From: a virus
Virus record (IMG/VR): IMGVR_UViG_3300022198_002824
Location: 1-33,894 of that record
DNA length: 33,894 nt
Strand: one strand, 5' to 3'
Part shown: in pieces, positions 1-33,894 of the stretch
Layout of the letters: every line of letters begins with the position of its first letter
Position numbering within the stretch: the stretch's first letter is position 1
Translations under genes and position numbers: made by a program
Notes under the pieces: generated by a model
Told to the model about the DNA's origin: nothing
Databases searched by the model: none
What the model saw: the letters and a program-made list of their open reading frames with translations, nothing else

Positions 1-1066
1 CTTTGTTGTTTGTGTAAGTGTCAAACCATTCTTGTTCTTTAAGATATCTTTGTTCTAAGCGTTTTTTAATTTCTATTGGAAGTATTTGTATAGAAAGTTC
101 TTCAGGAACAAACAATGGATTGATTAAACTGCCACCCATTGGATCTACCCAGCCACGCTGTATCCATTCATGATGAAAGTCTGGTACATGGAAACAGTTG
201 TATACATTTAAACATGTTGCAAGAAATACATATACATCTGGACAAACATCAAACATGCGTTTTCTATTTTCTTCAACTTGTTCCCATGACTGTCCTTTAC
301 GCAAGTATTCACCACGTTTGCCCATACCATCTAATGAAGCACCAATCTTAACAGACTCAAAGCGACTCCAAATTTTCATAACATCGAGCCCTTTGTAAAC
401 CATTTGTGAAAAGTTTGTGTTGTACTTTAATCTTACATGATACATTTTACGTTCATCAAGTTTCTTAAGAATTCTATAATGCTCTTCCATTATCAATGGC
501 TCACCACCAGCGAAGTATATTTCTTCTAGGCCGTCCATGTACGGCTCAACCTTTTTCCAAAATGTTTCTTCGTCTTTATAAGGTCTTATAATTTTATCAT
601 GTGGTAGCGGTCCATATAGTTTAACGTTATCGTCATACCAACTAGAACTTAAATCTGGTCCACAGGTTCTACATTTAAAGTTACACAAGTTTGAAAATCT
701 AAAATCAATATAAGGCAAGTTAATTTTTTCAACTGTGCCGTCTTCCAATGTGGTTCCTACTTTGTCAAAGTGATTTTCAAATGCTTCGTTGGCCCAAGTC
801 CTTGTTGTGTTTAGTCCACTGTTCTCCATAGAATAACAACGAGTGCATTCTTTGGTTGGCTTGTCTTCTAACATAGATAAACGCATCTTTCTAAGTTTTT
901 CTGAATTCCATATTTGTTCAAACGATTGATCTTTTAGGTTACCAAGTATTTCATTCATTGGTGCCATACAACACGGCAACACTCTGCCATCAGGCCATGA
1001 ATGCAAGTGCGTCCAAGGCAACATGCAAAAACGTTTTGATTTCTTAAGTGCGTATTCTTTATCCAT
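1..1066 (-). CDS. Radical SAM protein with N-terminal twitch/SPASM-like cysteines (partial)
   Basis: Open reading frame starting at ATG 1066 and running off the left edge (355 codons visible). The radical SAM cluster CxxxCxxC is C128, C132, C135 in the context SNLCNFKCRTCGPD, followed by a GGEP motif (FAGGEPLI, near residue 187). Before the core, C14, C32/C33, C74 and C77 (FCMLPW, LPCCM, ECTRC) form the cysteine set of a twitch/SPASM-type auxiliary cluster domain, here N-terminal rather than C-terminal. The family reductively cleaves S-adenosylmethionine to start radical chemistry on peptides, sugars or cofactors; the substrate here is unknown. The start overlaps the stop of the upstream glycosyltransferase-like gene by 8 bases, so it belongs to the same operon. 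Similar twitch-type radical SAM proteins are common in marine T4-like phages. The class is well supported; the reaction is not. Confidence 0.85.
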   Translation of the reverse strand, partial: MDKEYALKKSKRFCMLPWTHLHSWPDGRVLPCCMAPMNEILGNLKDQSFEQIWNSEKLRKMRLSMLEDKPTKECTRCYSMENSGLNTTRTWANEAFENHFDKVGTTLEDGTVEKINLPYIDFRFSNLCNFKCRTCGPDLSSSWYDDNVKLYGPLPHDKIIRPYKDEETFWKKVEPYMDGLEEIYFAGGEPLIMEEHYRILKKLDERKMYHVRLKYNTNFSQMVYKGLDVMKIWSRFESVKIGASLDGMGKRGEYLRKGQSWEQVEENRKRMFDVCPDVYVFLATCLNVYNCFHVPDFHHEWIQRGWVDPMGGSLINPLFVPEELSIQILPIEIKKRLEQRYLKEQEWFDTYTNNK

Positions 1067-2087
1067 GTATTTGTTTATCTATATAATCTATTTGATTTGG
1101 TATTTGTATGTTTATTAGTTTAGTTTGATTATATGATAGTATACTTTGAATTTTGTCAGAATTCAACCATTTGTTAAGGTCTTCAATAGGCATGCTCATT
1201 ATCCGTCTTAGATTATCATTTACAATTCTATCAAAACGCTGAGGATAATTCACATAATCAAAACTGTAGTTAACCATATCTGAATAGAGTTTGATTCCAA
1301 AATGTTTTTCTAGATGTTTGCATATTCCTTTAGAGCCCAAAACAATAAAAGGATTTTTATATAATATTGGTTTCCAAATTTTTTCAGTGATAAAAATACT
1401 AGTATCACTTACAATACTTTCATTAACAATGTCAAACACTGCTTGTTTATACTGTTCTGGAAGTATTTCTTGATTGCTTTGTTCGTCTATGGTTTTAGCA
1501 TTAAAGTCTAAAAGTAGTTCTTGACCTTGAAAATTTTCATTAGCCATATGTTTAGTATTAGCACCATATCTATTTAGGTAAGTTATATAACCTTTAGAGT
1601 CCCAACCATTTGAAAATAGTTTTTCAACCATTCTAAATCTATGTGGCTTAGCCGCGGCATTCATACAAATATAATGACGATATTTGTTTGGTAAATGTTT
1701 TTTTCTAATTTTGTGTTTGTTAAAATGGTCAATTGTTCTTTGTAATAATGTATACGGAAAATAAACACAATAACCTATTACTGGTTTTTCTTTGTGACTT
1801 TTACACCAACGTTTGTAATTTTTTTCTAAGTTAGCATCACACATTACTAACACAACTTTTTTGCTGTCATAGTTTTTGAGTACAATGTGCAGTTGTTCTA
1901 AAAATGTGTCTGGTTGTTTAAAATGTATTTCACCTTCAAATGCATTTGATATAACAAGGTATGGTTTATCTTTTTGACTTGCATATTGTCCAATAGTATT
2001 TTTTAAATCAGCAATACCTTTATCACGACCACAATCAAAATCGTAAACTATGTATGTGTTGTTATTGTGGTTTACCTGTTGAGGCAT
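1059..2087 (-). CDS. Putative glycosyltransferase, T-E-K motif family (paralogue 1)
   Basis: 342 aa. The C-terminal half carries FITEKIWKPILYKNPFIVLG, which resembles the nucleotide-sugar-binding TEK...P...G segment of GT10 fucosyltransferase-type GT-B enzymes. A mid-protein segment MNAAAKPHRFRMVEKL matches the equivalent N-x-x-x-x-x-x-R stretch of the paralogues at 2689-4017, 6042-7049 and 7046-8188. Its N-terminal half is closest to the 6042-7049 gene: both have YxRWCK followed by a Y-x-P-Y/F segment. No signal peptide or membrane segment is visible, so it is probably cytosolic. It overlaps the YqgE-like gene upstream by 26 bases and the radical SAM gene downstream by 8, implying translational coupling. 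A transferase of a sugar onto a phage or host glycan is inferred from motifs only; donor and acceptor are unknown. Confidence 0.6.
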   Translation of the reverse strand: MPQQVNHNNNTYIVYDFDCGRDKGIADLKNTIGQYASQKDKPYLVISNAFEGEIHFKQPDTFLEQLHIVLKNYDSKKVVLVMCDANLEKNYKRWCKSHKEKPVIGYCVYFPYTLLQRTIDHFNKHKIRKKHLPNKYRHYICMNAAAKPHRFRMVEKLFSNGWDSKGYITYLNRYGANTKHMANENFQGQELLLDFNAKTIDEQSNQEILPEQYKQAVFDIVNESIVSDTSIFITEKIWKPILYKNPFIVLGSKGICKHLEKHFGIKLYSDMVNYSFDYVNYPQRFDRIVNDNLRRIMSMPIEDLNKWLNSDKIQSILSYNQTKLINIQIPNQIDYIDKQIHG

Positions 2088-2682
2088 GTTTTTTCTCCAT
2101 GTAATTTAAAATATTTCCAGCAACATTTTTACTGTAATTGTCAACTGCGGTTGGCCAAACGTTTAAGTTTTTAAAAACATCTTCAGCATTTAAATCAGTA
2201 TATAACCAACTACTTAAATCATTATTTTGCCAAGCACCAGATAATTCACTTTCTAATTGTTTAGGTCCCCATACAGCATTACCTAAACAAACTTTATACT
2301 TGCTTGGTCCTGTTCCATTTCCTATTGCTGTTAGTATATGTCTATTGGTTGTTATTGATATTCCTGAAGCAACTGGGGTAGTATCATGGTCTAGATAATC
2401 ATGAGAGTGTAATACAAAAATTTGTTGTGTATTAATTGGACCTCCATAAAAAATTGGAGTATCACCAATATCTAATATCAAAGGAATACCTAACTCATCA
2501 AATAAATCTCCTAGTAGTGCTGACTTGGTTGGCTTATTAAATATTATTCCACCAGCACCTTCATGATCATGTTTGTACATAGCCAATGTGCTGTGATAAA
2601 ATCTTGGGTCAGCCAAATGAGGCATTGCTATTAGCATTTTACCTTTGGTTTTTCCTACGGTTGGTTGTACATTGTTTAACAT
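2062..2682 (-). CDS. yqgE: YqgE/AlgH family protein (UPF0301)
   Basis: 206 aa. The N-terminal segment GKMLIAMPHLADPRF followed by GAGGIIFNKP matches the diagnostic YqgE opening (LIAMPxLxDPxF, then GAMGxxxNKP). Downstream FYGGPI, IFVLHS, a T-x-x-x-L-x-x-IG stretch, LGNAVWGPKQLESEL and a terminal W-L-x-x-D-x-x-x-VF follow in the family order, and the length is near the bacterial norm of about 185-190 aa. The family is widespread in proteobacteria. Pseudomonas AlgH was linked to alginate control, but the biochemical function remains unresolved. In this window it sits between two glycosyltransferase-like genes, 6 bases after the stop of the upstream one and overlapping the next by 26 bases. No strong Shine-Dalgarno is visible. 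The assignment to the family is firm; its role in a phage is unknown. Confidence 0.85.
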   Translation of the reverse strand: MLNNVQPTVGKTKGKMLIAMPHLADPRFYHSTLAMYKHDHEGAGGIIFNKPTKSALLGDLFDELGIPLILDIGDTPIFYGGPINTQQIFVLHSHDYLDHDTTPVASGISITTNRHILTAIGNGTGPSKYKVCLGNAVWGPKQLESELSGAWQNNDLSSWLYTDLNAEDVFKNLNVWPTAVDNYSKNVAGNILNYMEKKHASTGKPQ

Positions 2683-2688
2683 ATACTA

Positions 2689-4017
2689 TTACTTATCATT
2701 TAAAAAATCTAATAAATTTTCCCATTCTAATCTGTGATTCCTTGCAAAAAAGTGTTTGCGATTGTGTTCTAATTTATCCCATACACTCCAATATGCCTTG
2801 TGTAATTCTTTTATATCTTGTTTGCACCATTTTTCTATATTGTTCATAATGATTGCTAGACGTTTTGATCTATCAGTCATTCCATCATATGATTCATCAA
2901 ACAATTCTGGAAATGTTTCATAGCCTTGTTCATGTAGATAAGATAAACAACCAGGACCACTTGTAATGATAAACGGATGATAATTTACAAATGGCATGTA
3001 TGTTTTCTCTGTGATAAACAACGGTGCACCTGGATGTGATTCAAACACAGTTTCAGTTACAAAACTAAAATATGTTTCTGTAAAATGTTCTTTAACCAAC
3101 ATACGTTGGTTCATATCATCTCCAATATTATTAGCATCGTAATCTAGTATGATTGGTGTTTTTGTTTTTAACCACTCTTGGCTATGCTTGTCGATCTCAT
3201 CTCGGTAGTGTTGCTGTGTTTCTGATATATAACTATCTAGATTACCAATGCTAGTTGGAGTGAAATATCTATTTAAAAAACTGTGTATGGTTTGATCTTG
3301 CCATCCACGTCTGTATATTTCGCTCATTATGTAAATTCTATGTTCTCTTGGATTAGCATTCTTACATAAAAATTTATGCGAACGTATATGATTGCGATCA
3401 AGTTCTTTTGAATCAATTAATTCCCGTTCAGCATCAACACCTTTACGTTTGTGATTCATAAAGTATCTTAGATCACATTCGTGTCTATAGTTTGTTTCAA
3501 ATACATTAAAAGGATACATTGTAATTTTTTGATCTTCACCTAGACGTTTATAAAATAAATATTTTTCGTAATTGTGTTCAATTTTTAAATCACCATACAC
3601 CATTCTTACTTTGTCAAAAGGTACACCTTTGTCATTGATGCTCCAAGTTATGTCATCTAAAAATCTTGGCATTGACAAATGAAATCCTTCGCTTGGAAAC
3701 CATATTAGTAATCTTACTTTATTATTTGGATCACGCAGTAAATTTAACACAGGTTCGTCAATATAATGAAATACATTTTCATAAAAGAAAGCCAAGTCAA
3801 TCCATTCTGGTTGTATATGATAGTATGTGATTTCATCTGGATTTATATTTTCAATGGTTTTAGAATTCCATTTTATATCAACTACTTCTAACATTTTTTC
3901 TAAATAGTTGCATTTGACATTACCATATCCGTTAGATTCTATTTTACGTTTGTGTGGTGGTACACTGTTTGATATAGGTATATTGTTAATCCAAGTTTGA
4001 TACAACAAGTTAATCAT
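2689..4017 (-). CDS. Putative glycosyltransferase, T-E-K motif family (paralogue 2)
   Basis: 442 aa, the longest of the four related proteins. It shares LFITEKTYMPFVNYHPFIIT near residue 340 and the mid-protein LCKNANPREHRIYIMSEIY block with the other members, and ends its core with the tract FPELFDESYD that is nearly repeated as FAPYIDESYD in the 7046-8188 protein. The extra length is N-terminal. TEK followed by HPF resembles the donor-binding segment of GT10-like GT-B transferases. No membrane segment or signal peptide is evident. It overlaps the preceding SGNH-like gene by 8 bases and is followed after 6 bases by the YqgE-like gene. Function is inferred from the motif and from the surrounding sugar-modification context; a different enzyme class with the same fold is possible. 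Confidence 0.55.
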   Translation of the reverse strand: MINLLYQTWINNIPISNSVPPHKRKIESNGYGNVKCNYLEKMLEVVDIKWNSKTIENINPDEITYYHIQPEWIDLAFFYENVFHYIDEPVLNLLRDPNNKVRLLIWFPSEGFHLSMPRFLDDITWSINDKGVPFDKVRMVYGDLKIEHNYEKYLFYKRLGEDQKITMYPFNVFETNYRHECDLRYFMNHKRKGVDAERELIDSKELDRNHIRSHKFLCKNANPREHRIYIMSEIYRRGWQDQTIHSFLNRYFTPTSIGNLDSYISETQQHYRDEIDKHSQEWLKTKTPIILDYDANNIGDDMNQRMLVKEHFTETYFSFVTETVFESHPGAPLFITEKTYMPFVNYHPFIITSGPGCLSYLHEQGYETFPELFDESYDGMTDRSKRLAIIMNNIEKWCKQDIKELHKAYWSVWDKLEHNRKHFFARNHRLEWENLLDFLNDK

Positions 4018-4861
4018 TTTCTTTTATCCATGGTATAATTATTTCTTTGCAGAAGGCTTCGTGAGCTTCTGCTGTAGGGTGCCCCATTATCCTTTTCCAT
4101 TCTGTTTTTTCGCTTTTTTTATTAGTTTGTAAATTTAATCTATGTCCACGCACATTTTCTAATCCTGTTGGCGGATTATTAGTTTTGTCTTCTTCTAATT
4201 TTCCATGGTGCCCATTATCCAACATCCATTCTGCCATTCCGCCACCATTTTTATGAAACCATATATTTTTCCAGTCAACTTGTTCTCTAATTTGATTTAC
4301 CAATTCTATATTATATGGATGTTCTAAACAATCTTGCCATCCAAAGAAACACAATAAAGGAATTTTATTAAGTTTACAATACATTTGTAAATGTGATATA
4401 TTTTCATATGATAACATAGTTCTTTGATCGCTTGATACTGCTAAATTATATCCATTGATAATTTTTGAAGTTAATTCTAGTTTTGAAGAATCCCACCATG
4501 CATGATTTAGATCTGTAGTTTTTAGCATAATCATATTATCTATTTTAATAGATTCATTATAACATTGTCTAGTATCCCATTTTATTTTTTCACTTTTTAG
4601 TTTTTCAAATAATTCTGGATTTTCTAATTTATCTAAATGTAAAGTTGCTCTCCAAAAACCAGAAAATTGTACAATGCATAATTTTGGAGTTGTTAATTGT
4701 TGTAATTTCATAATAGCAGAACGCACAATATATTCTTGTCCTACTCCGCCTTGTGCAACATTAGTAACTGTGTATTTGTCTGATAACTTTTTCTGTAAAA
4801 CATTTGCCCAACTGTCTGGGTCATGTGTAAATGAACAGCCGCTTGTCACGATGTTAATCAT
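4010..4861 (-). CDS. SGNH-hydrolase-like protein (copy A)
   Basis: 283 aa from the ATG at 4861, which is preceded by AGAAGG at good spacing. A longer reading from 4906 adds 15 residues with no homology to the sister proteins, so the inner start is preferred. The protein opens MINIVTSGCSFT, where the GCSFT serine fits SGNH block I. AQGGVGQEYIVR supplies a block II glycine, and VQFSGFWRA sits where block III is expected. Near the C-terminus WFHKNGGGMAEW and GHPTAEAH supply the block V histidine. The usual Asp three residues before that His is absent, so hydrolysis is not assured. Sister copies are at 5294-6073 and 8185-8862. Family members act as esterases, lipases or O-acetyl transfer and removal enzymes on carbohydrates. 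The start overlaps the kinase stop by 8 bases. Confidence 0.65.
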   Translation of the reverse strand: MINIVTSGCSFTHDPDSWANVLQKKLSDKYTVTNVAQGGVGQEYIVRSAIMKLQQLTTPKLCIVQFSGFWRATLHLDKLENPELFEKLKSEKIKWDTRQCYNESIKIDNMIMLKTTDLNHAWWDSSKLELTSKIINGYNLAVSSDQRTMLSYENISHLQMYCKLNKIPLLCFFGWQDCLEHPYNIELVNQIREQVDWKNIWFHKNGGGMAEWMLDNGHHGKLEEDKTNNPPTGLENVRGHRLNLQTNKKSEKTEWKRIMGHPTAEAHEAFCKEIIIPWIKEND

Positions 4862-5294
4862 AATTTGCCTTCTTGTCCCATTTGTATTCCTGTATTTCAT
4901 CTGCAATTCTTATTGACCATAATTCAGCATTTTGAGTAGGCACTCTAAAGTCATATTCTTTGGGTGGTACAAACATTTTATTTGTATCATCAAATCTACC
5001 TTCTTTTATTGTATCTACCCATACTGTATAATCTGCATCAAAATCTTTTCTTGTTTCTGGTAATGGACATACAAAATCAGCAATAACATGTTTACCGTCA
5101 TTAACAGCCTTTTGTGCTAATGATTTCATTCTGTTTGCCTGTCTTGTTCTACCTTCATAGGTGAAATCCCAATCATTTGCTTCTTCTCTTACTTTATCTG
5201 CGTTTAACCAAACTGCATTTAGTTTTGGTGTCAACGCATTTGCCAAATAAGTTTTACCACTTCCTGGTAATCCCATAATTAATATTTTTAACAT
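4854..5294 (-). CDS. APS-kinase-like P-loop kinase
   Basis: 146 aa. A Walker A motif GLPGSGKT (residues 8-15) is followed by LNADKVR (30-36), matching the D-x-D/x-x-R segment of adenylylsulfate kinases. GRTRQANRM (48-56) matches the R-x-x-N region, and a DGKHVIADFVCPLPETR segment parallels the G-x-x-V-I-x-x-x-I-S-P-x-x-x-x-R of CysC. APS kinases phosphorylate adenylylsulfate to PAPS, the sulfate donor. The protein is shorter than bacterial CysC (about 200 aa), so a relaxed P-loop kinase with another small substrate is a real alternative. It lies between two SGNH-like genes, overlapping the stop of one by 1 base and the start of the other by 8. No sulfotransferase is seen in the window. Confidence 0.7.
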   Translation of the reverse strand: MLKILIMGLPGSGKTYLANALTPKLNAVWLNADKVREEANDWDFTYEGRTRQANRMKSLAQKAVNDGKHVIADFVCPLPETRKDFDADYTVWVDTIKEGRFDDTNKMFVPPKEYDFRVPTQNAELWSIRIADEIQEYKWDKKANYD

Positions 5295-6073
5295 TATAAT
5301 AATCTTTCTACTATCTCTTTTGCAAAATGCCGTTGTGCTTCAGTTATAGGATGACTTCCAGGAAACTGTTCGTAACCTTTGTCAATACACCACTCTCGTA
5401 GTCCACCATAGTTGTTGTGGAACCACCATGTTGACCAATCAACTTGTTCCCAAAGGTGTACAGCATTTTCAAAACGATTAACAATTAAATTACCATGTTC
5501 ATTTGAATTGTTTCCATCTGTATTGTTACTTCCTGTAAATATATCTTGCCAACACATGTTGATTAATTTTAAACCGTGTGCTTTGCAATACCATTGTATT
5601 CTCAGTATGTGTTCAAGTGTTTGTACAAACTGTAGTTCTTCGTTGTGGTAATTTGTGATATACAACTTCATATCTTGATTTAATTCTTTGCTGTCAAACT
5701 CCCAATGCCCAAAGCCACCTCCACTTTTTACCCAATTAGATGTAGCGTGTGTTTGCCATTTGCCTGTGTATGGTTGATTTTGGAATCCACCATTGCCCTT
5801 CATATCATTATAAATTTTATCATAGTTAGGCGATTCCTGATTGTAAAATAATTCAAAACGATTTGGATTTGACCACATCACTGCCACTGTGGGATTTTTA
5901 TCCACATAGTGTGGTATGGTAGCAATCAAGTTCCTGCTGATCAATCCATTGCCACTAGCCATTTCCGCACAGTTGATCACTTGCCAATCTGCGATATGAT
6001 TTGGCCAGGCAATGTTTGGCTCTACTGCGTGTGCAGTAAAACTACACCCCGATGTTATTAGATATCTGTTCAT
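5294..6073 (-). CDS. SGNH-hydrolase-like protein (copy B)
   Basis: 259 aa from ATG 6073 (MNRYLITSGCSFTAH), which has AAGG seven bases upstream. A longer reading from 6112 adds 13 unrelated residues. The GCSFT nucleophile motif, a block II-like MASGNGLISR glycine, a WSNPNR segment where block III is expected, WWFHNNYGGLREW and the terminal SHPITEAQ histidine motif parallel the other two copies. Its block III region reads W-S-N, closer to the canonical Asn than the W/F-S-G of the others. It overlaps the upstream glycosyltransferase-like gene by 32 bases and the APS-kinase-like gene by 1. The likely role is deacylation or transacylation of a glycan, inferred from fold and neighbours only. Confidence 0.65.
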   Translation of the reverse strand: MNRYLITSGCSFTAHAVEPNIAWPNHIADWQVINCAEMASGNGLISRNLIATIPHYVDKNPTVAVMWSNPNRFELFYNQESPNYDKIYNDMKGNGGFQNQPYTGKWQTHATSNWVKSGGGFGHWEFDSKELNQDMKLYITNYHNEELQFVQTLEHILRIQWYCKAHGLKLINMCWQDIFTGSNNTDGNNSNEHGNLIVNRFENAVHLWEQVDWSTWWFHNNYGGLREWCIDKGYEQFPGSHPITEAQRHFAKEIVERLL

Positions 6074-7049
6074 ATATAACCTTATGATACTTGGTTTGCC
6101 AGTCTGTGTCAAGTGCTAGTTGTTGATTGTACAGCATTTTTTCTTTTACTGCTTCTATATCAACTGCAATTTGATCTAGCGGTGTTGAGCAAAATTTTAG
6201 TATTTCTTGTTTAGGATCGTTGTTGTAATCAAGTACTTCATCATATAATTTAAATCCATATGATCTTAAATTATCATAATATGCTTGTGCATTGCCTGTG
6301 CCATAATATAAAAACAATTGCAAGTTTAGAATAGGCTTCCATGATTTCTCTGTAAAGAACACAGTGTCATCTTCGTGTGTTTCGTTGATAATGTTTAACC
6401 AACTGTTGGCCATTAATTCTTTTGGAACTATTTTATCATCTTTGATTAAATCATCTGCTTCTATATCTAATGTGATTGGTTCTATGTTTTCTTGTGTAGT
6501 ATTATAGACATCAACCAAACTGATGTAATTGTCCATTAGGTTATTTTGTTTACAGAAGTTTACAAAATCTAAACGCATGGGTTTTACTGCACCGTTTAAA
6601 CTCATTAGATGTTTGTTGCGTTTATAATTAAATTCTTGTACATGTTCATATTTGCGTTGCAGTGTTAAAAAGTAAAATGGATATGTGTATGTATTTTTTA
6701 TCACATAGTTTTGATTGTTATCTTTACACCAACGATCATATTGTTCATTAAAATTAATGCTGGGCATTATTATATGCACATCATTTTGATCAATTGCATT
6801 TTCTTGTAAACGTTTGTGTAGCATTTCAAACACAGGTAAGTCATCTTCTAACGATGGTCCTGGTAAGTCTGATTCAGTTAGTTCTTCAATAACAAATGCA
6901 CACGGTTGTTTGTTTTCTTTGCAGTTATGATATTTACGAGCATGGGCAACCATAAGTGGTAAAGGATCGCCAACAAATAAACCTTCACGTTCTCCATTTT
7001 TACTTGGAGTATACCTCCAATAAGGATAACTGTTATACAGTATTGTCAT
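6042..7049 (-). CDS. Putative glycosyltransferase, T-E-K motif family (paralogue 3)
   Basis: 335 aa. It carries VFFTEKSWKPILNLQLFLYY followed by a G-rich turn, the counterpart of the TEK...PF...G donor-binding-like segment, and LMSLNGAVKPMRLDFVNF as the mid-protein conserved block. The N-terminal half (YDRWCK, then TYPFYFLTLQRKY) is similar to the 1059-2087 protein, so these two form a subgroup. The histidine-proline seen before the last Phe in other members is replaced by Gln-Leu. The start ATG at 7049 overlaps the preceding stop as ATGA. No transport signal is seen. Sugar transfer is inferred. Confidence 0.55.
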   Translation of the reverse strand: MTILYNSYPYWRYTPSKNGEREGLFVGDPLPLMVAHARKYHNCKENKQPCAFVIEELTESDLPGPSLEDDLPVFEMLHKRLQENAIDQNDVHIIMPSINFNEQYDRWCKDNNQNYVIKNTYTYPFYFLTLQRKYEHVQEFNYKRNKHLMSLNGAVKPMRLDFVNFCKQNNLMDNYISLVDVYNTTQENIEPITLDIEADDLIKDDKIVPKELMANSWLNIINETHEDDTVFFTEKSWKPILNLQLFLYYGTGNAQAYYDNLRSYGFKLYDEVLDYNNDPKQEILKFCSTPLDQIAVDIEAVKEKMLYNQQLALDTDWQTKYHKVIYEQISNNIGV

Positions 7050-8188
7050 TGCATTAATCCTTTTACTAATTCTAAATGTATTAGCACACGACTTTGCAAG
7101 TGTGCGTAGTTATATATTGCAGTCTGCAACATATCAACAGGCACACCGTTTTTACACAGATGTTCAACTTGATCAATTGCTAAGTTCATTCTTTTGTATG
7201 CACTTGTTTCGTTATCGTATGATTCATCTATATATGGTGCAAATGTTTTATAACCTTGTGCTTGTAATTCTTTTAAATAATGTTGTGTTGATAGCATCAC
7301 AAAAGGATGACAATTAATAATTGCTTTGTAGGTTTTTTCTGTTGGGAAAAATTGTGGATTGCAATCGTGTGCGCCACTGTGTGTTTCAGACACAACACTT
7401 AGATACGTGTCAGCAAATAATTTTTTATCAAATGGATATCCACTAAAATGTTTGCCATATAGACCTTGATTAACATTTTCTTCATCTAACGAATGTGGCC
7501 AGTGCTTACAAAACTTTTCAAAATCTTTTTCTGACAGTATGCTTGATACATATGGATAATAATCTTTTAGATTGGGGAAATGTCTTTGATCTTCTTCTGT
7601 TCTTGTTAAAGTAATTAATCCATTATTCATTAATCTACGTTGCCAATAAAGTGCAACCTGTTTCAATCTCATAAACTTGTCTGGCTTACCATTTAATGAC
7701 AAAAATGTTCTTACTGCATTTTTGGTTCGAGCTTCTTGTGGAGTAACATGATCACAAATTTTTTGTTCAATAATTTTTTTGTATGCATCTACTTCATAGT
7801 ATGGAAACGTAATAATATTAAATGGCTTTGGTTCCAAGTTGTGTTTTTCAGCAATTGCCTTGTGTGTTTCTTTGCCTAAGTCTGTGGAATAAAAATAATA
7901 AATGCTTTTTGGATCAATATTGTGATAGTTGACTAAGTCATGTCCAAGCAGTATTTGTTTTTCAACATGCAGGTCATGTTCAAATGCAGGTTCACGCATG
8001 TAACATATACATAATTTCTTGCCACCCATTTTAATTGCATTTGGTACACCGTGATTCCAAACATCGTGTTTGATAAAAGGATAATCAATATCACTGCCAT
8101 AAAATGCCAACTCGTAATTTTCTCCAATATCAACAAATTGACTTATGGATTCTTCTTTGATGTATTGACCTATAATTAATGATGTCAT
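7046..8188 (-). CDS. Putative glycosyltransferase, T-E-K motif family (paralogue 4)
   Basis: 380 aa. The C-terminal half has FFPTEKTYKAIINCHPFVML followed by YLKELQAQGYKTFAPYIDE, closely paralleling the 2689-4017 protein (EKTYMPFVNYHPF, then YLHEQGYETFPELFDE). The mid-protein block is TFLSLNGKPDKFMRLKQV. These two proteins form a second subgroup, distinct from the 1059-2087 and 6042-7049 pair. The ATG at 8188 overlaps the stop of the SGNH-like gene as ATGA, so translation of the pair is coupled. A shadow frame at 7933-8136 is not a gene. Function as a GT-B-like transferase is inferred from the TEK motif. Confidence 0.55.
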   Translation of the reverse strand: MTSLIIGQYIKEESISQFVDIGENYELAFYGSDIDYPFIKHDVWNHGVPNAIKMGGKKLCICYMREPAFEHDLHVEKQILLGHDLVNYHNIDPKSIYYFYSTDLGKETHKAIAEKHNLEPKPFNIITFPYYEVDAYKKIIEQKICDHVTPQEARTKNAVRTFLSLNGKPDKFMRLKQVALYWQRRLMNNGLITLTRTEEDQRHFPNLKDYYPYVSSILSEKDFEKFCKHWPHSLDEENVNQGLYGKHFSGYPFDKKLFADTYLSVVSETHSGAHDCNPQFFPTEKTYKAIINCHPFVMLSTQHYLKELQAQGYKTFAPYIDESYDNETSAYKRMNLAIDQVEHLCKNGVPVDMLQTAIYNYAHLQSRVLIHLELVKGLMQ

Positions 8189-8862
8189 ATTAAACTTGCT
8201 ATCCTTGGTATAATAACTTCTTCAGCAAACTTATCATGATGTTCTTTTGTAGGATGGTTGCCTTCTGCAAATCCAGGATCCCACATTTCATCAACGCACC
8301 ATTCTGCCATACCGCCTGTTTTCTTGTGAAACCAAAATTGTTTCCAATCAACTAGTGAAATATCTACATCAACGTTTGACATTTCATCTTTCCACCAAAA
8401 GTTTAGCATAGGTATATGATTAAGTTTACAGTACCATTGTGTTCTTGCAATATGTTCTAAACTTTCAATAGCACTTTGTTTTTCGTTGTAGATTTTTCTG
8501 TAAGGTTCAAACAAATGTTTTTCTGCAAGTTCGTTTTCAGATACCTTGCTGTCTACACCATTGCCACCGTTCTTAACCCAATAGCCATTTTGTGTTTTGT
8601 CTATGTAGGGTGATCCTTGAGCAAATCCAAAATCATGTTCAGTTAAAAACGCACGACGATGTATGCCGCTCCACTGACAAACTAATATATTGCGTTGACC
8701 TTTGAGTTGTTCTAATTTATCAATTGCTTGTCTTGAAATGTAATCTTGCCCAGCGGCACATGAAGCCACGTTATGTACTTGCCATAGTTCTTCTAGTTTG
8801 CCCACCCAAGTCATTTCTGAATTGTAGGTGAAGCTACATCCAGATGTAATCACATTTATCAT
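8185..8862 (-). CDS. SGNH-hydrolase-like protein (copy C)
   Basis: 225 aa, first gene of the minus-strand operon. Ser10 lies in MINVITSGCSFT (block I), VASCAAGQDYISR gives the block II glycine, VCQWSGIHRR sits at block III, and the C-terminus has WFHKKTGGMAEW followed by GNHPTKEH with His203. An acidic residue (E200) sits three before that His, giving E-x-x-H in place of the canonical D-x-x-H; this makes copy C the best candidate for an intact catalytic site. A sigma70 promoter lies just upstream (8869-8897), and its predicted transcription start coincides with the ATG. The next gene overlaps by 4 bases. Confidence 0.68.
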   Translation of the reverse strand: MINVITSGCSFTYNSEMTWVGKLEELWQVHNVASCAAGQDYISRQAIDKLEQLKGQRNILVCQWSGIHRRAFLTEHDFGFAQGSPYIDKTQNGYWVKNGGNGVDSKVSENELAEKHLFEPYRKIYNEKQSAIESLEHIARTQWYCKLNHIPMLNFWWKDEMSNVDVDISLVDWKQFWFHKKTGGMAEWCVDEMWDPGFAEGNHPTKEHHDKFAEEVIIPRIASLI

Positions 8863-8868
8863 ATGTAT

Positions 8869-8897
8869 ATTATACTACCGTTTGTTAATAAAATCAA
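8869..8897 (-). promoter_or_regulatory. Sigma70-type promoter for the SGNH/glycosyltransferase operon
   Basis: Reading the minus strand, TTGATT (8897-8892) and TATAAT (8874-8869) are separated by exactly 17 bases. The -10 box is a perfect consensus and the -35 matches four of six. The first gene starts at 8862, about 7 bases after the -10, which is where transcription would begin, so the message would be leaderless or nearly so. This is predicted from sequence only. Confidence 0.6.
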
Positions 8898-8902
8898 ATG
8901 CT

Positions 8903-9463
8903 TTATAAGATATGATCGGCCAGGTTTAAATCAATCATCTGTTTGGCCGTAAAGTATTGATCGCTAGGCGAATTTAATTTTTTACGTACATCTGCTAGGC
9001 TCAACCCAGTTGCTTCACGTAATATATTTAGACAACGCAGTTCACAGTTGTTGTTTTCTTTCATTTGTGATCTCATGTCGTGCATTTTGGATTCCATCAT
9101 ATCTGAGTGCTGATGGTTCATAATTCCTGTGTTTTTAGCAACATATCTTTCGCCTTGTTTGCCACTAGCAAAAATTAATAGTGCTGAACTCATTACAGCA
9201 CCAACACCAATAGTTGAAATATGATGATGACTATTTTTCATAATATCAATTAGTGCAAATGCTTCATATAGATCTCCACCATATGAATTAATATACAGTT
9301 TTAATGTGCGTTTGGGTTTCTTGTTGAGGTTTGCACTTAGTATCCATTTTACTGCTTCGGTTACAGAGTCGTTGTCAATATCACCTGTAAGATAGTGTAT
9401 GTCATTGTCATGCAGATGAGCATCAATTCTGTCTGCGGCTGTGTACTGATCATATTTTTTCAT
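8903..9463 (-). CDS. clpP: ClpP-type serine protease
   Basis: 186 aa. LYINSYGGDLYEA (56-68) is the ClpP-type INSxGG oxyanion region. Ser92 in GVGAVMSSA aligns with the nucleophile of ClpP, His117 in NTGIMNHQH with the catalytic His, and Asp168 in SPSDQYFTA with the catalytic Asp. The triad therefore appears complete. Length is close to mature ClpP. No ClpX/ClpA partner ATPase lies in the window, so it may work with the host unfoldase, form a stand-alone peptidase, or serve in virion maturation, as ClpP-fold proteases do in some phage heads. It sits on the opposite strand, next to the baseplate genes. The 40 bases after its stop hold the promoter of the next operon. Confidence 0.85.
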   Translation of the reverse strand: MKKYDQYTAADRIDAHLHDNDIHYLTGDIDNDSVTEAVKWILSANLNKKPKRTLKLYINSYGGDLYEAFALIDIMKNSHHHISTIGVGAVMSSALLIFASGKQGERYVAKNTGIMNHQHSDMMESKMHDMRSQMKENNNCELRCLNILREATGLSLADVRKKLNSPSDQYFTAKQMIDLNLADHIL

Positions 9464-9484
9464 TGTGTTTTATCTATATAAGCG

Positions 9485-9492
9485 TATTTATT
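9485..9492 (-). promoter_or_regulatory. Possible NATAAATA late promoter for the protease gene
   Basis: The minus strand reads AATAAATA here, matching the cyanophage-type late promoter consensus NATAAATA, 21 bases upstream of the ATG at 9463. The surrounding DNA is very AT-rich, so a chance match is plausible. Confidence 0.3.
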
Positions 9493-9522
9493 GAATTTAC
9501 GTTATATATGCTGTTAATCTAA

Positions 9523-9741
9523 TTACTTGTTTTTCTTAGATGGATACGGATTATTAGGCATGCCTGCACCAGCAGTAAATTTAGGACCTTTTAGAGGACC
9601 ATAGCGTTTGTTAGTATTACTGATGTACCCACCAATAACAGCGTCTTCTGTTTTGGATTTTTTCTTCTTTTTAGCACCTAAAGGCATAGCCACACTAGCA
9701 ATTGCACCACTAAAATTTTCGTCTATTTCTTTAATTTTCAT
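9523..9741 (-). CDS. Small basic protein of unknown function
   Basis: 72 aa from ATG 9741 (MKIKEIDENFSGAIASVAMP). A longer reading from 9858 runs through non-coding promoter DNA and overlaps gp25 on the other strand, so it is rejected. The protein has a short acidic N-terminus, a GAIASVAMPLG stretch, then a run of five lysines and a Gly/Pro/Asn/Lys-rich tail ending in SKKNK. Short phage proteins with a G-x-I-A-S-V-x-x-P-L-G-like element occur in marine T4-like phages, but I cannot name a function. The polybasic segment could bind DNA or another acidic partner. No clear Shine-Dalgarno is present. Confidence 0.6.
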   Translation of the reverse strand: MKIKEIDENFSGAIASVAMPLGAKKKKKSKTEDAVIGGYISNTNKRYGPLKGPKFTAGAGMPNNPYPSKKNK

Positions 9742-9749
9742 AACAAAGT

Positions 9750-9757
9750 TATTTATG
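9750..9757 (-). promoter_or_regulatory. Weak NATAAATA match before the small basic protein
   Basis: The minus strand reads CATAAATA, eight bases before the ATG at 9741. Transcription from it would start only a few bases before the start codon. It is divergent from the perfect late promoter at 9799-9806. Low confidence because of the AT-rich context. Confidence 0.3.
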
Positions 9758-9798
9758 TTTATTTTTGATCTATAATTATATACGCAGTTATCTTTGCA

Positions 9799-9806
9799 TA
9801 TAAATA
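9799..9806 (+). promoter_or_regulatory. T4-type late promoter for the baseplate operon
   Basis: Exact TATAAATA, the T4 late promoter consensus, 27 bases before the gp25 ATG. A ribosome site AAAGGA follows at 9824-9829. It fits the expected late control of the structural module by the phage sliding clamp and gp55/gp33-type factors, none of which lie in this window. Confidence 0.7.
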
Positions 9807-9833
9807 TTAATAACTTAGCAGTTAAAGGAAAAT

Positions 9834-10334
9834 ATGGCATACAATACACCAACATCATATAATAGTTCTACAGGGAACAGAGTGCGTGTAGTCTCTCCAT
9901 CCAACGTATCAAATCCCAACAGTAACTATGTAACAGCCAAAATATATCGTGGCTTCAGTTCTAATAATCCAACGGCTCGTAACGGTGTATTATATGATGC
10001 TGATATAATCAAACAAGATATCTATAATCATTTTATGACTGCTAGAGGTGAAAGAGTTATGATGCCAAAATTTGGCAGTATAATTTGGGATTACCTTTAC
10101 GAGCCTTTGGATGAAACTACAAAAGGAATTATTGAGCAAGATGCTAGAGATATTGTGTCGTCTGACCCAAGAGTAACACTACAAGATTTAGATGTAGTTG
10201 GGTTTGAACACGGAATTCAATTAAATATAACATTAATGATACATCCACAAAATATGGTAGAACAAATGACTGTGGAGTTTAATGTTAATCAAATTATAAA
10301 CAACGCTGGCGGAACTAGCGGAGGCGGGTATTAA
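9834..10334 (+). CDS. 25: Baseplate wedge subunit gp25
   Basis: 166 aa. The central region shows the gp25 signature: a D-I-I-K-Q-D-I-Y-N-H-F helix, then TARGERVMMPKFGSIIWDYL and YEPLD, as in T4 gp25 and the related gpW/gp25 lysozyme-like family, where it joins the sheath-proximal inner baseplate wedge. The first 45 or so residues are a Ser/Asn-rich extension, and the C-terminus ends in a Gly-rich tail. It is preceded by a perfect late promoter and its stop overlaps the gp6 start by one base (TAATG), the usual 25-6 arrangement of T4-like marine phages. Late structural gene. Confidence 0.93.
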   Translation: MAYNTPTSYNSSTGNRVRVVSPSNVSNPNSNYVTAKIYRGFSSNNPTARNGVLYDADIIKQDIYNHFMTARGERVMMPKFGSIIWDYLYEPLDETTKGIIEQDARDIVSSDPRVTLQDLDVVGFEHGIQLNITLMIHPQNMVEQMTVEFNVNQIINNAGGTSGGGY

Positions 10335-13300
10335 TGGGACAATTAGTTAGACAATCAAATTTATTTGCGGCGGAAGATTGGAAAGTAATTTACAGAACTT
10401 TTTCTGATGCAGACTTTCAGTCATATGACTTTGACACAATCAGACAGTCAATGCTCAATTACATTGCAAGAAACTATCCAGAAGAATTTAATGATTACAT
10501 TAACTCATCAGAATTTATTGCCATCATTGATTTGTTGGCATACCTAGGACAAAGTTTATCATTTAGAATTGATCTAAATGCAAGAGAAAATTTTGTCGAC
10601 ACAGCATCAAGAAGAGAATCTATTTTAAGATTAGCAAACATGTTGAGCTACAAGCCAGCACGTAATTCAACAGCACGGGGTCTTGTAAAACTCACAGCAA
10701 TAAAAACATCAGAACCAGTTACAGATTCATCGGGTAATAATTTAAGCAATGTTGAGGTACGTTGGAACGATCCAAACAATCCAAATTGGTTTGAACAGTT
10801 TATTGTAGTTTTAAATGCATCTATACTTGAAACTAATCAATTTGGTAAGCCAACACAAAGTCAAACAATTAATTCATTAATCAATAACATGTATAGTTTT
10901 AACAATGTTAAAAATGTACAAGTAGCATATCCTTTTAGTGCAAAAGTTAATAATGAAAACTACACATTTGAAGTTGTTCCTGCAAAATTTAATACAGCAG
11001 GATACATTGAAGAAGCATCACCAAATCCATTAAATTCATTTAATGTAATTTATAAAAATGATGGTAAAGGTTATGGTAGTGCAAACACTGGATTTTTCTT
11101 ATATATAAAAGAAGGTTCTATTGCATATCAAGATTTTAATTTTGATCAACCAGTTGAAGATAGAACTGTTGACATTGATGTGAATGACATAAACAATACA
11201 GACGTATGGGTACAAGAAATTAGTTCATCAGGATTGGTAGAAACAAATTGGAAAAAAGTTCCGGCATTGTCAGGACAAAACATTATCTACAATAGTTTAG
11301 CATTAACTGAAAGAAATATATTTGAAGTTAAAACAAGATTAGATGACCAAGTATCTATACAGTTTTCCGATGGAGACTTTGGTAATATACCTGTTGGCTT
11401 ATACCGTATTTGGTATAGATCAAGTGGATTAAAAGGAGAGTCAGTACAATCATCTGATATTCAAAACAAAGGTATATCTTTTGGTTATATTAATAAAGCA
11501 AATCAAAATTTTGATTTGTCTATGACTTTTAGTTTAAATTATACTATTACAAATTCGTCATCAAGGGAATCAATTCAAGACATTAAATTAAATTCAGCAC
11601 AGGCTTACTACACACAAGATAGAATGATTACTGCTGAAGACTATAATGTATTTCCTATAACAAAGATTGATGGTATACAAAAAATCAAAGCACTTAACAA
11701 AACACATGCTGGTCACTCAAGATTTATAGATATACAAGATCCAACTGGTACTGTAGCAAATGTAAATTGTATAGGTGAAGATGGTATTGCTTACAAGTCT
11801 CCAAACACAACCGAAACAGTTGTAACAGTATTAGATAACAGTTCTTACGAAAAAGTTATTGACGAGATTGAAAAAATGATTCAATCTCAGCAGATGCAAA
11901 ATTTTTATTTTGACACATATAAAAAAGATGTTGAATCAAATCTATCAACAGGATCCGAAACATTTAAGTTTGAATCTACTGGTGTAAACTCTGCATATTG
12001 GAGAACATTACCTACAGCGTCATCAAGTTACTATGGATACTTTACTACAGAAAACACAGGCACGAATCGTTTAGTGGCAACCGGTGCTTCGACAACAAGA
12101 CACGGATATATTAGAAAAGATTCAAAAATTGAATTTGTTAATTCGTACAGTAATCCAACAAAAACAATCTGGGCAACTGTAAAAAGTGTTTCAGCAAATG
12201 GTAACCCAGCAGGTTTAACTACAGGCCCAATACAGTTATCAGAAACGATTCCAGCAGGATATATAGCACGAACAGTTGTACCACATATTAGAACAGAATT
12301 TAATGCAACAGAAAGATCATCGTTGTTGTCACAATTAACATCATCAACTACAACGCTAACAACATTTGGTATTGGTTACAATTATTATAACTCGACCACT
12401 AAAGCAGAAGAATGGTATATTATTGCAAATGCAAATATTGATACTGCAAGTGAGTTTTCAAGTGCTAATAACACACTTGGTGGAGGTGCACAAGGTGTAA
12501 GCAATGATTCGAGTTGGTTAATACGATCGCAATTTACAGAAAAAGGTGCAAACACAAATGCTAAATTTACTTTAACTGCTAGAGGTTTAGACTATGTGTT
12601 CCAATCATCAGATGATGTGAGATTCTTTTATGTAAAAGATTATAAAACACTTGACACTGAAACAGGATTAAGTGTACAAGATAGAATTGATATTTTAGCA
12701 GATGTAAACACTGCAATTGAAAAAGGTACAGGTGCAACAGCAACAGCAACAATTAATACAGGATCAATTAACGAATATACTGTAACAGCAGTTGGATCAA
12801 ACTATACTACAGCACCAACAGTAACCGTTACTGGTGATGGTACAGGTGCACAAGCAGTAGCAACAGTGCATAACGGATCTGTAATTGCAGTTACACCTGT
12901 AGAAGTAGGATCAGGCTATACAACTGCAACAGTTACATTAACATCTCCACAGATTGGTGGTAGGCTTCCTTCAGCAATACAATTAGCAGTTGTTGATAAT
13001 TTTACAGAACAAGATGGTTATATTGATAATAGAAAAGTTAAAATTGCACCATATGATGCAGATGAAGATGGTATGCCAGATTATCCTTTAGCAATGGATG
13101 ATTTAATTTATGATACTACTAATAAGAAAAATTATATTTTCTTTGAAAGTTATGAAGAATTTGATGGATACACATATTATAAATTATCTTCAGTTGTAAC
13201 ACCAGTATCTGTGTTAACAAATAGTGGTATTGAATTTTTAACCACAACTAAAAAATTTTATAATAACGGATCATTGATAACTACTACAGGTCAACAAGGT

Positions 13301-14005
13301 GAATATACTGCAACAATTAATTCAGTAATTTATAGATCTAACGTTGGTCGTTCTTATAAAACCACTAGTGGTTTATCTAACCCTGTGTTTTTTCAATGGA
13401 AGCATACTGCTCCAAGAGATCAAAGAGTTGATCCGAGCGTTTCAAATATAGTTGAGCTTATTGTATTAACAAGTGATTATTATGATGACGTTTTAGAATG
13501 GACTGCGAACAATAGAACTGCTGATTTGTTTCCGGTAGAACCAAGCGTTGAAACTCTTAATAATTTGTTTGCATCAACACTAAAACCTTATAAAGCAATT
13601 GGTGATCAATTAATTTATACTCCTGCTAAATTTAAAAAACTATTTGGCACAACAGCAGACGCAACACTACAAGGAACATTTAAAATCATTAAGTCTGCAG
13701 GAGCAACAATTACTGACAATGAGATTAAATCAAGAGTACTAGCGGCAATTAATACATTTTTTGATATTACTAATTGGGCATATGGTGAAAGTTTTTACTA
13801 CACAGAATTGTGTGCGTATATCCATAGTCAATTATCAACACAAATAAGTTCTGTTGTGATTGTTGGTAAAGATGCAGAATCAGTATTTGGTGACTTATTT
13901 GAAATTACTAGTTTACCAAATGAATTATTTTATTCTACTGCAACAGTCGACGATATTGAAATTATTAGTTCATTCACTGATCAGAATTTAAAAAAGGGGT
14001 CGTAA
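10334..14005 (+). CDS. 6: Baseplate wedge subunit gp6 (enlarged)
   Basis: 1223 aa against about 660 in T4. The N-terminus contains the conserved gp6/J-type region (SEFIAIIDLLAYLGQSLSFR followed by DLNARENFVDTASRRESI). The end of the protein (LYSKPARN-type region early; FFDITNWAYGESFYYTELCA late) is also typical. gp6 forms the iris-shaped dimers that hold baseplate wedges together. The extra length is mainly an insertion in the second half, including residues about 799-877 with Ala/Thr-rich repeats of the G-S-x-Y-T-T-A-P-x-V-T-V-T-G type, likely a small beta domain on the baseplate surface. The Shine-Dalgarno is GGAGG inside the end of gp25. The gp6 core is firm; the insertion is unassigned. 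Confidence 0.9.
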   Translation: MGQLVRQSNLFAAEDWKVIYRTFSDADFQSYDFDTIRQSMLNYIARNYPEEFNDYINSSEFIAIIDLLAYLGQSLSFRIDLNARENFVDTASRRESILRLANMLSYKPARNSTARGLVKLTAIKTSEPVTDSSGNNLSNVEVRWNDPNNPNWFEQFIVVLNASILETNQFGKPTQSQTINSLINNMYSFNNVKNVQVAYPFSAKVNNENYTFEVVPAKFNTAGYIEEASPNPLNSFNVIYKNDGKGYGSANTGFFLYIKEGSIAYQDFNFDQPVEDRTVDIDVNDINNTDVWVQEISSSGLVETNWKKVPALSGQNIIYNSLALTERNIFEVKTRLDDQVSIQFSDGDFGNIPVGLYRIWYRSSGLKGESVQSSDIQNKGISFGYINKANQNFDLSMTFSLNYTITNSSSRESIQDIKLNSAQAYYTQDRMITAEDYNVFPITKIDGIQKIKALNKTHAGHSRFIDIQDPTGTVANVNCIGEDGIAYKSPNTTETVVTVLDNSSYEKVIDEIEKMIQSQQMQNFYFDTYKKDVESNLSTGSETFKFESTGVNSAYWRTLPTASSSYYGYFTTENTGTNRLVATGASTTRHGYIRKDSKIEFVNSYSNPTKTIWATVKSVSANGNPAGLTTGPIQLSETIPAGYIARTVVPHIRTEFNATERSSLLSQLTSSTTTLTTFGIGYNYYNSTTKAEEWYIIANANIDTASEFSSANNTLGGGAQGVSNDSSWLIRSQFTEKGANTNAKFTLTARGLDYVFQSSDDVRFFYVKDYKTLDTETGLSVQDRIDILADVNTAIEKGTGATATATINTGSINEYTVTAVGSNYTTAPTVTVTGDGTGAQAVATVHNGSVIAVTPVEVGSGYTTATVTLTSPQIGGRLPSAIQLAVVDNFTEQDGYIDNRKVKIAPYDADEDGMPDYPLAMDDLIYDTTNKKNYIFFESYEEFDGYTYYKLSSVVTPVSVLTNSGIEFLTTTKKFYNNGSLITTTGQQGEYTATINSVIYRSNVGRSYKTTSGLSNPVFFQWKHTAPRDQRVDPSVSNIVELIVLTSDYYDDVLEWTANNRTADLFPVEPSVETLNNLFASTLKPYKAIGDQLIYTPAKFKKLFGTTADATLQGTFKIIKSAGATITDNEIKSRVLAAINTFFDITNWAYGESFYYTELCAYIHSQLSTQISSVVIVGKDAESVFGDLFEITSLPNELFYSTATVDDIEIISSFTDQNLKKGS

Positions 14006-14008
14006 ACA

Positions 14009-17000
14009 ATGGCTGAGCAATTTATTGCATCTAAACAACTACCATATGTTTTACAATCAACTAAGTTAAAAAACTTTTTTGATTCCACAGTTGATCAGTG
14101 GTTTAAAAATGAAGATAGTTCATTTGAACGTGGGTTTGTAGGACAACGCCAAGGTAGATTACTAAACACTATTAAAGACTCATATTTAAAAGAACCAACA
14201 TTTGATAGAACCTATTATCAACTTGAACCAACAGCAATTATAAGAAATGCTGATACACAAACAATATCATATCAAACTACATACGAAGACCTTGTAAACA
14301 AAATTAGATTTGATGGTGGTAATATTAATGATCATGCAAGACTTTTTGAATCTAAATATTATTCGTATGCACCGCCTATTGATATTGACAAATATTTAAA
14401 CTATTCAAATTATTATTGGTATCCTTATGCTGATGACTTATCGAGTGAATCAGCTGGGGCATTTTCTACTATTCCGTCAAAACCAATTGACGGGACAAGC
14501 TCAAAAAGTATTGTATTACCAACTGATATAGTTGGAGAAAAAACCTATACTGCACCAGATGGTACAGTTTTTACAAATGGACTACATGTTAGATTTGAAG
14601 GGTCACATGTTTCTGGAGTAAGTTATCAATATTATTACACTATAGATTCGTTAACTATTGATACAGCAGGAACCGGGTATGCTGTAAATGATTCAATTTT
14701 AATCGCAGGCAAAACAATTGCTAAAGTAACAGCAGTAGGAGGTAGTGGTGAAATTACTGCTATTGAAGTTACGTCATCAACACTTGACGATGGTGACTTA
14801 CCATCTACTACTGTTATTACAAGTGTAAGTGGTGCTAGTGGAGTCATAGGATCTACAACAACAAGAAAAGAAATAACATATTTTGTTGAAGGAGTTGGAT
14901 CAGAAATTAAACTAATCGATACACGAACACTAAGAAATATAAATGACTCAACTGCGGCAACAAAAGATTACATAACAATTCAACGTGGTGCCAAAGACGG
15001 AAACCTTTGGTCAAAGTCAAATGGCTGGGTTCATAAAGATACATTAGAAAGTTATCCTTCAGTTACATCAACTTCACAAACAGACCAATTATGGGATGAC
15101 ACTGCTTGGGATATTACAGCCTTTGATGTGCAAATTTCATCGTCAACTACAGCATTTACTAGATCATCAACAAGACGTGCCATAAGACCAATTATTGAAT
15201 TTAAACGAGATATTGAATTATATGATTACGGTTATAATCATTTAACTGATGTAACAGTTGTTGAATCATTATTGACCAAAACACAGGTAGAAGGTCAATC
15301 TGCGATTAATATTGACGGATACACAATGCAAAATGAAGATACAATTTTATTTATAAATGCATCAAGTCAAGACGATTATGTTCAATGGGATAGTGATAGT
15401 GTATTGTGGGATCATGATACTGACGCTGATCCAACAACCGGTGGAGGTGGTGGCACCGGTGGTGACGTAGGATGGGATGTATCAAGTGATACATTTAATG
15501 TGGCGGCATCTATATGGAAAGTTTCTGGTGTAGGATCAAGTATAGTATTAACACAACTTACATCTACAGTTAATACAAATGATAAAGTTTATGTTAAAAA
15601 AGGTGACGTCAATAAAGGTACCGAATGGTATTACGACGGATACAATTGGAATCAAGCACAAACCAAAACAGCATCAAATCAGGCACCGTTGTACAATTTA
15701 TATGACAATGATAAAGTTATCTTAAATGATGTAGGTATATATCCGTCATCAACATTTACAGGATCAAAAATATTTGGTTATAAAATTGGCACTGGTACAA
15801 ATGATTCTGAATTAGGGTTTCCTCTTTCATATTCAGCAGGTGTTGACAAAAGTGATATTCAATTTTGTAATTTCTTAAATGAAGATTCATATACATATAG
15901 TAATGGAACAATTACAGGATACAATTATTATAAACAGTTTACATATCCAGAAACTATTGCTAAAATTATTGACTATGAAGTTAATGTTAACCCAAGTCGA
16001 TCAAATCAAAAGATAAACAAATATTTTATCAATGGTCAAGAAGCACCAGCATTAATTTTAGTTAGAGGAAATACCTATAACTTTAATTTTAGCTCTCCTG
16101 AATCATCAGCAACAGGGTATTCAAATGCAGATCATCCGTTTTATATTTCAACAGGTACTGCTTGGTCGCCAGGAGCATATACTGGCGAGTATACTGGAGG
16201 GGTAACAGGATCAAGAGCATACTATGGAGGAACTGCATCTACATTAAAATTTACTGTTCCTTCAAATGCTCCAGACAGATTGTACTATCATTGTGGTAAT
16301 CATGATAAGATGGGTGGACAATTTGTAATTGTTGACAATCCTGTAACTACACTAGATGCCGCAACAGAAACAAATTATAAGAATGAATGGATAATTGATC
16401 CAAGTAAAAAATTATCTCAAAGATTAGTCCAAGAACACACTGTAAGTAATAAAAATTTAAGTAGTCCTGTTGTGCTTGAAGTTATTCCTTCGTCAGTATT
16501 AGATATCAGTGTTTTTAAAAATGGTGTAAGGTTAGTCTTTGGTACAGACTTTACTTTAACAAATAGTTTAGTTTTAAATTTTACTACAAGTTTAGTAAAC
16601 GGAGATTTTATAAAAATATTTTATAAATCAAATAATCCAGCGCCATTAAAAACAAGTAACTATTTTGAAATACCAAAAAATTTAGAAAATAATGCATCAA
16701 ATCAAGATATAGGTACAGCAACATATAGTGAATTATTTGAACATTTCAAATCGATTATTCAAAATCAAAAAGGATTTGTTGGTTCAGTAAATGGTAATAA
16801 CAACTACAGAGATACTCTTCGAGATATAAGTCTAGGTGATGTTATATTACAACACAATGCTCCACTGCTTAAAGCAATGGCACTTGCAACTAATAGTGAT
16901 TTAGATATTGTAGAATCAATTAGATACACAAAAGATAGATATCAAGAATTTCAATTGAAGTTTTTAAATGCAGTTAATAACATACAAAATACTACTCAAA

Positions 17001-20000
17001 TAGATTCTTTAACCACAGCACAACTTGTTGATAAAGCACTAACAAATATTAATGTTAGTAAATCTCTCTCAGACCCATACGCATACTCAAATTTAATTGC
17101 CAGTGGAGATAGATATACTAGCGAAACACATACTATAACTACATCTAATTTAACTTGGGGGACACAAAGTACTTTTATAAATCTTAATTCAATAACTCAA
17201 GAAGTATTTAATACAGAACCAGGCTTAGTAATTTCTAGTTCATTTGATCCTGATATTGATTATGCTACTAAGGCATTATACATTTATAAAAACAATGTGC
17301 AAATGATTATCAATCATGATTATATTGTTGATCAATCGTCAAACGGGACTAAACTTGTTTTTTTAGGAAAACCAAGTGTTAAACCAAAATTAGGTGATGT
17401 TATTACCATTAGATATTATGAAACTAGACAACCAACTTGGATACCTTATACTCCAGCATCACTAGGTGTAGGTAAAGTCTATAAGCCACAGGAATTAACT
17501 GACTCGATTACATATTCTAGTGGTACACGAAAATTTATTCAATGTCATGATGGTTCTTTAATTTTGAAATATAACGATTTTAGAGACACAGCATTATTAG
17601 AATTAGAAAAAAGAATATACAATACTATGAATCATTTAGTTTCTGATCAAGACACAGCAACACTATATGAAATTAGTACTATTCAACCAAATAAGTTTAA
17701 TCCAACCAGTTGGTCTAGAAAAGAAGTAACTGATTTGTTGCGTCCAATATTTACTAGATGGACTAACGAGAATGCAGTAAATTATCAAGAAAATACAGGC
17801 TATGCAGTAACAATAACACTAAAAGCAAATGCTAATTATGTTTTATCAAATTATGTAGCGGCTGGGTATGTTCCTTCTATTAGTACTACTCCGCAAAAGT
17901 TTACAGTTGGCGAAGAAGTACGAGGAATGACTAGTGGTGCAATTGGTAAAGTTACTGCGGTTAGCGATGATACAAATACCGTAGCAGTGTCTGGAATAGT
18001 TGATAGTTTTCAAATTAATGAAGTTATATTCGGATCAACTACCGGCATTGGTAGACAAATAAGCAATGTTAATACTGACTGGCGAGTTTTAAATTATTCA
18101 TCACTTGTAGATCAAGATGGTGATGCTTTGCCAGGTCATTGGAGAGGTATATATCGTTGGTATTATGGAACTGATAGACCACATACACATCCATGGGAGA
18201 TGTTAGGATTTAGTCAAAAACCAATATGGTGGGATCAATATTATACTTGGACAAATCCAACAGTTAGATCTCAATTGATTTCTGATATAGAACAAGGAAT
18301 TATTAGAGCCGGCTCTAAAGAAAACTATACAGACAGATCTTATCTTAGTTCAGATAATGTTTATAAGAAACCAGGTTTTAGTTCTTATGTTCCAGTTAAT
18401 AATAGTGGACAATTACTAAGTCCTTTAGAAATTGGTATTATTAGTTCAAACCCAACAGAATATAATGCACAACAAGATTGGAAGTTTGGAGATGGTGCAC
18501 CAGTAGAACATGCATACTTAACATCATGTGCTTATCCATATGCCGTACAACAATTATTATATCTAACAAATCCAGGATTATATATAGAACAATTATGGAA
18601 TATTAATAATATTGATAATGCACTTAGTGATGTAAAACAATTGATTGATAAAACTACCGGTAAAAGACCAACAAATAAAAACTATTACGTTCATACAGAA
18701 ACTGATACTAATAATGTGAGATATTTAAGATCAGGAATACAAAATTTTATTTCAGATTATGTAATATTTAAAGGAAATCAAGTAGGATTAACGTTTGGCG
18801 AAGTGATTAGAAATATACAAGCAAACTTGATGTATCGTTGTGCTGGATTTATTGACCCTACAAAATTACAAATTGAATCTGAAGCATATGATTCTACAAG
18901 TAAAAGTACAAATATTATTATTCCACCAGAAGATATTAATTTAACTTTATATCAAGGTGCAAGTATTCAAGAAGCATCGTATAGTGCTGTTATAGTACAA
19001 GTAGTTGAAGGAGGTTATAAAATATATGGTTACGATATTACAAATCCATATTTTGTAACCTATAAACCTTTATCTAACAGTGCAAGTTATACAGTAAGAG
19101 TTGGTGGTACAGATATTTCACCAAGTGCATACAATCCAGGAGTAACCTATCATAAAGATGAAGTTGTTGTGTATTTAAATGAATATTATCAATGTACAGT
19201 TCCGCACACTAGTTTATCAACTGATACTGCACCAAATCTTTTATATTGGAAAAAAATTAAAACACTACCACAACAAGGTGGAACAGTGGTTGAGAATTAT
19301 ACTCAATATGATTACAGTACAAGTGTAAATGTTGACTACGGTACTGTATTTAAAACCCGCCAAGCAGTGTATGACGCTGTGATAGGTTATGGAGAATATC
19401 TACAAACACAAGGATGGATATTTGATAATCATAATGTTGACCTTGGCGAACAAATGGACTGGCGTTATTCAGCAAAAGAATTTTTATTCTGGAGTTTAGG
19501 AAAATGGCAAAAAGGTGACTATATTACTCTAAGTCCAAGTGCATCACAAATAAAATTTAAACCAACCACTGGTGTAGTTCAAAGTTTAGCAAACATAATT
19601 AATGGTGCGTATAGTGTTTTAAACAAAGAAGGTTTTGGATTAGATTCAAAAAACATATCAGTTATTAGAGATGATGATCAGGTTACTGTTTCTCATAAAA
19701 ATGGAATTGGTATATATGGTTTAAGATTATTTGTAAAAGAAATAGAACATGCTATTACTATAAACAATAATACAATTTTTAATGATACCATTTACAACAC
19801 ATTGTTGGCACAAAGACAACCACGTGTTAAAATATCAACAGTAAGAACTAACAACTGGAATGGTAAACTTGAAGCAGACGGTTTTATTATCAATAACACT
19901 ACACTAATTAATAACTTTGAAAAATCTGTAACTGATACTAGATATCTATATGACGTTGATGCTGAAAAAGTTGATACTGATTTTAGAAATGCGGCGATGC

Positions 20001-23000
20001 ATTTAATTGGATATCAAGAAAGAGATTATCTAACAAATCTTGGTATATCAAAACGTAATCAAGTTAAATTATATCAAGGTATGATCAAACAAAAAGGTAC
20101 AACAAATGCTATTGATCGGTTATTACGTTCAACTACAGTGAGCACAGATCAATCGTTTAATACATATGAAGAATGGGCATTTAAAGTTGGTGAGTTTGGT
20201 TCAACAAACTTTAATCAACAAATTGAATTAAGATTGAAGGCTCAAGATGTTGTTACTGATCCTTTAATGTTTGAATTTGTTTTACCAACTGATAGTGTTG
20301 CAACAGCAGGGTATGATATTACAACAGATGAAACTGTAACCATAGACATTGACGATACTACTCGTTGGTTGAAAAAACCACATGGTGAAAAAACTCTTGC
20401 TAATCTATGGCCAACAACTGCAACAGTAACATCAAATATACCTAGTGCAGGTTATGTGCATTGGGATGATTCAACATATCAAGCATATGATTCAACTGCA
20501 TTAGATAATATCTACGGTTCACAAACAGGTAATGTAGCAATAGGATCAACTGTTTGGGTAGCCAAAGATGTTCAAGGTGGTAAAGATTGGAATGTGTATA
20601 AGTTATATGATCTAGGCACAAAAATTGACAATGTAATTTCTTACGGTGATGCCAATACTGCTATGAAGGTTACTGTCGATAGCACAGGTGCAACAATTGG
20701 TTCAAGCAAAAAAGTTATACTGCACAAAACATATGATGGCGATGGTACTTTAGTAATTGATCCAACAGCGTGGGGAACGCACACACTAACATTAAATCCT
20801 TCAACACCAACCCCTCCAACAGTAACAATACCATTTGCGAATGTGGCAGGTAGTGGTGCATCATTGGCTGTAGGAAATATTGCAGGTTCAGTGGCTACAG
20901 TTACATCAACAGGAGGTACTGGTTTTGCTGTGGGAGATATAATTACATTTACAGGTACAACTGGTAGTGGTGCATCGGCAACAGTTGATGCTGAAACAGG
21001 TGGAGCACCTACATTGTTAACACTTAACAGTGGTGGTTCAAATTATTCAGCGGCACCAAATGGATTTACAGTTACAGATTCAAGTGGTACAGCAAAAACA
21101 CTTGGAGTAGATTACACAGCCCCTACATTTACATTTACTGGTTCAGGCACAAGCGGAGTGTTTGGTGAAATACAAGATTTAATTATAACAGGCGGCGGCA
21201 CAAACTATCAATCTCCAACAATAAAAATTTCAAAATCAGATGGGTCTACAATAATTATAGCATCTAGTGATATAACTGTTACTAGCGGAGTAATAACTGC
21301 AATAAATGTGCCAAGTTACAATGCTGTAACATTTCTTAATCAAGGATTCAGTTCGGGTATTACATCAACCGCCACAGGTAGTATTACAGTAAATGATACA
21401 AAATCAAACTACATTGTAAATTTAAACTCTCAACTAACTAAGGTCCATGCACTTGGAACTTTAACTGCTAATGTAACCACAGCATGGGACGGTACAGCAC
21501 CGTCTGTGGTTATAGAATCATGGGACGGTGTTTCTGCTACAACATTATACACAGTTCCAACTGCTAACTTACAATCAATTGCTTCATCAAATATTTCAGC
21601 AAGTGGTTCAGTAACAGATAATGCAAATGTAACAGTAAGAGCAAATGTTTCTGTATCATCAGCAACAGCTGGTGCTATTACACTAACACTAAACTATACA
21701 TCAAAACAGTATGACATTACCAAAGCAGATGGGACAGCAGAATACGTAACCACAGCAGATAACACAACAATAAATGCAAGTGGTATACAGTTGCTTGATT
21801 GGAAAGACGTAAGACTAAACAGTGTGTTAGATAGTTCTATGATATCTACTACTGTAAGTGGAACATTACAAAACTTTTTAACTGGCACAGGGTTAAACTC
21901 GGCAGTATGGTCTGAAGGGGATCTTGTTTGGTTAGATGATGATTCAACTGGTAAGTGGGGAGTTTATAGATACACTGCAAATGCAACAATCATGTCAACA
22001 TATAATACCATACGTGGTACGGAAAGCACAGCAGTATCTCCAGCATATGGCGGAACATGGATATTACACAGTGGTGTTGATTATGATGATGCTACTCAAA
22101 CTACAGCAAGTTATTTTGCAAGTACAAAACGTAGACAGTCAGATAAAATTATTACAGAACAGTTTGAACAAGCAGTATTATATGATGATAGAACAAACAA
22201 TGTTAGTTTAACACTTGTACCTTATGATCCTGCAAAAGGTATATTACCACCTAACGCTGATAGAGAAATAGAATATAAATCAGAAATAGATCCAGCAGTG
22301 TATAACAATCATTCTGACACAAATCAAATCAGTACAAGCAAACCATGGACTGATAAACATGTTGGACAAGTTTGGTGGGATTTATCAACAGCAAGATATA
22401 TTGATTATGAATCACATGATAATGCATATCGTAGAACGTACTGGGGTAGATTATTTCCAGGGGCAACAGTAGACATTTATGAATGGGTGTCATCATCACA
22501 ACCACCAACAAATTATTTAGGTACAGGCACAGTTAAGTCAACAACAGAATATTCAACTAAAGTTGTAACTAATTCATCAACACAAACAACAACTACTACA
22601 TATTACTATTGGGTTAAAAATGTAACCACAGTTCCATCATTAGAGGGTAGAACTAACGATACAGCAACAGTGGCAAATGTTATTACATCTCCAATCACGC
22701 AAGGATTAAATTATTTTGCACCAATTTCACAAAACGCTATTTCAATTGCAAATGTATTAGATTATACTACAAAAGAAAATACAGTACTACAATTAAACTA
22801 TAGAAAACGCAATGGCGATGATAAAACAAATTCTAAACATGCACAGTGGCTATTGATCAAAGAAGACTATCCAAGTTCTCCAATCCAAAATCAAATTTGG
22901 AATAAAATGGTTGACAGTTTAGTTGGTTATGATCAAACTGGCGCAACAGTTCCTGATACTTCATTATCGTTAAATGATAGATATGGTAATAAAGTAAGAC

Positions 23001-25369
23001 CAAGACAAAGTTGGTTTACTAATTCTAAAAATGCAAGAAAAGTTTTATATGAAGCACTAAATTCTATAACAACATCAATAAATCTTGATGTAAATCACTT
23101 TGGATGGGATAATACACTAACAACTGCAAATTATTATGAAAAAACAAATTGGTATTATAATACCTCATACAGTGATAATACTATTATAGATCGTATTGTA
23201 GATTACTATGTTGATATAGATACAAGTGTATTATCTGAAAATGATATAATAAAAGTTAACAATGGTTATAATTCTAAATGGGAATTGTGGCAATATACTG
23301 ATGCAGATTATCTTGCAGGAACTACAACAACATATGATTCTACAAATTTATCACTAGTAAGAATTGGTTTACAAACTGCAACAGCAAAATTAAAAACAAC
23401 AGTATATACAGAATCAGACTCAACTGCAATGGCTACAGAACTTCGTGCTTATATTAAAGCACTAAAAGACAATGTGTTAATTGCACAAAACTTAAAATAT
23501 CAAAACCAATTGTTGTTTGCTATGATTAGATATGTTAATAGTGAACAAACACATGTTGATTGGTTGTTTAAGTCAACATACATGAATGTAATACAACAAG
23601 ACACAGCATTGACACAAAAAGCATCTTTTGAAAAAGATCCGTTTAATGATATTAAATCATATATTGAAGAAGCAAAACCATATCGTTCTAAGATTAGAAA
23701 TTTTTTAAGTAAAAAATCTCCTGTAAGAGAAAATGCTAATATGGCAATGAGTGACTTTACAAACTCAAGTGATTATATATTAAGTTCAAATGGTACCGGT
23801 ACAACAAACCCAACACCAAAAGTTAATACAAAACTAGTATTTGATAGAGTAAGTACATCTATAACTTTAGTGTCCCCGGGTGTAAATGTTATCAATAATT
23901 GGACAACTTCTGCAACTTACACAGCAGGAACTAAAGTAAAATACAATGGTGGTTATTGGCAGTGTACTGAAAATCACACTGCTGGAACATTTGTTGATGA
24001 CGTAGAATCAGGTAAATGGCAACATACGAACTTTGAACCAACTACTGAAGCCTCAGATGTTACAAAAATTAATGCAGTTAAATCATCAACACCAACTACA
24101 ACACATGTTGATAGACTAGCAAAATATTATTACTCAACAGAACTTGCCGCACTTGATACAGCAAACGCATCGGCAGTAAGTTCTTTTGTGTCAACACTTG
24201 CTGATAAAATTGGTTATTACAAAGATTTAGATATTCAACCAATTGGGTTTAAAGTTAACAGAGACAGAATTGGTCAAGAACTAACATTTTTTGCTTGGGA
24301 CAGTTTAGATTGGGATGCAACAGCAGTTGGCACAAATCCTACTATGAGATATGATTTTGACACAGTGCAAAATTGGTATGATTCAAAATTTGTTCAACAG
24401 TCAAATGTTTGGGCTAAAAATGTTTCATACACAAAAAATACTTTTGTCAAGCATACTGATTTGTCTCACATAGATGCATGGGATGTAGCAACAAGTTACA
24501 CAGTAGGTGATATTGTTAAACACAATGACAAAGTTTATGTAGCAAATGTCACCCACAAAAATTTAGCAAGTGAAACAACACTACAAACTTCACGTTGGGA
24601 TTTGATTACTGATTTAATTTATTATACAAATGTTAATCATACTTCTACAAATTCAGCAACAGGTTTTGAAACTGACTATGATGCAGGTAAATGGATATTG
24701 GTACAATCACAACTTGACTCGGCAGGATTTGCAAGACCGCAACATGATCCTTATCCAGAAGAACTTGCACCAGTTACTCCAAAAGAGTCATTAATGATCA
24801 CTGTTAAATCATATGATGGTGTTACAGGTTCTTCTCCAAATTATGTTGGCAGTGGTGACTTTATACAATACAAAGTACACTATGCACCATACGGAACTGT
24901 AGAATATCTAAGAGATAAGTTTGTAGATGATGATACAGCAGATTCAACTGATGACCATACAACATTAAACGGTGCAATATACAAAGCATCAAACATAATT
25001 ACAGTAACTGATGCAACTAAATTACCAACACCAAAACAAATTGTAAATCAAATTGATAACATTGTAACAGATAAACCTGGTGTGATATGGATTGGCACAG
25101 AAAGAATTGAATACAGTAAAGTTACTGGCAACGTGTTGAGCGATATTATTCGTGGAACACATGGTACTACTGTACAAGATCATGCTGACGCAACAGAAGT
25201 ATATAGTGGTAACACACATATACCAAATGCTGGTACAAAAGGCTTCTGGAATGATAGTGGTGTTACATTAACTGATAGTAGCACTGAACAAGCTAATTAT
25301 TTAACAAACAACGAAAATCTAGTAGATTATGTACAAGATACATATATGGATACAGATTATGTGGAATGA
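14009..25369 (+). CDS. Giant modular baseplate/tail structural protein (gp7 position)
   Basis: 3786 aa. It starts 3 bases after gp6, the place of gene 7 in T4, but the sequence does not resemble T4 gp7 in any way I can see. Visible parts: a conserved-looking N-terminal region to about residue 150 (tail-attachment inferred); beta-rich G-x-G-Y repeats near 215-285; a Gly-rich linker near 475; a cupredoxin-like domain 672-776; CBM5/12-like modules at 1706-1750, 3298-3340 and 3491-3533; Ala/Thr/Gly-rich beta repeats near 2270-2600; and a C-terminal region with PGVIWIGTERIEYSKVTGN and RGTHGT, a sequence type common in marine phage tail proteins. No transmembrane segment is evident. It probably forms the periphery of the baseplate, with sugar-binding modules facing the host. 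Structural role is strongly supported by context; equivalence to gp7 is inferred. Confidence 0.8.
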   Translation: MAEQFIASKQLPYVLQSTKLKNFFDSTVDQWFKNEDSSFERGFVGQRQGRLLNTIKDSYLKEPTFDRTYYQLEPTAIIRNADTQTISYQTTYEDLVNKIRFDGGNINDHARLFESKYYSYAPPIDIDKYLNYSNYYWYPYADDLSSESAGAFSTIPSKPIDGTSSKSIVLPTDIVGEKTYTAPDGTVFTNGLHVRFEGSHVSGVSYQYYYTIDSLTIDTAGTGYAVNDSILIAGKTIAKVTAVGGSGEITAIEVTSSTLDDGDLPSTTVITSVSGASGVIGSTTTRKEITYFVEGVGSEIKLIDTRTLRNINDSTAATKDYITIQRGAKDGNLWSKSNGWVHKDTLESYPSVTSTSQTDQLWDDTAWDITAFDVQISSSTTAFTRSSTRRAIRPIIEFKRDIELYDYGYNHLTDVTVVESLLTKTQVEGQSAINIDGYTMQNEDTILFINASSQDDYVQWDSDSVLWDHDTDADPTTGGGGGTGGDVGWDVSSDTFNVAASIWKVSGVGSSIVLTQLTSTVNTNDKVYVKKGDVNKGTEWYYDGYNWNQAQTKTASNQAPLYNLYDNDKVILNDVGIYPSSTFTGSKIFGYKIGTGTNDSELGFPLSYSAGVDKSDIQFCNFLNEDSYTYSNGTITGYNYYKQFTYPETIAKIIDYEVNVNPSRSNQKINKYFINGQEAPALILVRGNTYNFNFSSPESSATGYSNADHPFYISTGTAWSPGAYTGEYTGGVTGSRAYYGGTASTLKFTVPSNAPDRLYYHCGNHDKMGGQFVIVDNPVTTLDAATETNYKNEWIIDPSKKLSQRLVQEHTVSNKNLSSPVVLEVIPSSVLDISVFKNGVRLVFGTDFTLTNSLVLNFTTSLVNGDFIKIFYKSNNPAPLKTSNYFEIPKNLENNASNQDIGTATYSELFEHFKSIIQNQKGFVGSVNGNNNYRDTLRDISLGDVILQHNAPLLKAMALATNSDLDIVESIRYTKDRYQEFQLKFLNAVNNIQNTTQIDSLTTAQLVDKALTNINVSKSLSDPYAYSNLIASGDRYTSETHTITTSNLTWGTQSTFINLNSITQEVFNTEPGLVISSSFDPDIDYATKALYIYKNNVQMIINHDYIVDQSSNGTKLVFLGKPSVKPKLGDVITIRYYETRQPTWIPYTPASLGVGKVYKPQELTDSITYSSGTRKFIQCHDGSLILKYNDFRDTALLELEKRIYNTMNHLVSDQDTATLYEISTIQPNKFNPTSWSRKEVTDLLRPIFTRWTNENAVNYQENTGYAVTITLKANANYVLSNYVAAGYVPSISTTPQKFTVGEEVRGMTSGAIGKVTAVSDDTNTVAVSGIVDSFQINEVIFGSTTGIGRQISNVNTDWRVLNYSSLVDQDGDALPGHWRGIYRWYYGTDRPHTHPWEMLGFSQKPIWWDQYYTWTNPTVRSQLISDIEQGIIRAGSKENYTDRSYLSSDNVYKKPGFSSYVPVNNSGQLLSPLEIGIISSNPTEYNAQQDWKFGDGAPVEHAYLTSCAYPYAVQQLLYLTNPGLYIEQLWNINNIDNALSDVKQLIDKTTGKRPTNKNYYVHTETDTNNVRYLRSGIQNFISDYVIFKGNQVGLTFGEVIRNIQANLMYRCAGFIDPTKLQIESEAYDSTSKSTNIIIPPEDINLTLYQGASIQEASYSAVIVQVVEGGYKIYGYDITNPYFVTYKPLSNSASYTVRVGGTDISPSAYNPGVTYHKDEVVVYLNEYYQCTVPHTSLSTDTAPNLLYWKKIKTLPQQGGTVVENYTQYDYSTSVNVDYGTVFKTRQAVYDAVIGYGEYLQTQGWIFDNHNVDLGEQMDWRYSAKEFLFWSLGKWQKGDYITLSPSASQIKFKPTTGVVQSLANIINGAYSVLNKEGFGLDSKNISVIRDDDQVTVSHKNGIGIYGLRLFVKEIEHAITINNNTIFNDTIYNTLLAQRQPRVKISTVRTNNWNGKLEADGFIINNTTLINNFEKSVTDTRYLYDVDAEKVDTDFRNAAMHLIGYQERDYLTNLGISKRNQVKLYQGMIKQKGTTNAIDRLLRSTTVSTDQSFNTYEEWAFKVGEFGSTNFNQQIELRLKAQDVVTDPLMFEFVLPTDSVATAGYDITTDETVTIDIDDTTRWLKKPHGEKTLANLWPTTATVTSNIPSAGYVHWDDSTYQAYDSTALDNIYGSQTGNVAIGSTVWVAKDVQGGKDWNVYKLYDLGTKIDNVISYGDANTAMKVTVDSTGATIGSSKKVILHKTYDGDGTLVIDPTAWGTHTLTLNPSTPTPPTVTIPFANVAGSGASLAVGNIAGSVATVTSTGGTGFAVGDIITFTGTTGSGASATVDAETGGAPTLLTLNSGGSNYSAAPNGFTVTDSSGTAKTLGVDYTAPTFTFTGSGTSGVFGEIQDLIITGGGTNYQSPTIKISKSDGSTIIIASSDITVTSGVITAINVPSYNAVTFLNQGFSSGITSTATGSITVNDTKSNYIVNLNSQLTKVHALGTLTANVTTAWDGTAPSVVIESWDGVSATTLYTVPTANLQSIASSNISASGSVTDNANVTVRANVSVSSATAGAITLTLNYTSKQYDITKADGTAEYVTTADNTTINASGIQLLDWKDVRLNSVLDSSMISTTVSGTLQNFLTGTGLNSAVWSEGDLVWLDDDSTGKWGVYRYTANATIMSTYNTIRGTESTAVSPAYGGTWILHSGVDYDDATQTTASYFASTKRRQSDKIITEQFEQAVLYDDRTNNVSLTLVPYDPAKGILPPNADREIEYKSEIDPAVYNNHSDTNQISTSKPWTDKHVGQVWWDLSTARYIDYESHDNAYRRTYWGRLFPGATVDIYEWVSSSQPPTNYLGTGTVKSTTEYSTKVVTNSSTQTTTTTYYYWVKNVTTVPSLEGRTNDTATVANVITSPITQGLNYFAPISQNAISIANVLDYTTKENTVLQLNYRKRNGDDKTNSKHAQWLLIKEDYPSSPIQNQIWNKMVDSLVGYDQTGATVPDTSLSLNDRYGNKVRPRQSWFTNSKNARKVLYEALNSITTSINLDVNHFGWDNTLTTANYYEKTNWYYNTSYSDNTIIDRIVDYYVDIDTSVLSENDIIKVNNGYNSKWELWQYTDADYLAGTTTTYDSTNLSLVRIGLQTATAKLKTTVYTESDSTAMATELRAYIKALKDNVLIAQNLKYQNQLLFAMIRYVNSEQTHVDWLFKSTYMNVIQQDTALTQKASFEKDPFNDIKSYIEEAKPYRSKIRNFLSKKSPVRENANMAMSDFTNSSDYILSSNGTGTTNPTPKVNTKLVFDRVSTSITLVSPGVNVINNWTTSATYTAGTKVKYNGGYWQCTENHTAGTFVDDVESGKWQHTNFEPTTEASDVTKINAVKSSTPTTTHVDRLAKYYYSTELAALDTANASAVSSFVSTLADKIGYYKDLDIQPIGFKVNRDRIGQELTFFAWDSLDWDATAVGTNPTMRYDFDTVQNWYDSKFVQQSNVWAKNVSYTKNTFVKHTDLSHIDAWDVATSYTVGDIVKHNDKVYVANVTHKNLASETTLQTSRWDLITDLIYYTNVNHTSTNSATGFETDYDAGKWILVQSQLDSAGFARPQHDPYPEELAPVTPKESLMITVKSYDGVTGSSPNYVGSGDFIQYKVHYAPYGTVEYLRDKFVDDDTADSTDDHTTLNGAIYKASNIITVTDATKLPTPKQIVNQIDNIVTDKPGVIWIGTERIEYSKVTGNVLSDIIRGTHGTTVQDHADATEVYSGNTHIPNAGTKGFWNDSGVTLTDSSTEQANYLTNNENLVDYVQDTYMDTDYVE
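16022..16336 (+). other. Cupredoxin-like domain inside the giant tail protein
   Basis: Residues 672-776. An opening FINGQEAPALILVRGNTYNF strand pair is followed by ADHPFYIS (His709) and closes with YYHCGNHDKMGG, giving Cys762, His765 and Met768. His...Cys-x-x-His-x-x-Met is the ligand pattern of type 1 (blue) copper sites. The domain ends with FVIVD, a typical last cupredoxin strand. Related domains recur in marine phage tail proteins. Whether copper is bound is unknown. Confidence 0.7.
19124..19258 (+). other. CBM5/12-like module 1 in the giant tail protein
   Basis: Residues 1706-1750 follow the carbohydrate-binding module 5/12 pattern Y-x-x-G-x-x-Y/V...V-x-Y-x-x-x-Y-x-C-x-x-x-H-x-S...W: YNPGVTYHKDEVVVYLNEYY, then QCTVPHTS and YWKKI. 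These modules bind chitin or related glycans in bacterial enzymes. Specificity here is not predictable. Confidence 0.5.
23900..24028 (+). other. CBM5/12-like module 2 in the giant tail protein
   Basis: Residues 3298-3340: WTTSATYTAGTKVKYNGGYW, then QCTENHTAG and a closing GKWQHT. This is the clearest of the three copies, with W at both ends, Y-x-x-G-x-x-V-x-Y-x-x-x-Y/W-x-C-x-x-x-H preserved. Confidence 0.6.
24479..24607 (+). other. CBM5/12-like module 3 in the giant tail protein
   Basis: Residues 3491-3533: WDVATSYTVGDIVKHNDKVY, then VANVTHKN and a closing SRWDLI. Same spacing as module 2, but the Cys is replaced by Ala. Confidence 0.55.
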
Positions 25370-25375
25370 TAAATA
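25368..25375 (+). promoter_or_regulatory. NATAAATA late promoter before the fibre genes
   Basis: GATAAATA overlaps the stop codon of the giant tail gene, 20 bases before the next ATG. It fits the NATAAATA late consensus. The gene after it has an AGG ribosome site around 25386. Confidence 0.45.
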
Positions 25376-25395
25376 TTAAGGAATAGGTAGAAATT

Positions 25396-25941
25396 ATGAC
25401 GATTACAAAGAGATTAGTTAAAGGATCAGCACTAAGCCATATAGAACTTGATGGTAATTTTACTGATTATGAAACATTTAAAGCATTGTTCGATACAACC
25501 ACATTTACAACAGGTAACAATGGTCTTGTATTATACTGGAATGATTCAAATTCAGCAGTTGAAGTTAAATCATTAACAACAGAAATCGATGTAAGGATTA
25601 CAGCAGTTGTTGACAAATCTTTTGTTAATGCTTTATTTGCCGGTGATCCAGCATCAAATAGTTTTTCAGTACAAACAGCAGACTTTAATGCAGGTGTGGC
25701 TACTAGATATCTTGTTGATACCACTAGTGGTCAAGTAACTGCAACATTACCAGCATCACCAAATTCCGGAGACACAATTGAATTTACATATGGAGCAACG
25801 TCATTTGCTACTAATAACTTAATATTAGGAAGAAATGGAAATACTATAGATGGTGCAACAAGTAATCTTACAGTTAGTTCAAATCCAACCGGTGGAGTAC
25901 TAACAGCAATTTATGATGGTACAACTTGGAGAACTAGATAA
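25396..25941 (+). CDS. Tail-fibre-type protein
   Basis: 181 aa. The N-terminus MTITKRLVKGSALSHIELDG matches the phage-fibre attachment pattern (K-x-G-x-x-L-x-H-x-E-L-D-x-N-F). Residues about 105-181 form a C-terminal domain: VDTTSGQVTATLPASPNSGD, then GRNGNTIDGATSNLT and YDGTTWRTR. The same domain ends the proteins at 25941-26951 and 27719-28795. It is short, with no long shaft between the two ends, so it could be a minor fibre or tip protein. Its stop overlaps the next start by one base. The name rests on sequence pattern and position among tail genes. Confidence 0.7.
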   Translation: MTITKRLVKGSALSHIELDGNFTDYETFKALFDTTTFTTGNNGLVLYWNDSNSAVEVKSLTTEIDVRITAVVDKSFVNALFAGDPASNSFSVQTADFNAGVATRYLVDTTSGQVTATLPASPNSGDTIEFTYGATSFATNNLILGRNGNTIDGATSNLTVSSNPTGGVLTAIYDGTTWRTR

Positions 25942-26951
25942 TGACAGTAACACTCAGAAGAACTATAGGAACAGCATTAACATACGATCAACTAGATGAC
26001 AACTTTGTTGATTACACCACATTCCGTGATAAATTTTCACAATCACAATGGATAGGTAGCAACGATGGTAAATTTTTATTTTATAATAACTCAACTGGTA
26101 AAATAGAACTTAAAGCACTTACATCAGGTGATTTATCAGGCGGGTTTAGTTCTAATTTTACAAGTTTACTTGCAACAAAAACGTCAGATGATATTGCTGA
26201 AGGACCAACAAAATTATACTATACAAGTTCAAGAGCTAACGCAGATTTTGATACAAGACTGGCTACAAAGTCAACAACTAATTTATCAGAAGGTTCAAGA
26301 CTGTATTATACTGATGCAAGAGTAGATGCAAGAATTAGTGCTCTAAACACAGACAGTTTATCAGAAGGTTCTACAAATTTATATTTTACTAATGCAAGAG
26401 CGGACACTAGAATTGGTAATGCAAGTTTAACAACACTTGCAAATGTTGATAATGTAGTAGCAGGCGATGATGGTAAAGTGTTATACTATGATCACTCAAC
26501 AACAAGTTTCAAATGGAAAGCAGATTCATTTACTGCAACACTAACAGCACTCACAGACGTTGCGGCAGTTACCTCTGCAGATAACGGAAAAGTTTTATAT
26601 TACGATCATCCATCTACAAGTTTTAAATGGCAAATTGATCCTCAAAAATCATTTAATGTTAGTAGTACTGGTATTACTATGACTGCTGGTGAACAGTATG
26701 CATTTAATACAAACAGTTCACCATTAACAGTAACATTGCCGTCAACTGCGGCTACAGGTCAATCAATATTGATTATTGATGCTGGGCATTACTTTGGTAC
26801 AAACAACTTAACAATTGGTAGAAATGGTAACACCATTAACGGAGTAGCATCAAATCTAATACTTGCTACTAGTGGTCAAAGTGTTGGATTATTATGGAAC
26901 GGATCAGGGTGGGTAACATATATGGGTTTCAACACAGCAATATATGGGTAG
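25941..26951 (+). CDS. Tail-fibre-type protein with repeat shaft
   Basis: 336 aa. The N-terminus TVTLRRTIGTALTYDQLDDN is a variant of the attachment motif of the preceding protein. Residues about 82-160 hold three shaft repeats of the form L-S-E-G-S-x-N-L-Y-Y-T-x-A-R-x-D-x-R-I, common in trimeric phage fibres. A further pair of repeats reads DDGKVLYYDHSTTSFKWKAD and DNGKVLYYDHPSTSFKWQID. The C-terminal domain (residues about 240-336) has GRNGNTINGVASNL and ends GFNTAIYG, paralleling the 27719-28795 protein (NKLAVYG). It starts one base before the upstream stop ends, with GGAG ten bases upstream. Confidence 0.8.
   Translation: MTVTLRRTIGTALTYDQLDDNFVDYTTFRDKFSQSQWIGSNDGKFLFYNNSTGKIELKALTSGDLSGGFSSNFTSLLATKTSDDIAEGPTKLYYTSSRANADFDTRLATKSTTNLSEGSRLYYTDARVDARISALNTDSLSEGSTNLYFTNARADTRIGNASLTTLANVDNVVAGDDGKVLYYDHSTTSFKWKADSFTATLTALTDVAAVTSADNGKVLYYDHPSTSFKWQIDPQKSFNVSSTGITMTAGEQYAFNTNSSPLTVTLPSTAATGQSILIIDAGHYFGTNNLTIGRNGNTINGVASNLILATSGQSVGLLWNGSGWVTYMGFNTAIYG
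26820..26837 (+). repeat. 18-base identity shared with another fibre gene (copy 1)
   Basis: AGAAATGGTAACACCATT occurs here and again at 28670-28687, in the matching place of the C-terminal domain of a second fibre gene. It contains the inverted repeat AATGGT-aac-ACCATT. It could support homologous exchange between fibre tips. Confidence 0.75.
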
Positions 26952-26962
26952 TTTATAAAATA

Positions 26963-26970
26963 CATAAATA
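26963..26970 (+). promoter_or_regulatory. NATAAATA late promoter
   Basis: CATAAATA, 15 bases before the ATG at 26985, in the 33-base gap between two structural genes. It fits the late consensus. The leader would be only about 10 bases, and no good ribosome site is seen before 26985. Confidence 0.5.
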
Positions 26971-26984
26971 TAATATAAGTTAAT

Positions 26985-27629
26985 ATGGAAAAACACATGA
27001 ACAAAGAAACAGACAAGCAACAAGACCAGCACGTAGATGAAGGTGCTAGAGTAAAAATGCAAGGACACTTGCTGATTCGAGATGCTGAAACTGGCGAAGA
27101 ACTAGTAAACAAACGCAACGCAATCCACTTTGGTAACATGGCGTTTGTTATAGCAAATGCACTATCTTATTGGCAAACAGAAAACAATGGCATCTATCAT
27201 ATGGCATTTGGTAATGGTGGTTCAGATGTACTAAACACTGGAGCAATCAACTATAAAACCACAAACACAGGTACAATTAGAGATGATTCAGCAGGTTTGT
27301 ACAACAAAACTTATGAAAAACTAATTGGTCAAAGTGCAACCACTGATAGCAAAAACAATGTTAGTATTGTTACAAGTTCGAGTTCATACACAGATTTACA
27401 GATAACATGTACGTTAGATTTTGGTGAGCCATCAGCTCAAGCAACATCTGACACAGCAACATCAGATTCATCAACAGATTATATATTTGATGAACTAGGA
27501 ATTTATGCATACAATTCTAATGGTATTAGCAGTGAATATTTGCTTACCCATGTGATTTTTCACCCTGTACAAAAGAGTTTGAACAGGGTTATTGAAATTG
27601 TATACACAATTAGAGTTCAACTACAATAA
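26985..27629 (+). CDS. Virion structural protein of T4-like marine phages
   Basis: 214 aa. The N-terminal region KMQGHLLIRDAETGEELVNK and NAIHFGNMAFVIANAL, followed by MAFGNGGSDVLNTGAINY, matches a protein I recognise as recurrent in the tail-fibre cluster of marine T4-like phages; its exact position in the particle is not known to me. The C-terminal half is beta-rich and contains YIFDELGIY and VIEIVYTIRVQLQ. The first ATG (26985) lacks a clear ribosome site; the ATG at 26997 is an alternative. The first 20 residues are highly charged and may be flexible. Confidence 0.65.
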   Translation: MEKHMNKETDKQQDQHVDEGARVKMQGHLLIRDAETGEELVNKRNAIHFGNMAFVIANALSYWQTENNGIYHMAFGNGGSDVLNTGAINYKTTNTGTIRDDSAGLYNKTYEKLIGQSATTDSKNNVSIVTSSSSYTDLQITCTLDFGEPSAQATSDTATSDSSTDYIFDELGIYAYNSNGISSEYLLTHVIFHPVQKSLNRVIEIVYTIRVQLQ

Positions 27630-27663
27630 TTTCTTGCTTTTTGTACTCAAATTGTAATATTAT

Positions 27664-27671
27664 TATAAATA
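27664..27671 (+). promoter_or_regulatory. T4-type late promoter
   Basis: Exact TATAAATA, 47 bases upstream of the ATG at 27719. A strong ribosome site AAGGAG lies at 27704-27709. Expected transcription start is near 27677. Confidence 0.7.
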
Positions 27672-27679
27672 TAAACTAA

Positions 27680-27698
27680 GTAGTATATATTGTACTAC
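27680..27698 (+). other. Predicted 5'-leader hairpin
   Basis: GTAGTA (27680-27685) pairs with TACTAC (27693-27698) around a 7-base loop. It begins only about 3 bases after the predicted late transcription start, so the message would carry a 5'-terminal stem-loop before its ribosome site. A six-pair stem is modest. Confidence 0.4.
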
Positions 27699-27718
27699 AA
27701 TATAAGGAGAGCGACACT

Positions 27719-28795
27719 ATGTCATATACAGTAAATAATACCAGAGGATCAGTTGTTTCAACTGTTAATAATGGTACAACAGCATCAGTTGGTGGTATTA
27801 CACTTATTGGTAAAAACTATACAGGATATGGTGAGCTTATCGCAGAAGATTTTGTAAAAATTTTAGAAAACAGTGCTAATGCTTCAGCACCAACTAGTCC
27901 GCTAGAAGGACAACTTTGGTGGGATACAACAAATCAATCATTAAAAGTTTATAATTCATCAACACAATGGCACCCAATGACTGTACACGTAGGTGCAACA
28001 TATCCACACACAACAACAATCGGTGCATTATGGTTTAACACTACAACAGGACAACTAAATGTTAATTCAGATGGTACAGGCAGTGGCTATAAACAATTAG
28101 CAGTAGCATCAGAAAGTTCATCTTCTGAAGTTATTAGTTTAACAGCAACGCAAGTTGACGACAATGTCTCAAATGCAAACGGTTATTCAGCATCAGATTC
28201 AATTGAAGTTATTGCACAAGTTTTAACTAAAGGAGACGGCACAACAAAAGATGTAATTCAAGTTTGGTCACCAGCACATTTTAGTTTTGCTAATCCAAGT
28301 AATCCAGGTTCAGTAGAACAAGCAATTTATGATACATTTACTGCAAATATTACAGTTTCATCAACAGAAATATCAACACAAGGTACACTAATACGTGGTG
28401 CTAACGTTCAAGATAATTTAGTCTCTGAAGGTGTTGAAGCAGACAGTTTAAGTACTGCGGGTCAAACAGTTATCGTTAACTCAGCAAGAAATTTTCAAAT
28501 TATATCAACATCATCAACTGTTGGTTCAGGAAGTGTTGGTACACAATTGGGTGTTAATACAACAGCAGGCCCAGTAACAGTTACGTTACCAGCGGCGCCG
28601 AGTGCAGGCGATGTAGTAACGGTAGTTGATTCACATCATCAGTGGGGTACAAATTCTTGTACAGTTTCTAGAAATGGTAACACCATTGACGGTGCAACAT
28701 CAGATTTAACATTAAATCAAACTGCACAACAACTTTCATTAATGTATAATGGTGCAGGTTGGAGAACATTTAACAAACTGGCTGTATACGGATAA
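27719..28795 (+). CDS. Tail-fibre-type protein
   Basis: 358 aa. The N-terminus SYTVNNTRGSVVSTVNNGTT, then TLIGKNYTGYGELIAEDFVK, is typical of a fibre family in marine phages. GQLWWDTTNQSLKVYN and GALWFNTTTGQLNVNSDG are a tandem repeat pair frequent in shaft proteins. The C-terminal domain (about 265-358) has VTVTLPAAPSAGD, SRNGNTIDGATSDLTL and YNGAGWRTF, the same domain as in the two fibre proteins upstream. It has its own perfect late promoter and strong ribosome site, suggesting high expression. Confidence 0.8.
   Translation: MSYTVNNTRGSVVSTVNNGTTASVGGITLIGKNYTGYGELIAEDFVKILENSANASAPTSPLEGQLWWDTTNQSLKVYNSSTQWHPMTVHVGATYPHTTTIGALWFNTTTGQLNVNSDGTGSGYKQLAVASESSSSEVISLTATQVDDNVSNANGYSASDSIEVIAQVLTKGDGTTKDVIQVWSPAHFSFANPSNPGSVEQAIYDTFTANITVSSTEISTQGTLIRGANVQDNLVSEGVEADSLSTAGQTVIVNSARNFQIISTSSTVGSGSVGTQLGVNTTAGPVTVTLPAAPSAGDVVTVVDSHHQWGTNSCTVSRNGNTIDGATSDLTLNQTAQQLSLMYNGAGWRTFNKLAVYG
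28670..28687 (+). repeat. 18-base identity shared with another fibre gene (copy 2)
   Basis: Second copy of AGAAATGGTAACACCATT (see 26820-26837), encoding RNGNTI in the same domain position. Neighbouring bases differ, so this is the longest conserved block between the two domains I noticed. Confidence 0.75.
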
Positions 28796-28811
28796 GATTT
28801 ATGAACTTAAT

Positions 28812-28819
28812 AATAAATA
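28812..28819 (+). promoter_or_regulatory. Possible NATAAATA late promoter
   Basis: AATAAATA in the 127-base gap before the 28923 gene. It fits the late consensus. The predicted leader would be about 100 bases and include the hairpin at 28833-28861. Confidence 0.45.
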
Positions 28820-28832
28820 CAGCATTTACAAG

Positions 28833-28861
28833 TTTTGTTTGTATGTCAAATGCAAACAAGA
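28833..28861 (+). other. Predicted stem-loop in the 127-base intergenic gap
   Basis: TTTTGTTTGTA (28833-28843) pairs with TGCAAACAAGA (28851-28861) around TGTCAAA, an 11-pair stem with two G-U pairs. No T-tract follows on the plus strand, so it is not a classic terminator. It may be a leader or processing element. Apart from this, a short CTTGCAAG palindrome and the ribosome site ATAGGAG, I see nothing else in the gap. Confidence 0.5.
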
Positions 28862-28922
28862 AAAGTCCTTGCAAGACTATAAAAAAAGCTAACAATACTA
28901 TTGCAATAGGAGAAAAATAAAT

Positions 28923-29861
28923 ATGGCATACCAACAAGGTGATACAATTACAACTAGTGAATATAACACATTCGCTGGTAATGTAAACACAATTATTGGT
29001 ACTGGCTCTGGTGATAGTGGTTACGGGTTGAGTGAAATCGCGACGATCTCAGCAGGTGACACAATTACTGCGGCACAATGGAATAGTTTACTTGCAGGTT
29101 TGCAAAAAGCGGCAAACCATCAAGGTTCAACAATTACTAATGCGTCGAATACAGTGACACAAGGCGGTAACATCCTTCCGTTATCTAACTTAGAGACAGA
29201 TATCACAACAATTACAACTAACAAACTAACAGCAAATGCGGCGAATATGGCAACTGACACTGGTGTAACTTCAACAAGAGCAACTTCTTGGGGAGGCACA
29301 GTTAAGCACATCTTTACAGTAACGTTTGCATCAGCAAACGCGGCAAGACACTTTTTTAACTCAGGTGGTGAAATTAGATTTGCTGGATCACGTTCGGGTG
29401 GTTCTTCAACAGATCAAAACACTAACTGGACTAACTTGTTATCAAATGCAGGTACAGTAAAATTTGCCGAAGGTGCAACAACATATACAGGTTCAGGTGG
29501 AACAGCGGCGGCAGTAGGTTTTGATGATTTAACAATTACAAATCAACAAATCTTTACAGCAACTGGTTCTGGTTCATACTCAGCAAACGATTGGACAATT
29601 TTAGCAAAAGCCAATGCGGCCTACGGTTCAGCAACTGTTATTACATTTGAAGTTCAATTTAATGATGACCACGCGGCGGCAACTGGTACATACACTGGTG
29701 GCGGTTTAGGTACTGCTCCAAACGAAGGTGCTGGTTGGACTGGTACTGATGCAGTTGATGGTACGTTAACTAGCACAATTACTACACTAAGAGCGGACAA
29801 CGCCTCTTATGTACAAGTTGCTAACCCAACGTTCTCAACAACTACAGAAGTTAGTGCGTAA
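28923..29861 (+). CDS. Virion structural protein, fibre-like
   Basis: 312 aa. The N-terminus AYQQGDTITTSEYNTFAGNV, then TIIGTGSGDSGYG and ITAAQWNSLLAGLQKAANHQ, matches a virion protein type common in marine phages, where Y/W-N-x-F/L stretches repeat. The rest is Thr/Ser/Gly/Ala-rich and beta-type, with FFNSGGEIRFAGSRSGGSST typical of that type. It uses GC-rich Ala-Ala codons unusually often. The ribosome site is ATAGGAG ten bases upstream. It is the last gene of the late module and ends 24 bases before a strong terminator. Structural role likely; position in the particle unknown. Confidence 0.7.
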   Translation: MAYQQGDTITTSEYNTFAGNVNTIIGTGSGDSGYGLSEIATISAGDTITAAQWNSLLAGLQKAANHQGSTITNASNTVTQGGNILPLSNLETDITTITTNKLTANAANMATDTGVTSTRATSWGGTVKHIFTVTFASANAARHFFNSGGEIRFAGSRSGGSSTDQNTNWTNLLSNAGTVKFAEGATTYTGSGGTAAAVGFDDLTITNQQIFTATGSGSYSANDWTILAKANAAYGSATVITFEVQFNDDHAAATGTYTGGGLGTAPNEGAGWTGTDAVDGTLTSTITTLRADNASYVQVANPTFSTTTEVSA

Positions 29862-29884
29862 TAACTAATTTAATATTAAATTAT

Positions 29885-29913
29885 AAAATAGGGCGGCAAC
29901 GCCCTATTTTTTT
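29885..29913 (+). terminator. Rho-independent terminator ending the late module
   Basis: An 11-base stem AAAATAGGGCG / CGCCCTATTTT with a GCAA tetraloop is followed by more T residues, seven in a row in all. The A-rich left side means it could also work in the opposite direction. It is the only strong intrinsic terminator I find in the window. Confidence 0.9.
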
Positions 29914-29923
29914 GACTTTTCGT

Positions 29924-29952
29924 TTGACAAATTCATAATTTAAGTGTATACT
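29924..29952 (+). promoter_or_regulatory. Sigma70-type promoter for the right-arm operon
   Basis: TTGACA (29924-29929), a 17-base spacer and TATACT (29947-29952). The -35 is a perfect consensus and the -10 differs at one base. A strong ribosome site GGAGGT (29964-29969) follows before ATG 29975. It begins 11 bases after the terminator, so it restarts transcription with host-type specificity. Confidence 0.8.
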
Positions 29953-29974
29953 TTTAAAAATATGGAGGTATATA

Positions 29975-30328
29975 ATGACAGACGATCGCTTACACAAAGC
30001 TCTTGAATTTGCAAACTACAGACAAACATTCTTTAACCAAAAGCAAATTCTCAAAAACAAAAGTGAAGCTCTGCTATCATATTCAACCCAAGGTGGTACT
30101 TTCAAAGTAACACAAGAGTTGATTGCGTTTGTTGGAACATTTGTGCAACAAGGTTACAATGAAATGGTATTGTTAGATGTTAATGAAAATCCAATCAAAA
30201 TTGATGATTTAAAAGCGTTCTTAACAGAAATTGTTTCAAGATACTTTGAAGTAACAAATGATTATCACAAACAGTATAGTGAAATGCAGACCAAAAGAAG
30301 AACAGCAAAACTAGTAGAACCGGCATGA
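29975..30328 (+). CDS. Conserved small phage protein of unknown function
   Basis: 117 aa. The N-terminus has HKALEFANYRQTFFNQKQIL, then a run of charged residues, GGTFKVTQELIAFVGTFVQQ and a D-x-x-x-x-P-I-K-I-D-D-L-K segment, ending in a helical K/R-rich tail. The pattern is mostly helical and soluble. I recall similar small proteins in T4-like marine phages at this type of junction, but no function. It is the first gene after a sigma70 promoter and overlaps the next gene by 4 bases (ATGA), so it is probably made early together with the glycosyltransferases. Confidence 0.7.
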   Translation: MTDDRLHKALEFANYRQTFFNQKQILKNKSEALLSYSTQGGTFKVTQELIAFVGTFVQQGYNEMVLLDVNENPIKIDDLKAFLTEIVSRYFEVTNDYHKQYSEMQTKRRTAKLVEPA

Positions 30329-31209
30329 GTCAAGGCATAGTATTATTTGCCCATAACAATACAGAAATTGATTATGGAAGTGTAGCAATTGCCAATGCTA
30401 CTATGATCAAACACCATATGGGTGTTAACAACATTACCTTGATTACCGATGAAGGTACTGTGCGTCATATGAATGATACTTGGGACAAAAACATAATTGA
30501 TTCAACATTTGAAAATGTAAAAGTTGTTAAAAGACGTAGAATTGACAACAACAAAAGATATAGAGATACTAGACATACAGTTAACCTGTTACCTTTTTAT
30601 AATATTAATAGATCAACAGTGTATACAGAAACACCATATGATGAAACACTTGTAATTGATGTTGACTATTTAATTTGCAATGATACTTTAAATGCTGTAT
30701 GGAATCACAAAGAAAATTTATTAATAAACAAACACAGTAGAGATTTATTAACTGGTAGACATGATTTAAATTTTGATAGAGTAGACGACTTTGGTATTGA
30801 CTTTTATTGGGCTACTGCTTTTTATTTTAGAAAGTCACCAGAAACAGAAATGTTTTTTAATCTACTAGAAGCCATTAAAGCAAATTATCCATATTTCAAA
30901 ACCATGTATGGTATAACAACATATAATTTTAGAAATGATCATGCATTTAGTATTGCAGTTCATATGTTTAATGGATTTGCTAACAGTGGACTAGTTAAAC
31001 ATTTACCTGTAGATTTTTTACAACACACATTAGATTATGATGAATTGTATGATGTTAATTCTAAAGGTTCATTATCATTTTTATTAGAAAAGACCAGCGA
31101 GCCAGGTAAATTTATTCCAGCACGTACCGATGGTGTTAATGTTCATGTAATGAACAAATATTCAATTGTACGACAAAGTAAAAAAATAGTGGAGATGTAC
31201 AGTGAGTAA
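30325..31209 (+). CDS. GT-A-type glycosyltransferase-like protein
   Basis: 294 aa. The strand-loop ETLVIDVDYLI places D112-V-D114 as the D-x-D metal/nucleotide-sugar motif of GT-A enzymes. The N-terminus GIVLFAHNNTEIDYGSVAIA, then NITLITD, is a plausible Rossmann-like half. A later RNDHAFSIAVHMF matches SADVVYAMSMKML in the 31753-32625 protein, and VNVHVMNKYS at the end parallels its GIVHYVTKNF. These features resemble the GT8-like group. No membrane segment is visible. Donor and acceptor are unknown. Confidence 0.65.
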   Translation: MSQGIVLFAHNNTEIDYGSVAIANATMIKHHMGVNNITLITDEGTVRHMNDTWDKNIIDSTFENVKVVKRRRIDNNKRYRDTRHTVNLLPFYNINRSTVYTETPYDETLVIDVDYLICNDTLNAVWNHKENLLINKHSRDLLTGRHDLNFDRVDDFGIDFYWATAFYFRKSPETEMFFNLLEAIKANYPYFKTMYGITTYNFRNDHAFSIAVHMFNGFANSGLVKHLPVDFLQHTLDYDELYDVNSKGSLSFLLEKTSEPGKFIPARTDGVNVHVMNKYSIVRQSKKIVEMYSE

Positions 31210-31753
31210 AATTATACTAACAGATATTGATGGTGTTGTACTAGATTGGAGTGGACACTTTAACAAATATCTTATGCAGTATCATCCTGAACAAAAATTA
31301 ATGAATCCAACTACATTTTCTCAAACAGAAGATATAGGAGTAATGATTGAAGATTTTAACAAGACTGCTTGGATTGGTTTTCTAGATGCACACAAAGATG
31401 CAAGAGAAATATTACCCATTTTAAAAAATGAAGGTTGGCAAATATATGGTTGTACATCTATGGGTTCTGATCAATATGCTAATGCATTGAGAAAACAAAA
31501 TATTGAAAATCTATTTCCAGATGTGTTTGCAAAATTGGACATTATTCCTTTTATGGAACCAAAAGGCAAATGGTTATCACAATGGAGAGGCAGTGGTGCT
31601 ATATGGGTAGAAGACAAATGGTCAAATGCAATAGCAGGTGCAGACATTGGATTAAAAACATATCTTATGAAGCATGAATATAATGCACAACACGATCACA
31701 CAGGCATAGAAAAAGTAGACAACTGGACACAGATCTACAACAAGGTTACATAA
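31202..31753 (+). CDS. HAD-superfamily phosphatase
   Basis: 183 aa with a GTG start, chosen because GGAG at 31191-31194 sits seven bases upstream and no ATG is available nearby. D8-I-D10-G (LTDIDGVVLDW) is HAD motif I with nucleophile D8. T85/S86 in YGCTSMG is motif II, K121 or K123 in EPKGKW is motif III, and E137-D138 in WVEDKWSNA is motif IV. The size and small cap resemble nucleotidase or polynucleotide/sugar phosphatases of the family. Its position between two glycosyltransferases favours a sugar-phosphate or nucleotide substrate, but this is inference. The start overlaps the previous stop by 8 bases. Confidence 0.75.
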   Translation: MSKIILTDIDGVVLDWSGHFNKYLMQYHPEQKLMNPTTFSQTEDIGVMIEDFNKTAWIGFLDAHKDAREILPILKNEGWQIYGCTSMGSDQYANALRKQNIENLFPDVFAKLDIIPFMEPKGKWLSQWRGSGAIWVEDKWSNAIAGADIGLKTYLMKHEYNAQHDHTGIEKVDNWTQIYNKVT

Positions 31754-32625
31754 TGAAACAGGGATATCTAGTAATAGCACAGAATACCAAAGACAGTGAC
31801 GGCAATACTATTGACTATGTACGTATGGCATACGCACTTGCTCTCAGCATTAAACACACACAAAAAGGCGTCAATAACGTCTCTGTAGCGGTGATTAACA
31901 AGCAAGATGTACCAACACACTATCAATGGGCGTTTGATGAAATTATTGAATTGCCATTTGAAGATGATGCACAAATGGCTGATTGGAAAATCAACAACAA
32001 GTGGAAATACTATCACTGCACACCATATGAACAAACAGTAATCCTAGACACAGATATGTTGTTTATGAGTGATGTAAGTCATTGGTGGGATTATCTAACA
32101 CAATGGGATATGATGGCTACAACTAATGTAAAAACCTATAGAGGAGAAACTGTTGTTGATAGGCACTATAGAAAAACATTTAGACCAAATTTATTACCAA
32201 ACGTTTACACAGCATTTTTTTATTTTAATAAAAAATCAGATATGGTAAATGAATATTTTAATGTTGTAGAAGACATATTTAGACGTTGGGAATACTATAG
32301 AGACTCTGCACTTGTATTACCAAAGCAAGAATTTTTAAGTGCTGATGTTGTGTATGCAATGTCAATGAAAATGCTAGACATTGTTGAACGTGCAACAAAT
32401 CCATCAATTGATTTTCCAACATTTACACACATGAAATCAAAAGTACAAGGTTGGCGTAGTGGTAGCACAGAAGATTGGACCAAACACATTGGTTCATATT
32501 TTACACCTCAGTGTAAATTAAAAATTGGAAATTATCAACAGAGTGGTATTGTACACTATGTTACTAAAAACTTTTTAACAGATAGTATGATTAAAACATA
32601 TGAAGAAGCAGTAATCAATGACTAA
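31753..32625 (+). CDS. GT-A-type glycosyltransferase-like protein
   Basis: 290 aa. D99-T-D101 in QTVILDTDMLFMSD is the D-x-D motif, preceded by a Rossmann-type N-terminal half (GYLVIAQN, ALALSIKHTQ, NNVSVAVINK). YTAFFYFNKKSDMVNEYFNV resembles the acceptor-side region of the paralogue at 30325-31209 (WATAFYFRKSPETEMFFNLL). The C-terminal GIVHYVTKNF places a His near a metal-binding site. It overlaps the HAD gene by one base (TAATG) and the next gene by 8. Sugar transfer is likely; substrates unknown. Confidence 0.7.
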   Translation: MKQGYLVIAQNTKDSDGNTIDYVRMAYALALSIKHTQKGVNNVSVAVINKQDVPTHYQWAFDEIIELPFEDDAQMADWKINNKWKYYHCTPYEQTVILDTDMLFMSDVSHWWDYLTQWDMMATTNVKTYRGETVVDRHYRKTFRPNLLPNVYTAFFYFNKKSDMVNEYFNVVEDIFRRWEYYRDSALVLPKQEFLSADVVYAMSMKMLDIVERATNPSIDFPTFTHMKSKVQGWRSGSTEDWTKHIGSYFTPQCKLKIGNYQQSGIVHYVTKNFLTDSMIKTYEEAVIND

Positions 32626-33232
32626 CACAAGAATATTATATTATGATTTAGAAACCAAAGACATTGTAAAGATTGCTCGTGAAGTAGAAGCAAATGTGAA
32701 TCATCCTTATTATGAAATATCATTTGATGATGTACGTGAATTTATTGACGGTACAAAAGTTCAATCACAGTATTATGTTAAATTAAATCCAAAAGACCCA
32801 ACAGATTTTTCAATACTTAAAAAAGAAATACATTTAGATATTAGAGAAATTGATAAAACACTAATTAATATTCCAAAAGGCAACGCAGAAGATTTAAGTT
32901 ATGATATTAGAGTTGTACATGACAAAAAACAAAAAACATTTAGTTTTGAATTTAATCCAACACTAAAAGCATACATGGCCAGCAAGTATCAACTGACTGG
33001 TAAAACACAAAAATTTACCAATCCAGAAATACTGGTGATTAATGGTACAAGTGTGTTAAACTTTTTTATAACTGAAACAGGCGACCCACATGACCTGTTT
33101 GCTAGTTATTATGTTCCTGTAACGCAACTGCTTACTCAGGATAAACTAACTGCTCCTTATAAAGGAGAACTACATTCTTGTAATGTGTTTACAAGAAGAA
33201 TATATGACGACTATTTGATGGTAGAGGTGTAA
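32618..33232 (+). CDS. Conserved phage protein of unknown function
   Basis: 204 aa. I do not recognise a domain. The N-terminus TNTRILYYDLETKDIVKIAR looks like a beta-alpha start. The middle is rich in alternating charged and aromatic residues (SYDIRVVHDKKQKTFSFEFN) typical of beta structure. The C-terminus has YVPVTQLLTQDKLTAPYKGE. It has no signal peptide, transmembrane segment or cysteine motif. It lies between two glycosyltransferase-like genes, overlapping the upstream one by 8 bases and 3 bases before the next, so it is likely to work with them. Confidence 0.65.
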   Translation: MTNTRILYYDLETKDIVKIAREVEANVNHPYYEISFDDVREFIDGTKVQSQYYVKLNPKDPTDFSILKKEIHLDIREIDKTLINIPKGNAEDLSYDIRVVHDKKQKTFSFEFNPTLKAYMASKYQLTGKTQKFTNPEILVINGTSVLNFFITETGDPHDLFASYYVPVTQLLTQDKLTAPYKGELHSCNVFTRRIYDDYLMVEV

Positions 33233-33235
33233 ACA

Positions 33236-33894
33236 ATGAGTGCTGATATGAAAATAAAATTTGCAGATATAGATATATTTTATCTGTCATATGATGAACC
33301 TAATAAACAAGAACATTGGGCAGATATCAAAGATAAAATACCATGGGCTAAATGGGTAGATGGCGTTGAAGGTAGTGATGCCGCACACAAGGCCTGTGCT
33401 AATCAAAGTGATACTGATAGATTTATCACTGTAGATGGTGATAACAAATTAGTAAACTATGAAAAACTAATTGATTTAGAATTAGATTTTACTGAATATG
33501 AAAATTTAAATCTAGCACAATCTGTAATATCATTTACAGGTTATAACAATATTAATGGATTAATGTATGGCAATGGTGGTATTAAGTGTTGGCCTAAACA
33601 AGCAGTACTTGATATGAAGACCCACGAAGCCGCAGAATCAGAAGGTTCAGCAGTAGACTTTTGTTGGGATATGAATTATATTCAACTTAACGAATGCTTT
33701 TCTCATGTGTATAACAACGCCACACCTTATCAGGCTTATAGAGCAGGATTTAGAGAAGGTGTTAAGATGAGTTTGGACAGAGGATTTAAAGTTGATCCTG
33801 TTAACTTTGAAAAGAATATACATGACAAAAACTATCATAGACTTTTAATTTGGGCAACTGTAGGCCAAGATGTTGAAAACGGATTATGGGCATT
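33236..33894 (+). CDS. Glycosyltransferase-like protein (partial)
   Basis: 219 codons visible, running off the right edge, with ATG at 33236. The N-terminus reads DIFYLSYDEPNKQEHWADI, then IPWAKWVDGVEGSDAAHKAC and DRFITVDGDNKLV, where D67-G-D69 is the D-x-D motif of a GT-A fold. Later GYNNINGLMYGNGGIKCWPK is also typical of a glycosyltransferase-like protein recurrent in T4-like marine phages. It differs from the 30325 and 31753 enzymes in sequence and probably in substrate. The C-terminus is missing. Confidence 0.7.
   Translation, partial: MSADMKIKFADIDIFYLSYDEPNKQEHWADIKDKIPWAKWVDGVEGSDAAHKACANQSDTDRFITVDGDNKLVNYEKLIDLELDFTEYENLNLAQSVISFTGYNNINGLMYGNGGIKCWPKQAVLDMKTHEAAESEGSAVDFCWDMNYIQLNECFSHVYNNATPYQAYRAGFREGVKMSLDRGFKVDPVNFEKNIHDKNYHRLLIWATVGQDVENGLWA

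Follow-up and report, generated by a model that had tools for sequence, protein, structure and literature searches.

The closest described system is the host-recognition cluster of the pelagimyophages, a group of marine T4-like myophages, in which several glycosyltransferase genes and radical SAM cassettes lie by tail and tail-fibre genes; this island was interpreted as serving the modification or remodelling of the LPS O-chain (PMC7029224). The window analysed here is the whole 33,894-base virus record IMGVR_UViG_3300022198_002824, a genome fragment of about 34 kb. It shares with the pelagimyophage cluster the presence of glycosyltransferase and radical SAM genes near tail genes (here gp25/gp6). 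In the pelagimyophages, however, GT8 is the main glycosyltransferase family and a hydrolase is not mentioned in the main text (PMC7029224), while the window can be placed in a lineage of jumbo phages by its gp6, which is 37-39% identical to that of the jumbo myophages SCTP-2, Atu_ph07, PA5oct and RaK2-like phages. Since the cassette also occurs on contigs as long as 328 kb and 243 kb, the window probably represents only part of a jumbo-phage genome. Both glycan islands and radical SAM genes have been described in phages before, in outline. New are an undescribed glycosyltransferase family, termed TEK, and its conserved combination with SGNH-fold proteins (SG) and radical SAM enzymes in phages and Bdellovibrionota. 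The literature searched, outside which lie many journals and all preprints, contained no TEK family, no GT-B or GT10-like assignment for it and no recurrent combination of TEK, SGNH and twitch radical SAM genes. The original prediction, made from the sequence of the window, knew of no named system with this gene set; this is right only in part, as the radical SAM enzyme falls into the named subfamily NF033640 and similar marine islands have been reported (PMC7029224).

The cassette genes are all located on the minus strand, running from 8862 to 1, where the original prediction had placed them (Table 1). They abut or overlap, by 1-26 bases at most junctions, and are separated from the baseplate genes gp25/gp6 by the ClpP-like (protease) gene and one short ORF. 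Both the SGNH and the TEK family are encoded in this one operon as predicted, but the actual gene order (SG1-TEK4-TEK3-SG2-kinase-SG3-TEK2-AlgH-TEK1-radical SAM) is not a strict alternation. The starts listed for SG2 (TTG 6112) and SG3 (TTG 4906) probably lie too far upstream; the N-termini shared with the homologues start, likely with ATG, at about 6073 and 4861. A membrane segment was predicted by a simple hydropathy count in none of the operon proteins, and no NDP-sugar pathway gene was found within the window itself.

Table 1. Cassette genes and the adjoining ClpP-like gene in the window, in operon order
Gene	Position	Strand	Length (aa)	Assignment and basis
ClpP-like	8903-9463	-		Precedes SG1; adjoins the gp25/gp6 side
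SG1	8185..8862	-	225	SGNH-fold putative O-acyl hydrolase/transferase (AF2, VIA)
TEK4	7046..8188	-	380	Predicted GT-B fold glycosyltransferase, GT10-like active-site motif (AF2, VIA)
TEK3	6042..7049	-	335	Putative paralogous glycosyltransferase; R and ET..TEK residues kept; sister of TEK1
SG2	5294..6073	-		SGNH-like; alignment and one clade in tree (98/99)
P-loop kinase	4854..5294	-	146	AAA_33 1.7e-9; phrog_10255 kinase 3.5e-32
SG3	4010..4861	-		SGNH-like; fast-evolving or replaced slot
TEK2	2689..4017	-	442	Putative paralogous glycosyltransferase; N-terminal part longer
AlgH/YqgE (DUF179, PF02622)	2062..2682	-		Pfam 5.2e-29, 101.7 bits (cut-off 27)
TEK1	1059..2087	-	342	Putative paralogous glycosyltransferase; homology and tree
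Radical SAM	2..1066	-		N-terminal twitch/SPASM radical SAM, NF033640; incomplete at window end

The homology of the four TEK proteins was confirmed by an invariant arginine, by the TEK motif and by phmmer matches between pairs of 1e-18 to 1e-14 (4e-18 for TEK1 against TEK3). A set of 239 TEK sequences was gathered, 112 of them remaining at 80% identity. Searches in Pfam, PHROGs, NCBIfam and PDB sequences gave no significant family match for the TEKs: none of 50 members matched a PHROG at 0.001, their Pfam matches were few, weak, scattered and unrelated, and no curated glycosyltransferase family was hit. The GT10 model PF00852 matched 0/50 members and nothing in five viral records, a search that carried no positive control, although the same model did match in Bdellovibrionota. 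An assignment of TEK1 to XcbB/CpsF was dropped, the match reaching only 16 of the 125 bits needed. Neither TEK2 nor SG1 nor either of two distant relatives of the TEKs was detectable in annotated phage genomes.

The AlphaFold2 model of TEK4, built from an alignment of 50 relatives (pLDDT 89.0, pTM 0.89), aligns by VIA over the whole chain (residues 1-380, two Rossmann-like domains) to GT-B glycosyltransferases. The highest scores were obtained with T4 BGT (Z 12.5, rmsd 5.1, 281 aligned) and T4 AGT (Z 12.1), with a glycosyltransferase of phage HY126 close behind; TarM (Z 11.8) and the H. pylori alpha-1,3-fucosyltransferase FucT (Z 10.9, rmsd 3.6, 239 aligned) also matched. A Z of 8 or more was reached with 375 of 998 chains, which among the matches listed were GT-B enzymes. 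Foldseek alone returned no PDB match below 0.001, the best being SdgB at 1.4e-3. Since several top GT-B matches are tied, the predicted fold of TEK4 is firm while its closest family is not. The prediction that the TEKs are glycosyltransferases is thereby borne out by the modelled full-length GT-B fold for TEK4 and by homology for TEK1-3.

Regarding the active site, R174, E268, E284 and K285 (TEK4 numbering) are present in 50/50 TEK members and E66 in 49/50. In an hhalign comparison of the 112-sequence TEK profile with GT10, ET..TEK falls on the EN..TEK of GT10 (P 6e-4, at a probability of only 28%), compared with P 0.1-0.42 for control profiles of GT9, GT4, SG and radical SAM. The TEK residues E66, R174, E284 and K285 would correspond to E95, R195, E249 and K250 of H. 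pylori FucT, and E268 to the Glu of its EN motif; as this pairing is putative, the family is labelled GT10-like and not GT10. With the GT10 alpha-1,3-fucosyltransferases the TEKs have in common the GT-B fold and an E...TEK motif at the aligned position, which point to a GT10-like site, but they lack a match to the family model and are only about 11% identical. Likewise, they resemble the T4 alpha- and beta-DNA glucosyltransferases in being phage-encoded GT-B proteins with a high structural Z, while the likeness is confined to the fold: the sequences are unrelated, and no gene for base modification was found. Neither the donor nor the acceptor follows from the fold or from the pattern of conserved residues.

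The three SGNH-like proteins had been called homologous, and this was confirmed, with 36-41% identity to SG1, 46 invariant columns and phmmer values down to 3e-25 and 6e-28. The SGNH fold is predicted for SG1 from its AlphaFold2 model (pLDDT 93.4), which resembles E. coli TesA (VIA Z 14.7, rmsd 3.0, 159 aligned), the O-acetyltransferase PatB scoring lower, and for SG2 and SG3 by homology. G8, S10, T12, R69 and H203 are found in 43/43 members of the family, including the block I Ser (S10) and block V His (H203) of the SGNH superfamily, so that the fold, the block I G-x-S-x-T and the C-terminal catalytic His are shared with TesA and PatB. In contrast to these enzymes, the position three residues before the His is acidic in only 12/43 members (8 D, 4 E). 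In the alignment, the block III column reads S/T-G..R, with the Asn not evident. Because the usual Asp before the His is not conserved, a Ser-His dyad may operate instead and the family is filed by fold only. Pfam matches were limited to DUF6071 (18/43) and GDSL (4/43). The SG proteins are putative esterases or acyltransferases and could act in either direction.

Profile matches also confirmed the predicted identities of the P-loop kinase, the YqgE-like protein and the radical SAM enzyme, although the original prediction had announced four accessory enzymes and named only these three. The radical SAM protein scores 368 bits against NF033640 (N_Twi_rSAM, cut-off 170), carries an auxiliary iron-sulphur domain at its N-terminus (SPASM, 6e-15, residues 14-78) and has an intact CxxxCxxC motif (CNFKCRTC). 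It thus scores as a member of this subfamily, but is situated among TEK and SGNH genes. The only PDB match of the family profile was BtrN, an aminocyclitol dehydrogenase, reached through the auxiliary domain (E 3e-4). The gene itself is truncated by the end of the window. The kinase and AlgH are accessory: the kinase was not found in the related contigs L005 and L013 and therefore stands outside the core, and among the cassette contigs AlgH/YqgE occurs only in the closer relatives L005, L006 and L013.

Nine further contigs share this gene set in near-identical order, the most distant with proteins only about 45% identical, a recurrence far beyond chance. Six of the nine encode a fifth TEK, the paralogue TEK5 that is missing from the window, most of them with a long radical SAM gene upstream. 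Among close relatives the core order is kept, whereas SG3, the kinase and AlgH differ. SG3 is 57% and 39% identical to its equivalents in L013 and L005, against 78-92% for SG1, SG2, the TEKs and the radical SAM enzyme, which indicates that this slot evolves or is exchanged fastest. A gene for SufE, an iron-sulphur assembly protein, adjoins the radical SAM genes in L005, with a similar ORF in L006, and L018 carries three extra radical SAM genes.

In the TEK tree, the ten orthologs each of TEK1-4 and the six of TEK5 form one clade per set. The duplications are consequently older than these phages, and the slots probably differ in their tasks; their retention across ten phages shows that no copy is redundant. 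TEK1 groups with TEK3 (97/93), as had been proposed, but the second proposed pair, TEK2 with TEK4, separates, since the sister of TEK4 is TEK5 (100/100) and TEK2 leans to TEK1/TEK3 (86/85). In the SG tree, SG1 and SG2 are clean clades and SG3 is weaker. Neither tree supports the suggestion that a two-gene ancestor was duplicated as a unit, the deep SG branches being too poorly separated to reveal congruent SG/TEK duplications.

Starting from the radical SAM type of the cassette (NF033640), 71 non-cassette aquatic viral loci were gathered, each with 3-8 radical SAM genes, mostly 5-7. SG genes occur in 56 of these loci, TEK genes in 29 and all three families in 22, counts that are not fully independent because some loci are near-copies of one another. 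For 34 of the 55 TEK genes in this set, a radical SAM gene on the same strand is no more than 300 bases away. TEK and SGNH genes, whose co-occurrence was a point on which the prediction could have failed, are found together both in relatives of the window and in genomes unrelated to it. Among the genes that recur next to them are those for a carbamoyltransferase (50 loci), a DegT sugar aminotransferase (20) and an NAD-epimerase (18), along with amidinotransferase-like and GNAT-like genes and two families without a Pfam match (54 and 44 loci) that appear glycosyltransferase-like by eye. UDP-glucose-dehydrogenase-like neighbours are present in phages L027 and L030 and in bacterium L067, and in L124 by inspection of the sequence; a structural match in BFVD, 788 aa long, also bears the name of this enzyme. 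Only 2 of 1,244 ORFs across the 71 loci have four or more hydrophobic segments (simple hydropathy count). Vibrio phage K566 carries four related radical SAM genes and other glycosyltransferase-looking sequences, with no TEK and no SG.

A profile search located TEK genes in 4 of 291 Bdellovibrionota genomes. Some adjoin genes for a GT9 heptosyltransferase, a GT2 enzyme, a membrane protein and a UDP-glucose-dehydrogenase-like protein, and others sit in radical SAM gene clusters. By eye, ORFs resembling ribosomal-protein and tRNA-synthetase genes lie close by, which speaks against prophages. When 84,980 genomes were scanned with a TEK pattern, one locus came out, but the recall of such patterns is poor (0/55 TEKs of the radical SAM loci carry them) and the scan cannot show absence.

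The reading we prefer, at a probability of about 0.5, is that the cassette lets a jumbo myophage assemble and decorate a glycan in the cytosol, with a host envelope glycan as the likeliest acceptor. The four paralogous GT-B glycosyltransferases, GT10-like and probably inverting, would add successive different sugars from NDP-sugars, and the SGNH-fold proteins, as esterases or acyltransferases acting through their conserved Ser and His, would determine how the chain is O-acylated (acetylated). The twitch/SPASM radical SAM enzyme may make or modify an unusual sugar; in related phages the sugar supply could involve the UDP-glucose-dehydrogenase-like enzyme, the DegT aminotransferase, the epimerase and the carbamoyltransferase. 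As no operon gene encodes a membrane segment, the chain would be built on the cytosolic face, and the near absence of multi-pass membrane proteins makes a phage-encoded flippase/polymerase pathway unlikely within the flanks examined. The acceptor, we infer, would be the LPS core or its precursor, exported by the host machinery, and the changed envelope glycan may alter the receptor and exclude competing phages. The host envelope is favoured because bacterial TEK relatives lie among envelope-type genes and the published marine-phage islands were read likewise.

Close behind this reading, though still tentative, is the possibility that the sugars are attached to proteins of the phage particle itself, such as tail fibres, baseplate or capsid, so as to mask or tune it. 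Polypeptides are frequent substrates of SPASM enzymes, every enzyme of the cassette is soluble with no flippase or lipid-linked step found, and the operon lies near the baseplate genes gp25/gp6 and the ClpP-like protease. Conserved ORFs that look virion-structural by eye are present in 39/71 and 34/71 of the related loci, and such neighbours fit a virion target equally well. Virion glycosylation is also given as established for mycobacteriophages in a passage of PMC12619734 that cites earlier work. On the other side, the bacterial TEK homologues adjoin heptosyltransferase and envelope-type genes instead of phage genes, and an acceptor protein was not identifiable.

The remaining explanations are weaker. 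The 3-8 SPASM radical SAM arrays together with carbamoyltransferase, amidinotransferase-like and GNAT-like genes, types common in natural-product clusters, could mean that a soluble glycosylated small molecule or RiPP-like peptide is made and tailored by TEK and SGNH proteins; this is unlikely, given that the conserved neighbours included no recognisable gene for a precursor peptide or a recognition element, no exporter was found and sugar enzymes occur in many of the loci. Hypermodification of phage DNA by the TEKs, in the manner of T4 AGT and BGT, with the kinase and radical SAM enzyme in a base-modification pathway, is disfavoured and the least probable of all. T4 BGT and AGT are indeed the best structural neighbours of TEK4 by Z, with the phage HY126 enzyme near, and P-loop kinases and radical SAM enzymes do occur in thymidine hypermodification. 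However, GT-B matches that differ by no more than about 1-2 Z units count as tied, and most are not DNA enzymes, the kinase was not found in two close relatives, and the bacterial homologues are located in chromosomal sugar clusters. Furthermore, the 328-kb and 243-kb relatives, which may be incomplete contigs, contained no thymidylate-synthase-family hydroxymethylase, only weak, spurious SbcC-like matches.

These results propose, from structure, a function for a large phage protein family that matches no Pfam or PHROG model, name residues by which it can be tested, and tie the TEK family to the twitch radical SAM enzymes, a named subfamily. The chromosomal TEK copies in Bdellovibrionota, a group with culturable members, are a possible route to genetics. 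More speculatively, aquatic phages and Bdellovibrionota might share a distinct, unnamed system in which arrays of N-terminal-twitch radical SAM enzymes yield radical-derived sugars, to be assembled by TEK proteins and acyl-tuned by SGNH proteins into chemically unusual glycans of the cell or virion surface. If the product is indeed a radical-modified glycan, this would represent new chemistry at the phage-host surface.

A gene for a ClpP-like protein lies between the baseplate genes and the cassette of the window, and 3' of the baseplate gene gp6 a single open reading frame of 3,786 aa (window 14009-25369) probably encodes a giant virion protein. In three further loci (L127, L139 and L142), gp6 is likewise followed by long open frames.

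The accessory genes inserted in the cassette differ between the relative L006 and the compared locus L007. Radical SAM genes adjoin the SufE and SufE-like genes of the relatives L005 and L006, and phage SufE could perhaps supply the iron-sulphur clusters of these neighbouring enzymes.

Accessory and neighbouring genes in the window and compared loci
Feature	Position	Evidence
ClpP-like protein	window 8903-9463	phrog_94 head maturation protease, 1e-20
LacAB/RpiB sugar isomerase	L007:9305-9775	1e-41
Sulfotransferase-resembling protein	L006:3335-3865	likeness judged by eye; Pfam search without match
Phage SufE	L005:12941-13342	Pfam, 2.6e-34
SufE-like ORF	L006:12929-13330	sequence inspection

The radical SAM profile also matched open frames of 838-862 aa (L192:8902, L208:6778 and L154:8926), probably two such enzymes fused. 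Each of three Bdellovibrionota loci (L123, L124 and L125) combines the putative glycosyltransferase family TEK with several radical SAM genes, and a small hydrophobic protein pair of unknown function recurs there. Vibrio phage K566 (L066), a named phage, holds four related radical SAM genes within 14965-23752, neighboured by glycosyltransferase-like genes; TEK and SGNH are absent from this phage. For the radical SAM part, K566 is a possible laboratory model.
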